Shown here in pieces: positions 1-64,000 of a stretch of 64,000 nucleotides of DNA (positions are counted from its first letter, which is position 1; each line of letters begins with the position of its first letter). The stretch is from Aeromicrobium sp. 9AM. GTDB taxonomy: Bacteria; Actinomycetota; Actinomycetes; Propionibacteriales; Nocardioidaceae. The stretch is from positions 434,001 through 498,000 of the forward strand of contig NZ_LR733303.1 in NCBI RefSeq assembly GCF_902506105.1. Direction: 5' to 3'. A model generated the notes under the pieces. It had not been told where the DNA came from. It saw only the letters and a program-made list of their open reading frames with translations, and ran no database searches. The position numbers and the translations under genes were made by a program.

Positions 1-442
1 GCGCGCGTTCGAGGATCCCGGTGATCCGCGCGATGCGCGGCTCGGTGAAACGGATCCTGAAGGCCTCGAGCAGCTCGGGCTCACGGGGGAGGGCGGAGCA
101 GATGCTCGCCATCACCTGCATCAGCCGCTCGGTGTGCGGACTGCACGAGGCCGCGATCATCAGCTCGATGTCGCCGTCGAGAGATCCGCTGTCGATGGAC
201 TCGAAGGCAGGCTTGAGGGTCGCCATCGCGTCGATGACGAGCTCGGCCTTGTTGCTCCAGCGGCGGTAGACCGTGGCCTTGCCGACGCCGGCCTCGGTGG
301 CGACGGCCTCCATCGACAACCGGTCGTAGCCGTCGCGTACGAGGAGGTCGATCGCTGCGTCGATGATCGCCTCGTCGCGGCTGGGGTCGCGAGGCCGACC
401 CCTGGCAGGGGCCTCGGAGATGGCGGGATTGGTTGTTGGCAC
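1..442 (-). CDS. TetR/AcrR-family transcriptional regulator, 3' part cut by window edge
   Basis: The minus frame from a GTG at 442 reads without a stop to base 1, so the C-terminal end lies outside the window. The N-terminal helix-turn-helix is typical of TetR repressors: a DEAIIDAAIDLL helix, then EAVATEAGVGKATVYRRWSNKAEL around residues 45-65. The ligand-binding domain follows. It is divergent from the ABC pair at 585-2869, which it probably represses together with itself. A TACGCT hexamer exactly seven bases before the GTG suggests a leaderless transcript, and no Shine-Dalgarno is present. The family assignment is firm; the effector is unknown. Confidence 0.88.
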   Translation of the reverse strand, partial: MPTTNPAISEAPARGRPRDPSRDEAIIDAAIDLLVRDGYDRLSMEAVATEAGVGKATVYRRWSNKAELVIDAMATLKPAFESIDSGSLDGDIELMIAASCSPHTERLMQVMASICSALPREPELLEAFRIRFTEPRIARITGILERA

Positions 443-449
443 GACGAAG

Positions 450-455
450 AGCGTA
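450..455 (-). promoter_or_regulatory. -10 element of a leaderless promoter for the TetR gene
   Basis: Read on the minus strand the hexamer is TACGCT (TANNNT type). It is separated by seven bases from the GTG at 442, so transcription would start at or next to the start codon. The same geometry recurs upstream of several other genes in this window. Confidence 0.55.
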
Positions 456-458
456 TCA

Positions 459-481
459 CGAAACGGAACGAGTCCGTATCG
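459..481. promoter_or_regulatory. Candidate TetR operator, 23-bp inverted repeat
   Basis: Arms CGA-n-ACGGA (459-467) and TCCGT-n-TCG (473-481) are perfect inverted repeats around a 5-bp spacer. The site lies just upstream of the regulator's -10 hexamer, in the gap between the divergent TetR gene and ABC genes, as expected for autorepression and control of the exporter. Confidence 0.65.
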
Positions 482-490
482 TAAAGATCT

Positions 491-553
491 GGGCAAATGG
501 TTGCGTTTGCCAACTGTTTGCCTGACGGTCTGCCCACGGCCAATTCGGTTGCC
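491..553 (+). repeat. Phased heptamer cluster (TTTGCC-like) upstream of the ABC pair
   Basis: GTTTGCC occurs at 505-511 and 516-522, GTCTGCC at 528-534 and GGTTGCC at 547-553. The inverted form GGGCAAA is at 491-497. The first three direct copies are 11-12 bases apart, about one helical turn, which suggests stacked binding of a second regulator on one DNA face. This is inference from spacing only. Confidence 0.35.
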
Positions 554-584
554 TAGCGTCTGTGTCCTCGGGAAGGACGTTGAC

Positions 585-1526
585 ATGACGTGGACCCCAG
601 CGGCTCGGGCCCGCGGGATCAGCAAGCAGTTCGGACAGGTGATCGCCCTCGGCGGCGTGGACCTCGACATCGATGCCGGTCAGGTGCACGGCCTGGTGGG
701 GCCGAACGGCGCGGGCAAGACGACCCTGCTCGGGTTGCTGCTCGGTCTTGCGCTGCCCGACGCCGGCACCCTTGAGATCCTGGGCACGCCCGTGCGGCGA
801 ACCCTCGCGGTCCCCGAGGGTGTGGCCGGCTTCGTGGATGGCCCGGGCCTCTATCCGGCACTGTCCGCGCGGCAGAACCTGACCGCGTTGGCTTCGCTGC
901 GCGGCATCCGCGGCACGACCGACGTGGACGATGCGCTGGAGCAGGTCGGCCTCGGCGACGTGGCCGACAGTCGCGTCCGGGGCTTCTCGCTGGGCATGCG
1001 ACAGCGGCTCGGGCTCGCGGCGGCACTGCTCATCCGCCCACGGCTGCTGGTCCTCGACGAGCCGGTCAACGGTCTGGACCCGGCCGGCAAGCGGCATGTG
1101 CACCGGGTGATCAGCGCGCTCTCGGACGACGGGGTCGCGGTGGTGCTGTCCAGTCACCGGATGGATGACGTCGCCGCGCTGTGCTCCGACGTGACCCTGC
1201 TGGCCACGGGCCGCGTCGTGTTCACCGGGCCGCTGGCGAAGCTGGCCGCCGAGAGCGACGACCTCGACTATCGGGTCGTCACGTCGGAGCCGACCCGGGC
1301 CGCGACGGTCGCAGCGGGCACACCAGGCCTCCGAGTGCTCGAGGCCGGTGACCCCCTGATCGTCCGCGGGCCGGTGCTCGCGCTCGACACCCTCGTCGTA
1401 CGACTGGTCGAGGCCGGTCTCGGGGTACGTGAGCTCACCCCGGTCATCTCACCGCTGGAGGCGGCGTTCCTCGCCCTCACCGGCACCGAAGCAGACGAAC
1501 AAACGGGCCAGGAGCCGACGCAGTGA
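585..1526 (+). CDS. ABC transporter ATP-binding protein (ABC-2 exporter type)
   Basis: A 313-residue nucleotide-binding subunit that would power the membrane partner encoded next. Walker A GPNGAGKTT lies around residues 39-47, the signature SLGMRQRLG near 135 and Walker B LLVLDEP near 155, followed by a roughly 90-residue C-terminal extension common in drug and bacitracin-type exporters. I chose the ATG at 585 because GGAAGGA sits eight bases upstream and the conserved domain begins at once; the frame stays open further upstream to 363 but without family similarity. Its stop overlaps the permease GTG (GTGA). The substrate is unknown; control by the adjacent TetR suggests efflux of a small toxic compound. 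Confidence 0.9.
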   Translation: MTWTPAARARGISKQFGQVIALGGVDLDIDAGQVHGLVGPNGAGKTTLLGLLLGLALPDAGTLEILGTPVRRTLAVPEGVAGFVDGPGLYPALSARQNLTALASLRGIRGTTDVDDALEQVGLGDVADSRVRGFSLGMRQRLGLAAALLIRPRLLVLDEPVNGLDPAGKRHVHRVISALSDDGVAVVLSSHRMDDVAALCSDVTLLATGRVVFTGPLAKLAAESDDLDYRVVTSEPTRAATVAAGTPGLRVLEAGDPLIVRGPVLALDTLVVRLVEAGLGVRELTPVISPLEAAFLALTGTEADEQTGQEPTQ

Positions 1527-2869
1527 CCACAACACTTTCACCGGCCGCCGAGCCGGTCGGAGCCGCGCGCGTCCTGCCCGGCTTCAGGTTCGAGCTCGTC
1601 AAGCTTCTCGCCCAGGGTCGCGTACGAAGTGCCCTGCTGGTCTGCCTCCTTGCACCAGCCGGTTTCGTCTCGGTGATCAGTCGGCAGAGCTCGTTGCCGA
1701 CCGACACGGTGTTCGGCCGCTGGATGCACGACACCGGATGGGCCGGGTCGCTGGTGGTCCTAGCCTTCGCGTGCAGCTGGGGGCTGCCTCTGCTGGTGTC
1801 GCTGGTCGCGGGCGACGTGTTTGCGGTCGAGGACCGGCTGGGCACCTGGCGCCACCTGCTGGTGGCAGTTCGCTCACCACGCCGGATCTTCGCGGCCAAG
1901 GCGCTCGCAAGCCTGACCCTGATCCTGCTGCTCGTCGTCTTCCTGGTGGCGTCCAGCGTCGTCGGTGGCCTGACGGCAGTCGGGAACCACTCCCTCATCG
2001 GCCTGGACGGACACAGCTTGGCCGCGGGGGAGGCCGGCCGGATCGTGCTGCTGACCTGGCTATGCGTGCTCGCGCCGACGCTGGCGTTCGCCGCGATCGG
2101 TCTGCTCGGCTCGGTGGTCCTGGGCCGGTCGCCGATGGGCCTGCTGGTCCCGGCCGCGCTCGCCCTGGCGATGAACCTGGTGCTGATGCTGCCCGTCCCG
2201 GTCGTGGTGCGTCTCGCGCTGCCCAGCAACGCGTTCCTGGCCTGGCGCGGGCTCTACACCGAGCCGGCGTCGACCGGCCCGCTGCTGATCGGGGTGCTGG
2301 TCAGCCTGATCTGGGCGGCGGTGGCGACCGGGCTCGCGTACGTGTTGTTCGTACGCCGCAACTTCACCGATCTGTCCAACGACGGCGCCGGTCGTCGTAC
2401 GCTCGTCGCCGCAGCGCTGCCGCTCGCCGCACTGGCCGGGGTCACCGCACTGGTCATCGGCGCCGTGACTCCTGCCAGTGGGACCGGCATCGAGAGGGGC
2501 AAGCTCGAGCACTCGTTGTCGACCGCGTTCGCGCACCTCTACGTGCTGCAGACCCGCGAGCTGCACCGCCCCGCGGTGACGGAGGCGCAGCTCGCGGCCC
2601 ACACGACCTGCGACAAGGGCGGGTCGAGGGTCGAGGACCACGGCCCCGGCAACGACTGGCGATGCGTCGTGACCTGGCGCCTCCCGGGCGCAACGGCCAC
2701 GGGTTCGGCGATCTACCAGCTCGACGTCACGGCCGAGGGCCGGTATGTCGCCGACGGAGACGGACCGAAGGAGGTGAACGGCTCGTTCCAGGTGCGCACC
2801 GCGACCGGCGACACACCTAACCCCCTGTGGCAGCTAGACGGCTACGTCGACCTGCTCGATCAGCACTGA
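1523..2869 (+). CDS. ABC-2 type permease with C-terminal soluble domain
   Basis: A 448-residue membrane partner of the preceding ATPase. Several hydrophobic segments run from about residue 30 to 320 (for example LLVCLLAPAGFVSVI and TLILLLVVFLVASSV). Beyond the last one, roughly residues 330-448 form a hydrophilic tail with two cysteines (TTCDKG and WRCVV) and beta-rich sequence ending LDGYVDLLDQH. If the tail is outside the membrane the cysteines could form a disulfide. The GTG start overlaps the upstream stop, indicating translational coupling. The permease call is sound; the role of the tail is unknown. Confidence 0.82.
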   Translation: MTTTLSPAAEPVGAARVLPGFRFELVKLLAQGRVRSALLVCLLAPAGFVSVISRQSSLPTDTVFGRWMHDTGWAGSLVVLAFACSWGLPLLVSLVAGDVFAVEDRLGTWRHLLVAVRSPRRIFAAKALASLTLILLLVVFLVASSVVGGLTAVGNHSLIGLDGHSLAAGEAGRIVLLTWLCVLAPTLAFAAIGLLGSVVLGRSPMGLLVPAALALAMNLVLMLPVPVVVRLALPSNAFLAWRGLYTEPASTGPLLIGVLVSLIWAAVATGLAYVLFVRRNFTDLSNDGAGRRTLVAAALPLAALAGVTALVIGAVTPASGTGIERGKLEHSLSTAFAHLYVLQTRELHRPAVTEAQLAAHTTCDKGGSRVEDHGPGNDWRCVVTWRLPGATATGSAIYQLDVTAEGRYVADGDGPKEVNGSFQVRTATGDTPNPLWQLDGYVDLLDQH

Positions 2870-2899
2870 ACTCGATCACCTCTGAGAAGGGAACAACCC

Positions 2900-5671
2900 A
2901 TGCAGGTGCGTCAACGTACTCGCGTCACGGGCGTCCGATCCGGACTCCTCACCAAGAACAGACTCACGCTCCTCGTCGCCGGTGCCACGGCACTCGCGGT
3001 CGTGGGCACGGGTGCGGCGGTCGCCGGGACCTCGGCCTTCGGGGACCACCAGGTGGGCACCGAATATGCCAACGGCCTCCAGATCTCCTCCAACCAGGTG
3101 CTCAAGCCTCTGGGCGAGCGCCTCTCCACGCCGTACGGGAAGATCATGGGCTCCACCGTCAGCCCGGACGGCCGCTTCCTCGCCGCCACGTCCAACGACC
3201 GCTCGGTCTCGTTGCAGGTCTACGACCTCTCGACGTACCAGCTGATCTGGCGCGGTGGCTCCGCCGCCGGGGTCAACCTGAAACTGACGGACAACACCGT
3301 CGGCCAGGAGGGCCCGGTCTACTCCCCGGACGGCAAGTTCCTGTTCATGCCGAACGCCACCGGCATCACCCGGTTCCCGGTCAATGCCGACGGCACCCTC
3401 GCAGCCGGCACCACGATCGCGATCCCGACCGTCGGCACCAAGCAGGCCCTGACCAGCGGGCTGACCTTCGCGCCGGACGGGACGCTGTACGCCGCCGTCA
3501 ACGGCCAGAACACCGTCGTCGCGATCGATCCGGTCGCGGGCACGATCACCCGTACGTGGAACGTTGGGGTCGCACCGCGACAGGTGCGGTTCTTGGGCAG
3601 CAAGCTGTACGTCAGCAACGAGGGCGGCCGACCGGCCAAGACCGGCGAGACCACGATGGACTCGTACGGCACCGCCGTCGCCGCCGACGGCTACCGCGGC
3701 ACCTCGACGACCGGGACCCTGAGCGTCATCGACCCGACCGCCGCAGGCGACAACGCCGGCACGATCAAGGTGGGCCTGCACCCGACGGCGCTCTACGCGA
3801 GCGGACGAGTGCTCTACGTCGCCAACACCAACGACGACACCGTCTCGGTCGTCGACACCGCGAAGGACCACGTCGTCCAGACCATCGTCACCCAGCCGTG
3901 GCGCGGCTCGGCGATCGGCTACGAGCCGAATGGCATCGCGGTCGAGCACGGTCGGTTGCTGGTCACCCTGGGCCGGGCCAATGCGGTCGCGGTCTACAAG
4001 CTGGGCCGCAACGCGCTGGACCCGGTCAGCTACGTCGGCCTGGTGCCGACCGACTACTACCCCGAGGACGTCTTCGCGGTCGGCGGCCAGACCGTCGTCG
4101 CCAACCGCCGTGGCATCGACGCGCGGGGGCAGAAGATCACCTCCAACCAGGGGCTCGGCACGACTCCGGCGACGGCGTGGGGCACCCACGGCACCACGGC
4201 GTCACTGACCCGGTTCACGTTGCCGAGTGACCAGAAGATCCGCGACACCTACACCCAGAGGGTGTTCGCCCAGAACGGCTGGGGCAACGCTGGCACCGAC
4301 GTCAAGCACTCACGCGGTGGTCGCCACGTGCGCGCCGTGCCAGTGCCGAAGCGGATCGGTGATCCCTCGACGATCAAGCACGTCTTCCTGCTGGTGAAGG
4401 AGAACCGCACGTACGACCAGATCTACGGGGACATGCCCGAGGGCAACGGTGACGCGACGCTGGCCCAGTTCGGCGAGCAGACCACGCCCAACCAGCACGC
4501 GCTGGCGCGCCAGTTCGGGCTGTACGACAACACGTACGACGTCGGCACCAACTCGGCCGAGGGTCACAACTGGCTGATGCAGGGCGACAACCCGGAGTAC
4601 ACCGAGTCGAGCGCCGGCGAGTACACCAGGTCGTACGACACCGAGGAGGACGTGCTCGGCCACCAGCGCTCCGGCTTCCTGTGGACCGCGATCCAGTCGG
4701 CCCGCAAGAGTGCGCGCAACTACGGCGAGTTCGAGTACCCGGAGGGCAAGCCGTCGGGCTCGTGGCAGCAGTACTACTGCGCCGTCGACAGCGTCGAGAA
4801 CGGCGGAGACCCGGCCCAGCTCACGACCCCGGAGCTGAAGGGTGACTACGGCTCGGTGATCCCGTCGCTCAACGCCATCAGCGATCCACTGTCGCCGCCG
4901 TTCGACCTGTCGATCCCGGACGTCTACCGGTCCGAGATCTGGAAGCAGGACTTCGAGAAGAAGGGTCCGGCTGACTTCCAGATGCTGTGGCTCTCGAGTG
5001 ATCACACTGGCGGCCCGTCGACTCCGCGTGCCGGGGTGGCCGACGGCGACCTCGCAGTCGGCAAGGTCGTCGACGAGATCTCGCACAGCAAGTACTGGAA
5101 GAGCTCGGCGATCTTCGTGGTCGAGGACGACAGCCAGGCCGGTGTGGACCACGTGGACGGCCACCGGGCCCCGATCCAGGTCATCAGCCCGTGGGCCGTT
5201 CACGGCAAGACGGTCTCGACGTACTACTCGCAGATCTCGATGGTCCGCACGATCGAGCAGATCCTCGGTGCCGAGCCGTTGAACCAGAAGGTGGCCGCGG
5301 CGACGCCGATGTTCGACGCGTTCCGGTCCAAGGCGGACCTGAAGCCCTTCAACGCGGTGCCCAACCAGATCCCGCTGACCGAGAACGTCAACCCGGCGCC
5401 CGCGTGCGGCCCGGACACGACGGCCTCCAAGGTGGAGGCACCGAAGGTCCCGGCCAGTGCGGCTCCGCTCGCCAAGGCCTGGGGCACGTGGGCGCAGAAG
5501 CAGCACTTCAGCGGCCGTCAGGCGCGGGCGGACTACGCCAACCCGGAGCAGATGAACCGGTACACCTGGTACCAGGCGCACAACTGGACCAAGCCGTATC
5601 CCGGTGACAAGGAGCTCTATCTCCCCAAGGAGGTTCCGGGGGCTGCCATCCCGTCCGCCGAGGTCGACTAA
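2900..5671 (+). CDS. Secreted YncE-like beta-propeller / phosphoesterase fusion protein
   Basis: This 923-residue protein starts with an exported-protein leader: basic residues, then LTLLVAGATALAVVGTGAAVAG. Residues about 70-430 carry repeated beta-propeller blades of YncE type (VSPDGRFLAAT, YVANTNDDTVSVVD). From about residue 490 comes a phosphoesterase domain of the PF04185 type (VFLLVKENRTYDQIYGD, EGHNWLMQGDN, then VVEDDSQAGVDHVDGHR near 740), with KENRTYD and DDSQ..DHVDGHR as likely metal-site segments. GAGAAGGGA precedes the ATG. It probably acts outside the membrane on a phosphate ester; the substrate is not evident. A strong terminator follows, so the gene is likely a single unit. Confidence 0.85.
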   Translation: MQVRQRTRVTGVRSGLLTKNRLTLLVAGATALAVVGTGAAVAGTSAFGDHQVGTEYANGLQISSNQVLKPLGERLSTPYGKIMGSTVSPDGRFLAATSNDRSVSLQVYDLSTYQLIWRGGSAAGVNLKLTDNTVGQEGPVYSPDGKFLFMPNATGITRFPVNADGTLAAGTTIAIPTVGTKQALTSGLTFAPDGTLYAAVNGQNTVVAIDPVAGTITRTWNVGVAPRQVRFLGSKLYVSNEGGRPAKTGETTMDSYGTAVAADGYRGTSTTGTLSVIDPTAAGDNAGTIKVGLHPTALYASGRVLYVANTNDDTVSVVDTAKDHVVQTIVTQPWRGSAIGYEPNGIAVEHGRLLVTLGRANAVAVYKLGRNALDPVSYVGLVPTDYYPEDVFAVGGQTVVANRRGIDARGQKITSNQGLGTTPATAWGTHGTTASLTRFTLPSDQKIRDTYTQRVFAQNGWGNAGTDVKHSRGGRHVRAVPVPKRIGDPSTIKHVFLLVKENRTYDQIYGDMPEGNGDATLAQFGEQTTPNQHALARQFGLYDNTYDVGTNSAEGHNWLMQGDNPEYTESSAGEYTRSYDTEEDVLGHQRSGFLWTAIQSARKSARNYGEFEYPEGKPSGSWQQYYCAVDSVENGGDPAQLTTPELKGDYGSVIPSLNAISDPLSPPFDLSIPDVYRSEIWKQDFEKKGPADFQMLWLSSDHTGGPSTPRAGVADGDLAVGKVVDEISHSKYWKSSAIFVVEDDSQAGVDHVDGHRAPIQVISPWAVHGKTVSTYYSQISMVRTIEQILGAEPLNQKVAAATPMFDAFRSKADLKPFNAVPNQIPLTENVNPAPACGPDTTASKVEAPKVPASAAPLAKAWGTWAQKQHFSGRQARADYANPEQMNRYTWYQAHNWTKPYPGDKELYLPKEVPGAAIPSAEVD

Positions 5672-5687
5672 CCCGAGGCTTCACGCG

Positions 5688-5721
5688 AAGGGCCCGTCGG
5701 CTGCCAGGCCGGCGGGTCCTT
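5688..5721 (+). terminator. Rho-independent-type hairpin after the phosphoesterase gene
   Basis: A 14-bp stem (5688-5701 with 5708-5721) includes two G-U wobbles and closes a 6-base loop TGCCAG. It starts 17 bases after the stop codon. No long T tract follows, as is common in actinobacteria. Confidence 0.7.
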
Positions 5722-5762
5722 CGTACGGTCCTGTGGCGATGCGCCCGACGCCTGACGATGAG

Positions 5763-5768
5763 TAGAGT
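5763..5768 (+). promoter_or_regulatory. -10 element of a leaderless promoter for the DUF1801 gene
   Basis: TAGAGT is followed by exactly seven bases and the ATG at 5776. There is no Shine-Dalgarno in front of that ATG, so the mRNA probably starts at the codon itself. This favours 5776 over the in-frame ATG at 5758, which would lie upstream of the transcript start. Confidence 0.55.
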
Positions 5769-5775
5769 TCCGGTC

Positions 5776-6117
5776 ATGGCAGCTGACTGGCGCACCACGA
5801 TCGTCAACACCGTTCGCAATCTGATCATCGACGCGGTGCCGGACGTCGTGGAAGAGGCCAAGTGGCGCAAGGCGTCGAACCCCGACGGCGTGCCGACCTT
5901 CTCGCACAGTGGCCTGATCTGCACCGTCGAGACCTACAAGGACAAGATCAAGGTGACGTTCGCCAAGGGTGCATCGCTCGCGGATCCGGCCGGCCTGTTC
6001 AACGCCAGCCTCGACGCCGGCACCCGCCGCGCCATCGACATTCGCGAGGACGACACGCTCGACCATGCCGCGTTCACCGAGCTGATCCGCAGCGCGGCCG
6101 CCGCCAACGAGGGCTAG
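5776..6117 (+). CDS. DUF1801-domain protein
   Basis: A 113-residue protein of the DUF1801 (YdhG-like) fold. Recognisable parts are the amphipathic helix WRTTIVNTVRNLIIDAVPDVVEEAKWRK, a central FSHSGLICTVETYKDKIKVTF strand pair, and the C-terminal LDAGTRRAIDIREDD helix. Members are small cytoplasmic proteins of unknown biochemical role. The start follows the leaderless promoter; an ATG six codons upstream is the alternative. It stands alone between a terminator and the sugar-transport promoter region. Confidence 0.75.
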   Translation: MAADWRTTIVNTVRNLIIDAVPDVVEEAKWRKASNPDGVPTFSHSGLICTVETYKDKIKVTFAKGASLADPAGLFNASLDAGTRRAIDIREDDTLDHAAFTELIRSAAAANEG

Positions 6118-6206
6118 CAGCGGGCGTAGCTCATCACCGCAGGTGCCTGGCGCCTGCGGCAGCTTTGCGCGCGCGAAAACGGCGTATGGCTACGGGTGAC
6201 CGAACG

Positions 6207-6297
6207 TTGCACGGCGCATCTGGTCCTACCTATACGAGGCTCGAGAGCGCATGGGATGGCATGAAGCCTCCAGAAAGGGTGTAGACATCCTATGTCT
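6207..6297 (+). promoter_or_regulatory. Promoter and palindromic operator of the sugar-acid ABC operon
   Basis: TTGCAC (6207-6212) and TATACG (6231-6236) are separated by 18 bp and form a plausible promoter. Downstream, AGACAT-CCT-ATGTCT (6283-6297) is a perfect 15-bp inverted repeat. Its ACATCC core recurs in the gap before the dehydratase gene, so it is a candidate site for the FadR-type regulator at 10271. The rest of the 222-base gap shows nothing further. Confidence 0.5.
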
Positions 6298-6339
6298 TCC
6301 CGGATAGTGTGACGGCCACCACAGCGAGGAGGCTGATCG

Positions 6340-7470
6340 GTGCACGACATCCAGACGACAGACGAATCCGGCGAGAGCAACGTCGAGGTTCCCCGCGCGG
6401 AGCAGCAGCAGACTGCCGATCCGGGATCGGCTGCACCCGTCGGGCCAACCGCCCGGGACAACGAGGTCAGCGTCACGAAGCTCCGACTGGTCGGCGCGTT
6501 GCTCGTGCTGCTCAAGCTCGGTCCGGTGCTGATCCTGCTCGTCCTGGTGCTGGTCATGTCCAGCCTCTCCCCGGTGTTCGCCACGTCGCAGAATCTCGGC
6601 AACGTCCTCTCGCAGTCGGCCGTGATCGCGATCCTCGCCATTGGTCAGCTGCTCGTCATCCTGACTCGCGGCATCGATCTCTCGGTGGGCTCGACGCTCG
6701 CGCTGTCGTCAGTCGTCGGTGCGACGGTCTTCGGCTCGACGGGCGGGGGCGCGCTGACCGTGGCCGCGATGCTCGGCACGGGCGCCGCCGTCGGCCTCGT
6801 CAACGGTGTCGTCTACGTGTACGGCAAGCTGCCTCACCCGTTCATCATCACGCTGGCGACGCTGAGCATCGCGAGAGGACTGGCTCTCGGCATCTCTGAC
6901 GGCCAGCCGATCCGCAACATGCCCGGAATCGTGACTGACATCGGCGGTGGCTCAGCCACTTGGATCGCCTCGTGGCTGCCGAACTCGGCCTTCCTCGTCG
7001 CCCTGGTCGCGATCATGGTGTCGGTCTTCCTCAGCCGGGTCGTCTGGGGTCGCTGGATCTATGCCGTCGGGGGCAACCCCGAGGGCGCCCGGAGTCTCGG
7101 CATACCGCGTTCCGCAGTGCTGGTCTCGGTGTACGTCTGCAGTGGGGTGCTGGCCGGCGTCGCAGCGATCGTCACGTCGGGACGCCTCAATGCCGGGTCG
7201 CCGACGTTCGGCGATCTCGCCGAGCTCGATGCCATCGCCGCCGTCGTGATCGGCGGCGCGAGCTTCCTCGGCGGCCGCGGATTCGTCAGCCACGCGCTGA
7301 TCGGAGCCTTGATGATCGGCGTCATCCGCAACGGGATGAACCTGCTCAATATCGAGGCCTACCTCCAGCTGATCGTCATCGGTGTCGTGATCGTCCTCGC
7401 GGTCGAGTCCGACGTGGTGCGAGGGCGCCTGGAGAACCGGTTCCGGGTCATGAAGGGGGCCGCGGCATGA
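6340..7470 (+). CDS. Sugar ABC transporter permease (RbsC family)
   Basis: A 376-residue inner-membrane subunit of a carbohydrate uptake system. About 45 hydrophilic N-terminal residues come before 8-10 hydrophobic helices. The family hallmarks are IGQLLVILTRGIDLSVGS (around residues 101-118) and the GGASFLGGRGFVSHALIGALMIGVIRNGMNLL block near 305-336. A GTG start is chosen because GAGGAGG lies eight bases upstream. The stop overlaps the ATPase ATG, so the two are co-translated. The lactonase and dehydratase downstream point to a sugar or sugar lactone as substrate. Confidence 0.9.
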   Translation: MHDIQTTDESGESNVEVPRAEQQQTADPGSAAPVGPTARDNEVSVTKLRLVGALLVLLKLGPVLILLVLVLVMSSLSPVFATSQNLGNVLSQSAVIAILAIGQLLVILTRGIDLSVGSTLALSSVVGATVFGSTGGGALTVAAMLGTGAAVGLVNGVVYVYGKLPHPFIITLATLSIARGLALGISDGQPIRNMPGIVTDIGGGSATWIASWLPNSAFLVALVAIMVSVFLSRVVWGRWIYAVGGNPEGARSLGIPRSAVLVSVYVCSGVLAGVAAIVTSGRLNAGSPTFGDLAELDAIAAVVIGGASFLGGRGFVSHALIGALMIGVIRNGMNLLNIEAYLQLIVIGVVIVLAVESDVVRGRLENRFRVMKGAAA

Positions 7471-8222
7471 ACGCGTACCCGGCCCTGGCGGTTCGCGGAG
7501 CGACCAAGCGATTCGGTGCGGTGCTCGCGCTCGACGATGTCGACCTCGAGGTGCACCACGGCGAGGTGCTGGCCATCCTGGGCGACAACGGCGCCGGCAA
7601 GTCCACCCTGATCAAGTGCATCAGCGGCGTGCACAAGCTCGACTCCGGCGAGATCGAGGTTGACGGCGTGCCCGCCTCCATGGCGAGCCCGGCCGTGGCC
7701 CGGGCCGCCGGCATCGAGACGGTCTACCAGGACCTCGCGCTCTTCGACAATCTCGACGCGACAGCCAACTTCTTCGCGGGCCATGAGAAGGCGGTGCCGG
7801 CCTGGCTCCCGCGCGGCATGCGATGGATGCGCCGACGCGACATGGCGCGCTCCTCGTCCGAGCTGCTCGACCGCCTGAAGATCCGGCTGCCCGAGAAGGC
7901 GTCGACGGTCGGCATGATGTCCGGCGGCCAACGCCAGGCCATCGCTGTCGCACGTACGGCCGCGTTCGCCTCGCGGGTCGTCATCCTGGACGAGCCGACA
8001 GCAGCCCTGGGACTTCGGGAGTCCCGCCAGGTCCTCGACCTCGTTCTTCGGCTCCGCTCTGAGGGCTGTGCAGTGATCGTGATCTCCCACGCGATGGACC
8101 ACGTCATGGAGATCGCCGATCGCGCCATCGTCATGCGACGCGGTCGCACCGTGGGCGAAGAAGTGCCGACTCCCGAGAACCGGGCTCGGCTCGTCTCGCT
8201 CATCGTCGGAGGTGAGGTCTGA
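7467..8222 (+). CDS. Sugar ABC transporter ATP-binding protein, single-domain
   Basis: This 251-residue ATPase has one nucleotide-binding domain instead of the double domain of RbsA; FrcA-like systems are also single-domain. Walker A GDNGAGKST is near residue 38, the signature MSGGQRQA near 151 and Walker B VVILDEPTA near 171, followed by the switch histidine in VISHAMDHV. The ATG at 7467 overlaps the permease stop (ATGA) and matches where the domain begins. It would power uptake with the permease at 6340 and the lipoprotein at 8307. Confidence 0.9.
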   Translation: MNAYPALAVRGATKRFGAVLALDDVDLEVHHGEVLAILGDNGAGKSTLIKCISGVHKLDSGEIEVDGVPASMASPAVARAAGIETVYQDLALFDNLDATANFFAGHEKAVPAWLPRGMRWMRRRDMARSSSELLDRLKIRLPEKASTVGMMSGGQRQAIAVARTAAFASRVVILDEPTAALGLRESRQVLDLVLRLRSEGCAVIVISHAMDHVMEIADRAIVMRRGRTVGEEVPTPENRARLVSLIVGGEV

Positions 8223-8306
8223 CTGAACGTGCCGAACCGACCACCACGTCAGCATTGCGCTCGGGCGAGACGTTGACGGCTTGCTTTCCGAAGGGATCAC
8301 AGGAAC

Positions 8307-9263
8307 ATGAAAAGAAGGACACAGATTCTCGCCGCTCTTGCGGCGTCGATGACCCTGATGCTGGCAGCCTGCGGCAGTGACTCGAGCCCGGGCGACAAGG
8401 GGTCCAAGGACAAGAAGGGTGACTCCGTCAAGATCGGGTTCATCACGAAGTTCCCCGTCGACTTCTACGACACGATGGTCGACGCAGCCAAGGACTGGGA
8501 CTCCAAGGAGTCCGGCGCGACGGTCGTCTACGCCCAGGGCAAGAGCGGAACCGACGACGAGGGCGAGATCGCGGCGATCCAGGCGATGGTCACCCAACAG
8601 GTCGATGCCATCGTCATCACGCCCACGAGCCCCAACGTGCAGGACGACCTGCAGAAGGCGGTTGACGCGGGGATCAAGGTGATCCTGGTCGACAACGACA
8701 TCCCGGACTGGGACGGCAAGACGTCCGTCGTCGCGACCGACAACCTGGCCGGCGGCAAGCTCGCCGGCAAGTGGCTCGCCGAGAACCTGCCCGAGGGTGC
8801 ATCGATCGCCGTCCTCCAAGGCGTGCTCGGCAACCCCTCCCTCGATGCGCGCGTGACCGGGATGCTCGAGTCGCTGGGCGACGCCGCGAAGGTCGTCGCC
8901 AAGGCGCCGACGGACTGTGACCAGACCAAGGGTCTGGACGCCGCCCAGGACATCCTCACCGCGAATCCTGACGTCGATGCGATATACGCAGCGTGCGGAC
9001 CGCCGCTGCTCGGCGCGCTCGAGGCGATCAAGTCCGATGGCAAGGAGGGCAAGCTGATCACGGTCGGCTTCGATGCCTCGCCTGACGAGCTCACCGCGAT
9101 CGCTGGCGGCACCGAGTCCGGATCAGTGGCACAGTTCCCGGCCAAGATGGGAAGCATGGGCCTCCAGGCCGCGCTCGACGCGATCAACGGAGACGACGTC
9201 TCGGCCAACATCGACACCGGGACCGAGATGGTGACGAAGGACAACGTCGCCGAGTTCCAGTGA
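8307..9263 (+). CDS. Sugar-binding lipoprotein (periplasmic-binding-protein type 4)
   Basis: A 318-residue substrate receptor anchored to the membrane. The signal peptide MKRRTQILAALAASMTLMLAAC ends in a lipobox with Cys22 as the lipidation site, followed by a Ser/Lys/Asp-rich linker. The mature part has the two-lobe RbsB-like pattern: KIGFITKFPVDFYDTMVDAA, VDAIVITPTSP, VDNDIPDWDGKTSVVATDN, then VDAIYAACGPPLLGALEAIK. An 84-base gap and its own ACAGGAAC ribosome site separate it from the ATPase. A stable hairpin downstream may protect its message so that it is made in excess, as is usual for binding proteins. Confidence 0.9.
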   Translation: MKRRTQILAALAASMTLMLAACGSDSSPGDKGSKDKKGDSVKIGFITKFPVDFYDTMVDAAKDWDSKESGATVVYAQGKSGTDDEGEIAAIQAMVTQQVDAIVITPTSPNVQDDLQKAVDAGIKVILVDNDIPDWDGKTSVVATDNLAGGKLAGKWLAENLPEGASIAVLQGVLGNPSLDARVTGMLESLGDAAKVVAKAPTDCDQTKGLDAAQDILTANPDVDAIYAACGPPLLGALEAIKSDGKEGKLITVGFDASPDELTAIAGGTESGSVAQFPAKMGSMGLQAALDAINGDDVSANIDTGTEMVTKDNVAEFQ

Positions 9264-9290
9264 TCTGGCAGCTGCAGTAGCCAGCGCCGC

Positions 9291-9320
9291 GCCGGTCGGA
9301 CCTCCTCCAGTCCGACCGGC
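9291..9320 (+). terminator. Intercistronic hairpin after the binding-protein gene
   Basis: A perfect 11-bp stem (9291-9301 with 9310-9320) closes an 8-base loop. It lies between the binding protein and the lactonase and has no T tract. It could attenuate read-through or stabilise the upstream message. Confidence 0.6.
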
Positions 9321-9371
9321 CGGCGGGACGACGCGCAGGCGTTCCGGTGAACCCAAGGGAGAGGAGTCGAC

Positions 9372-10280
9372 GTGAGAGCAGGCAACGACCCGTTCGTGGA
9401 CAGCCACGTCCACTTCTGGAACCTTGCGCGCTTCGACTACGAGTGGCTGGCCGGCGAGAGTGACGTGCTTCAGCAAGATCGCCTGCCGGGACACCTTCGC
9501 GCAGACGTGGATCAGCTGGACCGACTCGACCTCGTGGGCGTGGTGTTCGTCCAGGCGGACTGCCGCGCTGACCAGGGCATGCGCGAGGTCGCGTGGGTGC
9601 ACGAGCTCGCCGATGCAGGGGCGCCGGTGCTCGCGATCGTGGCCCACGCGCCTGTGGAGCATGGCACCGACTGTGCGGGCAAGCTGGCCGAGCTCGCGGC
9701 GACCGATCTGGTGACCGGAGTCAGACGGCTGCTGCAGGACGAGCCGCCGGGATTCGCCACGTCACCGCAGGTCATCGACGGCGTCCGGCTGCTGGCGATG
9801 CACGGGCTCTCGTTCGACCTCTGCGTCCGCCAGCACCAGATCGACGAGGTGACCCGTCTGGTCGCAGCGTGTCCCGAGGTCATGTTCGTCCTCGACCACC
9901 TCGGCAAGCCCGTCATCAGTCCTGACCACTTCGCAGCATGGGCCGCCGCCCTGGTCCGCCTGGCCGCACTCCCGAACGTACGGTGCAAGCTCTCGGGTCT
10001 CGCCTCCGAGGCCGCCGACGATGCGCGCACGACCGAAGCGCTGCGCCCGTGGCTGGAGCACGCACTGGCGGTGTTCGGCCCCGACCGATGCATGGTGGGC
10101 AGCGACTGGCCCGTCGTCACCTCCGTGAGCACGTACGGCCGGTGGTTCGAGGTCGTGCTGGAGGTCCTGGACGAGCTGTCTGCAGGCGACCGGACCCGCG
10201 TGCTCACCGCGACTGCCGAGGACACCTATGATCCTCTCAACCGTGCTGCTCGAGCGAAGGATCCGTTGCCGTGGCTCTGA
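9372..10280 (+). CDS. Amidohydrolase-2 family lactonase (L-fuconolactonase-like)
   Basis: A 302-residue TIM-barrel hydrolase. Metal-site features are DSHVHFW at residues 9-15, a strand ending in VFVQADC, FVLDHLGKP near residues 174-182, and the C-terminal MVGSDWPV near 244-251. The arrangement matches sugar-lactonases of the L-fucono-1,5-lactonase group (COG3618), which open the lactone made by a sugar dehydrogenase. GGGAGAGGAG precedes the GTG. It lies between transporter and regulator genes and overlaps the GntR start by ten bases. The exact sugar is uncertain. Confidence 0.8.
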   Translation: MRAGNDPFVDSHVHFWNLARFDYEWLAGESDVLQQDRLPGHLRADVDQLDRLDLVGVVFVQADCRADQGMREVAWVHELADAGAPVLAIVAHAPVEHGTDCAGKLAELAATDLVTGVRRLLQDEPPGFATSPQVIDGVRLLAMHGLSFDLCVRQHQIDEVTRLVAACPEVMFVLDHLGKPVISPDHFAAWAAALVRLAALPNVRCKLSGLASEAADDARTTEALRPWLEHALAVFGPDRCMVGSDWPVVTSVSTYGRWFEVVLEVLDELSAGDRTRVLTATAEDTYDPLNRAARAKDPLPWL

Positions 10281-10942
10281 CTGACGAGGCCATCCTCCGG
10301 ATCAAGGAAATGATCGTGAGCGGCCAGCTGAAGCCGGGCGACAGGCTCCCGCGCGAAGCCGACTTGTCCGAGACGCTGGGCCTGTCCCGCAACTCGCTGC
10401 GGGAGGCCGTGCGAGCGCTCGCCCTGATCAACATCCTCGACGTGCGACAGGGCGACGGCACGTACGTGACGAGCCTCGATCCGAACGTGCTGCTGGATGC
10501 CCTCACGTTCGTCGTCGACTTCCACCAGGACGACAGTGTGCTGGAGTTCCTGCGGGTGCGCCGGATCCTCGAGCCCGAGGCCGCAGCCATGGCAGCGCCG
10601 CGCGTGACGCCCGAGGAGCTGCAGCGGATGCAGGACGTCATCGATGCCTCGAGCAAGGACTCCTTGCCAGAGGACCTGCTGTCGTTCGACATCGACTTCC
10701 ACCGGATGGTGAGTGTGGCGTCGGGCAACTCGGTCCTGGCATCGCTCATCGAAGGGCTCTCCAGCCCGACCAATCGCGCACGGATCTGGCGAGGCCGCAC
10801 CGAAGTCGGCGCCCAGGAACGTACGAGGCGTGAGCACCAGGCGATCCTGGATGCCCTCGCGGCAGGTGAGCCCGAGCTCGCGCACGCCGCGATGGTGGTT
10901 CACGTGGCGGGCGTCGAGGCGTGGCTGCGCCGCGCGCGCTGA
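10271..10942 (+). CDS. FadR-type GntR transcriptional regulator of the sugar-acid cluster
   Basis: A 223-residue regulator. The N-terminal winged helix is clear: IVSGQLKPGDRLPREADLSETLGLSRNSLREAVRAL at about residues 14-50, followed by the wing GDGTYVTSLDP. The C-terminal all-helical FCD effector domain follows, with RRILEPEAAAMAA, FDIDFHRMVSVASGN and the late HVAGVEAWL helix. Sugar acids or their keto-deoxy derivatives are typical inducers. It overlaps the lactonase gene. Candidate operators with an ACATC core lie upstream of the transporter (6283) and in the gap after this gene. Confidence 0.88.
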   Translation: MALTDEAILRIKEMIVSGQLKPGDRLPREADLSETLGLSRNSLREAVRALALINILDVRQGDGTYVTSLDPNVLLDALTFVVDFHQDDSVLEFLRVRRILEPEAAAMAAPRVTPEELQRMQDVIDASSKDSLPEDLLSFDIDFHRMVSVASGNSVLASLIEGLSSPTNRARIWRGRTEVGAQERTRREHQAILDALAAGEPELAHAAMVVHVAGVEAWLRRAR

Positions 10943-10970
10943 CTCGCTGATTCATCCCACATCTCCATAA

Positions 10971-11043
10971 ACATCGGATCTATAATCCAATCTGTTGCCT
11001 GAAACGTGCCGGTACGGCAAGATGATGGCTATAACATCCGATG
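10971..11043 (+). promoter_or_regulatory. Regulatory gap before the dehydratase operon
   Basis: The 135-base gap holds ACATCGGAT (10971-10979), a TATAAT hexamer (10981-10986), the palindrome TGCCG-GTA-CGGCA (11007-11019) and ACATCCGATG (11034-11043, CATC-c-GATG palindrome). The ACATCC element matches the half-site in the transporter operator at 6283. No good -35 partner for TATAAT is visible, so an activator or a different -10 is possible. Confidence 0.45.
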
Positions 11044-11077
11044 AATTGAACAGGTTGCTAAGACGAAGGGAGCGACG

Positions 11078-12379
11078 GTGGCACGTTTCGTCTCGATCGA
11101 CACGGCCGACGTACGGTTCCCGACATCCCGCGAGCTCGACGGTTCGGATGTGATGAATCCTGAGCCGGACTACTCGGCGGCCTACCTCGTGATCACCACG
11201 GATGCGGGTGACGGGATCGAGGGTCACGGCTTCACGTTCACGACCGGCCGGGGCAATGAGGTGCAGACCGCTGCGGCCTCGAGCCTTGCGCCGTGGCTGG
11301 TGGGTCGCGACGTCGATCACGTGCTGGCCAACCTCGGCCCGTTCGGCCGCGAGCTCACGACGGACCCACAGCTGCGCTGGCTCGGACCGGAGAAGGGCGT
11401 CATCCACATGGCCTGCGGGGCGTTGATCAATGCCCTGTGGGACCTGCGCGCCAAGCGGGAGGGCCTGCCGCTGTGGGATCTGCTCTCCCGGCTCACCTCC
11501 GACGAGATCGCCGACCTGGTCGACTTCACCTACCTCTCCGACGCCCTCACCCGGGACGACGCGCTCACGATCCTGCGGGCCGCCGAGCCGGGGCGGGACG
11601 ACCGCCGGGCCGCTCTGCTGGAGCAGGGCTATCCGGCGTACACCACGACGCCGGGCTGGCTGGGTTATGACGACGCCAAGCTTGCTCGACTGGCGGGGGA
11701 CGCCGTGGCGGACGGTTTCGAGCTGATCAAGCTCAAGGTCGGTGCCTCCCTCGATGAGGACATCCGTCGGATGGGCATCGCCCGAGCCACGGTCGGCCCT
11801 GACGTCGGCATCGCGATCGACGCCAACCAGCGTTGGGAGATCGACGAGGCGGTCGCCTGGGTGACTCAACTGGCGAGGTTCGACCCGACCTGGATCGAGG
11901 AGCCGACCAATCCCGACGACATCCTCGGGCACGCCGCCATCAGGGCCAAGGTGGCACCCGTCAAGGTCGCGACCGGCGAGCATGCGCACAACCGGGTGAT
12001 GTTCCGCCAGCTCCTGCAGGCCGACGCGATCGACGTCGTCCAGATCGACGCCAGCCGCGTGGGCGGGGTCAACGAGAACATCGCCATCATCTTGTTGGCG
12101 GCGAAGTTCGGCGTGCCGGTGTGTCCCCATGCCGGCGGCGTGGGCCTCTGCGAGCTCGTCCGGCACCTGTCGATGTTCGACTTCGTGGCGGTCAGCGGCA
12201 CGACCGAAGGCAGGTACATCGAGTACGTCGACCACCTCCACGAGCACTTCATCGACCCCGCCATCGTGCGAGGCGGTCGCTATCTCGCGCCGACGATGCC
12301 CGGGTTCAGCGCCCAGATGCGGGCCGAGTCGCTCGCCGCGCACCGATTCCCCGACGGCCCGGTCTGGCTGGAGGCGTGA
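11078..12379 (+). CDS. Enolase-superfamily sugar-acid dehydratase (L-fuconate dehydratase-like)
   Basis: A 433-residue member of the mandelate racemase/enolase superfamily. The catalytic set can be followed: KLKVG (Lys pair near 217-219), IDANQRW (Asp near 248), IEEPTNPDD (Glu near 273), TGEH (Glu near 300) and the general-base His in CPHAGGVGL (near 350). Length and order resemble L-fuconate dehydratase, which converts the aldonate into a 2-keto-3-deoxy acid using Mg2+. AAGGGAGCGACG precedes the GTG. Its TGA overlaps the next ATG (TGATG). The family is firm, but substrate stereochemistry cannot be read from sequence. Confidence 0.87.
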
Positions 12380-13404
12380 TGCTGGCAGCACAGTACGTCC
12401 GTGGCGGCGGCATCGAGGTCGTCGAGGCCGACCCGCGCCGGCCCGGACCGGGTGAGGTGCAGATCGATGTCGCCTACGTCGGCATCTGCGGCACCGACCT
12501 GCACATCCTGCACGGCGCGATGGACGAGCGGGTCGGAGCCCGGGCCGTCATCGGGCACGAGACGGCCGGCCGCGTGCACGCGGTGGGCGATGGCGTCACG
12601 GCCTGGTCCGTCGGCGACCACGTCACGGTGATGCCGCTCGAGTGGTGCGGCACCTGCCCGACCTGCGTCGCCGGCCACCGGCACATCTGCGACCGGCTGA
12701 ACTTCGTGGGAATCGACTCGACGGGCGCCCTGCAGGAGATGTGGACCCTGCCGCAGCACCTGCTCGTACGCCTGCCGGCCGAGCTCTCGCTGCGGGACGC
12801 CGCCCTGGTCGAACCCGTCGCCGTGGCGCACCACGACGTGAGACGCGCCCGGCTGGAGCCGGGGCAACGGGCGGCTGTCGTGGGCGGTGGCCCTGTTGGT
12901 CTCCTGATCGCGCTGGTGGCCGCCGCCCAGGGCGCGGAGGTCCGTGTCCTGGAGACCAATCCGTTCCGGCGCTCCGTGATCGCGGCCCTGGGGATCGACG
13001 TGGTCGACCCTGTCGACATTGCGGCCCTCGTCGAGGAGTGGACCGGCGGAGCCGGTGCGGAGGTGGTGTTCGAGGTGTCAGGCGCTCAAGGTGGCCTGGA
13101 CTCGGCGGTCGACCTGGTGCGCGCTCGTGGCCGGCTCGTCGTCGTCGGGATCCACGCCCAGCGCCGTGAGCTCGACCTGAAGCGGGTGTTCTGGAAAGAG
13201 CTCGAGATCGTCGGCGCTCGTGTCTACGAGTCACAGGACTTCGCCGACGCGGTCGCGTCGCTTGCGGCCGGGACGATTCCGGTGGAGGCGTTGATCTCCA
13301 AGGTCGTTCCCCTCGAGTCGGCCGCTGAGGCGTTCGAGATCCTCGACCTCGGTGGGGCCGTCATGAAGGTGCTCGTGGACTGCGGTGGAGCTGAGCCCCA
13401 GTGA
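12379..13404 (+). CDS. Zinc-dependent alcohol/polyol dehydrogenase (MDR family)
   Basis: A 341-residue medium-chain dehydrogenase. Catalytic zinc ligands are CGTDLH (Cys near 35) and GHE (near 58-60). The structural zinc loop shows CGTC..C......C (near 92-107). The Rossmann motif GGGPVG lies near 172. The ATG overlaps the dehydratase stop and the TGA overlaps the next gene's GTG, so it is co-translated. In sugar-acid clusters such enzymes oxidise a sugar at C1 or a deoxy-keto acid; which applies here is undetermined. The upstream frame is open well into the dehydratase gene, but the family similarity begins at this ATG. Confidence 0.87.
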   Translation: MLAAQYVRGGGIEVVEADPRRPGPGEVQIDVAYVGICGTDLHILHGAMDERVGARAVIGHETAGRVHAVGDGVTAWSVGDHVTVMPLEWCGTCPTCVAGHRHICDRLNFVGIDSTGALQEMWTLPQHLLVRLPAELSLRDAALVEPVAVAHHDVRRARLEPGQRAAVVGGGPVGLLIALVAAAQGAEVRVLETNPFRRSVIAALGIDVVDPVDIAALVEEWTGGAGAEVVFEVSGAQGGLDSAVDLVRARGRLVVVGIHAQRRELDLKRVFWKELEIVGARVYESQDFADAVASLAAGTIPVEALISKVVPLESAAEAFEILDLGGAVMKVLVDCGGAEPQ

Positions 13405-14189
13405 CGATCGGCATCCCCGGCACCAGCCTTGCCGCCTTCAGCCTCAAGGGCCGGCTGGCCGTGGTGACGGGTGCCCGGCGTGGCATCGGGCTCGCCATCG
13501 CGACGGGCCTTGCCGAGGCCGGTGCCGACATCGTCGGGGTCAGCGCCTCGCTCGAGCCCGACGGCAGCGACGTCCAGCGCGCCGTCGAGAACGCGGGCTG
13601 CACGTTCACCGCCCACCAGGTCGACTTCGCCGACCGGGAGGCAGTCAAGGCCCTCGCGGAGAGGCTGGTCGGCGCCGATCGTCCGGTCGACATCCTGGTC
13701 AACAACGCCGGCACGATCGCCCGCGCCCCGGTCGTCGACCACACGGACGAGGCCTGGGATCACGTCATCGAGGTCGACCTGACCAGCCAGTTCGTCCTCA
13801 CTCGCGAGGTGGGGCGAGCGATGGTGGAGCGGGGATCGGGCAAGGTCATCTTCACGGCCTCGATGCTCAGCTTCCAGGGCGGCATCAACGTCGTCGGCTA
13901 TACCGCGGCCAAGAGCGCCATCGCCGGGATGACCAAGGCGCTGGCGAACGAGTGGGCGTCGCACGGCGTCAACGTCAACGCCATCGCGCCGGGATACATC
14001 GCCACCGACAACACCGAGGCCTTGCGCAACGACCCGGCGCGATCAGGTGCGATCCTCGACCGGATCCCGGCCGGCCGCTGGGGCGAAGCCCGTGACCTCA
14101 AGGGCGCCGCGGTGTTCCTGGCCAGCTCGGCGTCGGACTACGTCCACGGCACGGTGCTCCCCGTCGACGGGGGATGGCTCGGCCGATGA
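13401..14189 (+). CDS. Short-chain dehydrogenase/reductase (KduD-like)
   Basis: A 262-residue classical SDR. The cofactor motif is TGARRGIG around residues 24-31, NNAG lies near 103-106, and the catalytic Ser-Tyr-Lys set appears as TASML, then YTAAKS near 174-179. The C-terminal VHGTVLPVDGGWLGR is typical of KduD, rhamnose- or fucose-dehydrogenase groups. The GTG start overlaps the upstream stop by four bases and its TGA overlaps the aldolase ATG. It is probably one of the two oxidation steps of the cluster, sugar to lactone or deoxy-keto-acid oxidation. Confidence 0.87.
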   Translation: MTIGIPGTSLAAFSLKGRLAVVTGARRGIGLAIATGLAEAGADIVGVSASLEPDGSDVQRAVENAGCTFTAHQVDFADREAVKALAERLVGADRPVDILVNNAGTIARAPVVDHTDEAWDHVIEVDLTSQFVLTREVGRAMVERGSGKVIFTASMLSFQGGINVVGYTAAKSAIAGMTKALANEWASHGVNVNAIAPGYIATDNTEALRNDPARSGAILDRIPAGRWGEARDLKGAAVFLASSASDYVHGTVLPVDGGWLGR

Positions 14190-14830
14190 TCGACGTGCCG
14201 GCGTTCCATCAGGCCCTCGGCGTGCTGCCGGTCATCGTCATCGATGACGAGGCGTACGCGCACCAGCTGGCGGAGGCGCTGGCGTCCGGCGGACTCCCGT
14301 CGGGCGAGGTCACGCTGCGGACCGCAGCCGCCCTCGGTGCGATTCGGGAGATGGCACAGGTGCCGGGGTTCGTCGTCGGCGCCGGGACCGTGGTCCACCC
14401 GAGCCAGGTCGAGCACGCGATCGCCGCCGGGGCCCACTACGTCGTGTCGCCGGGCTTCGGGCCCGCCGTGAGTCGGGAGTGCGCGACGCTGGGCATCCCC
14501 CTGATTCCGGGCGTGGCCACCGCGACCGAGATCCAGACAGCCCGGGATGCCGGCTGGTCCGTGCTCAAGTTCTTCCCCGCTGCGGCGGCCGGGGGCGCGC
14601 GCATGGTCTCGGCACTGTCTGCGCCGTTCCCGGACGTGCGTTTCGTCCCGACCGGAGGCATCGGCCTCGCCACGATGCAGGAATACCTCGAGATCCCCTC
14701 GGTCCTGGCCGTCGGCGGAACCTGGATCGCTCCGCAGGCGATGATTCGATCGGCTGCCTTCGACCAGATCGCTCAGCTGGCGGCCGGTGCGACAGCGCTC
14801 GCGAAGGAGATGCGATGCCCCTCGTCCTGA
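14186..14830 (+). CDS. KDPG/KHG-type class I aldolase
   Basis: A 214-residue aldolase of the Eda family. It would cleave a 2-keto-3-deoxy-6-phospho sugar acid into pyruvate and a triose phosphate. Active-site features are the Glu in GEVTLRTAAAL (near 40), the phosphate-binding loop region VGAGTV and the Schiff-base lysine in KFFPAAAAGG (near 127). FVPTGGIG near 153-160 forms the second phosphate loop. The ATG at 14186 overlaps the SDR stop; an in-frame start four codons upstream is less likely. It overlaps the kinase start by 16 bases. Confidence 0.87.
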   Translation: MIDVPAFHQALGVLPVIVIDDEAYAHQLAEALASGGLPSGEVTLRTAAALGAIREMAQVPGFVVGAGTVVHPSQVEHAIAAGAHYVVSPGFGPAVSRECATLGIPLIPGVATATEIQTARDAGWSVLKFFPAAAAGGARMVSALSAPFPDVRFVPTGGIGLATMQEYLEIPSVLAVGGTWIAPQAMIRSAAFDQIAQLAAGATALAKEMRCPSS

Positions 14831-15915
14831 AGCCGGCCGAGCAGTGCCGGTACGACGCGCTGTCCCTGGGCGAGGTGATGTTGCGCCTCGATCCCGGTGA
14901 GGGCCGCATCCGCACCGCCCGGCAGTTCCGGGCCAGCGAGGGTGGCGGTGAGTACAACGTCGCGCGAGGGCTGTCGCGGTGCTTCGGGCTGCGGACGGCC
15001 GTGGTGACCGGACTGGTCGACAACGAGGTTGGTCATCTCGTCGAGGAGCTGATTATGGCCGGCGGCGTCGACGCCAGCGGGATCGTGTGGGCGCCGAGTG
15101 ACGGGATCGGCCGTACGGTCCGCAACGGCTTGAACTTCACCGAGCGCGGGTTCGGCGTCCGTGGTGCGAAGGGGGTGTCTGATCGAGGTTGGACCGCGGC
15201 CAGCCAGCTGCGTGCCGGCGACGTGGACTGGGACCACCTGTTCGGCACAGCAGGCGTGCGCTGGTTCCACACCGGTGGGATCTTCGCCGGTCTCTCCGAG
15301 ACCACGGCAGACGTGGTCGTCGCCGCCGCCGAGGCAGCGAGACGCCACGGCACGGTCGTCTCGTACGACCTGAACTACCGACCGAGCCTGTGGCAGTCGA
15401 TCGGCGGTGCGGACCGCGCACGCGAGGTCAATGCCCGCATCTGTGGCCTGGTCGACGTCCTCATCGGCAACGAGGAGGACTTCACCGCAGCCCTCGGCTA
15501 TCAGGTGCCGGGCGGCTCGACAGACCTCGCCACACTCGATCTCGCCGGCTATGCCGAGATGCTCGGCGCCGTCGCGGCCGACCTCCCGAACCTCGAGGTC
15601 GCGGCGGCGACCCTGCGAACCGTCAGGTCGGCGACCCGCAACGACTGGGGCGCGTTGGCATGGTCGGACGAGACCGGGATCGTACGGGCGACGCAGCGCG
15701 ACGACCTGGAGATCCTCGACCGCGTCGGTGGCGGCGACAGCTTCGCCTCAGGTCTGGCGTACGGCCTGCTTGCCGGGCGTCCTCTCCAGGAGGCGGTGGA
15801 GTACGGCGCGGCTCACGGCGCGCTCGCCATGACGACTCCGGGCGACACCTCCATGGCGACCCTTGCCGAGGTCGAGGCGCTGGTCCGCGGCGGCAGCGCA
15901 CGCGTGCAGCGATAG
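14815..15915 (+). CDS. PfkB-family carbohydrate kinase (2-keto-3-deoxygluconate kinase-like)
   Basis: A 366-residue ribokinase-fold kinase, somewhat longer than the 300-340 usual for KdgK. The N-terminal GEVMLRLDPG and GGEYNVARGLSRCFG blocks and the C-terminal anion-hole motif GGGDSFASGLAYGLL (near 305) are typical, with the catalytic Asp in GGGD. AAGGAG lies seven bases before the ATG. It closes the sugar-acid operon and would make the phosphorylated substrate of the neighbouring KDPG-type aldolase. A 6-deoxy acid could not be phosphorylated at C6, which bears on the pathway's real substrate. Confidence 0.87.
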   Translation: MPLVLKPAEQCRYDALSLGEVMLRLDPGEGRIRTARQFRASEGGGEYNVARGLSRCFGLRTAVVTGLVDNEVGHLVEELIMAGGVDASGIVWAPSDGIGRTVRNGLNFTERGFGVRGAKGVSDRGWTAASQLRAGDVDWDHLFGTAGVRWFHTGGIFAGLSETTADVVVAAAEAARRHGTVVSYDLNYRPSLWQSIGGADRAREVNARICGLVDVLIGNEEDFTAALGYQVPGGSTDLATLDLAGYAEMLGAVAADLPNLEVAAATLRTVRSATRNDWGALAWSDETGIVRATQRDDLEILDRVGGGDSFASGLAYGLLAGRPLQEAVEYGAAHGALAMTTPGDTSMATLAEVEALVRGGSARVQR

Positions 15916-15945
15916 CCGGCCGTCGACCACAGATCAGGCGGCCGG
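15916..15945. terminator. Hairpin between the kinase and the convergent VOC gene
   Basis: CCGGCCG (15916-15922) pairs with CGGCCGG (15939-15945) across a 16-base loop. It begins directly after the kinase TAG and covers the stop of the convergent gene, so it may serve both directions. The stem is short. Confidence 0.4.
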
Positions 15946-16317
15946 GGGCTCCCACAGCTCGATCGCGTTGCCTTCCGGATCGTGGATCCGGGCGAAGCGG
16001 CCGGTCTCGGGTGAGTCCCACTCGGGCTTGACGGTGACCTCTGTCCCGCCGATCTGCAGCTGGGCAAGAAGGCTGTCGAGGTCGCTGACACGGAGGTTGA
16101 GCATGAACTGCTTGTCCGCCGGCCAGTAGTCGGTCCCGGCCTCGAACGGCGCGAACACGAGGGGGCCGCCCTGCACCTTCCAGCTCCACTCCTCCGGCTC
16201 GCCGGTGTCCGGTGCTGCGCAACCGGCACCGACGCCGAGGTGGTCGCGATACCAGGCAGCGAGGGCTTCGGGATCCTGCGCGCGAAAGAAGATCCCGCCC
16301 ACTCCGAGTACCGGCAC
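15934..16317 (-). CDS. VOC-family (glyoxalase/bleomycin-resistance fold) protein
   Basis: A 127-residue single-module VOC protein. GVGGIFFRAQDPEALAAWYRDHLG forms the first beta-alpha unit and DPEGNAIELWEP the closing metal-site strand with its Glu. Members bind metals and small substrates; the substrate here is unknown. A GTG start preceded by GAGAGGAG is used. It is convergent with the sugar-acid operon and shows no functional link to it. Confidence 0.82.
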   Translation of the reverse strand: MPVLGVGGIFFRAQDPEALAAWYRDHLGVGAGCAAPDTGEPEEWSWKVQGGPLVFAPFEAGTDYWPADKQFMLNLRVSDLDSLLAQLQIGGTEVTVKPEWDSPETGRFARIHDPEGNAIELWEPPAA

Positions 16318-16360
16318 CGGCGCTCCTCTCGTCTCGCCACCTCGTGGAGGCGCCCCGATG

Positions 16361-17122
16361 CTATCCGGTCAGGTCGACGACCAGGGCTCGATGGTCAGAG
16401 ATCGGCAGCTGCCGCGCCTCGCCCGCCGCTCGCGGCCACGCGTCGCCGCTGAGCACGTGATCGAGCTGCTCGTGTGGCGACTGCACGGGGAATGTGGGTG
16501 CCGTGACCAGGCTGCGCATTCCCGTGATGGCGGCGGCCCGCTCAGGGACCATGTTGAGGTCACCCGCCAGCACGAGGGGCCGGCCGAGCCCGCTCAACGA
16601 CCTGGCGAGCGAGTGCAGCTGCCGTCGACCCCACCAGGGGACGAAGGACAGGTGGGTGTTGGCCACCGTCAAGGGCCCGCCGGGAGCGTCGACGAGTGCC
16701 GCCACGGCGACCCGGGGCTCGTCCCGCACGAAGGTCGGCAGCCGGCTGCCGCGGAACCACATCGGCACGGGGGTGTGCAGCGTCGGCAGCCGGATGACCT
16801 CCCACGCGACGACGGGGTGCCGGCTGAGCAGCGCGATGCCGTACGCGGCAGCGTCCGGCTGTTCGCTGCCGGTCGCCGCGATCCAGGTGGCGCCGGGGCT
16901 CCCGCTCAAAGCCGCGACGAACCGGTGATCGACGGCCCCCATCGCGTCCGCTGCCGCTGCGGTCAGGTCGGCGTGCCCGGACCTGGGCTGGTTGCGGTCG
17001 ACCTCCTGCAGCGCCAGGACATCCGCGTCGAGCGACGCCACCGCCGCTCGGAAGACGTCCAGCGAGACGTGGTCGTCCGACGCGTTGCGTCCGTTGAGGA
17101 TGTTGAAGGTCGCCACTCGCAT
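16361..17122 (-). CDS. Endonuclease/exonuclease/phosphatase-family protein
   Basis: A 253-residue member of the EEP fold (Pfam PF03372). Active-site motifs occur in order: TFNILNG (Asn near 7), LQEVDRNQ (Glu near 40), NTHLSFVPWWGRRQL (near 160), AGDLNMVPERA (near 192) and ISDHRALVVDL at the end with the general-base His. It hydrolyses phosphodiester or phosphomonoester bonds; nucleic acid and lipid phosphate substrates are both possible. There is no leader peptide, so it is cytoplasmic. A TACGTC hexamer seven bases before the ATG resembles the leaderless promoters found elsewhere here. Confidence 0.83.
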   Translation of the reverse strand: MRVATFNILNGRNASDDHVSLDVFRAAVASLDADVLALQEVDRNQPRSGHADLTAAAADAMGAVDHRFVAALSGSPGATWIAATGSEQPDAAAYGIALLSRHPVVAWEVIRLPTLHTPVPMWFRGSRLPTFVRDEPRVAVAALVDAPGGPLTVANTHLSFVPWWGRRQLHSLARSLSGLGRPLVLAGDLNMVPERAAAITGMRSLVTAPTFPVQSPHEQLDHVLSGDAWPRAAGEARQLPISDHRALVVDLTG

Positions 17123-17182
17123 CGATCAGGACGTACCCGCGATGGGTGACATGACGCGCCCCGACGCGGGTACACGTGTGAG

Positions 17183-17752
17183 GTGACGAACAACAAGGAC
17201 GCGGGCCCGGACCTGCGCGAGGCGCTCAAGGTCGTAGCAGTGCACCTCAAGGAGAGCGACATCCCCTTTGCGCTGGCGGGCAGCTACGCGCTGTGGGCGC
17301 GTGGCGGGCCGGAGCCCGACCACGACGTCGACTTCGTGGTCGCGCAGGACGATGCAGCCAAGGCGGCCGAGACGTTGGCGGAACGTGGCCTGGACGTCGT
17401 GCACCCACCCGAGGACTGGCTGTTCAAGGTGTACGTCGACGAGTGCATGGTCGACGTGCTGTTCCAGACCAACGGGGTCCCGATGGTGCGCGAGACGCTG
17501 GCCGAGGTCGAGGAGCTCGAGGTCGAGTCGATCCTGATGCCGGTCCTGTCGGCGACCGAGCTGATGGGGCAGAAGCTCAACGCTCTGGAGGAGCATGCCT
17601 GCGACTTCGGTCGGCAGCTGCCGGTGGCCCGCGCGGTCCGTGAGCAGGTGGACTGGGCCGAGGTCCGCACGGCGACCGCGGACAACCCGTTCGCTGCCGC
17701 GTTCCTGTTCCTGCTCGAGCGACTGGAGGTCGTCGAGCGCCCGGGCGACTAG
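17183..17752 (+). CDS. Nucleotidyltransferase-fold protein
   Basis: A 189-residue protein with the minimal nucleotidyltransferase signature: AGSYALWARGGPEPDHDVDFVV (about residues 32-53) supplies the GS and paired Asp residues, and a third acidic residue lies in MVDVLFQT. Similar stand-alone proteins are called nucleotidyltransferase-family or AbiEii-like; no antitoxin partner is adjacent. A GTG start is used. The final codon overlaps the convergent F420-type gene by four bases. The role is unknown. Confidence 0.72.
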   Translation: MTNNKDAGPDLREALKVVAVHLKESDIPFALAGSYALWARGGPEPDHDVDFVVAQDDAAKAAETLAERGLDVVHPPEDWLFKVYVDECMVDVLFQTNGVPMVRETLAEVEELEVESILMPVLSATELMGQKLNALEEHACDFGRQLPVARAVREQVDWAEVRTATADNPFAAAFLFLLERLEVVERPGD

Positions 17753-18243
17753 CGCGGCTCGAGGACGATGACGGGGATCTCGCGATCGGTCCAGGAGTCG
17801 TACTTCGCGAAGTCGGCGTACAGGTCGATGAGCCGGGGCCACAGGTCGTCTCGCTCCTGCGGGGTGGCAACGCGCGCCCGTACGGGGCGGGAGCTCTCCT
17901 TCGGGAGCTGGACGTACGTCTCGGGGTGGGCGACCAGGTTGGCGTACCACTGCGGGTTCTTCGGCAGCCCGCCCTGAGAGGCGACGATGATGAGATCGGG
18001 ACCGTTCGGAAGGTAGAGCAGGGGAGCGGTGAATGCGTTGCCCGACTTCCGCCCCACGTGCTCGAGCAGCAGGATCGGCACCGGCTTGCGGAAGCCCGCG
18101 CCGATGCGCCACGTCGCGCCGATCCGGCCGTTCGTCAGCCGGAAGGCACGTACCTGGGCCTTGGAGCCGTACTTGATCAGCCTGGCCGTGAACCGCGAGT
18201 CCAGCCCCGGCGGCCGCTCGTCCGGCAGGGAGAAACGTCCCAC
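17749..18243 (-). CDS. Deazaflavin (F420)-dependent nitroreductase-family protein
   Basis: A 164-residue split-barrel protein of the DDN/Rv3547 group. Telling parts are VPILLLEHVGRKSGNAFTAPLLYLPNGPDLIIVASQGG and NPQWYANLVAHPETYVQLPKESSRPVRARVA, ending with the catalytic-side helix LIDLYADFAKY. Family members reduce substrates with F420H2 in actinobacteria. I place the start at the GTG at 18243, two bases after the upstream gene's stop and with GGGGAGC before it. The two neighbouring flavin-type genes likely form a pair. Confidence 0.83.
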   Translation of the reverse strand: MGRFSLPDERPPGLDSRFTARLIKYGSKAQVRAFRLTNGRIGATWRIGAGFRKPVPILLLEHVGRKSGNAFTAPLLYLPNGPDLIIVASQGGLPKNPQWYANLVAHPETYVQLPKESSRPVRARVATPQERDDLWPRLIDLYADFAKYDSWTDREIPVIVLEPR

Positions 18244-18244
18244 G

Positions 18245-18748
18245 TCAGCGCTCCCCGGCGGGTGCCGTGGTGCCGCCAAGCGGGATCGGGTCGAGGCCGA
18301 GCTTGCGGTGGTCCCACGAGCGGGTGCGTTCGGGGTCGAAGCGTACGGCCACGCGCTTGTGCAGCATGAGCTCGACGAGCGGCTTCATCTCCTCGGTGTA
18401 GGGCCCGTTGTAGCGCTCCCACACGTTGACGCCCACGGCCCACAGCGCGTCGGGGTCGTCGACGATCGTGCAGCGTCCCTCGAACGAGACGCCGCGCAGG
18501 GTGTCGTACGTCAGGCCGTCCTCGAGCAGCACGGTCGCCCGGGGGTCTCGTCGGATGTTGACCGCCTTCTGGGCCTTGGCCTTGGTCTCGAACCAGATGA
18601 CCCCGTCGATGACGGCGAACCACATCGCCACCGCGTGGGGATGGCCGGTACGCCCGAGGGTGACCAGGCTCGCGGTGCGCCGCGTCGGCATGTAGCCGGC
18701 GATCTCCTCGTCCGTCATCTCGACCTGTGACCGCTGGTTGATGCCCAT
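18245..18748 (-). CDS. PPOX-class (pyridoxamine-oxidase fold) flavin or F420-dependent enzyme
   Basis: A 167-residue split-barrel protein. It has the typical opening MTDEEIAGYMPTRRTASLVTLGRTGHPHAVAMWFAVIDG and the FETKAKAQKAVNIRRDPRATVLLEDG strand-helix region that binds the cofactor phosphate. The ATG at 18748 follows ACGGAGGAAC; an in-frame start further upstream at 18865 is not needed. Substrates are unknown. It sits in tandem with the F420-type gene downstream, and both were probably transcribed from a promoter near 18760-18800. Confidence 0.8.
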   Translation of the reverse strand: MGINQRSQVEMTDEEIAGYMPTRRTASLVTLGRTGHPHAVAMWFAVIDGVIWFETKAKAQKAVNIRRDPRATVLLEDGLTYDTLRGVSFEGRCTIVDDPDALWAVGVNVWERYNGPYTEEMKPLVELMLHKRVAVRFDPERTRSWDHRKLGLDPIPLGGTTAPAGER

Positions 18749-18829
18749 GGGACCGTTCCTCCGTAGCAAGCGCTTGGTTGACCTGAACGATAGAGGGTCT
18801 TCGCGCGGACCGGGCGCCGAGCGAGCCAC

Positions 18830-18835
18830 TACGCT
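18830..18835 (+). promoter_or_regulatory. -10 element of a leaderless promoter for the DUF2200 gene
   Basis: TACGCT is followed by seven bases and the ATG at 18843. The hexamer is identical to that of the TetR gene at 442. No ribosome-binding site is present. Confidence 0.5.
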
Positions 18836-18842
18836 GCCGAAC

Positions 18843-19187
18843 ATGAGCCGCATCTTCACCGTCACCTTCGCCTCGGTGTATCCGCTCTACGTGGCGAAGG
18901 TCGAGAGGAAGGGGCGCACCAAGGCCGAGCTCGATCAGGTCATCGAGTGGCTGACCGGCTTCGACGAGGCGGCGCTGAGCCGTCACCTGGCGGCCGGGAC
19001 GACGTTCGAGGAATTCTTCGCCGACGCGCGGCTCAGTCCTGACGCATCGTTGATCACCGGCGTGGTGTGCGGGGTGCGCGTCGAGCAGATCGACGACCCG
19101 TTGATGCAGAAGATCCGCTACCTCGACAAGCTGGTCGACGAGCTGGCGAGGGGCAAGTCGATGGACAAGGTCCTGCGGACGTCATGA
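18843..19187 (+). CDS. DUF2200-family protein
   Basis: A 114-residue protein. The diagnostic opening is RIFTVTFASVYPLYVAKVERKGRTKAELDQVIEWLTGF, and the middle contains the conserved ITGVVCGVRVEQIDDPLMQKIRYLDKLVDEL. DUF2200 proteins are small, cytoplasmic and functionally uncharacterised. The start codon is supported by the leaderless promoter spacing. It reads alone and is divergent from the PPOX/F420 pair. Confidence 0.83.
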   Translation: MSRIFTVTFASVYPLYVAKVERKGRTKAELDQVIEWLTGFDEAALSRHLAAGTTFEEFFADARLSPDASLITGVVCGVRVEQIDDPLMQKIRYLDKLVDELARGKSMDKVLRTS

Positions 19188-19228
19188 TGTGGTGGCAGGC
19201 AACCTCGACGCAAGGACAGTGATCACGT

Positions 19229-20260
19229 ATGGACCCGGTCAAGATCGGACTGGTCGGCTACGGCTTCGGCGGGCGCTACTTCCACGCGCCGCTGATCTCC
19301 GCGGCGCCCGAGTGCGAGTTCGTCGGGGTGGTCACCACGTCGGCCGAGCGACGTGAGCTCGTGGCGTCGGAACACCCGACCGCTGCCGCCTTCGACTCGC
19401 TCGAGGACCTGGCCGCCGCCGGCGCCGAGGCGGTCAGCATCTCCACTCCTGCGGCGACCCACTCAGAGCTCACGGACCGGGCGAGCTCGCTCGGCCTCTC
19501 GGTCGTCTGCGACAAGCCGTTCGCGCTCGATCCGCCGGCCGCTCGCCGCTCGGTCGAGCTCGCTGCTGCCCGCGGCGTGACCCTGAGCCCGTACCAGAAC
19601 CGCCGTTGGGACTCGGACTTCCTGACGGTGCGTGGGCTGGTCGATGACGGGACGCTGGGGGAGGTGCGCAGGTTCGAGTCGAGGTTCGAGAGGTACGCAC
19701 CCGACAACGGTCCCGGCGAGTCAGGCGGCGGGACGCTGCTCGACTTCGGCGCCCACCTCGTCGACCAGGCGCTCGTGCTGCTCGGCCCGGTGGAGTCGGT
19801 CTACGCGGAGGCACGCACCCGCGAGTCCGGTCTCGACGACGACGTCTTCGTCGCACTGAGCCACGTCAACGGCGCGATCTCGCACCTCTGGGGCAGCTGG
19901 AGCCAGTACGCCGTGGGCCCACGCTTCCGGGTCACCGGCACAGACGGGTCGCTGGTGATCACGACCGGAGATACCCAGGAGGAGGCCCTCGTCGCCGGCG
20001 AGAACCCGGCGACGATCGACGTCTGGGGCGAGGAGGCCGCCTCCGACCTCGACCGCATCTTCACGGCGGGCGGTTCGGAGCCGGTCGAGCTCGCGCGCGG
20101 AGCGTGGGACACGTACTACCCGGCGTTCGCCCGAGCCGTACGCGGTGAGGGTGCACCGCCGGTGCAGGCGGCCGACGCGGTCGCCACGGCGGACGTGCTG
20201 GAGGCTGCACGAGTCGGTGTCGCGACCGGCTCGACGGTCCGCCCCGGAGTCGCGTCATGA
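19229..20260 (+). CDS. Gfo/Idh/MocA-family oxidoreductase
   Basis: A 343-residue NAD(P)-dependent oxidoreductase. The Rossmann start KIGLVGYGFGGRYFHAPLI carries the GxGxxG motif at residues 9-14; the CDKPFALD motif (EKP equivalent) near 93-100 and the C-terminal substrate domain with GGGTLLDFGAHLVDQAL (His near 180) follow. Such enzymes act on sugars, inositols or cyclic polyols. Its stop overlaps the start of the HbpS-like gene by four bases, so the two are co-expressed, although a functional link is not obvious. Confidence 0.88.
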   Translation: MDPVKIGLVGYGFGGRYFHAPLISAAPECEFVGVVTTSAERRELVASEHPTAAAFDSLEDLAAAGAEAVSISTPAATHSELTDRASSLGLSVVCDKPFALDPPAARRSVELAAARGVTLSPYQNRRWDSDFLTVRGLVDDGTLGEVRRFESRFERYAPDNGPGESGGGTLLDFGAHLVDQALVLLGPVESVYAEARTRESGLDDDVFVALSHVNGAISHLWGSWSQYAVGPRFRVTGTDGSLVITTGDTQEEALVAGENPATIDVWGEEAASDLDRIFTAGGSEPVELARGAWDTYYPAFARAVRGEGAPPVQAADAVATADVLEAARVGVATGSTVRPGVAS

Positions 20261-20727
20261 CCGGCCGCGAGCTGCTCGACGAGCTGGCGGCCCAAGAGGC
20301 GCGGCTCGTGTTCGACAGCTTCGACGAGCAGACCGCGTGGGACCTCGGCGTCGCGCTGCGTGAGGCCGGTCTGGCCGCTGCGCTGCCGATAGCGATCTCG
20401 GTCCGGCGCAACGGTCAGCGACTGTTCCATGCCGCGCTGCCCGGCGCCTCGGCCGACAATGACGGCTGGCTCGCACGCAAGAGCGCCGTCGTCGACCGCT
20501 ATGGGCAGTCGTCGCTGCGCGTCGGCGAGCAGTTCCGGGTCCGTGGCGGCTCGTTCGACGAGGACTCCCGGCTCGACGTGGCCGACTTCGCGGCCCACGG
20601 GGGAGCGTTCCCGATCCTCGTACGCGGCACCGGCTGCGTCGGGACTGTCGCGGTCTCCGGGCTGCCCCAGCTGGAGGATCACCAGCTCGTCGTCGACATC
20701 CTGGAGGCATACCTGAAGATCCCCTGA
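20257..20727 (+). CDS. HbpS-like (UPF0303) heme-degrading-domain protein
   Basis: A 156-residue protein of the UPF0303/HbpS-like group. Features are FDSFDEQTAWDLGVALREAGL at the start, the central VRRNGQRLFHAALPGASADNDGWLARKSAVVDRYGQSS block, and VRGTGCVGTVAVSGLPQLEDHQLVVDIL at the C-terminus. Relatives include extracellular heme-binding HbpS, but no leader peptide is seen here, so a cytoplasmic role is more likely. It is translationally coupled to the Gfo/Idh gene. The stop codon lies inside a long hairpin. Confidence 0.8.
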   Translation: MTGRELLDELAAQEARLVFDSFDEQTAWDLGVALREAGLAAALPIAISVRRNGQRLFHAALPGASADNDGWLARKSAVVDRYGQSSLRVGEQFRVRGGSFDEDSRLDVADFAAHGGAFPILVRGTGCVGTVAVSGLPQLEDHQLVVDILEAYLKIP

Positions 20728-20754
20728 CCAGCAGTGATGCGGGTCAGGGGATCT
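20717..20754. terminator. Perfect 13-bp bidirectional terminator hairpin
   Basis: AGATCCCCTGACC (20717-20729) pairs perfectly with 20742-20754 over a 12-base loop. The left arm covers the last codons and TGA of the HbpS-like gene. The hairpin lies in the 40-base gap between convergent genes and probably terminates both. Confidence 0.75.
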
Positions 20755-20767
20755 CAGGCAGCTGGTG

Positions 20768-21577
20768 CTACTTCACCTCGGAGCGCATCAGCGACCAGAG
20801 GCCGAACGCCATGGGTGCGACCAGCCAGACGACGCCGGTAACGGCGAGGTTGGCCCACTGCTCGCCGTTCAGCGATCCGTTGAACAGCGCGCCCTGGGCG
20901 TAGTTGAAGTCGACCCACGGCTGCAGGTTGGAAAACCAATCCTGGGTCGCAGCCAGCACCTCGGTGATCGCGGTCAGCGCGAACGAGTAGACGAAGTAGG
21001 CGACGATCGCGGCCGACGAGTTGCGGATCACGACACCGAGCATGAAGCCGACCAGCATCCCCAGGACCTGGGCGAGCACGATGTTGGCCAGGTCGACGAA
21101 TCCGGCATCCCACACCGGGGCGATGCCGAGGATGGCCGAGCCGACGACGGTGCCGACGGCGCCGATGGCCATCGCGATGAGCATCGACACGACGCTGATG
21201 CCGACCGTGACCCCGGCCTTGGCGGCGATCGCCCGGCTGCGGTGCGGCACGAGCGTGAAGGTCGTGAGTCCGCTGCGCTGGCTCCACTCGCTCGTCACGG
21301 ACAGCACCGCGACCATCGGCAGGATGATGGCCATGGGGAAACCGATCGCGGTGGCGAAGGTCGAGTAGGTGAGCTCGGAATCCGGGGCCCACAGCAGGAC
21401 GGCGCCGGTGGCCAGCAGAGAGGCGATGCCGATGCTGGCCATCAGCCAGAAGCCGGCCCGGGTGTCGAAGCACTTGCGCAGCTCGACGGAGAGGAGCCGG
21501 GTGAACGGGATGGGTCGCGGCTCACGTCGTTCGACCCGGGCCGTGGTGGTCGCGGGTGCGGCGGTGATGGTGCTCAT
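20768..21577 (-). CDS. ABC-2 type permease
   Basis: A 269-residue integral membrane protein with about six hydrophobic segments, for example FWLMASIGIASLLATGAVLLW, MAIILPMVAVLSVTSEW and IVAYFVYSFALTAITEVL. The motif TSEWSQRSGLTTFTLVPHRSRAI is typical of ABC-2 permeases with an ATPase encoded alongside. Its ATG overlaps the ATPase stop by four bases. The substrate is unknown; the pair is unrelated in sequence detail to the exporter at 585-2869. Confidence 0.83.
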   Translation of the reverse strand: MSTITAAPATTTARVERREPRPIPFTRLLSVELRKCFDTRAGFWLMASIGIASLLATGAVLLWAPDSELTYSTFATAIGFPMAIILPMVAVLSVTSEWSQRSGLTTFTLVPHRSRAIAAKAGVTVGISVVSMLIAMAIGAVGTVVGSAILGIAPVWDAGFVDLANIVLAQVLGMLVGFMLGVVIRNSSAAIVAYFVYSFALTAITEVLAATQDWFSNLQPWVDFNYAQGALFNGSLNGEQWANLAVTGVVWLVAPMAFGLWSLMRSEVK

Positions 21578-22497
21578 GCTGCTGCTCCTTCGGTGATGGT
21601 CTCGCGCTGGGTGTCGGCGGTGAGCTCGAGGAACATCTCCTCGAGGCCCGCGCCTTCGGCAGGTCGCAGCTCGCGGAGCTGGATGCGTGCCTCGAGGGCG
21701 ACCTTGCCGACGAGGTCGGTGTCGGCCTCGACCCGCAGGGCGTCATCGCTCCCGGTCGCGGCGCTTGCGCTGAAGCCGATGCCCGACGCGGCGAGTGCCT
21801 GGGAGAGGGCCGTGACGTCGGTCGTACGTACGAGGGTGTCTGCGGTCGCGAGCAGGTCGGACTTGGCGCCCTGGGCGACGATCCGGCCGTTGCCGATGAC
21901 CACCAGGTCGTCGGCGATGACCTCGATCTCGTGCAGGAGGTGCGAGGACAGCAGGACGGTGGCGCCCTGGTTGGCGTACCCACGCAGCAGGTCGCGCATC
22001 CAGCGGATGCCCGCCGGGTCGAGGCCGTTGGCCGGCTCGTCGAGGATCAGGACCTCGGGCTGTCCCAGCAGGGCCGTGGCGATGCCGAGCCGCTGGCGCA
22101 TGCCGAGGGAGTAGTTGCGCACCCGCCGGTCGGCCTCGCTCGGCGTCAGGCTGACGAGGTCGATGATCTCGTCGACCCGCGACGACGGCAGGCCCATGGT
22201 GCGCTGGGCGACGGTGAGGATCTCGCGACCCGTGCGGCCGGCGTGCTGGGCGGAGGCGTCGAGCAGGACCCCGACCTCGAGCCCCGGGTTGGGCAGGTCG
22301 CGGAACTGGCGGCCGCAGACCGTGACGCCGCCGGAGGTCGCAGGTGTGAGACCGACCATGACGCGCATCGTGGTGGACTTCCCGGCGCCGTTGGGGCCGA
22401 GGAAGCCGGTGACCCGTCCGGGCCGGGCGGTGAACGTGACGTCGTCGACCGCGGTGAAGCCGCCGTACGTCTTGGTGAGGGAATCGACTGTGATCAT
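21574..22497 (-). CDS. ABC transporter ATP-binding protein (ABC-2 exporter type)
   Basis: A 307-residue ATPase partner of the preceding permease. Walker A GPNGAGKST lies near residue 39, the signature YSLGMRQRLG near 133 and Walker B VLILDEPANGLDP near 153, with a switch His in LLSSHLLHE. The C-terminal 90 residues match the drug-exporter accessory region. The ATG at 22497 is preceded by GTGGAG; upstream in-frame codons lack family similarity. No dedicated regulator is adjacent. Confidence 0.88.
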   Translation of the reverse strand: MITVDSLTKTYGGFTAVDDVTFTARPGRVTGFLGPNGAGKSTTMRVMVGLTPATSGGVTVCGRQFRDLPNPGLEVGVLLDASAQHAGRTGREILTVAQRTMGLPSSRVDEIIDLVSLTPSEADRRVRNYSLGMRQRLGIATALLGQPEVLILDEPANGLDPAGIRWMRDLLRGYANQGATVLLSSHLLHEIEVIADDLVVIGNGRIVAQGAKSDLLATADTLVRTTDVTALSQALAASGIGFSASAATGSDDALRVEADTDLVGKVALEARIQLRELRPAEGAGLEEMFLELTADTQRETITEGAAA

Positions 22498-22579
22498 GGG
22501 CTCCACTGTCGGTGTGGCGGGCCCCTTGGCGCATCGGGGAAACCGTGACCCGCAGCCCCCACGCACCCCTGAGCTGACC

Positions 22580-22604
22580 CTGAGGACCGCCCTGAGGTCC
22601 TTAG
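22580..22604 (-). terminator. Hairpin at the end of the oxidase-ALDH-SDR operon
   Basis: A 9-bp stem with one G-T wobble (22580-22588 with 22596-22604) and a 7-base loop overlaps the SDR stop codon. It separates the amine operon from the downstream exporter genes on the same strand. Confidence 0.45.
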
Positions 22605-23338
22605 TACGCGGTGTAGCCCCCGTCGACCGGCAGCACGGCGCCGGTGACGTAGCTGGACTCCGGCGAGGCCATGAACAGGACCGCGTCGGCCACTTCCTGT
22701 GGGACCGCGAGCCTGTTCATCGGGATCGCCGACTCACGCATACGCCTGTACGCCGCGGGGTCGCTCTGGCGCTCGAAGGACGCTTCGATGATCTCGGTGG
22801 CCGTGAGGCCGGGTGCAACGACGTTGACCCTGATCCTGCGATCGGCGAGCTCGATCGCCGCACCACGTGCGAGCGCGATCAGACCGCCCTTGGCGGCGGA
22901 GTACATCGTCTCCTCGGGCTTCCCGACCATGCCGAGGCGCGAGCTGACACAGACGATCGAACCGCCGGCGTCCGGCATCAACGGAATCGTGTGCTTCATG
23001 ACGATGAACGCGCTGAGCAGGTTGCCGTGCAGCACGTCCTGGGCGTCGGCCAGCTCCATGTCGACGATGAGGGCGCTGACCTGCCGGCCATGGCACAGGA
23101 CGACCACGTCGAGGTGGCCGCCGCAGTGCACTGCGGCGCGACGGGCCAGGTCGCGTACGAAGTCCTCATCGTTGAGGTCGCCGCTCACGTAGAGATCGCC
23201 TTCGTCAGGTGTCGTGAGCTCCGGCTTGCGCCCGGTCAGCACCAGGCGCGCGCCCTCTCGACTCAGCGTCTCGGCGACTGCCGTGCCGATGCCGCTCGTC
23301 GCGCCGGTCACCAGCGCGTTGACGCCCTCGAGTCGCAT
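22601..23338 (-). CDS. Short-chain dehydrogenase/reductase
   Basis: A 245-residue SDR with TGATSGIG (near 11-18), the VVLCHG variant of NNAG, the catalytic CVSSRL Ser and YSAAKGG (Tyr and Lys near 150-154), and the ending VTGAVLPVDGGYTAY. It is the last gene of a minus-strand operon after the FAD oxidase and aldehyde dehydrogenase, seven bases downstream of the latter and without a clear ribosome site, suggesting coupling. In an amine-oxidation pathway it could interconvert an alcohol and carbonyl intermediate. The substrate is unknown. Confidence 0.85.
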   Translation of the reverse strand: MRLEGVNALVTGATSGIGTAVAETLSREGARLVLTGRKPELTTPDEGDLYVSGDLNDEDFVRDLARRAAVHCGGHLDVVVLCHGRQVSALIVDMELADAQDVLHGNLLSAFIVMKHTIPLMPDAGGSIVCVSSRLGMVGKPEETMYSAAKGGLIALARGAAIELADRRIRVNVVAPGLTATEIIEASFERQSDPAAYRRMRESAIPMNRLAVPQEVADAVLFMASPESSYVTGAVLPVDGGYTAY

Positions 23339-23345
23339 GTGCAGG

Positions 23346-24812
23346 TCAGCTCGCCAGGTTGATGATCGTGTTCTTGGGCTCGGTCATCGCCTCGACGGCG
23401 AACTGCACGCCTTCGCGACCGATGCCGGAGCCCTTGAACCCACCGAACGGCATCGAGTCGATGCGCAGGTCGCTCGTGCCGTTGACGACGACCGCGCCGG
23501 TCATCAGCTGCGCCGAGACTGTGAAGGCGGTCTGGACCGAACGGGTGAACACCCCGGCCTGGAGTGCGTAATCACCGGTGTTGGCCGCCGAGACGGCATC
23601 AGTGAGGTCATCGAACGGGATGATCGTCACGACCGGGCCGAAGACCTCGTCCGTGAGGACCCTGGCACCTTCGGCCACCTCGGTGAGGACTGTCGGTTCG
23701 TAGAAGGCACCCTTGCGAACGCCGCCGACATGGATGACGGCACCCTCGGCCGCAGCGGCGTCGACCCAGGCCTCGACGCGTCGTGCTGCGGACACGTCGA
23801 TCAGGGGACCGATGTCGGTCTCGGGATCCATCTTGCTGCCGACCTTGAGGCGACGGGTCGCCTCGACGGTCCGGCGGAGGAAGTCGGCGTGGACGGACGC
23901 ATCGACGTACACGCGTTGCACCGACAGGCAGTTCTGGCCTGCGACTCCGAACGCTCCGGCGACGACCGCCTTGACGGCGTCGGACAGGTCGGCGTCGTGG
24001 CACACGATCGTCGGATTGTTGCCGCCGAGCTCCATCAGCATCTTGCGAGGACCTGCGGCGGCAGTGATCTTCGCGGCGGTGCTGGGTCCACCCGTGAACG
24101 ACACGACGGCGACGCGTTCGTCCGTCACCAAGGACTGGCCGGTGTGTGCGCCCCCGCAGACCACCGCGATGCGCCTCGGGGGCACGCCGGCGGACAGGAG
24201 CAGGTCGACAAAGGCCAGGGCGGTGAGCGGTGTGTGGTCCGAAGGCTTGAGGACCACCCCGTTGCCACCGATCAGCGCCGGGCCGACCTTGTGCGCGACG
24301 AGGTTGAGGGGGTCGTTGAACGACGTCAAGGCGGCGATCACGCCCACGGGTTCGCGGGTGAACCAGCCGATCTTGTTCTGTCCGTTGCGACTGGCCTCGA
24401 ACGGGATCGTCTCGCCCTTGAGGAACACCCCGGCCTCGGAGGACAGGCGCAGGGTCTCCGCGCAACGGGCCACCTCACGTCGCGCCTCGGCCAGGGTCTT
24501 GACACCTTCGGACGCGATGAGGTGGGCGAATCGGGTGGCTTGTTCCTGCATCAGCCGCGCTGCCTCGCGAAGACTCTCGCTGCGCGCCCACAGGGGCCAG
24601 ACGTCGTCCGACACGGAATGGTGAACGCCCGAGACGGCCGCCGCCACGTCTGCCGGCGAGGACTCCGCGACGTACGCCAGCAGTCGACCGTCCTCCGGGT
24701 CGAAGACCGGCACTGTGAGGTCGTTGCGCTGCCACTCACCGTCGATGAACGCGCCACCGGGCATGGTGAGGGCGGGCTGTTCGGTCTCCAGGCACTGCTC
24801 GGATGTCGACAT
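23346..24812 (-). CDS. NAD(P)-dependent aldehyde dehydrogenase
   Basis: A 488-residue ALDH. The catalytic Glu is in MELGGNNPTIVC (near 265) and the nucleophilic Cys in VAGQNCLSVQR (near 300). The cofactor loop VVSFTGGPSTAAKI lies near 240 and the C-terminal MPFGGFKGSGIGREG near 456-470. The ATG at 24812 follows GAGGAGC. It would oxidise the aldehyde released by the FAD-dependent amine oxidase encoded just upstream. The frame is open well beyond the start into the oxidase gene, but that part is only a shadow. Confidence 0.9.
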   Translation of the reverse strand: MSTSEQCLETEQPALTMPGGAFIDGEWQRNDLTVPVFDPEDGRLLAYVAESSPADVAAAVSGVHHSVSDDVWPLWARSESLREAARLMQEQATRFAHLIASEGVKTLAEARREVARCAETLRLSSEAGVFLKGETIPFEASRNGQNKIGWFTREPVGVIAALTSFNDPLNLVAHKVGPALIGGNGVVLKPSDHTPLTALAFVDLLLSAGVPPRRIAVVCGGAHTGQSLVTDERVAVVSFTGGPSTAAKITAAAGPRKMLMELGGNNPTIVCHDADLSDAVKAVVAGAFGVAGQNCLSVQRVYVDASVHADFLRRTVEATRRLKVGSKMDPETDIGPLIDVSAARRVEAWVDAAAAEGAVIHVGGVRKGAFYEPTVLTEVAEGARVLTDEVFGPVVTIIPFDDLTDAVSAANTGDYALQAGVFTRSVQTAFTVSAQLMTGAVVVNGTSDLRIDSMPFGGFKGSGIGREGVQFAVEAMTEPKNTIINLAS

Positions 24813-24823
24813 CGCGGCGCTCC

Positions 24824-26104
24824 TCAGCTGTTGAATCGGTCGATGATCTTGGCCCCGCCGCCGATGAACGGCAGGAACCACGGCGGGCCGAAGTGGCCGG
24901 GCACGGCGCGGTAGGGGAGGTTCTCCCAGGCGTTGCGTGACGGCTTGCCCACCATCGAGAGGGCTATCTGCTTGCCCATGTAGGCAGCCATCTGGACACC
25001 GTGGCCGCTGTAGCCCAGTGAGTAGTGGATGCCCTTGTGCTGGCCCGCGTGCACCATGCGGTCCATGCTCAGGTCCACCAAGCCGCCCCACGTGTAGTCG
25101 ATGCGGGTCGATGAGAGGTAGGGGAACACCGTGCTCATCGCGTCCTTGAGGATCTCGGCGCTCTTGAGGTCCGAGTCCGGGCTCGACAGCGCGAACCTCG
25201 CCCGTCCTCCGAACAGCAATCGGTTGTCCGGAGTGATCCGGAAGTAGTAGGTGAGCATCTTGCTGTCGGCAGCCATGCGCCGGTTGGGCAGAATGCGGTC
25301 GACCGTCTCCTGCGGCAGCGGCTCGGTCACGACGATGAAGCTGCCCACGGGGATCGTCCGGCGCCTGAGCCACGGGGTCACGGAGCCGGTGTAGCCGCTC
25401 GTCGCGATGAGGACCTGGTCGACCTGGGTCGTCCCGCGACTCGTGTGAACCGTGTGCCCGCCACCCGCGCGGTCCGCCAGCTCGGTGACTGCTGCGTCCT
25501 CGCAGATCGTGACGCCCGCGCGGGTGCCGGCTCCGGCCAGGCCGTGCGCGAACTTCCCGACGTGCATTCCGGCCCCGAGCGGGTCCACCATGCCGCCCGC
25601 GTAGAAGTCGCTGCCGATCTCGGTGTGGAGATCCTCCTTGCCGACCACGCGCACCGAGTAGTCGGCTGCATCGGCGAGGATCTGCTGGGTCTTGCGCATG
25701 CCATCGACCTGCTTGGCGTTCATGGCCAGGCTGAGCTTGCCCGAGCGCTCGAAGTCGCAGTCGATCGAGTTCTCCTTGATGAGGTCCTCGATCGTGTCGA
25801 TGGCCCGGTTGTACTCCGCGAACATCTCGATCGCCCGGTCTCGGCCGTAGCGCTTGATCGCCTTGCCGAGACCAATGGCCAGGCCGGTCGTCGCCATGCC
25901 GCCATTGCGGCCGGAGGCGCCCCAGCCGACCGTGTGCTGGTCGAGCACCACGACGCTCGCGCCGTTCTTGGCGGCTTCGAGGGCCGCGGACAGGCCGGTG
26001 AAGCCGGCGCCGACGATCGCGATGTCGGCGCGCTCAGGCACCGGATTCTGGCGGTGGTCGCCAGAAGGAGTCGCGGTGTCGAGCCAGTACGGCGTGAGCT
26101 TCAT
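24824..26104 (-). CDS. FAD-dependent amine oxidoreductase (PuuB/DadA family)
   Basis: A 426-residue flavoprotein. The dinucleotide motif IAIVGAGFTGLSAALEAAKNGASVVVLD lies at about residues 27-55, and the second FAD contact is GWGASGRNGGM near 61-71. The C-terminal region has GLVDLSMDRMVHAG and YSLGYSGHGVQMAAYMGKQIA. The pattern resembles gamma-glutamylputrescine oxidase and related DadA-like enzymes that oxidise an amine to an aldehyde. CAGGAGG precedes the ATG. It is first in the operon with ALDH and SDR, and divergent from the GntR gene at 26337. Confidence 0.85.
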   Translation of the reverse strand: MKLTPYWLDTATPSGDHRQNPVPERADIAIVGAGFTGLSAALEAAKNGASVVVLDQHTVGWGASGRNGGMATTGLAIGLGKAIKRYGRDRAIEMFAEYNRAIDTIEDLIKENSIDCDFERSGKLSLAMNAKQVDGMRKTQQILADAADYSVRVVGKEDLHTEIGSDFYAGGMVDPLGAGMHVGKFAHGLAGAGTRAGVTICEDAAVTELADRAGGGHTVHTSRGTTQVDQVLIATSGYTGSVTPWLRRRTIPVGSFIVVTEPLPQETVDRILPNRRMAADSKMLTYYFRITPDNRLLFGGRARFALSSPDSDLKSAEILKDAMSTVFPYLSSTRIDYTWGGLVDLSMDRMVHAGQHKGIHYSLGYSGHGVQMAAYMGKQIALSMVGKPSRNAWENLPYRAVPGHFGPPWFLPFIGGGAKIIDRFNS

Positions 26105-26221
26105 GATGTGCCTCCTGGTTTACGGGTCAGAGCCCGAGGAGCGTGTTGAGCTCGTCAGAGTCGTGAGCGATGTTGGCGAGCCGTCCCGGCAACGCCATGG
26201 AGACGAACGTAACTCACGGAC

Positions 26222-26259
26222 TGCAGATTGTCGACCGTCGGCAACAGGTTTGTTGACAA
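26222..26259. promoter_or_regulatory. GntR operator pair in the divergent oxidase/GntR gap
   Basis: TGCAGATTGTCGAC starts at 26222 and TTGTTGACAA, an imperfect palindrome, lies at 26250-26259. TTGACA (26253-26258) could be the -35 of the regulator gene. GTTAC-n6-GTAAC (26260-26275) is a further inverted repeat beside it. The first block is repeated almost exactly at 27197 before the transporter. The remainder of the 232-base gap shows no gene. Confidence 0.5.
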
Positions 26260-26336
26260 GTTACAATGTGGTAACCAAGATATGTATGTGTGGCGACTCG
26301 GTGTCGCCTCGCGGAGCACGACGATGGGAGCGGAAC

Positions 26337-27017
26337 GTGGCAGAGTCCGGCCTGAGCAGGCTGAAGGCGTTGGAGCGCACCTCGACGTCGGACCGCATCA
26401 GCAGCGAGCTGCGACAGATGATCATCGAGGGGGCGCTGCTGCCTGGAGAACAGCTGGGTGAGGCGCGTATCGCCGACCAGCTGGGTGTGTCTCGAGCGCC
26501 GGTCCGCGAAGCACTCCAGCAGCTGGTGCAACAGAAGCTGGTGGTGGCCACGCGCAACAAGGGCGTCTCGGTCGTGACATTCACGCCCTCGGACATCTGG
26601 GAGATCTACGACGCCAGGTGCGCCATCGAGAGCCACGCTGCGGTACGCATACTCGAGGGCGGACCAGGGGCGCGCGTGCGCGCGACAGATGCGTTGCGCA
26701 CGGCGCTCGGAGCCTTGTCGGCAGCGGTCAAACGCGGAGATCCGAGGGAAATCTCGACGACGGACCTGAGCTTTCACATGACTCTCGTCGCCACGGCGGA
26801 CAACTCTCGCCTGGTCGATGCCTACTCCATCCTGTCTGCTCAAGCTCTGACCTGCATCAACCGACTGGAGATCGTGTTGCCGTCCGGTGAGGAGATCATC
26901 GATGACCACGGCGCCCTCATCGACGCTCTCGCCACCGGCGAACGGGACGTGGTCGTCAAGGCCATCACCGATCACCTGACGGTTGCCGCGACCAACCTCA
27001 CCACCCGGCCGGCCTAG
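26337..27017 (+). CDS. GntR-family (FCD-type) regulator of the amine island
   Basis: A 226-residue regulator. The winged helix is clear: SDRISSELRQMIIEGALLPGEQLGEARIADQLGVSRAPVREALQQL (about residues 15-60) followed by the wing NKGVSVVTF. The FCD effector domain follows with IYDARCAIESHAAVRIL, STTDLSFHMTLVATADN and a terminal LTVAATNLTTR helix. A GTG start preceded by GGGAG is preferred. It lies between the minus oxidase operon and the plus transporter operon, and candidate sites near both suggest it controls both. A very strong terminator follows. Confidence 0.87.
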   Translation: MAESGLSRLKALERTSTSDRISSELRQMIIEGALLPGEQLGEARIADQLGVSRAPVREALQQLVQQKLVVATRNKGVSVVTFTPSDIWEIYDARCAIESHAAVRILEGGPGARVRATDALRTALGALSAAVKRGDPREISTTDLSFHMTLVATADNSRLVDAYSILSAQALTCINRLEIVLPSGEEIIDDHGALIDALATGERDVVVKAITDHLTVAATNLTTRPA

Positions 27018-27032
27018 CGGCCCGCCGACTCT

Positions 27033-27074
27033 CACACGAATGCCCCCGACTGTTCAGTCGGGGGCATTCGTGTG
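27033..27074. terminator. Perfect 19-bp hairpin terminator after the GntR gene
   Basis: A perfect 19-bp stem (27033-27051 with 27056-27074) closes a GTTC tetraloop. It starts 15 bases after the regulator's stop codon. This is the strongest hairpin in the window and insulates the transporter operon. Confidence 0.85.
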
Positions 27075-27196
27075 CGCCCGCGCGACGACCGACGTGGCGA
27101 GGGTCGGGGTTGTGGATCACTCTCATGGCGTCGGGAGTCAGGCCGTCGCACTTCGCGCAGCAGGCGGAGCATTCGCATGGGACGAAAAGTTTTTCT

Positions 27197-27217
27197 TGCA
27201 GATTGTCGACAATCGGC
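27197..27217. promoter_or_regulatory. Operator upstream of the amino-acid transporter operon
   Basis: The block TGCAGATTGTCGACAATCGGC contains the perfect 14-bp palindrome GATTGTCGACAATC (27201-27214). It matches the block at 26222 at 19 of 21 positions. It lies about 55 bases before the binding-protein ATG, a place suited to repression. Confidence 0.6.
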
Positions 27218-27271
27218 TGTGAACGTGCTTCGATGAGTGAATTCATTCACATCGCTTGAAGGGAACGACCC

Positions 27272-28204
27272 ATGAGAGTCGGAACGAAACTCGCAGCAGC
27301 CGCCGTCGGATCAGTGCTCCTGGTCACGACCGCCGCCTGCGGAAGCGACACCAGCAGCACTGGTGGAGATGGCGCGCGCAAGGGCTCCATCGACATCGGG
27401 CAGGTGAAGGCCGATCCCGCGGTCGAGAAGTTGGTTCCGGCGGATGTGAAGAAGCGGGGCAGCCTGACGATGGCGGCAGACCTGCACTACCCGCCGACGT
27501 CGTTCCTTGCCGAGGACAACAAGACGCCGATCGGCTACAACGTCGAGATCGCGCAGCTGCTCGGGAAGAAGATGGGCCTCAAGATCAAGATCAAGAATGT
27601 GTCGTTCGACAGCGTGATCCCCGGCATCTCGGCGGGACGATACGACTTCACGGCGACGAACATGACGCCGACGCCTGAGCGCCTGCAGGTGCTGGACATG
27701 GTCAAGTACTGGTCCGACGGCTCGTCGGTGGTCGTCAGCAAGGGCAATCCGCAGAAGTTCACGATGGCCGGTGACTACCAGTCCTTCTGCGGGCGCAAGA
27801 TGGCGGTCATCACCGGCACGACGCAGCAGGAGACGTACGTGCCGCAGATCTCCGCGGCATGCAAGGCCAACGGCAAGTCCGCCATCGACTCGGTGGTCCT
27901 GCCGAACGTCCAAGCGGCGCTGACCCAGCTGTCGTCCAAGCGGATCGAAGCGGTGTTCTACGACACGCCGTCGCTCGCGTGGGCCGCCAAGCAGCAGCCA
28001 CAGGCATTCGAGCTCCTGCCGAAGCAGTACGTCAAGAAGGAGGGCGACAACATCGTCGCCCTGGGCCTGGACAAGGGTTCGCCTCTGACGCCGGCCCTGC
28101 ACGCGGCGATGCAGTCGTTGATTGACGGACCCGAGTACAAGGCGACACTGGACAAGTGGGGGCTCGGCTCCGGCGCGATTCCCAGCGCGTCTGTGGCGAA
28201 GTAA
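27272..28204 (+). CDS. Amino-acid/amine-binding lipoprotein of an ABC importer
   Basis: A 310-residue solute receptor of the polar amino-acid family (PF00497). The leader ends in the lipobox TTAAC with Cys23. The mature part has RGSLTMAADLHYPPTSFLAEDNKTPIGYNVEIAQLLGKKMGLKIKIKNV and SVIPGISAGRYDFTATNMTPTPERLQVLDMV, typical of HisJ/GlnH-type proteins. AAGGGAACGACCC precedes the ATG. It is first in an operon with the permease, ATPase, a FAD oxidase and a HAD hydrolase, so it likely delivers an amine or N-substituted amino acid to the oxidases. Confidence 0.9.
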   Translation: MRVGTKLAAAAVGSVLLVTTAACGSDTSSTGGDGARKGSIDIGQVKADPAVEKLVPADVKKRGSLTMAADLHYPPTSFLAEDNKTPIGYNVEIAQLLGKKMGLKIKIKNVSFDSVIPGISAGRYDFTATNMTPTPERLQVLDMVKYWSDGSSVVVSKGNPQKFTMAGDYQSFCGRKMAVITGTTQQETYVPQISAACKANGKSAIDSVVLPNVQAALTQLSSKRIEAVFYDTPSLAWAAKQQPQAFELLPKQYVKKEGDNIVALGLDKGSPLTPALHAAMQSLIDGPEYKATLDKWGLGSGAIPSASVAK

Positions 28205-28239
28205 TGACCACCGTCCTATCTGAGGAGGAGGTGACCCGC

Positions 28240-29127
28240 ATGGATGCCACCGAGAAGCCGAGGCTGCACAGGCGGGGTTGGCTCGAGTACGCCGCATGGA
28301 CTGCGTGCGCGCTGGTCGCGGCGGGTGTGGCTCACACCCTGATCACGAACGAGAACTATCAGTGGGACGTGGTGGCGAAGTACTTCACGACCTCAACAGT
28401 GCTGCGGGGCTTGCGGTTGACGATCGTCTTGACGGTCGTGGTGATGTTCTTCGGCACGATCCTGGCGATGGGTGTCGCGGTGATGCGGGCATCGTCGATC
28501 AGGCCGGTGCGGTTGCTGGCGTCGGCGTACATCACATTCTTTCGTGGGACGCCGGTGCTGGTGCAGCTGATCTTCTGGTTCAACATCGCGGCGCTGTATC
28601 CGAACATCGCGATCGGGATCCCGTTCACCGACGTCTCCCACGGTGTTGACGTCAACAAGCTGTTGAGTGCGACGACCGCGGCGATCATCGGGTTGTCGTT
28701 GAACGTGGCGGCGTACCTGGCCGAGATCATCCGGGGCGGTTTCGCGTCGGTGGATCGGGGTCAGATCGAGGCGGCGGACTCGTTGGGGATGAGCAGCGCG
28801 ACGAAGCTGCGGCGGATCATCATCCCCCAGGCGATGCCCACGATCATCCCGGCGACGGGCAATCAGGTGATCGGCATGTTCAAGGAGACCTCGCTGGTCA
28901 GCGTGCTGGGTGTGGCTGAGCTGCTGCAGAGCACCCAGCTGATCTACGCGCGGACCTACCAGACCATCCCGCTGCTGATCGTGGCCTGCCTCTGGTACCT
29001 GATCATGACCCTCGCGCTGAGCTACCCACAGTCACTGATCGAGAAGCGCTACTCGACTGTCAGGTCACGAGTCAGCAACCAACCCGTCATCCTCGATGAC
29101 GTCCTGGCAGGAGGGGAGGCACGATGA
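28240..29127 (+). CDS. Polar amino-acid ABC transporter permease
   Basis: This permease would be 295 residues from the ATG at 28240. I prefer this start because GAGGAGGAGGTGA lies just upstream with good spacing; an ATG at 28204 that overlaps the previous stop would add 12 residues. The HisM/GlnP family is shown by [53 protein letters not shown] and the EAA-like loop [35 protein letters not shown]. It has five or more hydrophobic helices. It is coupled to the ATPase by a four-base overlap. Confidence 0.88.
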
Positions 29128-29912
29128 ACGGCGAAGCAATGGTCAAGGGTGACGGAACCGTCTACGCCCGCGGGCTCCGCAAGTGCTACGGCGACCGGGT
29201 GGTGCTCGACAGCATCGACCTGGACGTGACGTGCGGCGAGATCGTGTGCATCATCGGGCCCTCCGGCTCGGGCAAGTCCACCCTGTTGCGGTGCGTTGAC
29301 GGGCTTGAAGAGGTCGATCGCGGGATCTTGCGGGTCAACGGCGACGATCTCGGGTTCTTCGAGACCGAGAACGCATACCGGGCCATGAGCCGGGTCGAGG
29401 TCGCGGCGCAGCGCACGCGGATCGGGATGGTGTTCCAGCAGTTCAACCTGTTCCCGAACATGACCGCCCGCGAGAACGTGATGTCGGGCCCCGTGCTCGT
29501 CAAGGGAGCACCGAAGAAGCCGGCAGCGCAGCGCGCTGACGAGCTGCTGTCGAGCGTGGGTCTGGAAGGACATGGCGACCACTACCCGTGGCAGCTGTCC
29601 GGAGGCCAGAAGCAACGCGTCGCGATCGCTCGCGCCCTGGCGATGGACCCGAAGGTCATGCTCTTCGACGAGCCCACCAGCGCGCTTGATCCCGAGCGGG
29701 TGGGCGAGGTCCTGGCCGTCATGAAGGGCCTTGCCGAGCAGAGCATCACGATGCTGGTGGCCACCCACGAGATGGGCTTCGCCAAGGAGGTCGCCGACAA
29801 GGTCATCTTCATGGACGGCGGCCTGATCGTCGAGCAGGGCCCGCCTGCTGAGGTCCTGGGCAATCCGCAGGAACGACGCACCCAGCAGTTCCTCGAAAAG
29901 GTGCTCGTATGA
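29124..29912 (+). CDS. Polar amino-acid ABC transporter ATPase
   Basis: A 262-residue ATPase of the GlnQ/HisP type. Walker [10 protein letters not shown] lies near residue 44, the signature LSGGQKQR near 159 and Walker [15 protein letters not shown] near 179, with the switch His in VATHEMGF. A second in-frame ATG six codons in is possible, but the first overlaps the permease stop in the usual ATGA manner. Its end overlaps the following oxidase start. It works with 27272 and 28240. Confidence 0.92.
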
Positions 29913-31099
29913 CCGGTGGCCGGCTCGAGGCGGATGTCGTCGTCGTCGGGGCCGGCTCAGTGGGAAGCATGGCCTGCTGGCAGCTGGCCTCGCGCGGCCT
30001 GCGCGTCATCGGGGTGGACAGGTTCTCGATTCCCGGTCCCTTCTCTGCGTACGCCGGGGAGTCCCGCATCTTTCGCAAGGTCTATGTGGAAGGCGGGCAC
30101 TACACGCCCCTCTTGCAGAGGGCGCAGGATCTGTGGCGTGAGCTGGAGAAGATCAGCGGGACCCGCCTGCTCAACACCACGGGCGCGGTCACGATCTATG
30201 ACGAGCACAATCCACGGTTGGCTTCACTCCTGGCGGCTGCTCACGAGCACGGCCTCGACTCCAGGCTTCTGCGCGGCGACGAGGCCAGGAACACGTATCC
30301 CGAGCACCTGATCAGGGACACCGATGTCACGGTCTTCGATCCGGAGGGTGGTTACCTGAGCTCGGAGAAGGCGGTGACCGCCGCTCTTATGGAGGCCACC
30401 CGGCTGGGTGTCACGTTCCTGGGAGGCAGGAAGGCGCACAGCGTCGAGACCTACGATGACCGCTACATCGTCCGGACCGAGCACGAGGAGATCATCGCCT
30501 CCCGGGTGATCATCTCGCAGGGCAACGGTGCCGGCGCCGTGTGCAAGGAGCTCGGTGTCCACCTCTCGGTTCTGCCGCAGGTGCTGACCTGGTTCCCCAT
30601 CGCGGACCGATCAGCATTCAGCAGGGCGGACCTGCCGGTCTTCCTCAGGCGTGCGGAGGAGGCCGGACGGTCGGACGACGTCCAGTTCTACGGGTTCCCG
30701 AGCGCTGATGGTTGGACGGTGAAGGCCGTGGCGAGTGTCTTCCTCGACGAGGTCGAGTCCATGGAGAAGCCTCCCACCTGGGACGCCAGCCACCTGGACT
30801 CCATCCGGGCATGGGTCCGGGAGTTCATCCCGGGACTGATACCGGAGCCCGTGCGGGTTGCCACGTGCGCGGACGGCTATCTCCCCGACCACACCGGCGC
30901 CTTGGGGACGGTGCCCGGGATGGACGGCGTCGTCGTGGCGGTCGGCTTCTCCGGACACGGCTTCAAGATGGCCTCTGCGCTGGGCGCCGTTGCGGCCGAT
31001 CTGGTCCTGGACGGCACCACTGCCACCGACGTCGGTTTCATGAACCCCGCCAGGTTCCTCGGACCTGACGCGCGACTCACTTCTTTGGCTCTGAGCTGA
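29909..31099 (+). CDS. FAD-dependent oxidase of the sarcosine/N-methyl-amino-acid oxidase family
   Basis: A 396-residue flavoprotein resembling monomeric sarcosine oxidase and N-methyltryptophan oxidase. The N-terminal [30 protein letters not shown] is the FAD motif, with the Ser-Arg contact in [10 protein letters not shown] near 48-57. The C-terminal [14 protein letters not shown] near 316-329 holds a cysteine where MSOX enzymes attach FAD covalently, and [23 protein letters not shown] closes the fold. Its position inside the transport operon suggests it oxidises the imported compound. Which C-N bond it attacks is not evident. Confidence 0.85.
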
Positions 31100-31163
31100 G
31101 CCACTCACAATTTCCAGCTTTGCATCAAACCGTGATGCAGGACGACCAGGAACGGAGCACATC

Positions 31164-31838
31164 ATGACCACCACGAACGTCCGACCGAAGTACATCTCCT
31201 TCGACGTCTACGGCACGCTCATCAGCTGGGACACCGATCCCACGACCCGCCGGCTGCTCGCCGGCCGTCTGCCCGAAGAGCAGTGGCCGACGTTCAAGAA
31301 GGTGTTCCGCGGCTACCGGTACGACGAGGTGTGCGGTGACTACAAGCCCTATGAGCAGATCCTGCAGGACTCGTTCGACCGGGTGTGCAAGCGGTTCGGC
31401 ATCGGGCCGACCGAAGGTGCCGGCGCGGAGTTCGCTGATGCTGTACGCAGCTTCGATGCTCACGAGGACGTACCGGTTCCGCTGAAGCTCATGGGTGAGA
31501 ACTACCCGCTGGTGGCTCTGTCCAATGCGGACGACAGCTTCCTGGAGATCAGCATGCCCAAGCTCGGCGCTGAGTTCCACGCGGTGCTGACCGCCGAGCA
31601 GGCCCAGGCCTACAAGCCGCGCTACCAGGCCTTCGAGTACATGCTGGACACCCTGAACGCGTCGCCGGAGGACTTCCTGCACATCTCGTCGCACACGCGG
31701 TACGACCCCATGCCGATGCACGACATGGGGTTCCGGAACCTGGTGCTGCTGGACCGTGGCTACGACCCCGTCACCGAGGGCTACGACTACGTCGCGATGC
31801 AGTCGCTTGACGAGGTCAACAAGCACCTCGGCCTGTAG
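31164..31838 (+). CDS. HAD-superfamily hydrolase (haloacid dehalogenase type II-like)
   Basis: A 224-residue HAD enzyme. Motif I FDVYGTLI carries the nucleophile Asp14, motif II is ALSNADD near 115-121, the Lys of motif III is in QAYKPRY near 150, and SSHTRYDPMPMHDMGFRN is the acidic region. The VYGTL form is seen in L-2-haloacid dehalogenases, but many relatives are phosphatases or unknown. GGAACGGAG precedes the ATG. It is the last gene of the transporter-oxidase operon. A true dehalogenase role would need the active-site Arg, Asn and Lys set to be confirmed by structure modelling. Confidence 0.83.
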   Translation: MTTTNVRPKYISFDVYGTLISWDTDPTTRRLLAGRLPEEQWPTFKKVFRGYRYDEVCGDYKPYEQILQDSFDRVCKRFGIGPTEGAGAEFADAVRSFDAHEDVPVPLKLMGENYPLVALSNADDSFLEISMPKLGAEFHAVLTAEQAQAYKPRYQAFEYMLDTLNASPEDFLHISSHTRYDPMPMHDMGFRNLVLLDRGYDPVTEGYDYVAMQSLDEVNKHLGL

Positions 31839-31862
31839 TCAGGCACTCGGGGTCGGCTCGTC

Positions 31863-31902
31863 CCTGCACGGCCGGCGAAGCAGTCAGTCGCGGCCGTGCA
31901 GG
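31863..31902. terminator. Hairpin between convergent HAD and GntR genes
   Basis: CCTGCACGGCCG (31863-31874) pairs perfectly with 31891-31902 across a 16-base loop. The right arm lies within the last GntR codons. It can end transcription from both sides. Confidence 0.6.
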
Positions 31903-32555
31903 ATCTCGAGGACGCGCTTGCCGTTGCGCTCGATGTGGCTTCGGACGTGCTGAGCGGCGGCGGCGGGGTCGCCCGACTCGATGGCCTCGAGGATCTCCCG
32001 GTGCTCGGTGAGGATGTCGTCCGGGTGCTCGAACTCCCGATCCTCGAGCGACAGCACCGTCAGGTAGAAGCGAAGCTCGACCAGCAGGCCGGCATAGAAC
32101 TCGTCGATCCGGCTGCTGTGCAGCATCGAGACGATGGTCGCGTGAAAGGTGAGATCCACGTCGACGATGCGGAGCACGTCGTGCGAGGCGGCGGCGTCGA
32201 CGAGGTCCTCGTACGCCTTGCGCAGCGCGTCGAGCTCCGGCGCCTCGGCAGCGCGGGACACCGCAGCGGTCTCGAGGCGTTCGCGAGCGGCGTAGAGCTC
32301 CTCCACCTTCTCGGGGGTCGGGGAGATGACGACGGCGCCACGGTTGACCTCGTGTCGCACGAGACCGCTGAGCTCGAGGATGCGGACGGCCTCGCGCACC
32401 GTGTTGCGAGCCACGCCGAGCTCGGTGGCGATGGCACTCTCGCGCAAGCGAGATCCCGGGGCGAAGGCGCCGGCGACGATCCGCGAAGCGAGCCCGGCGG
32501 CCACCTGCTGCGCGGCGGTCGACCGGGTCACGATGAGGCCCTCGAGTGCTGACAT
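31884..32555 (-). CDS. GntR-family (FCD-type) regulator of the aminotransferase operon
   Basis: A 223-residue regulator. The winged helix VAAGLASRIVAGAFAPGSRLRESAIATELGVARNTVREAVRILEL spans about residues 18-62 with the wing NRGAVVIS. The FCD domain contains LYAARERLETAAVSRAA, VDVDLTFHATIVSMLHSSRIDEFY and a C-terminal HVRSHIERNGKRVLEIL. Divergent from the aminotransferase gene, it probably represses that operon through the perfect palindrome at 32596. Its own transcript looks leaderless, with TATTCT seven bases before the ATG. Confidence 0.88.
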   Translation of the reverse strand: MSALEGLIVTRSTAAQQVAAGLASRIVAGAFAPGSRLRESAIATELGVARNTVREAVRILELSGLVRHEVNRGAVVISPTPEKVEELYAARERLETAAVSRAAEAPELDALRKAYEDLVDAAASHDVLRIVDVDLTFHATIVSMLHSSRIDEFYAGLLVELRFYLTVLSLEDREFEHPDDILTEHREILEAIESGDPAAAAQHVRSHIERNGKRVLEILHGRD

Positions 32556-32562
32556 ACCGAGA

Positions 32563-32568
32563 AGAATA
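32563..32568 (-). promoter_or_regulatory. -10 element of a leaderless promoter for the GntR gene
   Basis: On the minus strand TATTCT is separated by seven bases from the ATG at 32555. No ribosome-binding site is present in between. It is one of the repeated leaderless arrangements in the window. Confidence 0.55.
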
Positions 32569-32583
32569 GCCGCTCACGAGCTC

Positions 32584-32618
32584 TTGCGCGCTACAGTTCA
32601 ACTGTTCTACAGTTGAAC
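32584..32618 (+). promoter_or_regulatory. Leaderless promoter overlapped by a perfect 23-bp operator
   Basis: GTTCAACTGT-TCT-ACAGTTGAAC (32596-32618) is a perfect inverted repeat ending two bases before the aminotransferase ATG. TTGCGC (32584-32589) and TACAGT (32608-32613) are placed as -35 and -10 with 18-bp spacing, and TACAGT is seven bases from the ATG. The divergent GntR bound here would cover the -10 and the start codon. Confidence 0.7.
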
Positions 32619-32620
32619 AC

Positions 32621-33904
32621 ATGACGATCGTTACCGCCGCCAAGCCGGGTGCAGCGCTCTGGAACCCGCAGGCGCACATGCCCACTGCCCGCGCCAAGCG
32701 CCTCGTGATCACCGGAGGCCAGGGCGCGTGGCTCGAGACGTCGACGGGTGACAGGCTGCTGGATGCCACGGCCAGCCTGTGGCACGCCAACATCGGCCAC
32801 GGTCGCGAGCGCCTGGCCCGTGCTGCGTACGACCAGATGGTGAAGCTGGAGACCTATCACACGTTCGGGCGCTTCTCGAACGAGCCGGCGCTCGAGCTGG
32901 CCGATCGGCTGGCTGAGATGGGACCGATTCCGGGCGCCAAGGTCATGCTGACCAGCGGGGGATCGGACTCGGTCGACCTCGCCTGCAAGCTGGCGCGGCG
33001 CCACTGGCAGCTCGAGGGTCGAGCCGACAAGAAGATCATCCTCAGCCGCGACGGCGGCTACCACGGCCTGCATGCCTTCGGCACGAGCGTGGCCGGGCTG
33101 CAGTACAACCGCGATGGCTATGGCACGCCATCGTTGATCCCGGAGACGGCCCGGATCTCCACGAACGACATCGACGCAGTACGCCGGTCGGTGACCGAGC
33201 TCGGACCCGACAACATCGCGGCGATCATCGCCGAGCCCGTCATCGGGACGGGCGGGGTGATCGGTCCGGCCGAGGGCTACCTCGAGGGGCTCGAGGAGCT
33301 CTGCCGTCGTCACGACATCCTCCTGATCGCCGACGAGGTCATCACCGGCTTCGGCCGCACGGGTCGGCAGTTCGCGTCCCAGCGCTGGGGCATCCGCCCG
33401 GACCTGGTCACGATGGCCAAAGGCGTCACGTCGGGCTATGCGCCGCTCGGTGGCGTCCTGGTGGCCCCGCAGGTGGCTGATCGGTTCTTCGAGGGCGCGG
33501 ACGCGCCGATGTTCCGCCATGGCCTGACCTACTCCGGCCACGCCACCGCGTGCGCGGTCGCGCTCGCCAACCTCGACGTGATCGAGGAGGAGCAGCTGGT
33601 CGAGCGCGCGGCATGGCTGGAGAACGTCCTGGAGAAGGTCGTCGCGCCGCTCACGGACCACGAGCTGGTCGAGGAGGTGCGGGCGGGTGCCGGCTTCATG
33701 GCGGGCATCCACCTGCACGACGGCGTGGTCGGCGACTCGATTGCGGAGGCTTGCACGGATGCCGGCGTCCTGATCCGCGTCATCCACGACAACACGCTGC
33801 AGATCTGCCCGCCGTTCGTCACGACCGAGGACGAGCTCGACCTGATCGCCACCACGATCGCCCAGGCGTTGGACGCCTACCTCACGAGAAGGACGACATC
33901 ATGA
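32621..33904 (+). CDS. Class III PLP-dependent aminotransferase (omega-amino acid type)
   Basis: A 427-residue aminotransferase. SGGSDSVDLACKLARRHWQ (near 109-127) binds the cofactor phosphate, IADEVITGFGRTG (near 238-250) contains the Asp that contacts the pyridine ring, and MAKGVTSGYAPLGG (near 266-279) holds the Schiff-base Lys. The DGGYHGLHAFGTSVAG segment is characteristic of omega-aminotransferases. It would move an omega-amino group to pyruvate or oxoglutarate and produce a semialdehyde for the next enzyme. Four-base overlap couples it to the aldehyde dehydrogenase. The mRNA appears leaderless. Confidence 0.9.
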   Translation: MTIVTAAKPGAALWNPQAHMPTARAKRLVITGGQGAWLETSTGDRLLDATASLWHANIGHGRERLARAAYDQMVKLETYHTFGRFSNEPALELADRLAEMGPIPGAKVMLTSGGSDSVDLACKLARRHWQLEGRADKKIILSRDGGYHGLHAFGTSVAGLQYNRDGYGTPSLIPETARISTNDIDAVRRSVTELGPDNIAAIIAEPVIGTGGVIGPAEGYLEGLEELCRRHDILLIADEVITGFGRTGRQFASQRWGIRPDLVTMAKGVTSGYAPLGGVLVAPQVADRFFEGADAPMFRHGLTYSGHATACAVALANLDVIEEEQLVERAAWLENVLEKVVAPLTDHELVEEVRAGAGFMAGIHLHDGVVGDSIAEACTDAGVLIRVIHDNTLQICPPFVTTEDELDLIATTIAQALDAYLTRRTTS

Positions 33905-35397
33905 CCCAGACCCAGCTCGCCCCGCCCGCCAACTCGCTCGACACGGCCGACGTGCTGGCCGAGGTTCCGCGGGACCTGTTCCTCGCCGGGACCTGGACAC
34001 CCGCCACCGGCGGTCGCCGGATGCCGGTGGTCAATCCGGCCACCGGAACCGAGCTGACCGAGGTCGCCGACGCTGACGAGAACGATGCGCGGGTCGCGGT
34101 CGAGGCCGCGCGGCTCGCTCAGCGGTCGTGGGGACGCACCCCCGCGCGCGTGCGGTCCGAGATCCTCTACCGCGCGTACGACCTGATGGTCGAGCGGACC
34201 GAGCACCTCGCGCACGTGATGACGCTCGAGATGGGCAAGACGCTCGCCGAGGCCCGTGGCGAGGTTGCGTACGCCGCGGAGTTCTTCCGCTGGTTCGCCG
34301 AGGAGGCCGTGCGCGTCGATGGCGGATACAGCCACCGCCCGGACGGTGCCGCTCGCAACCTTCAGGTCAGGCAGCCGGTCGGCCCGTGCCTGCTGATCAT
34401 CCCGTGGAACTTTCCGCTGGCCATGGGTGCCCGCAAGATCGGCCCGGCGATCGCTGCCGGTTGCGTCAGCATCTTGAAGCCGGCGCCGCAGACGCCGCTC
34501 TCGTCGCTGGCGCTCGCGCAGATCCTCACCGAAGCCGGACTGCCCGAGGGCGTGCTCAGCGTGCTGCCGACCAGCCAGTCGGCCGAGGTCGTCAAGGTGA
34601 TCCTCGACAGCGGTGTCATCCGCAAGCTTTCCTTCACGGGCTCCACGGCGGTCGGCAAGCACCTCCTGGCACAGGCCGCCGAAGGTGTCCTGCGGACGTC
34701 GATGGAGCTGGGAGGCAACGCGCCGTTCCTCGTGCTCGAGGACGCCGACCTCGACCGGGCCGTGGAGGCAGCGTTCCAGGCGAAGATGCGCAACATGGGC
34801 GAGGCCTGCACGGCAGCCAACCGGTTCTTCGTCCACACGGCGGTGGCTGAGGAGTTCTCCGCCCGACTCGCACAACGCATGGGCGCGCTGATCGTCGGCG
34901 ACGGCACACGGGATGGGGTCGATGTCGGTCCGCTGATCGACGAGGCCAGCCGGCAGAAGGTTCGTACGCTGATCGCCGATGCCGTCGATCGGGGCGCATC
35001 GGTGCTCGTGGGCGGCGACAGCCCTGATCGGCCGGGCTACTTCGTCCAGCCGACCGTGCTGCTCAACACCCACCCCGACAGCGCGATGACCTCCACCGAG
35101 ATCTTCGGTCCGGTTGCGGCGATCCAGACATTCACGGACCTCGACGACGTGATCGACCGGGCAAACGACACCGAGTGGGGCCTGGTGGGATACGTCATGA
35201 CGCAGGACATCGACAACGCCCTCGACGTCGCCGAGCGACTCGAGGTGGGCATGGTCGGCATCAACTCTGGCGTCGTCTCGAGCCCATCCGCACCGTTCGG
35301 CGGGGTCAAGCAGTCGGGCCTCGGCCGCGAAGGCGGACGCGTCGGGATCGACGAGTTCCTCGAGATCAAGTACATCTCGATCCCGGTCCGGTCATGA
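33901..35397 (+). CDS. NAD(P)-dependent aldehyde dehydrogenase (succinate-semialdehyde type)
   Basis: A 498-residue ALDH. The catalytic Glu is in SMELGGNAPFLVLED (near 278) and the Cys in MGEACTAANRFFV (near 303), the CTAANR form typical of succinate-semialdehyde dehydrogenases. LIIPWNFPLAMGARKIGPA and SFTGSTAVGKHL shape the cofactor site. The ATG overlaps the aminotransferase stop, so the two reactions are coupled: amine to semialdehyde to acid. Whether the acid is succinate, malonate or another cannot be told. Confidence 0.9.
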   Translation: MTQTQLAPPANSLDTADVLAEVPRDLFLAGTWTPATGGRRMPVVNPATGTELTEVADADENDARVAVEAARLAQRSWGRTPARVRSEILYRAYDLMVERTEHLAHVMTLEMGKTLAEARGEVAYAAEFFRWFAEEAVRVDGGYSHRPDGAARNLQVRQPVGPCLLIIPWNFPLAMGARKIGPAIAAGCVSILKPAPQTPLSSLALAQILTEAGLPEGVLSVLPTSQSAEVVKVILDSGVIRKLSFTGSTAVGKHLLAQAAEGVLRTSMELGGNAPFLVLEDADLDRAVEAAFQAKMRNMGEACTAANRFFVHTAVAEEFSARLAQRMGALIVGDGTRDGVDVGPLIDEASRQKVRTLIADAVDRGASVLVGGDSPDRPGYFVQPTVLLNTHPDSAMTSTEIFGPVAAIQTFTDLDDVIDRANDTEWGLVGYVMTQDIDNALDVAERLEVGMVGINSGVVSSPSAPFGGVKQSGLGREGGRVGIDEFLEIKYISIPVRS

Positions 35398-36500
35398 CAG
35401 GGCGCGCGCATACGGTCGACGTGATCGCAGGCGATGGCATCGGCCCCGAAGTCATGGCGGCCGCTGTCTCCTGCGTCGACGCGCTAGCGCCATCTCTGGG
35501 CTTCACGATGAGCTGGCGGCCCCGCGAGTGGGGCTCGGACCACTTCCGCAAGCACGGCCGGATGATGCCGGTCGACGGCCTCGACCAGATGGCCACGGGC
35601 GACGCGATCCTGCTGGGCGCCGTCGGCGACGTCGACATTCCCGACGACGTGACCCTGTGGGGATTGCTGATCCCGATCCGCAGGGACTTCGAGCAGTACG
35701 TCAATCTGCGACCGGTCCGGCTGCTACCGGGTGTCGTGTCGCCACTCGCCGGTGTGAGCCACCTCGACATCATGGTCGTCCGGGAGAACGTCGAGGGGGA
35801 GTACTCCGAGGTCGGCGGACGGCTGTATCGCGCGCAGCCGGAGGAGATGGCGGTGCAGGAGTCGATCTTCACCCGGACAGGTGTCGAGCGGGTGGCCACG
35901 TACGCGGCCGAGCTCGCCCAACGACGTCAGGGGCGGCTCATCTCCGCGACGAAGTCCAACGGGATCATCCACACGATGCCGTTCTGGGACGAAGTCGTGC
36001 AGAGCTGCGTGGACGCCACTCCCGGCGTGGTGGTGGAGAGTGTCCTGATCGACGCCCTTGCAGCTCGCATGGTCCTCAAGCCCGAATCGATCGATGTGGT
36101 CGTCGCCTCCAACCTGTTCGGCGACATCCTCTCGGACCTCGCGGCCGCAGCGGCCGGTTCGATCGGCGTGGCACCGAGTGCCAACCTGAACCCGCCTCGA
36201 CGGCATCCCTCGATGTTCGAACCCGTTCACGGGTCAGCGCCCGACATCGCGGGCCAGGGCATCGCCAACCCCATCGGCCAGATCTGGTCCGCGGCCATGA
36301 TGCTCGAACACCTCGGTGAGGACATCGCTGCCCGGGTGCTGGTCGAGAGCATCGAGGCCACTCTGGCCGAGGGTATTCGCACGCCGGACCTGGGTGGCAC
36401 GGCGTCGACGGCGGAGGTCGCCGGAGCAGTCGTACGCCACGGAGTCCGCATCCTCGACGCCGGGCTTCCCTCAGGATGGGTGCTCGCCGAGGCGCCCTGA
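35394..36500 (+). CDS. Isocitrate/isopropylmalate-type dehydrogenase (tartrate/D-malate dehydrogenase-like)
   Basis: A 368-residue beta-decarboxylating dehydrogenase. VIAGDGIGPEVMAAA starts the fold; VRENVEGEYSEVGGRLY, TKSNGIIHTMPFWDEV (Lys near 184) and NLFGDILSDLAAAAAGSIG carry the metal- and substrate-binding Asp residues; EPVHGSAPDIAGQGIANPIGQIWSAAMML is the NAD-binding end. The NIIR-type short variant fits tartrate or D-malate dehydrogenases better than LeuB. It overlaps the ALDH gene by four bases and closes the operon. It would oxidise and decarboxylate a 2-hydroxy-dicarboxylate. Confidence 0.87.
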   Translation: MTGRAHTVDVIAGDGIGPEVMAAAVSCVDALAPSLGFTMSWRPREWGSDHFRKHGRMMPVDGLDQMATGDAILLGAVGDVDIPDDVTLWGLLIPIRRDFEQYVNLRPVRLLPGVVSPLAGVSHLDIMVVRENVEGEYSEVGGRLYRAQPEEMAVQESIFTRTGVERVATYAAELAQRRQGRLISATKSNGIIHTMPFWDEVVQSCVDATPGVVVESVLIDALAARMVLKPESIDVVVASNLFGDILSDLAAAAAGSIGVAPSANLNPPRRHPSMFEPVHGSAPDIAGQGIANPIGQIWSAAMMLEHLGEDIAARVLVESIEATLAEGIRTPDLGGTASTAEVAGAVVRHGVRILDAGLPSGWVLAEAP

Positions 36501-36547
36501 GTCCCAGACGGTCACGAATCGAGAAGCGCCGTCGACGAGCGCGCACC

Positions 36548-36553
36548 TAGCGT
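36548..36553 (+). promoter_or_regulatory. -10 element of a leaderless promoter for the VOC gene
   Basis: TAGCGT is followed by seven bases and the ATG at 36561. The same hexamer and spacing occur before pcaH. This supports 36561 over the in-frame GTG at 36552. Confidence 0.5.
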
Positions 36554-36560
36554 GAATCGC

Positions 36561-37166
36561 ATGACAACCATCGATCACATCACGCTCGAATCGGCCGACC
36601 CCGCGTCCGCCGCCTTCTACGACACCGCCTTCGCGCTCGGCTCACGGGTGCGCGTACGCGCTTCGGATGCCCCGACCGACGGGTTCCGGGGCTTCACGAT
36701 GTCCCTGGTGGTGTCCCAGCCCGCCAACGTCAACGCACTGGTCGATGCCGCGCTCGCCGCCGGCGCCACGGCCCTGAAGCCGGCGGCCAAGTCGTTCTGG
36801 GGCTACGGCGGGGTCGTGCAGGCCCCCGACGGGGCGGTCTGGAAGATCGCCTCCTCGGCCAAGAAGGACTCCGCCCCGGCTTCGCGGGATGTCGACGACA
36901 TCGTGCTGCTGCTCGGGGTCGACGACGTCAAGGCGACCAAGGCGTTCTATGTCGGCAAGGGCCTGACGGTGGGCAAGAGCTTCGGCAGCAAGTACGTCGA
37001 GCTCGAGACCAGCCCCATCAAGGTGGCCCTGTACGGGCGGCGGGCCCTGGCCAAGGACGCGGGCGTCGCACCCGAGGGCAGCGGATCGCATCGGCTCCAG
37101 ATCGGCGGCGACGCGGGATCGTTCAACGACCCCGACGGGTTCGCCTGGGAAGCAGCGGCGGGCTGA
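36561..37166 (+). CDS. Two-module VOC-family (glyoxalase-fold) protein
   Basis: A 201-residue protein with two glyoxalase-like modules: TTIDHITLESADPASAAFYDTAFALG at the start and DDIVLLLGVDDVKATKAFYVGKGL from about residue 110. VVQAPDGAVWKIAS and FNDPDGFAWEAAAG are the closing strands. The expected metal-ligand Glu of each module is not conserved in an obvious way, so binding rather than catalysis is possible. It is separate from the neighbouring operons and its function is unknown. Confidence 0.78.
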   Translation: MTTIDHITLESADPASAAFYDTAFALGSRVRVRASDAPTDGFRGFTMSLVVSQPANVNALVDAALAAGATALKPAAKSFWGYGGVVQAPDGAVWKIASSAKKDSAPASRDVDDIVLLLGVDDVKATKAFYVGKGLTVGKSFGSKYVELETSPIKVALYGRRALAKDAGVAPEGSGSHRLQIGGDAGSFNDPDGFAWEAAAG

Positions 37167-37218
37167 TGTGCCAGCCGGCGAAGGCGCAGGCCATGCTCGC
37201 GGCTCAGCAGTCGCAGGG

Positions 37219-37905
37219 TCAGGACCCGATCAGTCCCAGCTCGAGGTCGAGCCGCCCGGCCAGCTCGTCGACCGTGGTCCCGAAGGTCTCGACGACGGTG
37301 ACGCCGCTGCCGCCGACGAGGAATGTGGCGTGTTCGGTGTAGACGCGGCTGACGCAGGCCAGGCCGGTGAGCGGGTAGGTGCATTTGCGTACGAGCTTGG
37401 GTGCGCCGTCCTTGGCGAACAGGCTCATCATGACGAAGACGTCCTTGGCGCCGATGGCGAGGTCCATGGCTCCGCCCACGGCGGGGATCGCGTCGGGGGC
37501 GCCGGTGTGCCAGTTGGCGAGGTCGCCGCGTTCGGAGACCTGGAAGGCGCCGAGGACGCAGACGTCGAGGTGTCCGCCGCGCATCATGGCGAAGGAGTCG
37601 GCGTGGTGGAAGTACGACGCGCCGGGCAGCTCGGTGACCGGGACCTTGCCGGCGTTGGTCAGGTCGGTGTCGATGTCGTCGCCGGTGGCTGCTGGGCCCA
37701 TGCCGAGCATGCCGTTCTCGGTGTGCAGGACGATGCCGGAGTCGGGGGAGAGGTGGTCGCCGACCTGGGTGGGTTGGCCGATGCCGAGGTTGACGAAGGA
37801 GCCGTCGGGGATGTCGCGGGCGACGGCTTGTGCCATCTCGTCGCGGGTCAGCGGTCCGCGGTCGAGGTGCTCGATGGTGCGGTCGAGGGTCACGGTGATG
37901 GTCAT
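37219..37905 (-). CDS. pcaJ: 3-oxoadipate CoA-transferase subunit B
   Basis: A 228-residue subunit of the heterodimeric CoA-transferase that moves CoA from succinyl-CoA to 3-oxoadipate. The catalytic Glu lies in the HTENGMLGMGP motif (near residue 62), preceded by FVNLGIGQPTQVGDHL. AGGAGAC is placed before the ATG at 37905, and the gene overlaps the A subunit by four bases. Alone the sequence could also be a succinyl-CoA:acetoacetate transferase; its place next to pcaF and the pcaH-to-pcaDC genes decides for PcaJ. Confidence 0.9.
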   Translation of the reverse strand: MTITVTLDRTIEHLDRGPLTRDEMAQAVARDIPDGSFVNLGIGQPTQVGDHLSPDSGIVLHTENGMLGMGPAATGDDIDTDLTNAGKVPVTELPGASYFHHADSFAMMRGGHLDVCVLGAFQVSERGDLANWHTGAPDAIPAVGGAMDLAIGAKDVFVMMSLFAKDGAPKLVRKCTYPLTGLACVSRVYTEHATFLVGGSGVTVVETFGTTVDELAGRLDLELGLIGS

Positions 37906-38573
37906 GGTGTCTCCTGTGCGACGTGGACGATGCGGTCGACGAAGATGCCGGGGGTGACCACGACTTCGGGGTCGAGGTCGCCGAGGGCGACGATGTGGCT
38001 TACCTGGGCGATCGTCGTGGCAGCGGCGGTGGCCATGACGGGTCCGAAGTTGCGGGCGGTCTTGCGGTAGACGAGGTTGCCCATGGGGTCGCCGGCGTGG
38101 GCGCCGATGAGGGCGACGTCGCCGTGGATGGGCAGCTCGAGGACGTAGTCGCGGCCGTCGATCGTACGGGTCTCCTTGCCCTCCGCGAGCGGCGTGCCGA
38201 CGCCGGTGGGGCAGAAGAACGCACCGATCCCGGCGCCGGCGGCGCGCATCCGTTCGGCGAGGTTGCCTTGCGGCACGACTTCGAGCTCGATCTTCCCGGC
38301 CCGGTAGAGGTCGTCGAAGACGTACGAGTCGGACTGGCGCGGGAACGAGCAGATGACCTTGCGGACCCGGCCGGCAGCGAGCAGGGCAGCAAGCCCGGTG
38401 TCGCCGTTGCCCGCGTTGTTGCTGACCACCTCGAGGTCCGTGGCGCCCTGCTCGATCAGCGCGTCGATCAGGGCGACCGGCATGCCGGCCATGCCGAACC
38501 CGCCGACCAGCACCGTCGACCCGTCCTTGATGCCCTCGACGGCCTCGAGGGCGGTCTGGGCGATCAGGGTCAT
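37902..38573 (-). CDS. pcaI: 3-oxoadipate CoA-transferase subunit A
   Basis: A 223-residue subunit with the CoA-binding GGFGMAGMPVALIDALIEQG segment near residues 24-43 and NNAGNGDTGLAALLAAGRVRK after it. GVGTPLAEGKETRTIDGRDYVLELP and ALIGAHAGDPMGNLVYRKTARNFGPVMA are conserved across the family. The ATG overlaps the thiolase stop and the end overlaps pcaJ, as expected for a stoichiometric complex. The preferred start at 38573 gives the usual family length. Confidence 0.9.
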   Translation of the reverse strand: MTLIAQTALEAVEGIKDGSTVLVGGFGMAGMPVALIDALIEQGATDLEVVSNNAGNGDTGLAALLAAGRVRKVICSFPRQSDSYVFDDLYRAGKIELEVVPQGNLAERMRAAGAGIGAFFCPTGVGTPLAEGKETRTIDGRDYVLELPIHGDVALIGAHAGDPMGNLVYRKTARNFGPVMATAAATTIAQVSHIVALGDLDPEVVVTPGIFVDRIVHVAQETP

Positions 38574-39757
38574 CGGCTCGACTCGTTCTCGAGCACCACG
38601 GCGAGCGCCTGGCCGACGCCGATGCAGATCGCCGCGACACCCCAGCGCTCGCCGGACTCGGTGAGTCGCTTGGCGAGGGTGCCGAGGATGCGGGCGCCCG
38701 ACGCGCCGAGGGGGTGGCCGATCGCGATCGCGCCGCCCTTGGTGTTGACGATGTCCGGATCGACCTTCCACGCGTCGACGCAGGCCAGCGACTGCACGGC
38801 GAACGCCTCGTTGAGCTCGACAGCGCCGACGTCGGACCACCTGATGCCCGCCCGCGCCAGCGCCGCGTTGGCGGCCTCGACCGGGGCGAAGCCGAAGTAC
38901 TGCGGGTCGAGCGCATGCACGCCGCGACCGGCGATGCGCGCGACCGGGTTGATGCCGATCGAGCCCGCGGCCTCGGCCGAGCCGATCAGCAGCGCCGATG
39001 CTCCGTCGTTGAGGGGGGAGGCGTTGCCTGCGGTGATGGTGCCGTCGGGGCGGAACGCGGTCTTCAGGCCGGCCAGCTTCTCGGGCGTGGTGCCTTCGCG
39101 GATCGACTCGTCGCGCGTCAGCTCAGCTCCCTCGACAGGGGTGACGAGGTCGTCGTAGAACCCGGCGGCCCATGCGGCTGCCGCGAGCTCGTGTGACCGG
39201 GCGGCGAATGCGTCTTGCCGCGCGCGGCTGATGCCGAACCTGTCCTGCAGCTGCTCGTTGCACTCTCCGAGCGAGACCGTCCACTCCTTCGGCATCCGCT
39301 CGTTGACCAGGCGCCAGCCCAGCGTCGTCGAGACCGCCGCCATGTCGCCGGCGGGGAACCCACGCGACGGCTTGGGCAGCACCCACGGGGCCCGGGTCAT
39401 CGACTCGACCCCACCCGCGACGACCACGTGAGCATCGCCGGTCTCGATCGTCCGTGAGGCCATCATCGCCGCGTCCAGGCTCGAACCGCAGAGCCGGTTG
39501 ACCGTCGTCGCCGGGACGCTGGACGGCAACCCCGCCAGCAGCACGGCCATGCGCCCGACGTTGCGGTTGTCCTCACCCGCGCCGTTGGCATTGCCCCAGA
39601 CCACGTCGCCGATCGCGGCCGGATCCAGCCCCGGCGCCTTCGCCAGCACACCCGACAGCGCGGTCGCGGCCAGGTCGTCAGGGCGTACGCCCGACAGCGC
39701 ACCGCCGAACCGGCCGAAGGGCGTACGGGTCGCGGCATAGAGGTGGGCGCTGGGCAT
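38570..39757 (-). CDS. pcaF: 3-oxoadipyl-CoA thiolase
   Basis: A 395-residue thiolase that splits 3-oxoadipyl-CoA into succinyl-CoA and acetyl-CoA. The acyl-accepting Cys is in VNRLCGSSLDAAMMA (near 86-100), the His in IAIGHPLGASGARIL (near 345) and the second Cys in AAICIGVGQALAVV near the end. The motif MTRAPWVLPK is frequent in PcaF. Its ATG overlaps the pcaDC stop by one base. Fatty-acid thiolase is the only real alternative and is unlikely in this operon. Confidence 0.92.
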   Translation of the reverse strand: MPSAHLYAATRTPFGRFGGALSGVRPDDLAATALSGVLAKAPGLDPAAIGDVVWGNANGAGEDNRNVGRMAVLLAGLPSSVPATTVNRLCGSSLDAAMMASRTIETGDAHVVVAGGVESMTRAPWVLPKPSRGFPAGDMAAVSTTLGWRLVNERMPKEWTVSLGECNEQLQDRFGISRARQDAFAARSHELAAAAWAAGFYDDLVTPVEGAELTRDESIREGTTPEKLAGLKTAFRPDGTITAGNASPLNDGASALLIGSAEAAGSIGINPVARIAGRGVHALDPQYFGFAPVEAANAALARAGIRWSDVGAVELNEAFAVQSLACVDAWKVDPDIVNTKGGAIAIGHPLGASGARILGTLAKRLTESGERWGVAAICIGVGQALAVVLENESSR

Positions 39758-40953
39758 CAGCTCTCCTGATCGATCTCGGCCAGGACGTCCTGGGCGATGC
39801 GGAAGGCGGTGTTGGCGTCGGGGACGCCGCAGTAGATCGCGGTCTGCAGGAGCAGCTCCTTGATCTCGTCGTTCGTGAGTCCGTTGGTGCGGGCGGCGCG
39901 GAGGTGCATCGCGAGCTCTTCGTGATGGCCGCGCGCCACGAGTGCGGTGAGCGTGATGAGGGAACGGCTGCGCCGGTCGAGGCCGGGACGGGTCCAGACC
40001 GATCCCCAGGCGTACTGCGTGATGAAGTCCTGGAAGTCGGCGGTGAGCTCGGTCGTGCTGGCGATCGCGCGGTCGACGTGCGCGTCGCCGAGCACCTCGC
40101 GGCGCACGGTCATGCCGGCCTCGCGCACCTCGGCGACGGTCGGCGACGGATCGTCCGGTGGTTCTCCCGTGGCGTGCTCGCGGATGAGGCGGGCGACCTC
40201 TTCGGGACTCTCGGCGGGAGCAAGATGCCCGACGCCGTCCAGCACGACGAGCCGCCCGTTCTTCACACCGATGGCTATCTCCTCGAGGCCTGCCGGTGGC
40301 GCCGGTATGTCGTCCGCGCCCGCGACCGCGAGGACCGGTGTCGTGATCTCGTGCAGGCGGGGCCGTACGTCGAACGTCGCGAGCGCCTCGCAGACCAGCG
40401 CGTAGCCCTCCCGGTCCGCGTCCTGCAAGGCATGGAACAGCGCGGCTCCTGTTTCGGGTTCGCGCTCGAGGAAGCCCGGGGCGAACCAGTTCGCGGCGGA
40501 GCGTTCGAGCACCGCCGGAGTGCCGGACGCGCGTACGGTCGCGGCGCGCTCGTGCCACCCCTCGGGCTCGCCGATCTTGGCGCCGGTGCACAGCACCACT
40601 GCGGTGTCGACGCGATCCGGCGCGTCGAGCATCAGCTGCAGCCCCACGGCGCCGCCGACCGAGTCGCCCGCGTACGCGAACGTCGTGCCCTGCTCGCCGC
40701 GTTCGGCGAGCATGTCGTCGACCATCGCGAGCACCCCGGCAGCAAGCTCGGCGACCGTGAACGGCTTGGCCGCGGCCACGTTGGTGCCGTGCCCGGGCAG
40801 GTCCCAGGCGAGCACCTCGAAGCTCTTGGCCAGCTCAGGCGCACATCGCGTCCAGAGCGTACGCGCGGAGGTTCCGAGCGACGGGCCGAGCACGAGCAGC
40901 GGAAGGGCCGGTGATCCGCCGAGACGCACGGCGGTGACCTGGGGGACGGTCAT
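39757..40953 (-). CDS. pcaDC: Fused 3-oxoadipate enol-lactonase / 4-carboxymuconolactone decarboxylase
   Basis: A 398-residue two-domain enzyme, also named PcaL. The first 255 residues are an alpha/beta-hydrolase with the nucleophile elbow YAGDSVGGAVG (Ser near 96), Asp in VAGADD and His in DGVGHLAP. From about residue 275 comes the carboxymuconolactone decarboxylase (AhpD-like fold), with EVLGDAHVDRAIASTTELTADFQDFITQYAWG and RGHHEELAMHLRAARTNGLTNDEI. It performs two consecutive steps, decarboxylation and lactone hydrolysis. Such fusions are typical of actinobacteria. Confidence 0.93.
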   Translation of the reverse strand: MTVPQVTAVRLGGSPALPLLVLGPSLGTSARTLWTRCAPELAKSFEVLAWDLPGHGTNVAAAKPFTVAELAAGVLAMVDDMLAERGEQGTTFAYAGDSVGGAVGLQLMLDAPDRVDTAVVLCTGAKIGEPEGWHERAATVRASGTPAVLERSAANWFAPGFLEREPETGAALFHALQDADREGYALVCEALATFDVRPRLHEITTPVLAVAGADDIPAPPAGLEEIAIGVKNGRLVVLDGVGHLAPAESPEEVARLIREHATGEPPDDPSPTVAEVREAGMTVRREVLGDAHVDRAIASTTELTADFQDFITQYAWGSVWTRPGLDRRSRSLITLTALVARGHHEELAMHLRAARTNGLTNDEIKELLLQTAIYCGVPDANTAFRIAQDVLAEIDQES

Positions 40954-42194
40954 GCGTTCTCCTCGAGGAAGATGCGGGCGCGTTCGACGGCGCCGGCGAC
41001 GAGGTCCTCGGCGATGCCGAGGTATGTCGTGGGGTCGGGATCGGCCTTCGCGTCGAGGAGGTCGGCGATGCTGCGTCGTTCGGCGAGCACGTCGTCGGCG
41101 GAGCGGTCGAGCGTGGCGCGCATGCGTTCGGCATCGACGTGCAGGCCCTGGAGCAGCTCGGTCGTCTGCGACCCGGCGACCGCGGTGCGGCGGCCGAGGG
41201 TGTGCAGCGTCGACCACTCGGCGTGCCAAGCGCCGTCGGGCCGCTGGTCACCGGCGATGGCCGACGACGTGTGGAGGGTCGACGCGAGGGCCGGGGCGGC
41301 CAGGGCCGCGCGACGGACGAGCACGGAGAGGACGGGGTTGTGCTTGTGCGGCATGGTCGACGACCCGCCGCGGCCCTCGACGCTGGGCTCGGCCAGCTCC
41401 GCGATCTCGGTGCGCGACAGCGTCGCCACGTCGGTGGCCACGTGCCCCCACGCGTCGGTGCACGACACCAGGGCGTCGGCCGTGCGGGTGACCGGACCAC
41501 GCGACGTGTGCCAGGGCCGCAGCTCGCGCAGACCCAGAGCCTCTGCGGTGATCGTGACGAGCTCTGCGGCGACGGACTGCGGGTCGTCGAGCCCACGCAG
41601 TGCTGCGAGCTCGGTCGCTGCCGAGAGGGTGCCGACAGCACCGCCGAGCTGCACCGGCAGGAGCGCGCGGGCGTCGACGACGAGGTCGGCCGCGTCGAGG
41701 ATGCCGTCGAGCCAGCCGGCGGCCACCGCGCCGAACGTGGTGGGGACGGCGTGCTGGGTGAGCGTACGGCCGACCATCGGCGTCGACACGTGGCGCTCGG
41801 CGAGGATCGACGCCGCGATGACCTGCGAGCGCAGCTCGTCCAGCAGCCGGTCGAGGACGCCACGCAGGGCGAGCATGAGGGCCGTGTCGAGCACGTCCTG
41901 GCTGGTCAGGCCGCGATGCAGCCACGTGGCGCTGTCGATCCCGGTGCGGGAGCGGAGCAGGGCGACGAGCGCAGGCACGGGGTTGCCCGCCGCCTCGGCG
42001 CTGCGGGCAAGCTCGTCGACGTCGTCGGAGGTGACGAGGCCGGTGAGGTCGCCGTCGCTCAACGCAGGCGCGAGCCCGGCCACGACGAGGGCGTCGAGCC
42101 AGGCGTTCTCCACCTGCACCATCGCCTCGAGCAGCGTGGCTTCGGACATCAGCTCACCGGCGCGTTCGTTGCCGGGCCAGAACAGATCAGTCAT
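40950..42194 (-). CDS. pcaB: 3-carboxy-cis,cis-muconate cycloisomerase
   Basis: A 414-residue member of the fumarase/aspartase superfamily. The signature GGSSTMPHKHNPVLS lies near residues 276-290 and HRGLTSQDVLDTALML near 93-108 provides the earlier conserved region. It cyclises carboxymuconate to carboxymuconolactone. The protein is somewhat shorter than bacterial PcaB of about 450 residues. It overlaps pcaG and pcaDC by four bases on each side, so the operon is tightly coupled. Confidence 0.92.
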   Translation of the reverse strand: MTDLFWPGNERAGELMSEATLLEAMVQVENAWLDALVVAGLAPALSDGDLTGLVTSDDVDELARSAEAAGNPVPALVALLRSRTGIDSATWLHRGLTSQDVLDTALMLALRGVLDRLLDELRSQVIAASILAERHVSTPMVGRTLTQHAVPTTFGAVAAGWLDGILDAADLVVDARALLPVQLGGAVGTLSAATELAALRGLDDPQSVAAELVTITAEALGLRELRPWHTSRGPVTRTADALVSCTDAWGHVATDVATLSRTEIAELAEPSVEGRGGSSTMPHKHNPVLSVLVRRAALAAPALASTLHTSSAIAGDQRPDGAWHAEWSTLHTLGRRTAVAGSQTTELLQGLHVDAERMRATLDRSADDVLAERRSIADLLDAKADPDPTTYLGIAEDLVAGAVERARIFLEENA

Positions 42195-42757
42195 GCCTGC
42201 AGTCTGCCGTTGTCGGGAAACGTGAGGAACACCGTCTCGCCCTCGCCCTGCAGGCGGATGTCGAACACGAGCCCAGATGCGTCGGAGGACGCGATGAGGG
42301 TGCCGCGTCGATCCTCGGGCAGCGAGGTGAGGAGGGCGTCATCGTGCAGAGCGGGGTGTTCCGGCACGTACGCCCGGGAGAACAGCCGGTCAAGCAGTCC
42401 ACGGGCGAACACCGTGACGGCGAAGAACGGTGCGTCTCCTTCGGCCGCGCCCGGCAGCACTGTCGTGAAGGAGTAGCGCCCAGCCGCATCGGTGGCGGCG
42501 CGGCCCCAGCCCGTGAACGTCCAGCCGTCGCGGTGCAGCGAGCCGGGCGCCTGGACGATGCGTCCCTCGGGATCGGCCTGCCAGATCTCGATCAACGAGT
42601 CGGGCACCGGGTCGCCCGCGCCGTCGAGCACGGTGCCGTGCAGGCGAATCGCATCGGGGTGGCCGGCGGGCACGAGCTCGGCTCCGCCTTCGTACGGCAG
42701 GCCGTAGTGGAAGAACGGCCCCACGGTCTGGCCGGGCGTCGGCATCAAGGTGCTCAT
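42191..42757 (-). CDS. pcaG: Protocatechuate 3,4-dioxygenase alpha subunit
   Basis: A 188-residue intradiol dioxygenase subunit: TPGQTVGPFFHYGLPY at the start, IRLHGTVLDGAGDPVPDSLIEIWQAD in the middle and AYVPEHPALHDDALLTSLPEDRRGTLIA near the end. The alpha subunit lacks the full iron-ligand set, which is on PcaH. The ATG at 42757 fits the known family start. Four-base overlap with pcaH supports equal synthesis of the two subunits. Confidence 0.93.
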   Translation of the reverse strand: MSTLMPTPGQTVGPFFHYGLPYEGGAELVPAGHPDAIRLHGTVLDGAGDPVPDSLIEIWQADPEGRIVQAPGSLHRDGWTFTGWGRAATDAAGRYSFTTVLPGAAEGDAPFFAVTVFARGLLDRLFSRAYVPEHPALHDDALLTSLPEDRRGTLIASSDASGLVFDIRLQGEGETVFLTFPDNGRLQA

Positions 42758-43518
42758 GCTTCGTCCTCCAGCCACGTGCGGTGACTTCCGGTCAGCACGA
42801 TGTCCCAGCGATAGCCCGTGCTCCACTCGGGAGTCGTGAGGTCGTGGTCGTACGTCGCCACGAGTCGCGCCCGGGCATCGGCATCGGTGATCGACTGGTA
42901 GATCGGGTCCAGAGCGAACAGCGGATCGCCGGGGAAGTACATCTGCGTGACCAGCCGCTGGGTGAAGTCGGTGCCGAACAGCGAGAAGTGGATGTGGGCG
43001 GGACGCCAGGCGTTGCGGTGGTTCTTCCACGGGTACGGCCCGGGCTTGATCGTCTGGAACGAGTACGAGCCGTCGGCCGCGGTGATCAGCCGGCCGGCGC
43101 CGGTGAAGTTGGGGTCGAGCGGCGCGGGGTGCTGGTCGCGCTTGTGGATGTAGCGACCCCCTGCGTTGGCCTGCCAGATCTCGACGAGCTGGTGCGCGAC
43201 CGGCCGGCCGTCGCCGTCGACCACTCTTCCCGCCACCGTGATCCGCTCGCCGATGGGCTCGCCGCTGTGCTGGATCGTCAGGTCGGCCTCGAGCGGGCTG
43301 ACGTCCTGCGGGCCGAAGCACGGCGCCCAGCGCTCGATCGTCTCCGGATCGGTGTGGTGCAGGTCCTTCGTCGGGTGCCGCAGGACGCTGCTCCGGTACG
43401 GCGGGTAGTCGAGCAGCGGCTGGGCGTCGCCCCGGTCCCCGGCCTCATACGCCTTGGAGGCGGCAGCGATCTCGTCGCTGACCTCTGCCTGCGTGGACAG
43501 CTCGGATGCCTGGGTCAC
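42754..43518 (-). CDS. pcaH: Protocatechuate 3,4-dioxygenase beta subunit
   Basis: A 254-residue iron-containing subunit that opens protocatechuate to carboxymuconate. Likely iron ligands are the Tyr in GRYIHKRDQHP, the Tyr in KPGPYPWKNHRNAWRP and the two His in RPAHIHFSLFG. IERWAPCFGPQDVSPLEADLT is typical of actinobacterial PcaH. I place the start at the GTG at 43518 because TAGCGT lies exactly seven bases before it; a longer frame to 43569 would run into the regulator-binding region. It is the first gene of the pca operon. Confidence 0.92.
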   Translation of the reverse strand: MTQASELSTQAEVSDEIAAASKAYEAGDRGDAQPLLDYPPYRSSVLRHPTKDLHHTDPETIERWAPCFGPQDVSPLEADLTIQHSGEPIGERITVAGRVVDGDGRPVAHQLVEIWQANAGGRYIHKRDQHPAPLDPNFTGAGRLITAADGSYSFQTIKPGPYPWKNHRNAWRPAHIHFSLFGTDFTQRLVTQMYFPGDPLFALDPIYQSITDADARARLVATYDHDLTTPEWSTGYRWDIVLTGSHRTWLEDEA

Positions 43519-43525
43519 GATGAGC

Positions 43526-43531
43526 ACGCTA
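43526..43531 (-). promoter_or_regulatory. -10 element of a leaderless promoter for the pca operon
   Basis: On the minus strand TAGCGT precedes the pcaH GTG by exactly seven bases. No -35 hexamer is obvious, which fits a promoter that depends on an activator such as the divergent IclR protein. Confidence 0.55.
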
Positions 43532-43563
43532 GGCGCGAGGCGGTGGGTGGTGCGAGACTTGTC

Positions 43564-43573
43564 TTCCACTGAA
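43564..43573. promoter_or_regulatory. Candidate IclR-type operator in the pcaH/regulator gap
   Basis: TTCCACTGAA (TTC-n4-GAA) shares the core TTCCACTG with the site before pobA at 44340. It lies between the pcaH promoter and the regulator start, so one protein could control both. Confidence 0.45.
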
Positions 43574-43586
43574 CGAAAGGGTCGCC

Positions 43587-44339
43587 GTGGCCGGCAACAG
43601 CGCGGAGTCCGGGATCACCGTCGCCTCGCGCGTGCTGGCATTGCTGGGTTCGTTCGATCCCGAGCACCGAGCGCTGACTCTGAGCGAGATGGCCCGGCGG
43701 GCCGGTCTGTCGTTGCCCACCGCCCATCGACTTGTCTCCGAGCTCGTCGACTGGGGTGCCGTGGTCAGGCGCAGCTCGGGGAAGTACGTCATCGGGCGCC
43801 GGCTGTGGGACCTCGGGCTGCTCTCGCCGACCCAGTCGGGACTCCGACAGGTCGCCTCGCCGTTCCTGCACGACATCTACGGCGCGACCCTCGCGACGGT
43901 GCACCTCGCCGTGCGTGATGAGCTCGACGTGCTCTATCTCGACCGGCTCTCGGGCCACGCGTCGGTGCCCGTCGTGAGCCAGATCGGCTCGCGCCTGCCG
44001 CTGCACGCCACGGGTGTTGGCAAGGTGCTCCTGGCGTACGCGCCGGAGGACGTCCAGACCGCGGTGCTGTCCGATCTCACCCGCATCACTCCCTACACGA
44101 TCACGCAGCCGGGGCTGCTGCGCGATCAGCTCCGCCGGGTGCATCGCGAGGGGTATGCCACGACGGTCGAGGAGATGAGCCTCGGCGCGTGCTCCGTCGC
44201 GGTTCCGATCCGGGCGTCGAACGGTCAGGTCGTCGCGGCGCTCGGCATCGTGGTCCCTACGCTCAAGCGCGACCGGGCGAGGCTGGTCGCCGCGCTCCAG
44301 GTGGCGGCGCAAGGCGTTGGCCGGAGCCTCGGCGTCTAG
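43587..44339 (+). CDS. IclR-family regulator of protocatechuate/4-hydroxybenzoate genes
   Basis: A 250-residue regulator. The N-terminal winged helix has SRVLALLGSFDPEHRALTLSEMARRAGLSLPTAHRLVSELVDWGAVVR (about residues 12-60), and the effector domain ends with CSVAVPIRASNGQVVAALGIVVPT. Members such as PcaR, PcaU and PobR activate pca and pob genes with protocatechuate, beta-ketoadipate or 4-hydroxybenzoate. Its place between pcaH and pobA supports such a role. A GTG start follows GAAAGG. Whether it is PcaR- or PobR-like cannot be settled here. Confidence 0.9.
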   Translation: MAGNSAESGITVASRVLALLGSFDPEHRALTLSEMARRAGLSLPTAHRLVSELVDWGAVVRRSSGKYVIGRRLWDLGLLSPTQSGLRQVASPFLHDIYGATLATVHLAVRDELDVLYLDRLSGHASVPVVSQIGSRLPLHATGVGKVLLAYAPEDVQTAVLSDLTRITPYTITQPGLLRDQLRRVHREGYATTVEEMSLGACSVAVPIRASNGQVVAALGIVVPTLKRDRARLVAALQVAAQGVGRSLGV

Positions 44340-44354
44340 TTCCACTGGATGGAA
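44340..44354. promoter_or_regulatory. Candidate IclR-type operator upstream of pobA
   Basis: TTCCA-CTGGA-TGGAA is a perfect inverted repeat starting next to the IclR stop codon and ending 43 bases before the pobA ATG. The left half matches the TTCCACTG core found in front of pcaH. Confidence 0.55.
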
Positions 44355-44397
44355 GACCGAGATGGTCTGGCGACGGCACGGGGCATTGACTGACGGC

Positions 44398-45573
44398 ATG
44401 CGAACTGAAGTCGCCATCATCGGCGCCGGCCCCGCGGGTCTCCTGCTGTCCCACCTCCTTGCCCAGGACGGCATCGAGTCCGTCGTCGTCGAGATCCGGT
44501 CGGCCGAATACGTCGCGTCCCGGATCCGGGCCGGTGTGCTGGAGCACTCCACCGTCGAGCTGCTCGAGTCGGTGGGTCTCGGTGAGCGGCTGCGACGCGA
44601 GGGCGATGAGCACCGCGGCATCCACCTGCAGTGGCCAGAAGAGCGGCATCACATCGACTTCGTCGACCTGACCGACCGCAGCGTGTGGATCTACGGGCAG
44701 ACCGAGGTCCAGAAGGATCTCGTCGCCGCCCGCGCCAGCGCAGGGCAGGAGATCCACTACGAAGTCACCGACACCGCGCTGCATGACCTCGACACCGAGC
44801 GCCCGTACGTGACGTTCACCGATGTCGACGGCGTGGCGCAACGCCTCGACGCCGATGTCGTGGTCGGCTGCGACGGCTCGTTCGGCCCCAGCCGTGGAGC
44901 GGTCCCGGACTCGGTCAAGCAGTCCTGGGAGCGGGTCTATCCGTACTCGTGGCTCGGCATCCTCGCGGATGTCGCGCCCTCGACCGACGAGCTGATCTAC
45001 GCCTGGCACCCCGACGGCTTCGCGATGCACTCGATGCGCTCGTCGACCGTCAGCCGCCTCTACCTGCAGGTGCCCAACGGCACGGACGTGGCTGACTGGT
45101 CCGACGAGCGCATCTGGGACGGCCTCGCCACCCGGCTGGGTCACGGGCAGGACGGTTGGCAGCTCAATCCCGGTCCCATCACCGAGAAGAGCGTGCTCCC
45201 GATGCGCAGCTTCGTGCAGACGCCGATGCGGCACGGCCGGCTGTTCCTCGCCGGCGACGCGGCGCACATCGTGCCGCCGACCGGAGCCAAAGGCCTCAAC
45301 CTCGCTGTCGCCGATGTCGCGATGCTCGCGCCTGCTCTGGCCGCATTGCTGCGCAAGAAGGACCCGACCCTCGCCGACTCGTACTCCGACGACGCGCTCC
45401 GACGGGTCTGGCGCTGCACGCACTTCTCGTGGTGGATGACCACCATGCTGCACACCAGCGACGACCCGTTCGACGCCCAGCTGCAGCTGTCGCAGCTGCG
45501 TTGGGTCACCTCCAGCGAAGCCGGCGCCGCAGGGCTGGCCGAGAACTACGCCGGCCTGCCCATCGGCTTCTGA
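44398..45573 (+). CDS. pobA: 4-hydroxybenzoate 3-monooxygenase
   Basis: A 391-residue FAD monooxygenase that makes protocatechuate, the entry compound of the neighbouring pca operon. VAIIGAGPAGLLLSHLLAQDG (near 5-25) binds the ADP part, SRIRAGVLEHSTVELLESVG is a substrate-site segment typical of PobA, VVVGCDGSFGPSRGAV is the DG motif and FLAGDAAHIVPPTGAKGLNLAVADV (near 283-307) the GD motif. The ATG at 44398 gives the standard length; an open frame reaching 44317 overlaps the regulator and is not used. It lacks a clear ribosome site. Confidence 0.93.
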   Translation: MRTEVAIIGAGPAGLLLSHLLAQDGIESVVVEIRSAEYVASRIRAGVLEHSTVELLESVGLGERLRREGDEHRGIHLQWPEERHHIDFVDLTDRSVWIYGQTEVQKDLVAARASAGQEIHYEVTDTALHDLDTERPYVTFTDVDGVAQRLDADVVVGCDGSFGPSRGAVPDSVKQSWERVYPYSWLGILADVAPSTDELIYAWHPDGFAMHSMRSSTVSRLYLQVPNGTDVADWSDERIWDGLATRLGHGQDGWQLNPGPITEKSVLPMRSFVQTPMRHGRLFLAGDAAHIVPPTGAKGLNLAVADVAMLAPALAALLRKKDPTLADSYSDDALRRVWRCTHFSWWMTTMLHTSDDPFDAQLQLSQLRWVTSSEAGAAGLAENYAGLPIGF

Positions 45574-45644
45574 TCGGTCCGACACTGCGATGCGTTTGAT
45601 GACGCAGCCGACCAGCAGATCCCCATGGGTGACGGAGGTCCTCG

Positions 45645-47324
45645 TCAGAGCGAACCCGAGACTGCGCGTCCTTCGAAGAACACCACCTGTGGCTTCGTTT
45701 CCAGAAACGTGTCGGTATCTGAGGAGAAGAGGTCCTCGTCGAGGACGACGAAGTTCGCGATCTTGCCAGGTTCGATAGATCCCGTCCGATCATCGATCCG
45801 GAGCTGCCGCGCGCCGTCAATCGTGTAGCCCTTGATCAACCGTTCCAAGCTCAATTTCGACGCAGCATCGGGCCGGACGCTGTCGGGGTGCCGCGACGGG
45901 TCGAGGGGGTACTGAGGATCGACGCGGTTGTGTGCCACATGGATGCCGAAGAACGGGTTGCCCCTGTTCAGCTCGTACTGGGTGACCACATCGCTGGAGA
46001 AGGTCAACGCGGCGCCACTCGTCGCGATGTCGTTGAACGCGTACATGCGGTTCCAGCGCTCGTCTCCGAGGTACTTCTTGGCCTCCTCGCCGAAGTATCC
46101 GCCAGACCAGTGCGTCGTCCAGTTCACGATGATGCCCAGCTCTGCCGGACGGCTCATGTCGGCAGGGTCGACCAGTTCGCAGTGGGCGAACGTGACCTGG
46201 ATCCGCCACTCGTCGCCGTCCTCGGTGGCCCGTTTGCGAGCTGTCTCTACCGCATCGCACCCGTTGCGAAAGGCCCTGTCCCCCACCATGTGGATGTGCA
46301 GGTCCACATCCGACCTGTTGCACTGCACCAGGCACGCCGTCAGATCATCGAGGTCCATCTGGATCTCGCCGTGGTTCTCTCCGCAGCGGTCGTCGCTTTG
46401 CGGTTTGAGAAGTGCGCTGTTCCCGCTCTCGTTCGTTCCGTCCAGGAAGAGCTTCAGCGTTCGGATCCGGATGTGGTCATTCCCATACGTGGCCTGATAA
46501 TGATGAACTGTCTCGATGGCCTCCGGAAGATCGTCAAGCGTGCGAAATCGTGGCGCCCCTTCGTAGTGGACGTGCAGTTCTCCAGCGGCGTCGAGCTCGG
46601 CAACCGAGCGCAGTGTGTCTTCGTCGGCGACGAGTGCCTCGAAGAGCGCGGTCACGCCATGTTCGGTCATGAACTGGAAGAACGGCCGCATGCCCTCGGC
46701 GGTCAATCCCGTCGGGGGCCGCCACCCCAGGCGCGCGTACATCCTCTCGATGAAGTGATGGTGGACATTTTCGAGTAGATGTCCGGTGGGTTCACCGGTC
46801 TCGTCGCGGGCGAACATCTCGAGCCCTGGCACAGGGTCGGGAGTCGCGGCGGTGATCTCCATCAGCTCGAGCATCTTCGAGTTCACCCAGTGTGAGTGCT
46901 CGCTGAAGTCCTGACACAGAACGGGTCGATCGGATATGGCGCCGTCGAGCAGTTCCTTCGTTGGTTGTCCTCCGCCGAACAGGGTGCTCGGGTAGTACTC
47001 GAAGTAGAGGAAAGGCATCTCCTCGGGCGGGTGGGCTTCCCCAAAGGCCCGGATGAACTCGAGAAGCGCCACCACATCGTGCGTCCAGGGAAGTCGCACG
47101 TGCCATTGGCTCTCGGCGACGAGGGAGGGGTGGGTGTGCGAGTCGATGAGGCCCGGCAGCACGAGCCTGCCGAGCATGTCGTGCACTGTGAACGAACCGT
47201 CGTCGCTCCAGTCCGATTCCTGCCCGACGAACACGAAGCGCCCTTCACGTACGGCGATGGTGTCAGCCCACGGCTGTTGTTCGTCCGACGTGTAGACCTT
47301 CGCGTTCTTCAGAACGATGTCCAT
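45645..47324 (-). CDS. YtcJ-type metal-dependent amidohydrolase
   Basis: A 559-residue amidohydrolase-3 family enzyme. GRLVLPGLIDSHTHPSLVA (near 64-82) holds the HxH metal motif. Further ligands are likely in LHIHMVGDRAFRNGCDAVE and VTFAHCELVDPADM; the C-terminal RLIKGYTIDGARQLRIDDRTGSIEPGKIANFVVLDEDLFS is the usual closing strand. Members hydrolyse amide, carbamate or imine C-N bonds. GGAGGAG precedes the ATG. It is the last gene of the MaoC-amidase operon and may process the same imported compound; the substrate is unknown. Confidence 0.85.
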   Translation of the reverse strand: MDIVLKNAKVYTSDEQQPWADTIAVREGRFVFVGQESDWSDDGSFTVHDMLGRLVLPGLIDSHTHPSLVAESQWHVRLPWTHDVVALLEFIRAFGEAHPPEEMPFLYFEYYPSTLFGGGQPTKELLDGAISDRPVLCQDFSEHSHWVNSKMLELMEITAATPDPVPGLEMFARDETGEPTGHLLENVHHHFIERMYARLGWRPPTGLTAEGMRPFFQFMTEHGVTALFEALVADEDTLRSVAELDAAGELHVHYEGAPRFRTLDDLPEAIETVHHYQATYGNDHIRIRTLKLFLDGTNESGNSALLKPQSDDRCGENHGEIQMDLDDLTACLVQCNRSDVDLHIHMVGDRAFRNGCDAVETARKRATEDGDEWRIQVTFAHCELVDPADMSRPAELGIIVNWTTHWSGGYFGEEAKKYLGDERWNRMYAFNDIATSGAALTFSSDVVTQYELNRGNPFFGIHVAHNRVDPQYPLDPSRHPDSVRPDAASKLSLERLIKGYTIDGARQLRIDDRTGSIEPGKIANFVVLDEDLFSSDTDTFLETKPQVVFFEGRAVSGSL

Positions 47325-47370
47325 CAAGGCTCCTCCTGCTTCTCGGTTCGAGAGCAACTGGGCGCTGACC

Positions 47371-48798
47371 CTACACAGGCGGCCGCCGCAAGGACCACTC
47401 GGTGAGCGACTCGTACGCGGCGGCAGCTCTGAGGGTCGCGGCGTCGGCATGTCGTGGGCCGATGAACTGGATCCCGACCGGGAGGCCTTCCGCGCTGAAT
47501 CCGCACGGCACAGTGATCGCCGGAAGGCCGGCATGGCTGGGCGGTTCGGTCAAGCGGTGGAAGTCTGTCGCTGGGTGGCTGACGGGCTTCCCGTTGATCT
47601 CGGTCGGACCTGCTTCGCGGCCCGGGTGGGGAAATGCCGTCACCGGCATGGTCGGGGTGACGAGGATGTCGAAGGAGTCGAACACCTCCGCGAAACCGTT
47701 CGATATCTCGCCTCGGGTTCGCATCGTTGTTCGGTAGTACTCGAGGGCGCCCAGCTGCTGACCCTGCCGAGCCATCTCCAGCATCATGGGATGCACGGTG
47801 GAGGAGTCCGCGGCGCCGGAGAGCAGATCGTCGCCGAGCTCATCCGCGAACGCAGGTGTCCAGAACGCCTGGAAGTAGGAAACCGGGTCAGGCAGGTTCA
47901 GGTCGACCTGCTCGACGACGGCGCCGCCTGAGCGCAGGTCTGCGAGCGCCAGTTCCACGATCTGACGTACCTCGTGATCGACGTCGGCCGTCCCGAAGTC
48001 AGGCGAATAGGCAATTCGCATCCCGTTGAGCGATGCACCGATGGTGGCGCCAACCCAGTCATCCGACGTCCATGGCAAGGACAGTGGATCCCGGGCGTCC
48101 GGGCCCACGGCGACTGACATCAGCAGGGCTGCGTCGCGGACGTTACGCGTCAGCGGGCCGTCCGTCCCGACGGACTCCCAAGGCGTCTGGACTGGGAAAC
48201 GACCCATCGATGCCTTCAGGCCAACGACACCGCAGCACGCCGCCGGTACGCGGATCGACCCGCCGCCGTCGGACCCCCAGGCAAAGGGTGCAACCCCGGA
48301 CGCGACGGATGCCGCCGCCCCGCCGCTGGAGCCGCCCGACGTGTGGGTCGTCGCCCATGGGGTGCTGGTGCGTCCGGTCAGCTGGCTGTCGGTCACCCCG
48401 AGCATGCCGAACTCCGGTGTCGTCGTCTTGCCGATGAGAATGGCACCGGCCGACTTGAGGCGGGACCAGGTGACGGCGTCGCGTTCAGGGATGTGGTCGG
48501 TGAAGCTCTTGGACCCGTACGTCGTGCGTACGCTGGCCGTGTCGCACAGGTCCTTGACCGTGATCGGCACGCCGTGGAGCGGGCCAAGATCGGCTTTGGG
48601 GTCGAGGAGCGCCTGCTCGGCGACCTTGGCGCCCGCCAGTGCCGCGTCAGCGGTGACGGTGACGAAGGCGTTGATCGCCGGCTCGACCTTTTCGAGTCGC
48701 TCCAGGACCGCGGTGACGGCCTCCGTGGGCGAGATGTCCCGCGCACGAATCTTGTCAGCGAGCTCGTGGCCAGGCATCCACACAATCTCGGTGTTCAT
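47371..48798 (-). CDS. Amidase-signature enzyme
   Basis: A 475-residue amidase of the AS family (PF01425). The catalytic Lys is in GVPITVKDLCDTASV (near 81), the cis-Ser and nucleophile Ser in HTSGGSSGGAAASVASGVAPFAWGSDGGGSIRVPAA (near 154-190). The length is normal for a cytosolic amidase. Its ATG overlaps the MaoC gene stop by four bases. Possible substrates are linear amides, aryl amides or carbamates. Together with the amidohydrolase and the peptide-type importer it suggests uptake and hydrolysis of an amide. Confidence 0.88.
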   Translation of the reverse strand: MNTEIVWMPGHELADKIRARDISPTEAVTAVLERLEKVEPAINAFVTVTADAALAGAKVAEQALLDPKADLGPLHGVPITVKDLCDTASVRTTYGSKSFTDHIPERDAVTWSRLKSAGAILIGKTTTPEFGMLGVTDSQLTGRTSTPWATTHTSGGSSGGAAASVASGVAPFAWGSDGGGSIRVPAACCGVVGLKASMGRFPVQTPWESVGTDGPLTRNVRDAALLMSVAVGPDARDPLSLPWTSDDWVGATIGASLNGMRIAYSPDFGTADVDHEVRQIVELALADLRSGGAVVEQVDLNLPDPVSYFQAFWTPAFADELGDDLLSGAADSSTVHPMMLEMARQGQQLGALEYYRTTMRTRGEISNGFAEVFDSFDILVTPTMPVTAFPHPGREAGPTEINGKPVSHPATDFHRLTEPPSHAGLPAITVPCGFSAEGLPVGIQFIGPRHADAATLRAAAAYESLTEWSLRRPPV

Positions 48799-49277
48799 GC
48801 GCGGTCACCGTCGCCCAGTGTCCAGAGGACTCGCCATTCGGCTGTCATCGCGGGTTTGACTCGATCGCGCACCTCGAGCCAACAGCTCAGGAGCAGCAGC
48901 TGGCCATCACCGCGGGGGATCACCTCAGAGACGGTGCCGCGGATCCGGAAGACGTCATCCACCGTCACAGGGCTGACGAATCGCACGCGGTCCAGACCGT
49001 AGTTCCAGCCGGTCCACGCCGGATCGTCGATGTAGAGAATCTGGTTGGAGAGGTGGTCGAGCAGGCTCAGCAGATGGAAGCCCTCGACCAAGCCATCGGG
49101 GAAGTTCGAACCTTCAAGAGCGACGGTGTTCTGGTCGGTGTAGGTCGCGAAGTCGAACGGTTGGAGGCGATCGGCATCGACCGAGAACCATCCTCCGGTG
49201 AACTCCCGACCTTGCATGCTCGAGATGTCTCCCCAGGAGGAGGACACGGTGGTGATGTCGGTGGTGGATGGCGTCAC
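48795..49277 (-). CDS. MaoC-like hot-dog-fold protein
   Basis: A 160-residue protein with a hot-dog dehydratase-like core: FSVDADRLQPFDFATYT, FPDGLVEGFHLLSLLDHL (the usual Asp-His helix area) and YGLDRVRFVSPVTVDDVFRIRGTVSEVI. Similar proteins hydrate enoyl-CoA or bind CoA esters. The exact catalytic Asp-His pair is not clear. I use the GTG at 49277 with GAGG eight bases upstream; another GTG two codons earlier is possible. It is first in the minus-strand operon with the amidase and amidohydrolase, and divergent from the TetR gene. Confidence 0.68.
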   Translation of the reverse strand: MTPSTTDITTVSSSWGDISSMQGREFTGGWFSVDADRLQPFDFATYTDQNTVALEGSNFPDGLVEGFHLLSLLDHLSNQILYIDDPAWTGWNYGLDRVRFVSPVTVDDVFRIRGTVSEVIPRGDGQLLLLSCWLEVRDRVKPAMTAEWRVLWTLGDGDRA

Positions 49278-49306
49278 TGTCACGTCCTCATCGGGCAGAA
49301 TCAAAA

Positions 49307-49347
49307 TGTAGTGACCACTATAACTGGAGAATGTAGCGGTTACTATA
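49307..49347. promoter_or_regulatory. Two tandem TetR-type operators in the divergent MaoC/TetR gap
   Basis: TGTAGTGACCACTATA (49307-49322) and TGTAGCGGTTACTATA (49332-49347) lie 25 bases apart. The first is TGTAGTG-nn-CACTATA, a near-perfect inverted repeat. On the minus strand each contains TATAGT, which can serve as a -10. Similar sites occur at 52191 and 52382. The rest of the 159-base gap has no gene. Confidence 0.65.
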
Positions 49348-49436
49348 GTTGGCACGCGCCTGAGTCTGGCCGCGTTGATCGTGGACGTGGATCGGGCGAA
49401 TGCTCGCGCATCCGAGGGGACTACGAAGGGGTTTGC

Positions 49437-50027
49437 ATGGCACGCCACGTCGATCACGTAGAGCGCAAGAGAGAGATCGCGCAGGCCGCGATCCGGATTC
49501 TCGGACGCGGCGGAACCTCGGCGCTCACCCTCAAAAGTCTTGCTGAAGAGCTCGGAGGGTCCATCACCCTGGTCACCTACTTCTTCTCGAGCAGGGCGGA
49601 GATCTTCGCTGCAGTCGTCGACGACCTCGTCGCCGGTTGGGATGAGGAGCTGGCTCAGCTCGAAGAGGGTGCGGACGCCGTCGGACGTCTCAAGATCCTG
49701 CTGGAGTGGTTGTTGCCCCTGGATCCGGAGGACGTGGCGAACGAGTCGGGACGCATCGCACTCATCCCACACCGGGGGGAGCACGCGAGTATCGACCGCT
49801 TCTTCGACGTCATGGAGTACCGGATGCGCGGGCTGCTTCGCTCGCACCTCATGGGTCTCGTCCCCGCCAATGAGCTGGAAGCGGCCGTGAGCCTGCTGCG
49901 CGCGACGGTCAACGGCGTCGTGCTCTCGACGGTCGAGCACCCGAACCTGTGGAGCCGTGACGACCAGCTGGCCGTCATCGATGCGGCGATGCGGTCGCTG
50001 AGCCTCAAGGAATCACTCTCCTCCTAG
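49437..50027 (+). CDS. TetR/AcrR-family regulator of the amide island
   Basis: A 196-residue repressor. The helix-turn-helix KREIAQAAIRILGRGGTSALTLKSLAEELGGSITLVTYFFSSRAEIFAAVV spans about residues 10-60 and resembles BetI-like TetR proteins. The C-terminal ligand domain begins around residue 70. AAGGGG precedes the ATG. It is flanked by two tandem operators on its own promoter side and is convergent with the acyl-CoA synthetase gene; both stop codons share the bases CTAG. I infer that it controls the MaoC operon, itself, the synthetase and the importer. Confidence 0.88.
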   Translation: MARHVDHVERKREIAQAAIRILGRGGTSALTLKSLAEELGGSITLVTYFFSSRAEIFAAVVDDLVAGWDEELAQLEEGADAVGRLKILLEWLLPLDPEDVANESGRIALIPHRGEHASIDRFFDVMEYRMRGLLRSHLMGLVPANELEAAVSLLRATVNGVVLSTVEHPNLWSRDDQLAVIDAAMRSLSLKESLSS

Positions 50028-52171
50028 GCGGTGTCAGCAGACTTCACGAGCAGCGAGTCCACCACGATGACGCGGCCGCTGCCGTGCTCGATCAGGACGG
50101 GGTTGAGGTCGGCCTCCTTCACGAGGTCGCCCAGGTCGTAGGCGAGCCATGAGAGCCGCGAGACGAGCTCGGTGAACGGTTCGCCGGAGGTGTCGGGCGC
50201 GAGGTTCCGATATCCCCTGAGCAGGGTGCCGAGCCGAGTGGTCGACAGCAGCCGGGCAGCCCGCATCGGGTCGATCGGCGCCAGCGCCTCTGCTGCGTCG
50301 CCGATCAGCTCGACGAGTGTCCCGCCCATCCCGAGTCCGATCGTCGCGCCGAGGCGGGGATCGGCCACGTAGCCGGCGAAAGCCTCGAAGGCGGCCCCGA
50401 CCTGCTCCTGGACCTCGAATCCGGCAACTCTCGCACCAGGAGCCTCAAGACGTACGTTGGCCAAGATCTGCTCGGCTGCCCGCTGCAGTTCTGCTTCGGT
50501 TCGGATGTCGAGCACGACTCCGCCGACGTCCGACCGGTGCGCGATGTCGGGCGACGCGATCTTGAGGACGATGGGAAAACGGTGCGCGCGTGCCCACACG
50601 ATGGCCTCGTCCGCGCTGGCCACAGTGCCCGAGGCGACAGTAGGTATGCCGTATGCCGCGAGCACCTCATCACGCAGGGTGGGGGCGAGGCTCTCGGCCC
50701 GCAGGATGCGGTCGCGAAGGTCAGTGACCGTGGTGGCACTCGGGAGGTCACCCTGCCGGTGGGGAGGCCTGATGATCGCCGCGCTGTTGGCCGCTGCACC
50801 CCGCAATGCGACGAGTGCGTTGCGGATTCCGCGGATCACCGGGAGGTCCGGTCCGGCGAGCTCCAGCGTGCGTTCGTGGATGCTGACCGACGAGCTCGAG
50901 GCAATGACGAAAGGCCGGTTCGGGTGCTGCGCGGCGGCGGCGCGTACCGCAGATATGTAGCAGTCCTCGAACTCGAGCTCCGCCATGCTCAGCGTCTGTT
51001 GGGCGTCCAGCACGACCAGGACGGCATCGATGCCGTCGTCGGCAGCCAGCGCAAGCAGGGACTTGTCGTAGGCGTCATCGCCCGCGACCACACTGCCCCC
51101 GGCATCGAGAGGATTGTGGACGGGCATGTCCGGGAGGAGTCCTTCGAGCAGGCCCTGCGTGGCGTCGGCGAACTGCGGGAGTGCAATCCCAAGCCCGTCG
51201 GCGAGGTCGGCCGTCATTGCCGCCTGCCCACCCGAGATCGTGACGACCCCGACACGGGTGCCCGCGACCGTGCGGTCCCCAAGCATCGACAGGCACTGCA
51301 GCGTGCTGGCGAGCTCGTCGTAGTCGTCGACCAGAGGCACGTCGATCGCCTCGAAAAGACTCGTGTACGCGGCATCTCGTGACAGCACGGCGCCGGTGTG
51401 AGCCGTGGTGGCCAGACCGCCGAGGGCGGTGCGGCCCACCTTGAGGGCGACCACGGGCTTGCCGGCCGAGCGGGCCGTACGCACTGCCGTGGTGAACGCC
51501 TCGGCATCCTGGATCGACTCGATGACCAGCCCGATCACGGCGGTCTGTGGATCGTGGGCCAGCCACGAGATGTAGTCGGCGGTGGTGGTCCCCAGCTCGT
51601 TGCCGGTCGAGATGATCTTGGAGAAGCCCGAGGGCGCGGCCGATCGCGCGACGAAGATCGCTGCTGACCCGGACTGGGTGACCAGCGAGATGTCGCCCGC
51701 GGGCAGGTCCATGAGGATGCCTTCGTCGATCCACAAGGGGATGCGGTCGGACACGTTGATGAGGCCCATGCAGTTGGGCCCGTGGACGAGCATTCCGGAG
51801 CTGGCGGTGAACTCGCGGATCGAAGCGATGTGTTCAGCTGACAGTCCGGCACTCGGCACCACAGCCGCAGGACAGCCGATCGAGTCGAGCTCGCGCAGCG
51901 CCTGAAGCACTGCTTGTGCCGGAAGCGCGACCAGTGCCACGCCCACCTGCCGATCGACCAGCTCGGCGATGGCGGTGTGGGCCATCAGTCCCTCGATGGT
52001 GCCGCCCGATGGATTGACGACGCTGATCCTGCCGCCGAATCCAGAGCTCTGGAGGTTGCGGATCGCCTGATTCCCTCCGGCGTCGTCCCGCTTGGCCGAC
52101 GCTCCGATCACGGCCACGTGCTGCGGCGTGAACAGCGAGTCGAGCTGCGAGGGTGAGACAAGCGTCGGCAT
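50024..52171 (-). CDS. NDP-forming acyl-CoA synthetase (ACD/acetate-CoA ligase type), fused subunits
   Basis: A 715-residue protein joining the alpha part (CoA-binding VAVIGASAKRDDAGGNQAIRNL near 20-41, VTQSGSAAIFVARS near 165, and the phospho-His in ATTAHTGAVLSRD near 255) and the beta ATP-grasp part (from about residue 480, FPIVLKIASPDIAHRSDVGGVVLDI). It makes acyl-CoA from an acid with ATP or GTP via a phosphohistidine, or runs in reverse. The substrate acid is unknown. AGGATCC-type spacing and GGAGG precede the ATG. The promoter contains a candidate operator for the TetR protein at 49437. Confidence 0.88.
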   Translation of the reverse strand: MPTLVSPSQLDSLFTPQHVAVIGASAKRDDAGGNQAIRNLQSSGFGGRISVVNPSGGTIEGLMAHTAIAELVDRQVGVALVALPAQAVLQALRELDSIGCPAAVVPSAGLSAEHIASIREFTASSGMLVHGPNCMGLINVSDRIPLWIDEGILMDLPAGDISLVTQSGSAAIFVARSAAPSGFSKIISTGNELGTTTADYISWLAHDPQTAVIGLVIESIQDAEAFTTAVRTARSAGKPVVALKVGRTALGGLATTAHTGAVLSRDAAYTSLFEAIDVPLVDDYDELASTLQCLSMLGDRTVAGTRVGVVTISGGQAAMTADLADGLGIALPQFADATQGLLEGLLPDMPVHNPLDAGGSVVAGDDAYDKSLLALAADDGIDAVLVVLDAQQTLSMAELEFEDCYISAVRAAAAQHPNRPFVIASSSSVSIHERTLELAGPDLPVIRGIRNALVALRGAAANSAAIIRPPHRQGDLPSATTVTDLRDRILRAESLAPTLRDEVLAAYGIPTVASGTVASADEAIVWARAHRFPIVLKIASPDIAHRSDVGGVVLDIRTEAELQRAAEQILANVRLEAPGARVAGFEVQEQVGAAFEAFAGYVADPRLGATIGLGMGGTLVELIGDAAEALAPIDPMRAARLLSTTRLGTLLRGYRNLAPDTSGEPFTELVSRLSWLAYDLGDLVKEADLNPVLIEHGSGRVIVVDSLLVKSADTA

Positions 52172-52190
52172 CTGGATCCTCCATTGGGTG

Positions 52191-52206
52191 TGTAGTGCGC
52201 ACTATA
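52191..52206. promoter_or_regulatory. TetR-type operator upstream of the acyl-CoA synthetase gene
   Basis: TGTAGTGCGCACTATA is an almost perfect 16-bp palindrome containing the perfect 12-bp core TAGTGCGCACTA. It differs from the site at 49307 at only two central positions. On the minus strand its TATAGT can be the -10 for the synthetase gene. Confidence 0.65.
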
Positions 52207-52371
52207 CAAATGAATCGTTTGGCTGACCAGTGCCAGCGCAAACGAGTCATCGGTGGGGCACCGTGTTAGACCAACGATTGCGAGACCACCCCGGAATGAC
52301 AGGAAAAGAGGTCGAAGATGTAACAGGAAGCCTGATGATTGTTACGATCGCGAGAAATATTCTCAGAACCC

Positions 52372-52399
52372 TTGTTGGATCCATAGTGCTTGCTATAAA
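52372..52399 (+). promoter_or_regulatory. Promoter of the Opp/Dpp-type importer with overlapping operator
   Basis: TTGTTG (52372-52377) and TATAAA (52394-52399) have 16-bp spacing. CATAGTGCTTGCTATA (52382-52397) overlaps the -10 and resembles the three TetR sites nearby. The inverted repeat GAGAA-ATA-TTCTC lies about 30 bases upstream, near 52352. Nothing else is seen in the 284-base gap. Confidence 0.5.
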
Positions 52400-52455
52400 T
52401 TCGCTTCTACGTGATGCGGGTCACCCGGCCCGGCACCCCTTTTGGAGGAGTTTGA

Positions 52456-54111
52456 ATGTTGCAGTCGCAGAGGTTCGTGAGAGGTCGCCGACGGTGCGCC
52501 GCAGCAGCCGCCGGGGTGTCGCTCCTGCTCGTCGCAGCGTGTTCAGGTGGGTCCAGCAACGACGACAAGACCGTCGACGTGTCGAAAGACCTCGCGTCGA
52601 CCATGTCGCCGGCCAAGGGTGACATCGACCAGCTCACCTGGAACCTGACGGCGGGCGAGCCTGACACCCTGGACCCGCGCAACGCGGCGACCTACGGCGG
52701 AGGCCAGGTCACCAGCAACCTCTGTGATCCGTTGGTGCGTGTCGACGCCGACTACAAGCTCACCCCGAACCTCGTGTCGTTCAAGCAGGTGACTCCGACC
52801 AAGCTGGTCTACACGCTCGTCGCGGACGCGACGTTCTGGGACGGCAAGCCCGTCACCGCCGAGGACATCGCCTTCAGCCTCAACCGGGCCAAGGCGCCCG
52901 ACTCGATCGTGAGCTTCATCTACGCCAACGTGAAGTCCATCGAGGCCACCGGCGACAAGGAGGTCACGGTCACGTTCACCAAGCCGGATGAGCTCTTCAA
53001 CAACGAGATGAGCACGATCGCCGGACTCGTGGTGGAGAAGGCGTACACCGAGAAGAACGCCAAGACATTCGGTACGTCAGCAGGCGGTCTCATGTGCAGC
53101 GGACCCTTCAAGCTGGACAGCTGGAAGACCGGCGACAGCATCACGATGAGCCGCAACGACAACTACTGGAACGACACCTACAAGGCGCACGCGGCGTCGG
53201 TGAAGTTCACCTTCGTGACTGACTCGACGGCGCTGACGCAGGCTCTGAACGCCGGCGAGATCGACGGGGCCTACGAGGTCTCGCCTGACGCCATCACGTC
53301 GCTGAAATCCAATGGCCGCAACGCGGTCGTGTTCGGCCCGTCGACCCAGTCGCTCAAGCTCGACGTGGCGAACCCGGGCGGCGTGACTGCTGACCGGACG
53401 TTCATGCAGGGGTTGCAGAAGATCGTGGATCGGAAGGCCTTGGCGAAGGTGATCTACAAGGGCGCCGCAACGCCCCTCTACTCCGCGATCACTCCCACGA
53501 CCTGGCCCAACGATCAGCGCGCCACCTACCAGAAGGCGTACGACGTGCTGGAGAAGGAGCGCGCGTTCGATGCCAAGGGAGCCAAGAAGCTCATCGAGCA
53601 GTCGGACTACGACGGGCAGAAGCTCGTCGTCGCGATCCCGGCCGGCAACTCCGTCCTCTCCAAGACGGCCCAGCTGCTCCAGCAGCAGGCCAAGCAGGCG
53701 GGCGTCACGATCAAGATCCTGTCGCTCCAGCCGCTCGTTTACAGCCAGGCAGGCTACGACGCCACCAAGCGCAAGGGCATCGACTTCCTGCTCGGCACCT
53801 CGTTCAACGGTGTGCAGGATCCACTCGAGCCGGCCGGCTTCGTCTACCTGCCCAAGGCCTTCTACAACTACACCGACCTTGATGACCCGGCCGTGACGGA
53901 TGCCTTGAACACCGCTCGGGAGACGTTCGACGGTGACAAGCGCGCCGAGCTGTTCATCAAGGCGCAGACGACGTTCGAGCAGGCTTCGGCGACAGTCCCG
54001 CTGCTCAGCACGAACACCGTGACAGTGCTCAACAAGAAGTACACCGGCGCCGTGACATCGTTCGCCTACTGGGCGATGCCGCAGATGGCTCCGATCGGAG
54101 CGGCCAAGTGA
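52456..54111 (+). CDS. Peptide/nickel-type ABC transporter substrate-binding lipoprotein
   Basis: A 551-residue receptor of the DppA/OppA family (SBP_bac_5). The leader ends in LLLVAAC with Cys29 for lipid attachment. DQLTWNLTAGEPDTLDPRNAATYGGGQVTSNLCDPLVRVD is the typical family start and FWDGKPVTAEDIAFSLNRA a conserved helix. TTTGGAGGAG precedes the ATG. It is first in a complete five-gene importer. The neighbouring amidase, amidohydrolase and shared operators suggest an amide-containing solute in place of, or in addition to, ordinary peptides. Confidence 0.92.
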   Translation: MLQSQRFVRGRRRCAAAAAGVSLLLVAACSGGSSNDDKTVDVSKDLASTMSPAKGDIDQLTWNLTAGEPDTLDPRNAATYGGGQVTSNLCDPLVRVDADYKLTPNLVSFKQVTPTKLVYTLVADATFWDGKPVTAEDIAFSLNRAKAPDSIVSFIYANVKSIEATGDKEVTVTFTKPDELFNNEMSTIAGLVVEKAYTEKNAKTFGTSAGGLMCSGPFKLDSWKTGDSITMSRNDNYWNDTYKAHAASVKFTFVTDSTALTQALNAGEIDGAYEVSPDAITSLKSNGRNAVVFGPSTQSLKLDVANPGGVTADRTFMQGLQKIVDRKALAKVIYKGAATPLYSAITPTTWPNDQRATYQKAYDVLEKERAFDAKGAKKLIEQSDYDGQKLVVAIPAGNSVLSKTAQLLQQQAKQAGVTIKILSLQPLVYSQAGYDATKRKGIDFLLGTSFNGVQDPLEPAGFVYLPKAFYNYTDLDDPAVTDALNTARETFDGDKRAELFIKAQTTFEQASATVPLLSTNTVTVLNKKYTGAVTSFAYWAMPQMAPIGAAK

Positions 54112-54133
54112 TCTCGAACACCGGACGCCTTCG

Positions 54134-55120
54134 GTGAGCGTCAGTCCTCCGGACGCCGCCGCCGGTCCCTCGCGGGGCCGGCGGGCGGCTTCGCCGGTTC
54201 GCCTGCTCGCGGGCGCCGTGGGCACCGTCCTGGCCGCATCGTTCGTGATCTTCTCCTCACTCAGTGTTGCACCGGGTGATCCGGTCTCCCAGATCCTCGG
54301 GCAGAAGGCCACGGACGCTCAACGAGCCGCGATGCGGACTCAGCTCGGCCTCGACGACCCGCTGCTCGTGCGCTACTGGCACTGGCTCACGGGCGTCGTT
54401 CACGGCGACTTCGGCACGTCGCTGACCTATCGGCAGAGCGTGTCGGGCCTGCTGGGTCCACGCATCCTGACCACGCTCGCCCTCGTGGTGATGTCGGCGG
54501 TGATCATCCTGCTGGTCGGTGTCGCATTGGGCGCGTTCGGTGGCACCAGTCAGCGTTGGCGTCCGGTCGTCAACGGGGTCGTCGGTTTCGGGGTCGCGAT
54601 TCCCGGATTCGTCGCCGCCAGCGTGCTGATCAGCATCTTCGCGGTCAAGCTCGGGTGGTTCCCGACGTACGGCGCGGGTTCTGGGTTCGTCGACCGGATC
54701 TGGCACCTGACGTTGCCGGCCGTCGCGCTGTCGCTGGGATGGACGGCTTACGTCGCTCAGATGACTGCCGCTGCTGTGAAGGAGGAGGCGAGCCGGGAGC
54801 ACGTCATGACGGCGACCGGGCGGGGCCTTCCCCGCCAGCTCGTCTTTCGCCGGCACATCATGCGAAACGCGTCCATCCCGGTTCTGACGGCGTCCGGCCT
54901 CACGGTTGCGGGCCTCGTCGCGGGGTCGGTGGTGATCGAGTCGGCCTTTGCCGTCGACGGCATCGGCTCGCTGCTGATCAAGAGCGTCTCCAACAAGGAC
55001 TACTCGGTCGTCACGGCGATCTCGCTGCTGATCGTGATCGTCTTCGTCCTCGTGACCACGGTCATCGATTTCGCTCAGGCAGCTCTGGATCCGCGGCTCC
55101 GTGACGGAGGGAAGGTGTGA
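54134..55120 (+). CDS. Opp/Dpp-type ABC transporter permease 1 (DppB-like)
   Basis: A 328-residue permease with six predicted membrane spans. GTVLAASFVIFSSLSVAPGDPV near residues 30-55 is the typical first helix and loop, MRTQLGLDDPLLVRYWHWLTGVVHGDFGTSL the conserved extracytoplasmic motif, and SREHVMTATGRGLPRQLVFRRHIMRNASIPVLTASGL the EAA loop that contacts the ATPases. It starts with GTG 22 bases after the binding-protein gene. The stop overlaps the next gene. Confidence 0.9.
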   Translation: MSVSPPDAAAGPSRGRRAASPVRLLAGAVGTVLAASFVIFSSLSVAPGDPVSQILGQKATDAQRAAMRTQLGLDDPLLVRYWHWLTGVVHGDFGTSLTYRQSVSGLLGPRILTTLALVVMSAVIILLVGVALGAFGGTSQRWRPVVNGVVGFGVAIPGFVAASVLISIFAVKLGWFPTYGAGSGFVDRIWHLTLPAVALSLGWTAYVAQMTAAAVKEEASREHVMTATGRGLPRQLVFRRHIMRNASIPVLTASGLTVAGLVAGSVVIESAFAVDGIGSLLIKSVSNKDYSVVTAISLLIVIVFVLVTTVIDFAQAALDPRLRDGGKV

Positions 55121-55971
55121 TGAGCACTCTGACGGCACGTCTCAGCAGTAGGCGCACGAGGACTGGTTCGGTCGACAAGGTGGTGCTGGTCTTCGGGACG
55201 GTCTGCGGATTCCTGATCCTCATGGCCGTGTTCGGGCCACTCCTCGCTCCGCATCCGCCCTCGCAGACGGACATCCTCGCAACCAGTCAGGGCCCGAGCG
55301 GCCAGCACCTGCTCGGCACGGACTCGTTGGGTCGCGACATTCTCTCCCGCTTGCTGGCAGGTGCTCGGCTCAGCTTCCTCGGTCCCGGCATCATCGTGGT
55401 CGTGAGTGCCACCGCCGGCACGGCGTTGGCGATCGCTGCGGCATGGCACGGCGGGTGGCTCGATCGAGGACTCAACCGCGTTCTGAACGTCATGTTCGCG
55501 GTGCCCGGGATCCTTGTCGCGGTGCTGGCGGCCGCGGTGTTCGGGGCTGGGTTCTGGGCTCCTGTCCTCGCCCTCTCGCTCGTCTACATTCCCTACGTCG
55601 CCCGCGTCGTACGGTCGGCAGCGGTGCGCGAGCGCCGGATGCCGTACGTCGAGGCGTGCGAGCTCGCCGGGTTGTCAGCGTGGCGGATCTGCACGCGCCA
55701 CATCCTCCGCAATGTGTTCCCCATCGTCATGGCGCAGGCCACGATCGGGTTCGGCTCGGCGTTGATGGACTTCGGCGCCACCTCGTTCCTCGGCCTGGGC
55801 GTCCAGCCGCCGAGTGCTGAGTGGGGTCTCATGGTCAGCGACGGCCGCTCCGAGCTCCTCGACGGCGCCTTGCAGCAGAGCCTTTCAGCGGGCGCCCTCA
55901 TCGTCCTGACCGTCGTGTCGTTCAACATCGTCGGTGAGCGCCTTTCCAGTCGTATAGGAGCCAGCGGATGA
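55120..55971 (+). CDS. Opp/Dpp-type ABC transporter permease 2 (DppC-like)
   Basis: A 283-residue second permease with the DppC features LGTDSLGRDILSRLLAGARLSFLGPGIIVV and the EAA loop PYVEACELAGLSAWRICTRHILRNVFPIVMAQA. LDFGATSFLGLGVQPPSAEWGLMVSDGRSELL-type sequence is near the end. I use the ATG at 55120, which overlaps the upstream TGA and has GGAGGG eight bases before it; a GTG one codon earlier is also in frame. It pairs with the DppB-like permease. Confidence 0.9.
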   Translation: MSTLTARLSSRRTRTGSVDKVVLVFGTVCGFLILMAVFGPLLAPHPPSQTDILATSQGPSGQHLLGTDSLGRDILSRLLAGARLSFLGPGIIVVVSATAGTALAIAAAWHGGWLDRGLNRVLNVMFAVPGILVAVLAAAVFGAGFWAPVLALSLVYIPYVARVVRSAAVRERRMPYVEACELAGLSAWRICTRHILRNVFPIVMAQATIGFGSALMDFGATSFLGLGVQPPSAEWGLMVSDGRSELLDGALQQSLSAGALIVLTVVSFNIVGERLSSRIGASG

Positions 55972-56972
55972 CGTCAGATCGGTTGCTCAGCATCGAGGGC
56001 CTGAGGGTCGACCTCCCGAGTCGGTCGGGGTCGCGTGAGCGCAGGACCGTTATCCACGACGTGACCTTGAGCGTGGACGACGGCGAGTCAGTTGGGCTGG
56101 TCGGGGAGTCGGGGTCGGGCAAGTCCATGACCACCAAGGCGACCATGCGGCTCCTGCCGCCGGGAGCGAAGGTCTCGGGAGGCTTGACCTTCCGGGGCGA
56201 GTCGGTGCTGGACTACTCGCGCAAGGAGCTCGCGGCCTACCGGTCGCGCAAGGTCTCGATGATCTATCAAGACCCCCGCGCCCACACCAACCCCCTGCTG
56301 ACCATCGGGGACTTCCTGGTCGAAGGCGTCGTCGCCACGGGCCAGATGAGTCGCGCCGACGCGCTCGACCAGGCGTGCGCCCTGCTGGTGGACGTGGGCG
56401 TGACCGACGCCGAGCGGCGGATGCTGCAGTATCCGCACCAGCTCTCCGGCGGTCTGCTCCAGCGCATGATGATCGTGATGGCCCTGATGCCGTCGCCGGA
56501 GCTCATCCTCGCAGATGAGCCCACCACGGCGCTGGATGTCACGGTCCAGTCCGAAGTCATGGCGATCCTTGCTGAGCAGATCCGCGAGCGCTCTCTGGGC
56601 ATGCTGTTCATCACCCACGACCTCGACCTGGCAGCGGCTGTCACGGACACCCTCGCAGTGATGTACGCCGGCGTGATCGTCGAACGCGGACCGTCGGACG
56701 AGGTGTACTCCAAGCCTCGCCATCCCTACACCGCCGCGCTCCTCAAGTCGCGGCCGAGCGCGGTCAAGGTCGAGCGCCTCGAGACGATCCCCGGCCGGCC
56801 GATCTCGGCGTACGAGGCGGGCCCGGGCTGTGTCTTCGCCGCGCGGTGTCCGTTCGCGACCGAGGAGTGCCGTGAGGTACGCCCCGCGCTGCGCCAGGTG
56901 GGCGGGCGGTCCGTGGCGTGCCACCGGGCCGAGGACATCGCATCCGAGCTCTTCGAAGGATTGAGCGCATGA
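55968..56972 (+). CDS. Opp/Dpp-type ABC transporter ATPase 1 (DppD-like)
   Basis: A 334-residue ATPase. Walker A GESGSGKSMTTKA lies near residue 45, the signature LSGGLLQRMM near 161 (a variant of LSGGMRQR) and Walker B LILADEPTTALDVT near 178. The C-terminal GPGCVFAARCPFATEECREVRPALRQVGGRSVACHRAED contains the Cys-rich element found in Opp/Dpp ATPases, which may bind an iron-sulfur cluster. It overlaps both neighbours by four bases. Confidence 0.9.
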   Translation: MTSDRLLSIEGLRVDLPSRSGSRERRTVIHDVTLSVDDGESVGLVGESGSGKSMTTKATMRLLPPGAKVSGGLTFRGESVLDYSRKELAAYRSRKVSMIYQDPRAHTNPLLTIGDFLVEGVVATGQMSRADALDQACALLVDVGVTDAERRMLQYPHQLSGGLLQRMMIVMALMPSPELILADEPTTALDVTVQSEVMAILAEQIRERSLGMLFITHDLDLAAAVTDTLAVMYAGVIVERGPSDEVYSKPRHPYTAALLKSRPSAVKVERLETIPGRPISAYEAGPGCVFAARCPFATEECREVRPALRQVGGRSVACHRAEDIASELFEGLSA

Positions 56973-57796
56973 CGACGCATCTGCTGGACGTTCACCATCT
57001 GCGCAAGGTCTTCCATGTCGGGAGGGCCAAGGGCCGCTCCGAGGAGCTGGTCGCCGTCGATGACGTGAGCTTCTCGCTGGAGCGGAACAGCTCGCTGGCC
57101 GTGGTCGGCGAATCAGGATCCGGCAAGACGACGACCGCGAGGATCATCGCGGGCCTGGAGTCGGCGACGGGTGGTTCGATCGAGCTCGACGGCAAGCCGC
57201 TCGCCTCGCCGGACAGCCCTCGTTCACGCCGGCTCAAGGCGCGAGAGATCCAGATGGTGTTCCAGGATCCGTTCGGTTCGCTGGATCCGCGCCAGAAGGT
57301 CGGTGCGTGCATCGACGAGCTGCTCGCGGCGCACTTCGATCACGACAAGGCGTGGCGTCGCGATCGGACGATGGAGCTGCTTGCCCAGGTCGGTCTCGAC
57401 GAGCGACACGCCGACGAGCTGCCGCGCCGCCTTTCGGGCGGGCAGCGGCAGCGCGTCGCGATCGCCCGGGCGCTTTCGCTCGAGCCCAAGCTGCTGATCC
57501 TCGATGAGGCTGTCTCGGCCCTCGACGTCAGTGTCCAGGCGCAGGTCCTCAACCTGCTGAGCGACATCCGCGAATCTCTCGACATCACGTATCTGTTCGT
57601 CTCACACGACCTCGCCGTCGTGCGGCAGATCAGCGACCACTGCATCGTGATGGACCGCGGGCGCATCGTCGAGATGGGGTCCACCGAGTCCGTCCTCGAC
57701 TCGCCGGCCGAGGACTACACCAAGCAGTTGCTCGACGCGATCCCGCGGCCGGGCTGGACGCCCAGCAGGCGACGAGACCTGCCGGCGTCAGTCTGA
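56969..57796 (+). CDS. Opp/Dpp-type ABC transporter ATPase 2 (DppF-like)
   Basis: A 275-residue ATPase. Walker A GESGSGKTT lies near residue 47, the family motif QMVFQDPFGSLDPRQKVG near 95, the signature LSGGQRQRVA near 156 and Walker B LLILDEAVSALDVS near 176 (DEA rather than DEP). It lacks the C-terminal Cys element of its partner. The ATG at 56969 overlaps the DppD-like stop. The last codons fall in a palindrome shared with the convergent amidohydrolase gene. Confidence 0.9.
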   Translation: MTTHLLDVHHLRKVFHVGRAKGRSEELVAVDDVSFSLERNSSLAVVGESGSGKTTTARIIAGLESATGGSIELDGKPLASPDSPRSRRLKAREIQMVFQDPFGSLDPRQKVGACIDELLAAHFDHDKAWRRDRTMELLAQVGLDERHADELPRRLSGGQRQRVAIARALSLEPKLLILDEAVSALDVSVQAQVLNLLSDIRESLDITYLFVSHDLAVVRQISDHCIVMDRGRIVEMGSTESVLDSPAEDYTKQLLDAIPRPGWTPSRRRDLPASV

Positions 57797-57807
57797 GGCG
57801 CCTCAGA
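57792..57807. terminator. 16-bp perfect palindrome spanning two convergent stop codons
   Basis: TCTGAGGCGCCTCAGA is a continuous palindrome without spacer. It contains the TGA of the DppF-like gene (57794-57796) and the complement of the TGA of the amidohydrolase (57803-57805). It may act as a weak bidirectional terminator. Confidence 0.45.
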
Positions 57808-58684
57808 GTCCGAGCAGACGGCGCGCATTCTCCTTGAGGATCAGGGGACGCGCCTCGTCCTTGATCTCGAGAGCGTCGAAGGCCGTCAGCCAGCGCTCGG
57901 GGTCGATGACTGGGAAGTCAGACCCGAACAGGACCTTGTGCTTGAGCAGGGTGTTGGCCTGGCGGACGAGCTGTGTCGGGAAGTACTTGGGGGACCAGCC
58001 CGACAGGTCGATGAACACGTTGGCCTTGTGCGTGGCGATCGAGATCGACGCGTCGACCCACGGCACGGCCGGGTGTGCCATGACGATCTGCAGACCGGGG
58101 AAGTCTGCCGCCACGTCATCGATCAGCATGGGGTCGGAATAACGCAGCTTGAGTCCCGCGCCTCCCGGCAGGCCCGCACCGATTCCCGTCTGGCCCGTGT
58201 GGAAGACCGCAATCGCTCCGAGCTCCTCGAGTGCTGCGTACAGCGGGTAGAACTGGCGCGAGTTGGGCTCGAACGCCTGAAGCGTCGGATGGAACTTGAA
58301 CCCCTTGATGCCGTACGAGCTGACGAGCCGCCGGACCCGATCCACGGAAGCCCGGCCGCCCCATGGGTCAACCGAACCGAACGGGATCAACACGTCCGAG
58401 TGCGCGGCCGCTTCCTCGGCGATGGCCTCGCTGGAGATGGCCGGATGTCCACTCGCCGAGGTGGCGTCGACCGTGAAGATCACAGCCGCCATGTTGAGCG
58501 CCCGGTAGCGCGTGGCGATGTCGGGAATGGACGGTGCGCGGTCCTCGGGGTTCTTGAAGTAGGCCGCTGATGCCTCCATCAGCTCGTCGTCGAGGGAGAA
58601 GTGGCCGTGGCCGTCGGTCTCCACGTGGACGTGCATGTCGATCGCGACGAGTGCGTCGACGTCGATCGTGTGGCCTGTGCTCAT
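57803..58684 (-). CDS. Amidohydrolase-2 family metal-dependent hydrolase/decarboxylase
   Basis: A 293-residue TIM-barrel enzyme (PF04909). The metal motif is IDMHVHVE near residues 16-23; GIKGFKFHPTLQAF, VFHTGQTGIG (near 160) and IVMAHPAVPWVD follow, and LFGSDFPVIDPERW holds the final Asp. Relatives include ACMS decarboxylase and resorcylate decarboxylases as well as hydrolases. AGGAGATTG precedes the ATG at 58684. It is the last gene of the MarR-controlled operon. The substrate is unknown, though an acid formed by the neighbouring CoA-type enzymes is possible. Confidence 0.83.
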   Translation of the reverse strand: MSTGHTIDVDALVAIDMHVHVETDGHGHFSLDDELMEASAAYFKNPEDRAPSIPDIATRYRALNMAAVIFTVDATSASGHPAISSEAIAEEAAAHSDVLIPFGSVDPWGGRASVDRVRRLVSSYGIKGFKFHPTLQAFEPNSRQFYPLYAALEELGAIAVFHTGQTGIGAGLPGGAGLKLRYSDPMLIDDVAADFPGLQIVMAHPAVPWVDASISIATHKANVFIDLSGWSPKYFPTQLVRQANTLLKHKVLFGSDFPVIDPERWLTAFDALEIKDEARPLILKENARRLLGL

Positions 58685-58710
58685 GGGCAATCTCCTGGTG
58701 GTTTGCGCGG

Positions 58711-59643
58711 TCAGGGCAGGACGGTGGCAGACGACTTGTGGGCCAGCAGCGCGAGCAGGAGGTCGTCTCGCTCCTGGATCAGGTGGCCCAGGTCGCGGCC
58801 GGCCAGCTCCTCGTCGACGCCGTCGACCAGCGCGTCGATGAGCGGGGGAGTGAGTCGGACGTCGCCGAGATCGTCCATCCAGGTCTCGGCCGCGGGGCCG
58901 AGGTGGTTCAGCACGTGCCGCAGGCCCCCATCGCCCCCCGAGAGGTGCTGGTTGGCCAAGGGACCGAGAACAGCCCAGCGGAGGCCGGGGCCATGCGCGA
59001 TAGCGGTGTCGATGTCAGCGACGGTCGCTGCGCCGGAAGCGACGAGTGAGTACGCCTCCTGCCACAAGGCCGCCTGCAATCTGTTCGCGATGTGCCCCGG
59101 CAGCTCTCGGCGTACGTGGATCGGCTTCTTGCCGACGCTCCGGTAGAAGTCGAGCGCCTGCTCGATCACCCAGGGCGCGGTCCGGTCGTTTCCCACGACT
59201 TCCACGAGGGGAATGAGGTGCGCGGGGTTGAACGGGTGACCGACCACAACGCGTTCGGGGTGGTGCTCGCACATGGCCTGGAGCAGCGAGGGTGTGATGC
59301 CCGACGAGCTGCTGGCAATGATGGCCTGCTGGGGCGACTCGCGGTCGATGGTCGCCAGCAGAGCACGCTTGAGATCCGGGTCCTCAGGACCGTTCTCCTG
59401 GACGAACGTCGCTTCAGCCACTGCTTCGGCGACGGTCGGTACGAAGACCAGCCGGCCGCGATCCGCAGTCTCGTGCAGGCCAAGGCGTTCCAGCGCCGGC
59501 CACGCGGCGTCGACCGCGTCGCGGGTGGCTCCTTCGGCTTCCGGATGAGGATCAGTGGCGACCACGTCGTGCCCGTGAGCCAGGAACAGTGCAGCCCATG
59601 ACCGGCCGATCACCCCCGTGCCGATGACCGCGATGCGACTCAT
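58711..59643 (-). CDS. 3-hydroxyacyl-CoA dehydrogenase family protein (carnitine-dehydrogenase-like)
   Basis: A 310-residue NAD-dependent dehydrogenase. The dinucleotide fold begins IAVIGTGVIGRSWAALFLAHGHDVVATD. SSSSGITPSLL carries the conserved Ser near 118, and VVGHPFNPAHLIPLVEVVGN contains the catalytic His of this family; GKKPIHVRRELPGHIANRLQAALWQEA starts the dimer domain. The single-domain layout resembles L-carnitine and 3-hydroxybutyrate-type dehydrogenases more than FadB. It overlaps the acetoacetate-CoA ligase gene by four bases, which suggests oxidation of a 3-hydroxy acid to a 3-keto acid. Confidence 0.83.
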   Translation of the reverse strand: MSRIAVIGTGVIGRSWAALFLAHGHDVVATDPHPEAEGATRDAVDAAWPALERLGLHETADRGRLVFVPTVAEAVAEATFVQENGPEDPDLKRALLATIDRESPQQAIIASSSSGITPSLLQAMCEHHPERVVVGHPFNPAHLIPLVEVVGNDRTAPWVIEQALDFYRSVGKKPIHVRRELPGHIANRLQAALWQEAYSLVASGAATVADIDTAIAHGPGLRWAVLGPLANQHLSGGDGGLRHVLNHLGPAAETWMDDLGDVRLTPPLIDALVDGVDEELAGRDLGHLIQERDDLLLALLAHKSSATVLP

Positions 59644-61613
59644 CGACCGGACCGCTGTGCTGCCGCGGCGACGAACGCGTCGATCGAGGTCGGATCGGCG
59701 AGCACGTCGAGTGACATGACGGCGTCCACTGGTTCGCCGAGCAGGATGCGCTTGACTGGCACCTCGAGCTTCTTGCCGGTGCGGTTGATCGGAATCGACG
59801 GGACCACCGTGATGGTGTCCGGCACGTGGCGGGGAGACAGCTGGTTGCGCAGCTCTCGGCGAATGTCGGCGTGTGATTCCGTGCTGATCTCGTGACCAAT
59901 CGCGGGAACGACGAACAGCATGAGCTCGCCCATGCCACCCGAGCTGTCCTCCAGGTGGACGACGAGACTGTCACCGACGGCGGGCAAGGACTCGAGCACG
60001 CCGTAGAACTCGGCGGTCCCGAGGCGCACGCCGCCGCGATTCAAGGTGGCGTCGGACCTGCCGATCACGACGCAGCTGCCGCGGTCCGTGAACCGGATCC
60101 AGTCGCCGTGGCGCCATACACCGGGGTAGGTCTCGAAGTACGCCGCGCGGTACTTGCTGCCGTCGTCGTCGCCCCAGAACCCGACCGGCATCGAGGGCAT
60201 GGGCACCGTGATGACCAGCTCGCCGCGTTCACCGACGACCTGCCGACCCAGCTCGTCGTACGCCTTGGCCGCCACGCCGAGGCACGCTCCGGAGATCTCG
60301 TTGACCCAGACCGGCTGGACCGGACTGCCCTGGACAATGCCGGCGCACAGATCTGTTCCGCCACTTCCCACGTTCAACAGGACGTCGTCGCCGAACTGCT
60401 CAGCGACCCATCGGTAGCCCTCTGCAGGCAATGGACTCCCCGCCACGGCGACCTGCCGAAGACGCCAGAGTCCGTGCTCCTCGCGTGGTCGGAGATCGTG
60501 CTCACGGCTCGACATCAGCAGACCAGGGCTGCAGCCGAACATCGTGACGTCGCACGCACCGGCAATGCGCCACTGCTCGGAGACGTCCGGGAACATCGGA
60601 TTGCCGTCGAACATGACGATGGAGGCCTTGGTCAGCAGCGTTGAGGCCAGCATGTTCCACATCATCCAGGCGGTCGTCGAGAACCACATCATCCGATCGT
60701 CTCTGCCCAGGTCCCAGCTCAGGGTGTGATTCTTGAGGTGCTCGAGCAAGATGCCACCGTGGCCATGCACGATGGCTTTCGGCTTGCCGGTGGTGCCCGA
60801 GGAGAACAGCACGAACAGGGGATGGTCGAACGGCACGGGCTCGAACTGCAGCGCGGGTGCGGCGTCGGCGGTGCCCACGAGGTCCGCCCAGCTGATGCTT
60901 CCCGCGGGTCCCTCGCCGAGATAGGGGACGTGGACAACTGCGCTGAGGCTCGGCAGCGCCGCGATGATCTGCACGCACTGCTCAGTGCGGTCGATCTCCT
61001 TGTCCCCGTAGCGATAGCCGGCGATGGTCAGCAGCACCTTGGGCTGCAGCTGCTCGAATCGGTCGATCACGCTTTGGGCGCCGAACTCCGGGGCGCAGCT
61101 GGCCCACACTGCTCCGAGGCTCGCGGTGGCCAGGAAGGCCACCAGGGTCTCGGGGATGTTCGGAAGATATGCCACGACCCGGTCGCCGCGTCCGACGCCG
61201 AGTCGTTCGAGGCCCTGTCGCACTTTGGCGACTTCGTGATGCAGCTGGTCGAACGTCAAGGAGTGTTCGGGACGCGTCTGGGAGTGCGCGACCACGGCAA
61301 CGGTGTGGTCTCCAAGGGTGTCGCGCAGCAGGTGCTCGCTGTAGTTGAGGCGCGCGCCCGGGAACCAGGAGACGTCCGGCATCACCCCTGGCTCGAGGTT
61401 GCCCGTGACAGGCGCGTGAGAGGTCACCCCGAAGTAGTCCCAGATCGCTGCCCAGAACGCGCCTGGCTCGCTCACTGACCAGTCCCACAGGCCGTCCCAG
61501 TCGCCTACCTGCACATCTCGCGTCTCGGAGAGCCACGAGATGAACTTTTCGACGTGGTGCTCCTTGGAGCGGGACGGGTCGGGGCTCCAGAGCAGCTCGG
61601 GTGTTTCGGTCAT
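59640..61613 (-). CDS. Acetoacetate-CoA ligase
   Basis: A 657-residue adenylate-forming enzyme. The P-loop LFSSGTTGKPKAIVHGHGGILLEHLKNH lies near residues 270-297, preceded by the AACS-specific N-terminal domain FISWLSETRDVQVGDWDGLWDWSVSEPGAFWAAIWDYFGV. GSGGTDLCAGIVQGSPVQPVWVNEIS and TLNRGGVRLGTAEFYGVLE are the later AMP-binding motifs, and NRTGKKLEVPVKRIL holds the catalytic Lys. It makes acetoacetyl-CoA from a 3-keto acid with ATP. It is coupled to its neighbours by four-base overlaps. Confidence 0.9.
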   Translation of the reverse strand: MTETPELLWSPDPSRSKEHHVEKFISWLSETRDVQVGDWDGLWDWSVSEPGAFWAAIWDYFGVTSHAPVTGNLEPGVMPDVSWFPGARLNYSEHLLRDTLGDHTVAVVAHSQTRPEHSLTFDQLHHEVAKVRQGLERLGVGRGDRVVAYLPNIPETLVAFLATASLGAVWASCAPEFGAQSVIDRFEQLQPKVLLTIAGYRYGDKEIDRTEQCVQIIAALPSLSAVVHVPYLGEGPAGSISWADLVGTADAAPALQFEPVPFDHPLFVLFSSGTTGKPKAIVHGHGGILLEHLKNHTLSWDLGRDDRMMWFSTTAWMMWNMLASTLLTKASIVMFDGNPMFPDVSEQWRIAGACDVTMFGCSPGLLMSSREHDLRPREEHGLWRLRQVAVAGSPLPAEGYRWVAEQFGDDVLLNVGSGGTDLCAGIVQGSPVQPVWVNEISGACLGVAAKAYDELGRQVVGERGELVITVPMPSMPVGFWGDDDGSKYRAAYFETYPGVWRHGDWIRFTDRGSCVVIGRSDATLNRGGVRLGTAEFYGVLESLPAVGDSLVVHLEDSSGGMGELMLFVVPAIGHEISTESHADIRRELRNQLSPRHVPDTITVVPSIPINRTGKKLEVPVKRILLGEPVDAVMSLDVLADPTSIDAFVAAAAQRSGR

Positions 61614-62428
61614 GCTTGCGTCACCCGCTTCGCTCGTCCGTCAAGGAATGCCTGCATGCGGACCTGAGCCTCGGGACTGCTGGTCGCGACGGCTGCCATC
61701 AGCGACTCCAGGAGGTATCCCTCGCTGGTGCCGGCGGCAGCGATCCTCGGCAATGCCTGCAGGATCGCGAAATTGGTGATCGGGCTGTTCTGGGCGACCG
61801 TGCGGGCCAGCTCGAGCGCCTTGGCCTCGCCGGCCCCATCGTCGACCAGGTAGTGAGATATGCCGATGTCCTGACCGTGCTGTGCGTCGATGACCCTACC
61901 GGTCAGCATCATGTCGGCCATGCGGTGCGCGCCGATCAGACGGGGAATCCGTACGGAACCACCTCCACCGACGAACAGCCCACGGCTGCCCTCAGGAAGG
62001 GCGTAGAACGTGGAGCGCTCGGCGACCCGGAGGTGCGTCGCCGAAGCCAGCTCAAGGCCGCCGCCGATGACCGCGCCGCGAAGCGCGGCGATCACCGGCA
62101 CGGACGAGTTCTCGATCGCCGCGAACGCGCGGTGCCACATCTGCGAATGCGCGACGGACTCGATCGGCGTCTTCTCCGTCAGGTCCGAGAGGTCGAGTCC
62201 GGCGGAGAAGTGCTCTCCCGCCGACGTGAGCACGACTGCCGCGGCCGTGGCGGGCAGGTTGGTGAACAGCGACTGGAGTCCGAGGACCGTGTGGTCGTCG
62301 AGGGCGTTCCTCTTGTGCGAGCGGGCGATCCGCACGACGGCGATGTCGTTGATCAGCTCCAGCGAGACGCTGTCGGGCAGGTCGACCGACGGGTTCGCTT
62401 GAGACGGAGTTTCGAAGTTGGATGACAC
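61610..62428 (-). CDS. Enoyl-CoA hydratase/isomerase family protein
   Basis: A 272-residue crotonase. AVVLTSAGEHFSAGLDLSDL provides the first oxyanion-hole segment, VPVIAALRGAVIGGGLELASATHLRVAERSTFYALPEGSRGLFVGGGGSVRIPRLIG the second, with Glu near 150 in LPEG. The GTG at 62428 is the only reasonable start and has GAGCGAG nearby. It is the first gene of the MarR-regulated minus operon. It could hydrate an enoyl-CoA and feed the dehydrogenase, or act as an isomerase. Confidence 0.87.
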   Translation of the reverse strand: MSSNFETPSQANPSVDLPDSVSLELINDIAVVRIARSHKRNALDDHTVLGLQSLFTNLPATAAAVVLTSAGEHFSAGLDLSDLTEKTPIESVAHSQMWHRAFAAIENSSVPVIAALRGAVIGGGLELASATHLRVAERSTFYALPEGSRGLFVGGGGSVRIPRLIGAHRMADMMLTGRVIDAQHGQDIGISHYLVDDGAGEAKALELARTVAQNSPITNFAILQALPRIAAAGTSEGYLLESLMAAVATSSPEAQVRMQAFLDGRAKRVTQA

Positions 62429-62447
62429 GGTGACTCGCTCACATTGA

Positions 62448-62466
62448 TTAACAGGATTCCTGATAA
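62448..62466. promoter_or_regulatory. Candidate MarR operator
   Basis: TTA-n-CAGGA-n-TCCTG-n-TAA is a 19-bp inverted repeat in the gap between the divergent enoyl-CoA hydratase and MarR genes. This size and symmetry suit a MarR dimer. The DNA here is AT-rich compared with its surroundings. A TAGGGT hexamer at about 62494 may be the -10 of the MarR gene. Confidence 0.65.
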
Positions 62467-62527
62467 TTATGAAGGGTGGAGCCCGAAAAGTCGATAGGGT
62501 GAGGCTGAGCATCTGAGAGGGCGTGCG

Positions 62528-62974
62528 GTGTCGATCAAAGGCGACGTGATGGATGAGTCGAGCTCGCCGTCCCTGCTTTACGCGGTCAAGCAGGTCGAGC
62601 AGGTCGTACGGGCGAGGCTGGATGCCGTCTTGCGCCCTCACGGCGCGACCGCGCTGCAGTACACCGCGCTCACGGTTCTGCAGCACAGGGACGGCATGTC
62701 GTCCGCCGAGCTGGCGCGCAATGCGTTCGTCAGACCGCAGTCGATGGCCGATCTCGTGTCGGCGCTGGAGTCGCGGCGGCTGGTGGTGCGCGTCAAGGAC
62801 GCCGCAGATCGCAAGCGGATCAACGTCATGCTCACGGACGAGGGTCGCGCCTTTCTGAGCGCCTGCGAGGCGGAGGTCGCTGACCTGGAACGCACGATGC
62901 TGCGCGACCTGACTGATCACCAGGTCAAGGTGCTGAGGTCGGCGCTCAACAGCTGCCGACGGTCGCTGGCTTAG
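62528..62974 (+). CDS. MarR-family transcriptional regulator
   Basis: A 148-residue regulator. LLYAVKQVEQVVRARLDAVLRPHGATALQYTALTVLQHRDGMSSAELARNAFVRPQSMADLVSALESRRLVVRVKDAADRKRINVMLTDEG-type sequence contains the complete winged helix, with recognition helix AFVRPQSMADLVSALE and the DxRK wing as DAADRKRI. GAGAGGG precedes the GTG; an ATG seven codons later is an alternative. It is divergent from the enoyl-CoA hydratase operon and presumably represses it, with a CoA ester or aromatic acid as likely ligand. Confidence 0.88.
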   Translation: MSIKGDVMDESSSPSLLYAVKQVEQVVRARLDAVLRPHGATALQYTALTVLQHRDGMSSAELARNAFVRPQSMADLVSALESRRLVVRVKDAADRKRINVMLTDEGRAFLSACEAEVADLERTMLRDLTDHQVKVLRSALNSCRRSLA

Positions 62975-62975
62975 C

Positions 62976-64000
62976 TCAGGAGATGACTACGTCTGATGTC
63001 GGGACGGCGCAGCAGATGAGCGTCTGTCCTGCTGGTGCGGGGGTCACCGGCTCGAGCGTGTAGAAGACATCGCCGGTGACCTTGACCGCGCAGGTGCCGC
63101 ACGCCCCCGCCCGGCAGCTTGCCGGCAAGCTCTGGCCCCGCTTGTCTGCAAGATCGAGAAGTGTCCCGCACGACGGGTCCCATTCGTACACCTGCCCGGA
63201 CCTGGCGAACTCGACCCGGAACGGCCCAGCTCGAGGTGCTTCACGCGGTTCCGGAACGTCGTGACGAGGGGAGTAGAACGGGTCGGCGTGGATCGCGTCG
63301 TCGCCGATCCCTCGCTCGGCCGCAAAGTGTCTTACGTCCTGGAGGAAGGTGGCGGGCCCGCAGACGTGAAGCTCGGTCTGGCTCGCATCCGTGATCAAGG
63401 AGCTGAGGAACTCACCGGTCGGTCGACCCTCGTGGTGGACTCCCGGGTGGGCGTCCGACCTGGTGAGGAAGAGATGGTGCCGCACGTTCGGCAGTGCCGT
63501 TGCCGCCCGCTCGATCTCGTCCCAGTGGGGGATGGCTTCGCGCGACCTGTCCACGTGCACGAAGTCGACGGCGCGGTCGCTGTTGGCGTCCTGCAAGGCG
63601 CGGGCGATCGACAACGCCGGGGTGATGCCGATGCCGGCCGTCAGCACGACCAGATGGTCTGGACCCTGCGGGTCGGCGGTGGCTTCACCGTACGGACCCG
63701 AGACCAGCACGTCGGCCGATGCGCGAAGGTCGTGGACGATCGGCGAGGCAAGTCCGTCCTCGAGTCGGCGCACGGTGATGCGTACGCCCCGAGCGTCGAC
63801 GCCGGAGATTGTGTAGTTGCGCCACCATGGCCGCTCGCCGGACGTGCCGTGGAGTCGCAGGTGCTGACCGGGCGCGGCTTGCGACAGTGTTCCGGTCGAG
63901 TCCTCGATCAGGAGGCTGGCGGCGTCTCGCGCGGGCGCTTCCACGCGCGAGATCGAGCCTGGCCGTGGCGCAGAACGCGCCTCGTTCACGGTCGCCCCGG
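62976..64000 (-). CDS. Ferredoxin reductase-type oxidoreductase with C-terminal 2Fe-2S domain, open at window edge
   Basis: At least 337 residues. An FAD/FMN-binding beta-barrel (PGQHLRLHG, RNYTISGVD near 59-67), an NAD-binding domain (VLTAGIGITPALSIARAL near 120, ELHVCGPATFLQDV near 218) and a C-terminal plant-type ferredoxin with CRAGACGTCAVKV (near 295-307) and a fourth Cys in LICCAVP. A GTG at 63989 is possible, but the frame stays open to the window end. The order fits oxygenase reductases, or the C-terminal half of a MOSC-FNR-ferredoxin fusion whose N-terminus lies outside. It would pass electrons from NAD(P)H to a partner oxygenase. Confidence 0.82.
   Translation of the reverse strand, partial: GATVNEARSAPRPGSISRVEAPARDAASLLIEDSTGTLSQAAPGQHLRLHGTSGERPWWRNYTISGVDARGVRITVRRLEDGLASPIVHDLRASADVLVSGPYGEATADPQGPDHLVVLTAGIGITPALSIARALQDANSDRAVDFVHVDRSREAIPHWDEIERAATALPNVRHHLFLTRSDAHPGVHHEGRPTGEFLSSLITDASQTELHVCGPATFLQDVRHFAAERGIGDDAIHADPFYSPRHDVPEPREAPRAGPFRVEFARSGQVYEWDPSCGTLLDLADKRGQSLPASCRAGACGTCAVKVTGDVFYTLEPVTPAPAGQTLICCAVPTSDVVIS

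Follow-up and report, generated by a model that had tools for sequence, protein, structure and literature searches.

A predicted TetR regulon with a 16-bp palindromic operator and a putative amide pathway in Aeromicrobium sp. 9AM

The TetR-family regulator encoded at 49437-50027 (plus strand) in a 64,000-nucleotide stretch of the Aeromicrobium sp. 9AM genome (hereafter the window; contig NZ_LR733303.1, positions 434,001 to 498,000) is probably a local, autoregulated repressor that acts through a 16-bp palindrome at five sites and controls an amide pathway. The sites in the window, a fifth site beyond its end, matches in Streptomyces and control genomes that carry a relative of one regulon enzyme but no detected TetR together make this predicted regulon well supported, larger than first thought and apparently conserved in part. 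The initial annotation rightly recognized one operator family, which joins tetR itself to an importer, an amidase and a CoA ligase or a MaoC-like gene; the regulon is larger than these four units, the genes at the fifth site having been out of view. The outcome is a testable regulator-operator pair that unites scattered genes of unassigned role in a single probable pathway, of which Aeromicrobium and Streptomyces have counterparts.

The four 16-bp sequences reported originally, to which no strand is assigned, are all present. Sites 1 (TGTAGTGACCACTATA, 49307-49322) and 2 (TGTAGCGGTTACTATA, 49332-49347) lie 25 bp apart in the gap between the maoC-like gene and tetR, with a 23-nt direct repeat of 74% identity, and site 1 is 24 nt 5' of a GTG codon (49283) at which the MaoC-like gene may start. 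Site 3 (TGTAGTGCGCACTATA, 52191-52206), which differs from site 1 at two positions, as had been claimed, is 20 nt 5' of the CoA-ligase start, and site 4 (CATAGTGCTTGCTATA, 52382-52397) is 59 nt 5' of the start of a solute-binding protein gene (52456). When as many as 3 mismatches are allowed, TRTAGTGNNCACTAYA has 5 matches in the window compared to 0.83 expected from shuffles; four are the named sites and the fifth, at 1519, is a 3-mismatch match. A matrix built only from these four gives scores of 19-23 to all five sites of the regulon, against 12.0 for the next best sequence of the window, and under leave-one-out matrices each site scores 17.7-22.6, against 11.7-12.7 for the best non-site in 81 kb. 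The four sites are genuine and far exceed chance expectation.

The fifth site (TATAGTACTCACTACA, 64853-64868, C6:498853) lies 853 bp past the window end, between the gene for a MOSC-FAD-NAD-2Fe-2S oxidoreductase and the divergent gene for an FAD oxidoreductase of the DAO family (64904-66316, outside the window), the latter forming a unit with a cupin gene (66313-66687, also outside). It was found out of sample: the matrix from the four window sites scores 22.6 at 64853, the next best score in 20 kb being 8.3, and only 2 of 1000 column-permuted matrices score as well at this promoter. All five sites are intergenic in a stretch that is 5.1% intergenic by our own gene calls, and their consensus can be written, roughly, as the predicted palindrome TRTAGYG-NN-CRCTAYA. 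Across the whole 4.19-Mb genome, TRTAGTGNNCACTATA with at most 1 mismatch occurs in 3 places, namely sites 1 and 3 and C6:498853. Thirteen other genomic places with up to 3 mismatches were rejected as sites: their scores are only 9.2-14.5, chance alone would give 13.6 places with a score of at least 14.5 in 4.19 Mb, and the best of the thirteen (C6:96324) falls within ORFs. A reversed control pattern has 54 matches in the genome, compared to 13 for the true one.

The half-sites contain TATA, and site 3 shares bases with a minus-strand hexamer (52206-52201) that resembles a -10 promoter element; the likeness of the sites might be no more than that of -10 elements (TATAGT/TATAAA), the intergenic DNA being AT-rich. 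This explanation is scarcely credible: the likeness extends beyond a -10 element over a 16-bp palindrome that includes G and C positions, and column-permuted matrices seldom match the scores at site 5 or at the Streptomyces loci L028 and L037-L039 discussed below. Furthermore, 28 genomes that have DAO relatives of 56-77% identity but no detected TetR lack the operator motif near these genes, the best score there, in up to 4.4 kb each, being 9.8.

The regulator itself (196 aa, with a BetI-type C-terminal domain) scores 26.5 bits for TetR_N (PF00440; gathering score 24) and 27 for TetR_C_6 (cut-off 27), and its fold matches TetR structures. The closest of these are the Rhodococcus RHA1 regulators 2np5, 2gfn and 2nx4, the titles of which name no function. 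In the putative DNA-binding region, the HTH segment GGS[IT]TLVT is shared by 10 of 11 TetRs; the remaining one has I in place of V. The assignment of a protein to sites is not possible from sequence alone, and genes for a MarR (62528-62974) and an IclR protein (43587-44339) lie nearby, the latter clustering with the IclR at the TetR locus of S. ossamyceticus (L020). A different regulator encoded elsewhere might therefore bind the sites, with TetR a target or unrelated. We consider this improbable because the tetR promoter region holds two sites, TetR and the motif occur together in Aeromicrobium and at several loci in Streptomyces, and no motif accompanies the DAO relatives of genomes with no detected TetR.

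Comparison with other TetR loci suggests that, in some soil Streptomyces, sites and genes are conserved in part. In S. graminilatus (L028; TetR 59% identical), the top 5 matrix matches in 20.5 kb precede the S15 hydrolase, Opp, DAO and maoC/tetR genes, with a summed score reached by none of 1000 permuted matrices. At three further Streptomyces loci (L037-L039; TetR 39-40% identical), which form one lineage because they are close relatives, the best matches precede the amidase, Opp, MaoC-ligase and tetR genes (in L037, the site is at 1078 and the TetR start, by tblastn, at 1152). None of 1000 permuted matrices did as well at any of these loci when four promoters were taken per locus, the lists being drawn up after the matrix matches were known; for a single promoter chosen beforehand, 20-46 of 1000 did. 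For S. scabichelini (L026; TetR 41% identical), 13 of 1000 permuted matrices were as good, and 2 of the 7 places checked fall within genes. With the same matrix and one to three promoters per set, the counts per 1000 were 19 for L023, 20 for L037 and for L039, 37 for L018, 46 for L038, 64 for L021, 78 for L027, 102 for L020, 174 for L024, 176 for L019 and 246 for L022. The majority of the remaining promoter sets near TetR relatives do not clearly outscore permuted matrices, and given these weak sets, we rejected a single operator common to all TetR relatives. Outside this genome, the operator family extends to some Streptomyces loci, with weaker or no signal at other TetR loci. A congeneric strain, Aeromicrobium sp. 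Root344, carries two TetR relatives (about 39-42% identical) and zero pattern matches. A scan of genome contigs with the single TetR as query confirmed 0 of 223 stretches. By eye only, the tetR promoters of L020-L022 share TGTAT-N8-ATACA.

The gene assignments made originally hold for the amidase and amidohydrolase, tetR, the NDP-forming CoA ligase and the Opp/Dpp importer, the exception being the MaoC-like gene, with a match below the Pfam cut-off. The amidase-signature hydrolase (47371-48798, minus strand; 475 aa) scores 356.9 bits against PF01425 (cut-off 27) and contains VKD and GGSSGG, in line with the Ser-rich GGSSGG and catalytic Lys region that we take to be the family motifs; it thus belongs to this family. 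The NDP-forming acyl-CoA ligase (50024-52171, minus strand; 715 aa) is likewise a family member, its CoA-binding, Succ_CoA_lig and ATP-grasp domains all being above the Pfam cut-offs; none of the listed NCBIfam equivalogs reaches its cut-off. The importer is encoded on the plus strand by genes for an SBP_bac_5 solute-binding protein (52456-54111), permeases B (54134-55120) and C (55117-55971) and ATPases D (55968-56972) and F (56969-57796; the scan began at 56918). The enoyl-CoA hydratase/acetoacetate-CoA ligase/dehydrogenase/amidohydrolase_2 genes that follow (57803-62428) have no site and start opposite the MarR gene, and were rejected as regulon members.

The MaoC-like hot-dog protein (48795-49283, minus strand; 162 aa from the GTG start or 142 aa from 49223) had been counted in the operon. 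Its gene does lie beside site 1; the 142-aa form scores 20 bits against a gathering score of 27 for PF01575, and the protein appears to have no clear hydratase signature. That signature we take to be the catalytic Asp/His of R-specific hydratases; a loop His present in 6 of 9 members is absent here, the loop has pLDDT <50, and the corresponding stretch of Rv0130 aligns with a gap. The Amidohydro_3 amidohydrolase (45645-47324, minus strand; start uncertain) was searched for in L041-L069 and in the 16 other stretches with TetR relatives, the latter containing no relative at E 1e-6.

At the fifth site, the MOSC gene (minus strand) spans 62976-64000, where the window end cuts it, and continues to about 64796. 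The protein has 64 bits for MOSC (cut-off 22.7), Fer2 and NAD_binding_1 matches above cut-off and a MOSC_N match below it, and carries RCQAISVDP, in which the Cys is presumably the one conserved in MOSC/YcbX; the domains, this Cys and the fused flavin and 2Fe-2S domains make it a YcbX-like member of that family. Against NCBIfam, the DAO protein matches only TIGR03329 and AmaA at E 1e-20, both below threshold, and a PDB search yielded one weak match. Its orthologues of 73-76% identity belong to amine clusters that also contain genes for aminobutyraldehyde-dehydrogenase-like proteins and class III aminotransferases. DAO proteins of at least 50% identity occur in 4 of the 16 stretches with TetR relatives, and a full MOSC relative at one other locus only (L026). 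The inclusion of the DAO-cupin and MOSC genes suggests oxidation of a released amine.

In the pathway that we infer from these genes, TetR bound at the five sites would shut off the maoC-like/amidase/amidohydrolase operon, tetR, the CoA ligase and the Opp importer and, through the single shared site 5, the divergent DAO-cupin and MOSC units, until released by the imported amide or a breakdown product. The importer would take up an amide-bearing molecule; the amidase, perhaps helped by the amidohydrolase and, in some Streptomyces, by the S15 hydrolase, would split it; the acid half would become a CoA thioester and the amine half would be oxidized by the flavin-dependent DAO, the MOSC reductase possibly removing an N-OH group beforehand. 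Repressor binding, repression, inducer and order of steps are all predicted. The import, hydrolysis and activation scheme put forward originally fits the genes of this kit that are found again next to TetR relatives, the amidohydrolase not being among them.

As for the substrate, a possible, if doubtful, alternative is that the regulon serves to degrade peptides or N-acyl amino acids: the importer is of the Opp type and S15, M24 and M28 peptidases lie beside TetR in relatives, but the scanned genes of the window and L017 contain no peptidase domain at the locus, and the CoA ligases that recur hint at a carboxylic acid that is not an amino acid. An unlikely class of substrate is the hydroxycinnamic (phenolic) amides of plants, for example coumaroyl-putrescine. 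The amidase would split them, and their acid would pass through the CoA ligase to pobA/pca and their amine to DAO, as the adjacent 4-hydroxybenzoate 3-monooxygenase-like gene (pobA; 44398-45573) with its adjoining protocatechuate genes and the amine clusters of the DAO orthologues might suggest; however, pobA/pca have no site in the window, and in the 16 stretches with TetR relatives pobA, pcaG, pcaB and thiolase have no relatives and pcaH has a single weak match (29%, L039). The open-access literature yielded no paper on such a bacterial pathway and nothing useful on feruloyl-CoA synthetase. Very unlikely, too, are hydroxamates, or N-hydroxylated amides, perhaps diamine hydroxamates of siderophore-like type. 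After Opp import of such a compound, the self-sufficient MOSC reductase would remove the N-OH group to leave an amide, the amidase would cleave this, DAO would oxidize the amine half and the CoA ligase would take the acid half, all under one TetR. For the amide regulon in general, the operator marks enzymes that belong together; therefore, a single TetR induction screen could reveal the substrate of this actinobacterial route.

TetR-family repressors commonly exert local control of catabolic clusters, binding palindromic operators as dimers, and a local repressor of a catabolic regulon is of a familiar kind; for the gene set itself we found no description in the open-access literature, which is weakly consistent with the original claim of no described pathway. 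The window TetR resembles BetI and RutR (NCBIfam models) and KstR (5fmp) in its HTH and BetI-type C-terminal domain, and its gene, like those of local catabolic repressors, is divergent from a putative target, with palindromes near transport and catabolic promoters. It differs from these regulators in site sequence and gene set, and is far below the cut-off of the BetI equivalog TIGR03384 (47.4 compared to 201.3 bits). The nearest solved structure to the MaoC-like protein, by profile (1e-16) and by modelled fold (2.9e-10), is Rv0130 (2c2i), at 25% identity, with the loop for the presumed Asp/His signature aligning poorly and of low confidence in the model. The DAO flavoenzyme is shared with gamma-glutamylpolyamine oxidoreductases (PuuB/SCO5671 type), a likeness of domain and of the amine-gene context of the orthologues; unlike that pathway, as outlined in PMC9397018, the window regulon pairs DAO with an amidase, a CoA ligase and an Opp importer. 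Similarly, the MOSC protein shares its domain, Cys and fused FAD and 2Fe-2S domains with YcbX/mARC, for which PMC10637980 describes one-chain YcbX forms, a conserved Cys and, for mARC, the ability to reduce hydroxamic acids, but its MOSC_N match is below the cut-off and it belongs to a presumed catabolic regulon.

All four of the 16-bp sequences placed by the initial annotation at 49307, 49332, 52191 and 52382 (sites 1 to 4) are present at these positions, and they account for four of the five matches in a pattern search of the window, against 0.83 expected. Across the genome of Aeromicrobium sp. 9AM (4.19 Mb, in which the window is C6:434001-498000), at most one mismatch to the pattern occurs at three places: site 1, site 3 and C6:498853-498868. 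The latter, site 5, corresponds to window coordinate 64853, 853 bp past the window end, and lies between divergent genes for an FAD oxidoreductase (DAO; 3904-5316 in L017, a stretch that spans the window end) and a MOSC-FAD-2Fe-2S oxidoreductase (MOSC; L017:1976-3844); a cupin gene (L017:5313-5687) comes next after the DAO gene, overlapping its end. A matrix built from the four window sites only scores them at 19.2 to 22.6, with a runner-up of 12.0 in 64 kb, and gives site 5 a score of 22.6, with a runner-up of 8.3 in 20 kb; with leave-one-out matrices, every site outscores all non-sites in 81 kb. Scores of 19.2 or more are expected 0.14 times per genome under an independent-base background, and 2 of 1000 column-permuted matrices reach the score of site 5, taken alone. 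All five sites are intergenic, in a stretch that is 5.1% intergenic by our gene calls. A TetR regulon, with predicted binding at these sites, is thus well supported by sequence, but its extent was initially drawn too small: site 5 would add the DAO-cupin and MOSC genes.

Two neighboring groups of genes probably fall outside this predicted regulon. The protocatechuate (pca) genes, an IclR gene and a 4-hydroxybenzoate 3-monooxygenase-like gene at 38570-45573 adjoin the amidase operon, and no site of the regulon was found among them. Genes for an amidohydrolase_2 protein, an L-carnitine-dehydrogenase-like protein, an acetoacetate-CoA ligase and an enoyl-CoA hydratase (57803-62428) are divergent from a MarR gene (62528-62974) opposite their start; the pattern and matrix searches of the window yielded no operator site for them. 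Relatives 59-60% identical to the amidohydrolase_2 protein are encoded at the Streptomyces antibioticus and S. ossamyceticus TetR loci, and in the former, genes for a cytochrome P450 and a reductase are located nearby (L021:16880-19024).

Relatives of TetR look rare in the genome samples searched: they were detected in at least 2 of 148 related genomes (the window genome and Aeromicrobium sp. Root344), at least 2 of 391 genomes of the order (the same two), at least 1 of 396 of the phylum (the window genome only) and, with the S. graminilatus TetR as the query, at least 4 of 392 genomes from the genus to which G460 belongs, taken as Streptomyces, all these counts being lower bounds because few candidates were scored per genome. 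A profile search of contigs identified 10 loci, namely, five from Streptomyces and one each from a Catenulispora bin, an Actinomycetota bin, Root344, Microbacterium and Nocardia. On a Herbiconiux plasmid, two TetR-family genes, arranged in tandem (L030:15001-16219), adjoin genes for an Opp/Dpp importer (Opp), an amidase, an M28 peptidase, a cupin and an FAD oxidoreductase. In another stretch, from the same genome as L031, a TetR relative lies beside Opp genes in pieces in different frames (L036:6189-6517) and may be broken.

The operator was sought at these loci with a control for AT content, in which the half-site columns were permuted in 1000 matrices and the summed promoter scores compared. 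In S. graminilatus (L028), where TetR is 59% identical by tblastn and 54% by alignment, the best five matrix scores in 20.5 kb precede the genes for an S15 hydrolase (7916; 20.6), Opp (16291; 14.8), DAO (17941; 14.0), Opp again (16277; 12.3) and maoC/tetR (9934; 9.8). None of the 1000 permuted matrices attains the sum over four promoters, the best coming close (59.0 vs 59.2). In S. scabichelini (L026), 13 of 1000 attain the sum, and two of the seven places checked are inside genes. Elsewhere, the number of permuted matrices as good, per 1000, is 19 (L023), 20 (L037 and L039), 37 (L018), 46 (L038), 64 (L021), 78 (L027), 102 (L020), 174 (L024), 176 (L019) and 246 (L022). In L037-L039 (TetR 39-40% identical), the top scores of the whole stretch precede the amidase, Opp and MaoC-ligase genes, and in L037 also tetR; the fourth match in L039, at 1963, lies 458 nt away from where the amidase is called to start. 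When the tetR promoter of every one of these loci is included, none of 1000 permuted matrices attains the sum at any of them; these promoters were chosen after the matches were known, and the three stretches are close relatives. A different palindrome, TGTAT-N8-ATACA, precedes tetR in three Streptomyces (L020-L022) with a nearly identical HTH segment.

DAO relatives are common: counting the window genome, 53 of the 148 genomes contain one at E 1e-100. Near the DAO relatives of 29 other genomes (L041-L069; 56-77% identical; 28 without a TetR match, the other, L042, being Root344), the top matrix score is 9.8 within at most 4.4 kb each; the corresponding scores are 22.6 for the window genome and 14.0 for L028. 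Across nine longer stretches (L070-L078), which include the second DAO region of the window genome, the maximum is 13.3, and it falls where a coding region ends (L074:2184). Because the best scores beside DAO relatives in genomes without a detected TetR are low, the operator seems to track TetR rather than the enzyme.

Comparison of the window genes with 16 stretches containing TetR relatives (L018 and L019 are neighbors in one genome; in L036 the TetR relative is present only in pieces) yielded matches to the amidase in 10 (in L018 and L019, two parts of one gene), to the MaoC-like protein in nine, to the cupin in five and to the NDP-forming ligase in four (L020, L021, L022 and L026). DAO is at least 50% identical in four (L019, L027, L028 and L030) and 26-31% in four others; MOSC is full-length in one (L026), with a partial 27% match in L020 and L021. 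Opp genes are present in many of these stretches, AMP-forming ligases in L019, L028 and L037-L039, and S15 hydrolases in L019, L026, L028 and L038; L023 and L029 contain little besides TetR. The scheme initially proposed, in which an amide is imported and hydrolyzed and the acid activated, stands as to its class, amide import and breakdown being likely, perhaps with both halves used, but is weakened at the amidohydrolase, for which no relatives were found in any of the 16 stretches. Full-text searches of the open-access literature for this gene set yielded no description of it, in line with the earlier statement.

Pfam and NCBIfam searches bear out the functions assigned to the amidase (which contains GGSSGG), the amidohydrolase (Amidohydro_3), TetR (BetI-type C-terminal domain), the NDP-forming CoA ligase (three domains) and the importer (an SBP_bac_5 protein, two permeases and two ATPases), whereas the MaoC match is below threshold. 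The closest structure to the MaoC-like protein is Rv0130, with a hot-dog fold (model pLDDT 80), but no clear hydratase signature was seen. The closest folds to the TetR model (pLDDT 87) are Rhodococcus regulators whose titles give no function. On the best reading, TetR would be an autoregulated repressor; repression, the action of an inducer and an amide substrate are inferred. Site 3 overlaps the sole promoter-like match in 49200-52500 (0.3 expected by chance), which lends weak support to a repressor.

The MOSC protein combines the MOSC, FAD and ferredoxin domains, in this order, on one chain and contains RCQAISVDP, presumably the conserved cysteine motif. MOSC proteins have one conserved cysteine in common, a single polypeptide contains the complete electron chain in some YcbX proteins of bacteria, and mARC enzymes reduce hydroxamic acids (PMC10637980). 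For DAO, four Aeromicrobium genomes without detected TetR (L070, L071, L072 and L075) encode 73-76% identical proteins amid protein clusters common to the DAO regions, which in L070 correspond to a PucR-type regulator, an aminobutyraldehyde-dehydrogenase-like protein, an amine oxidase and a class III aminotransferase; in L075, DAO was missed by the gene finder and located by search between genes of the shared clusters. This amine-type company of the orthologs supports a role of DAO in a step acting on the amine half; the four DAO regions resemble a putrescine-type amine route (compare PMC9397018).
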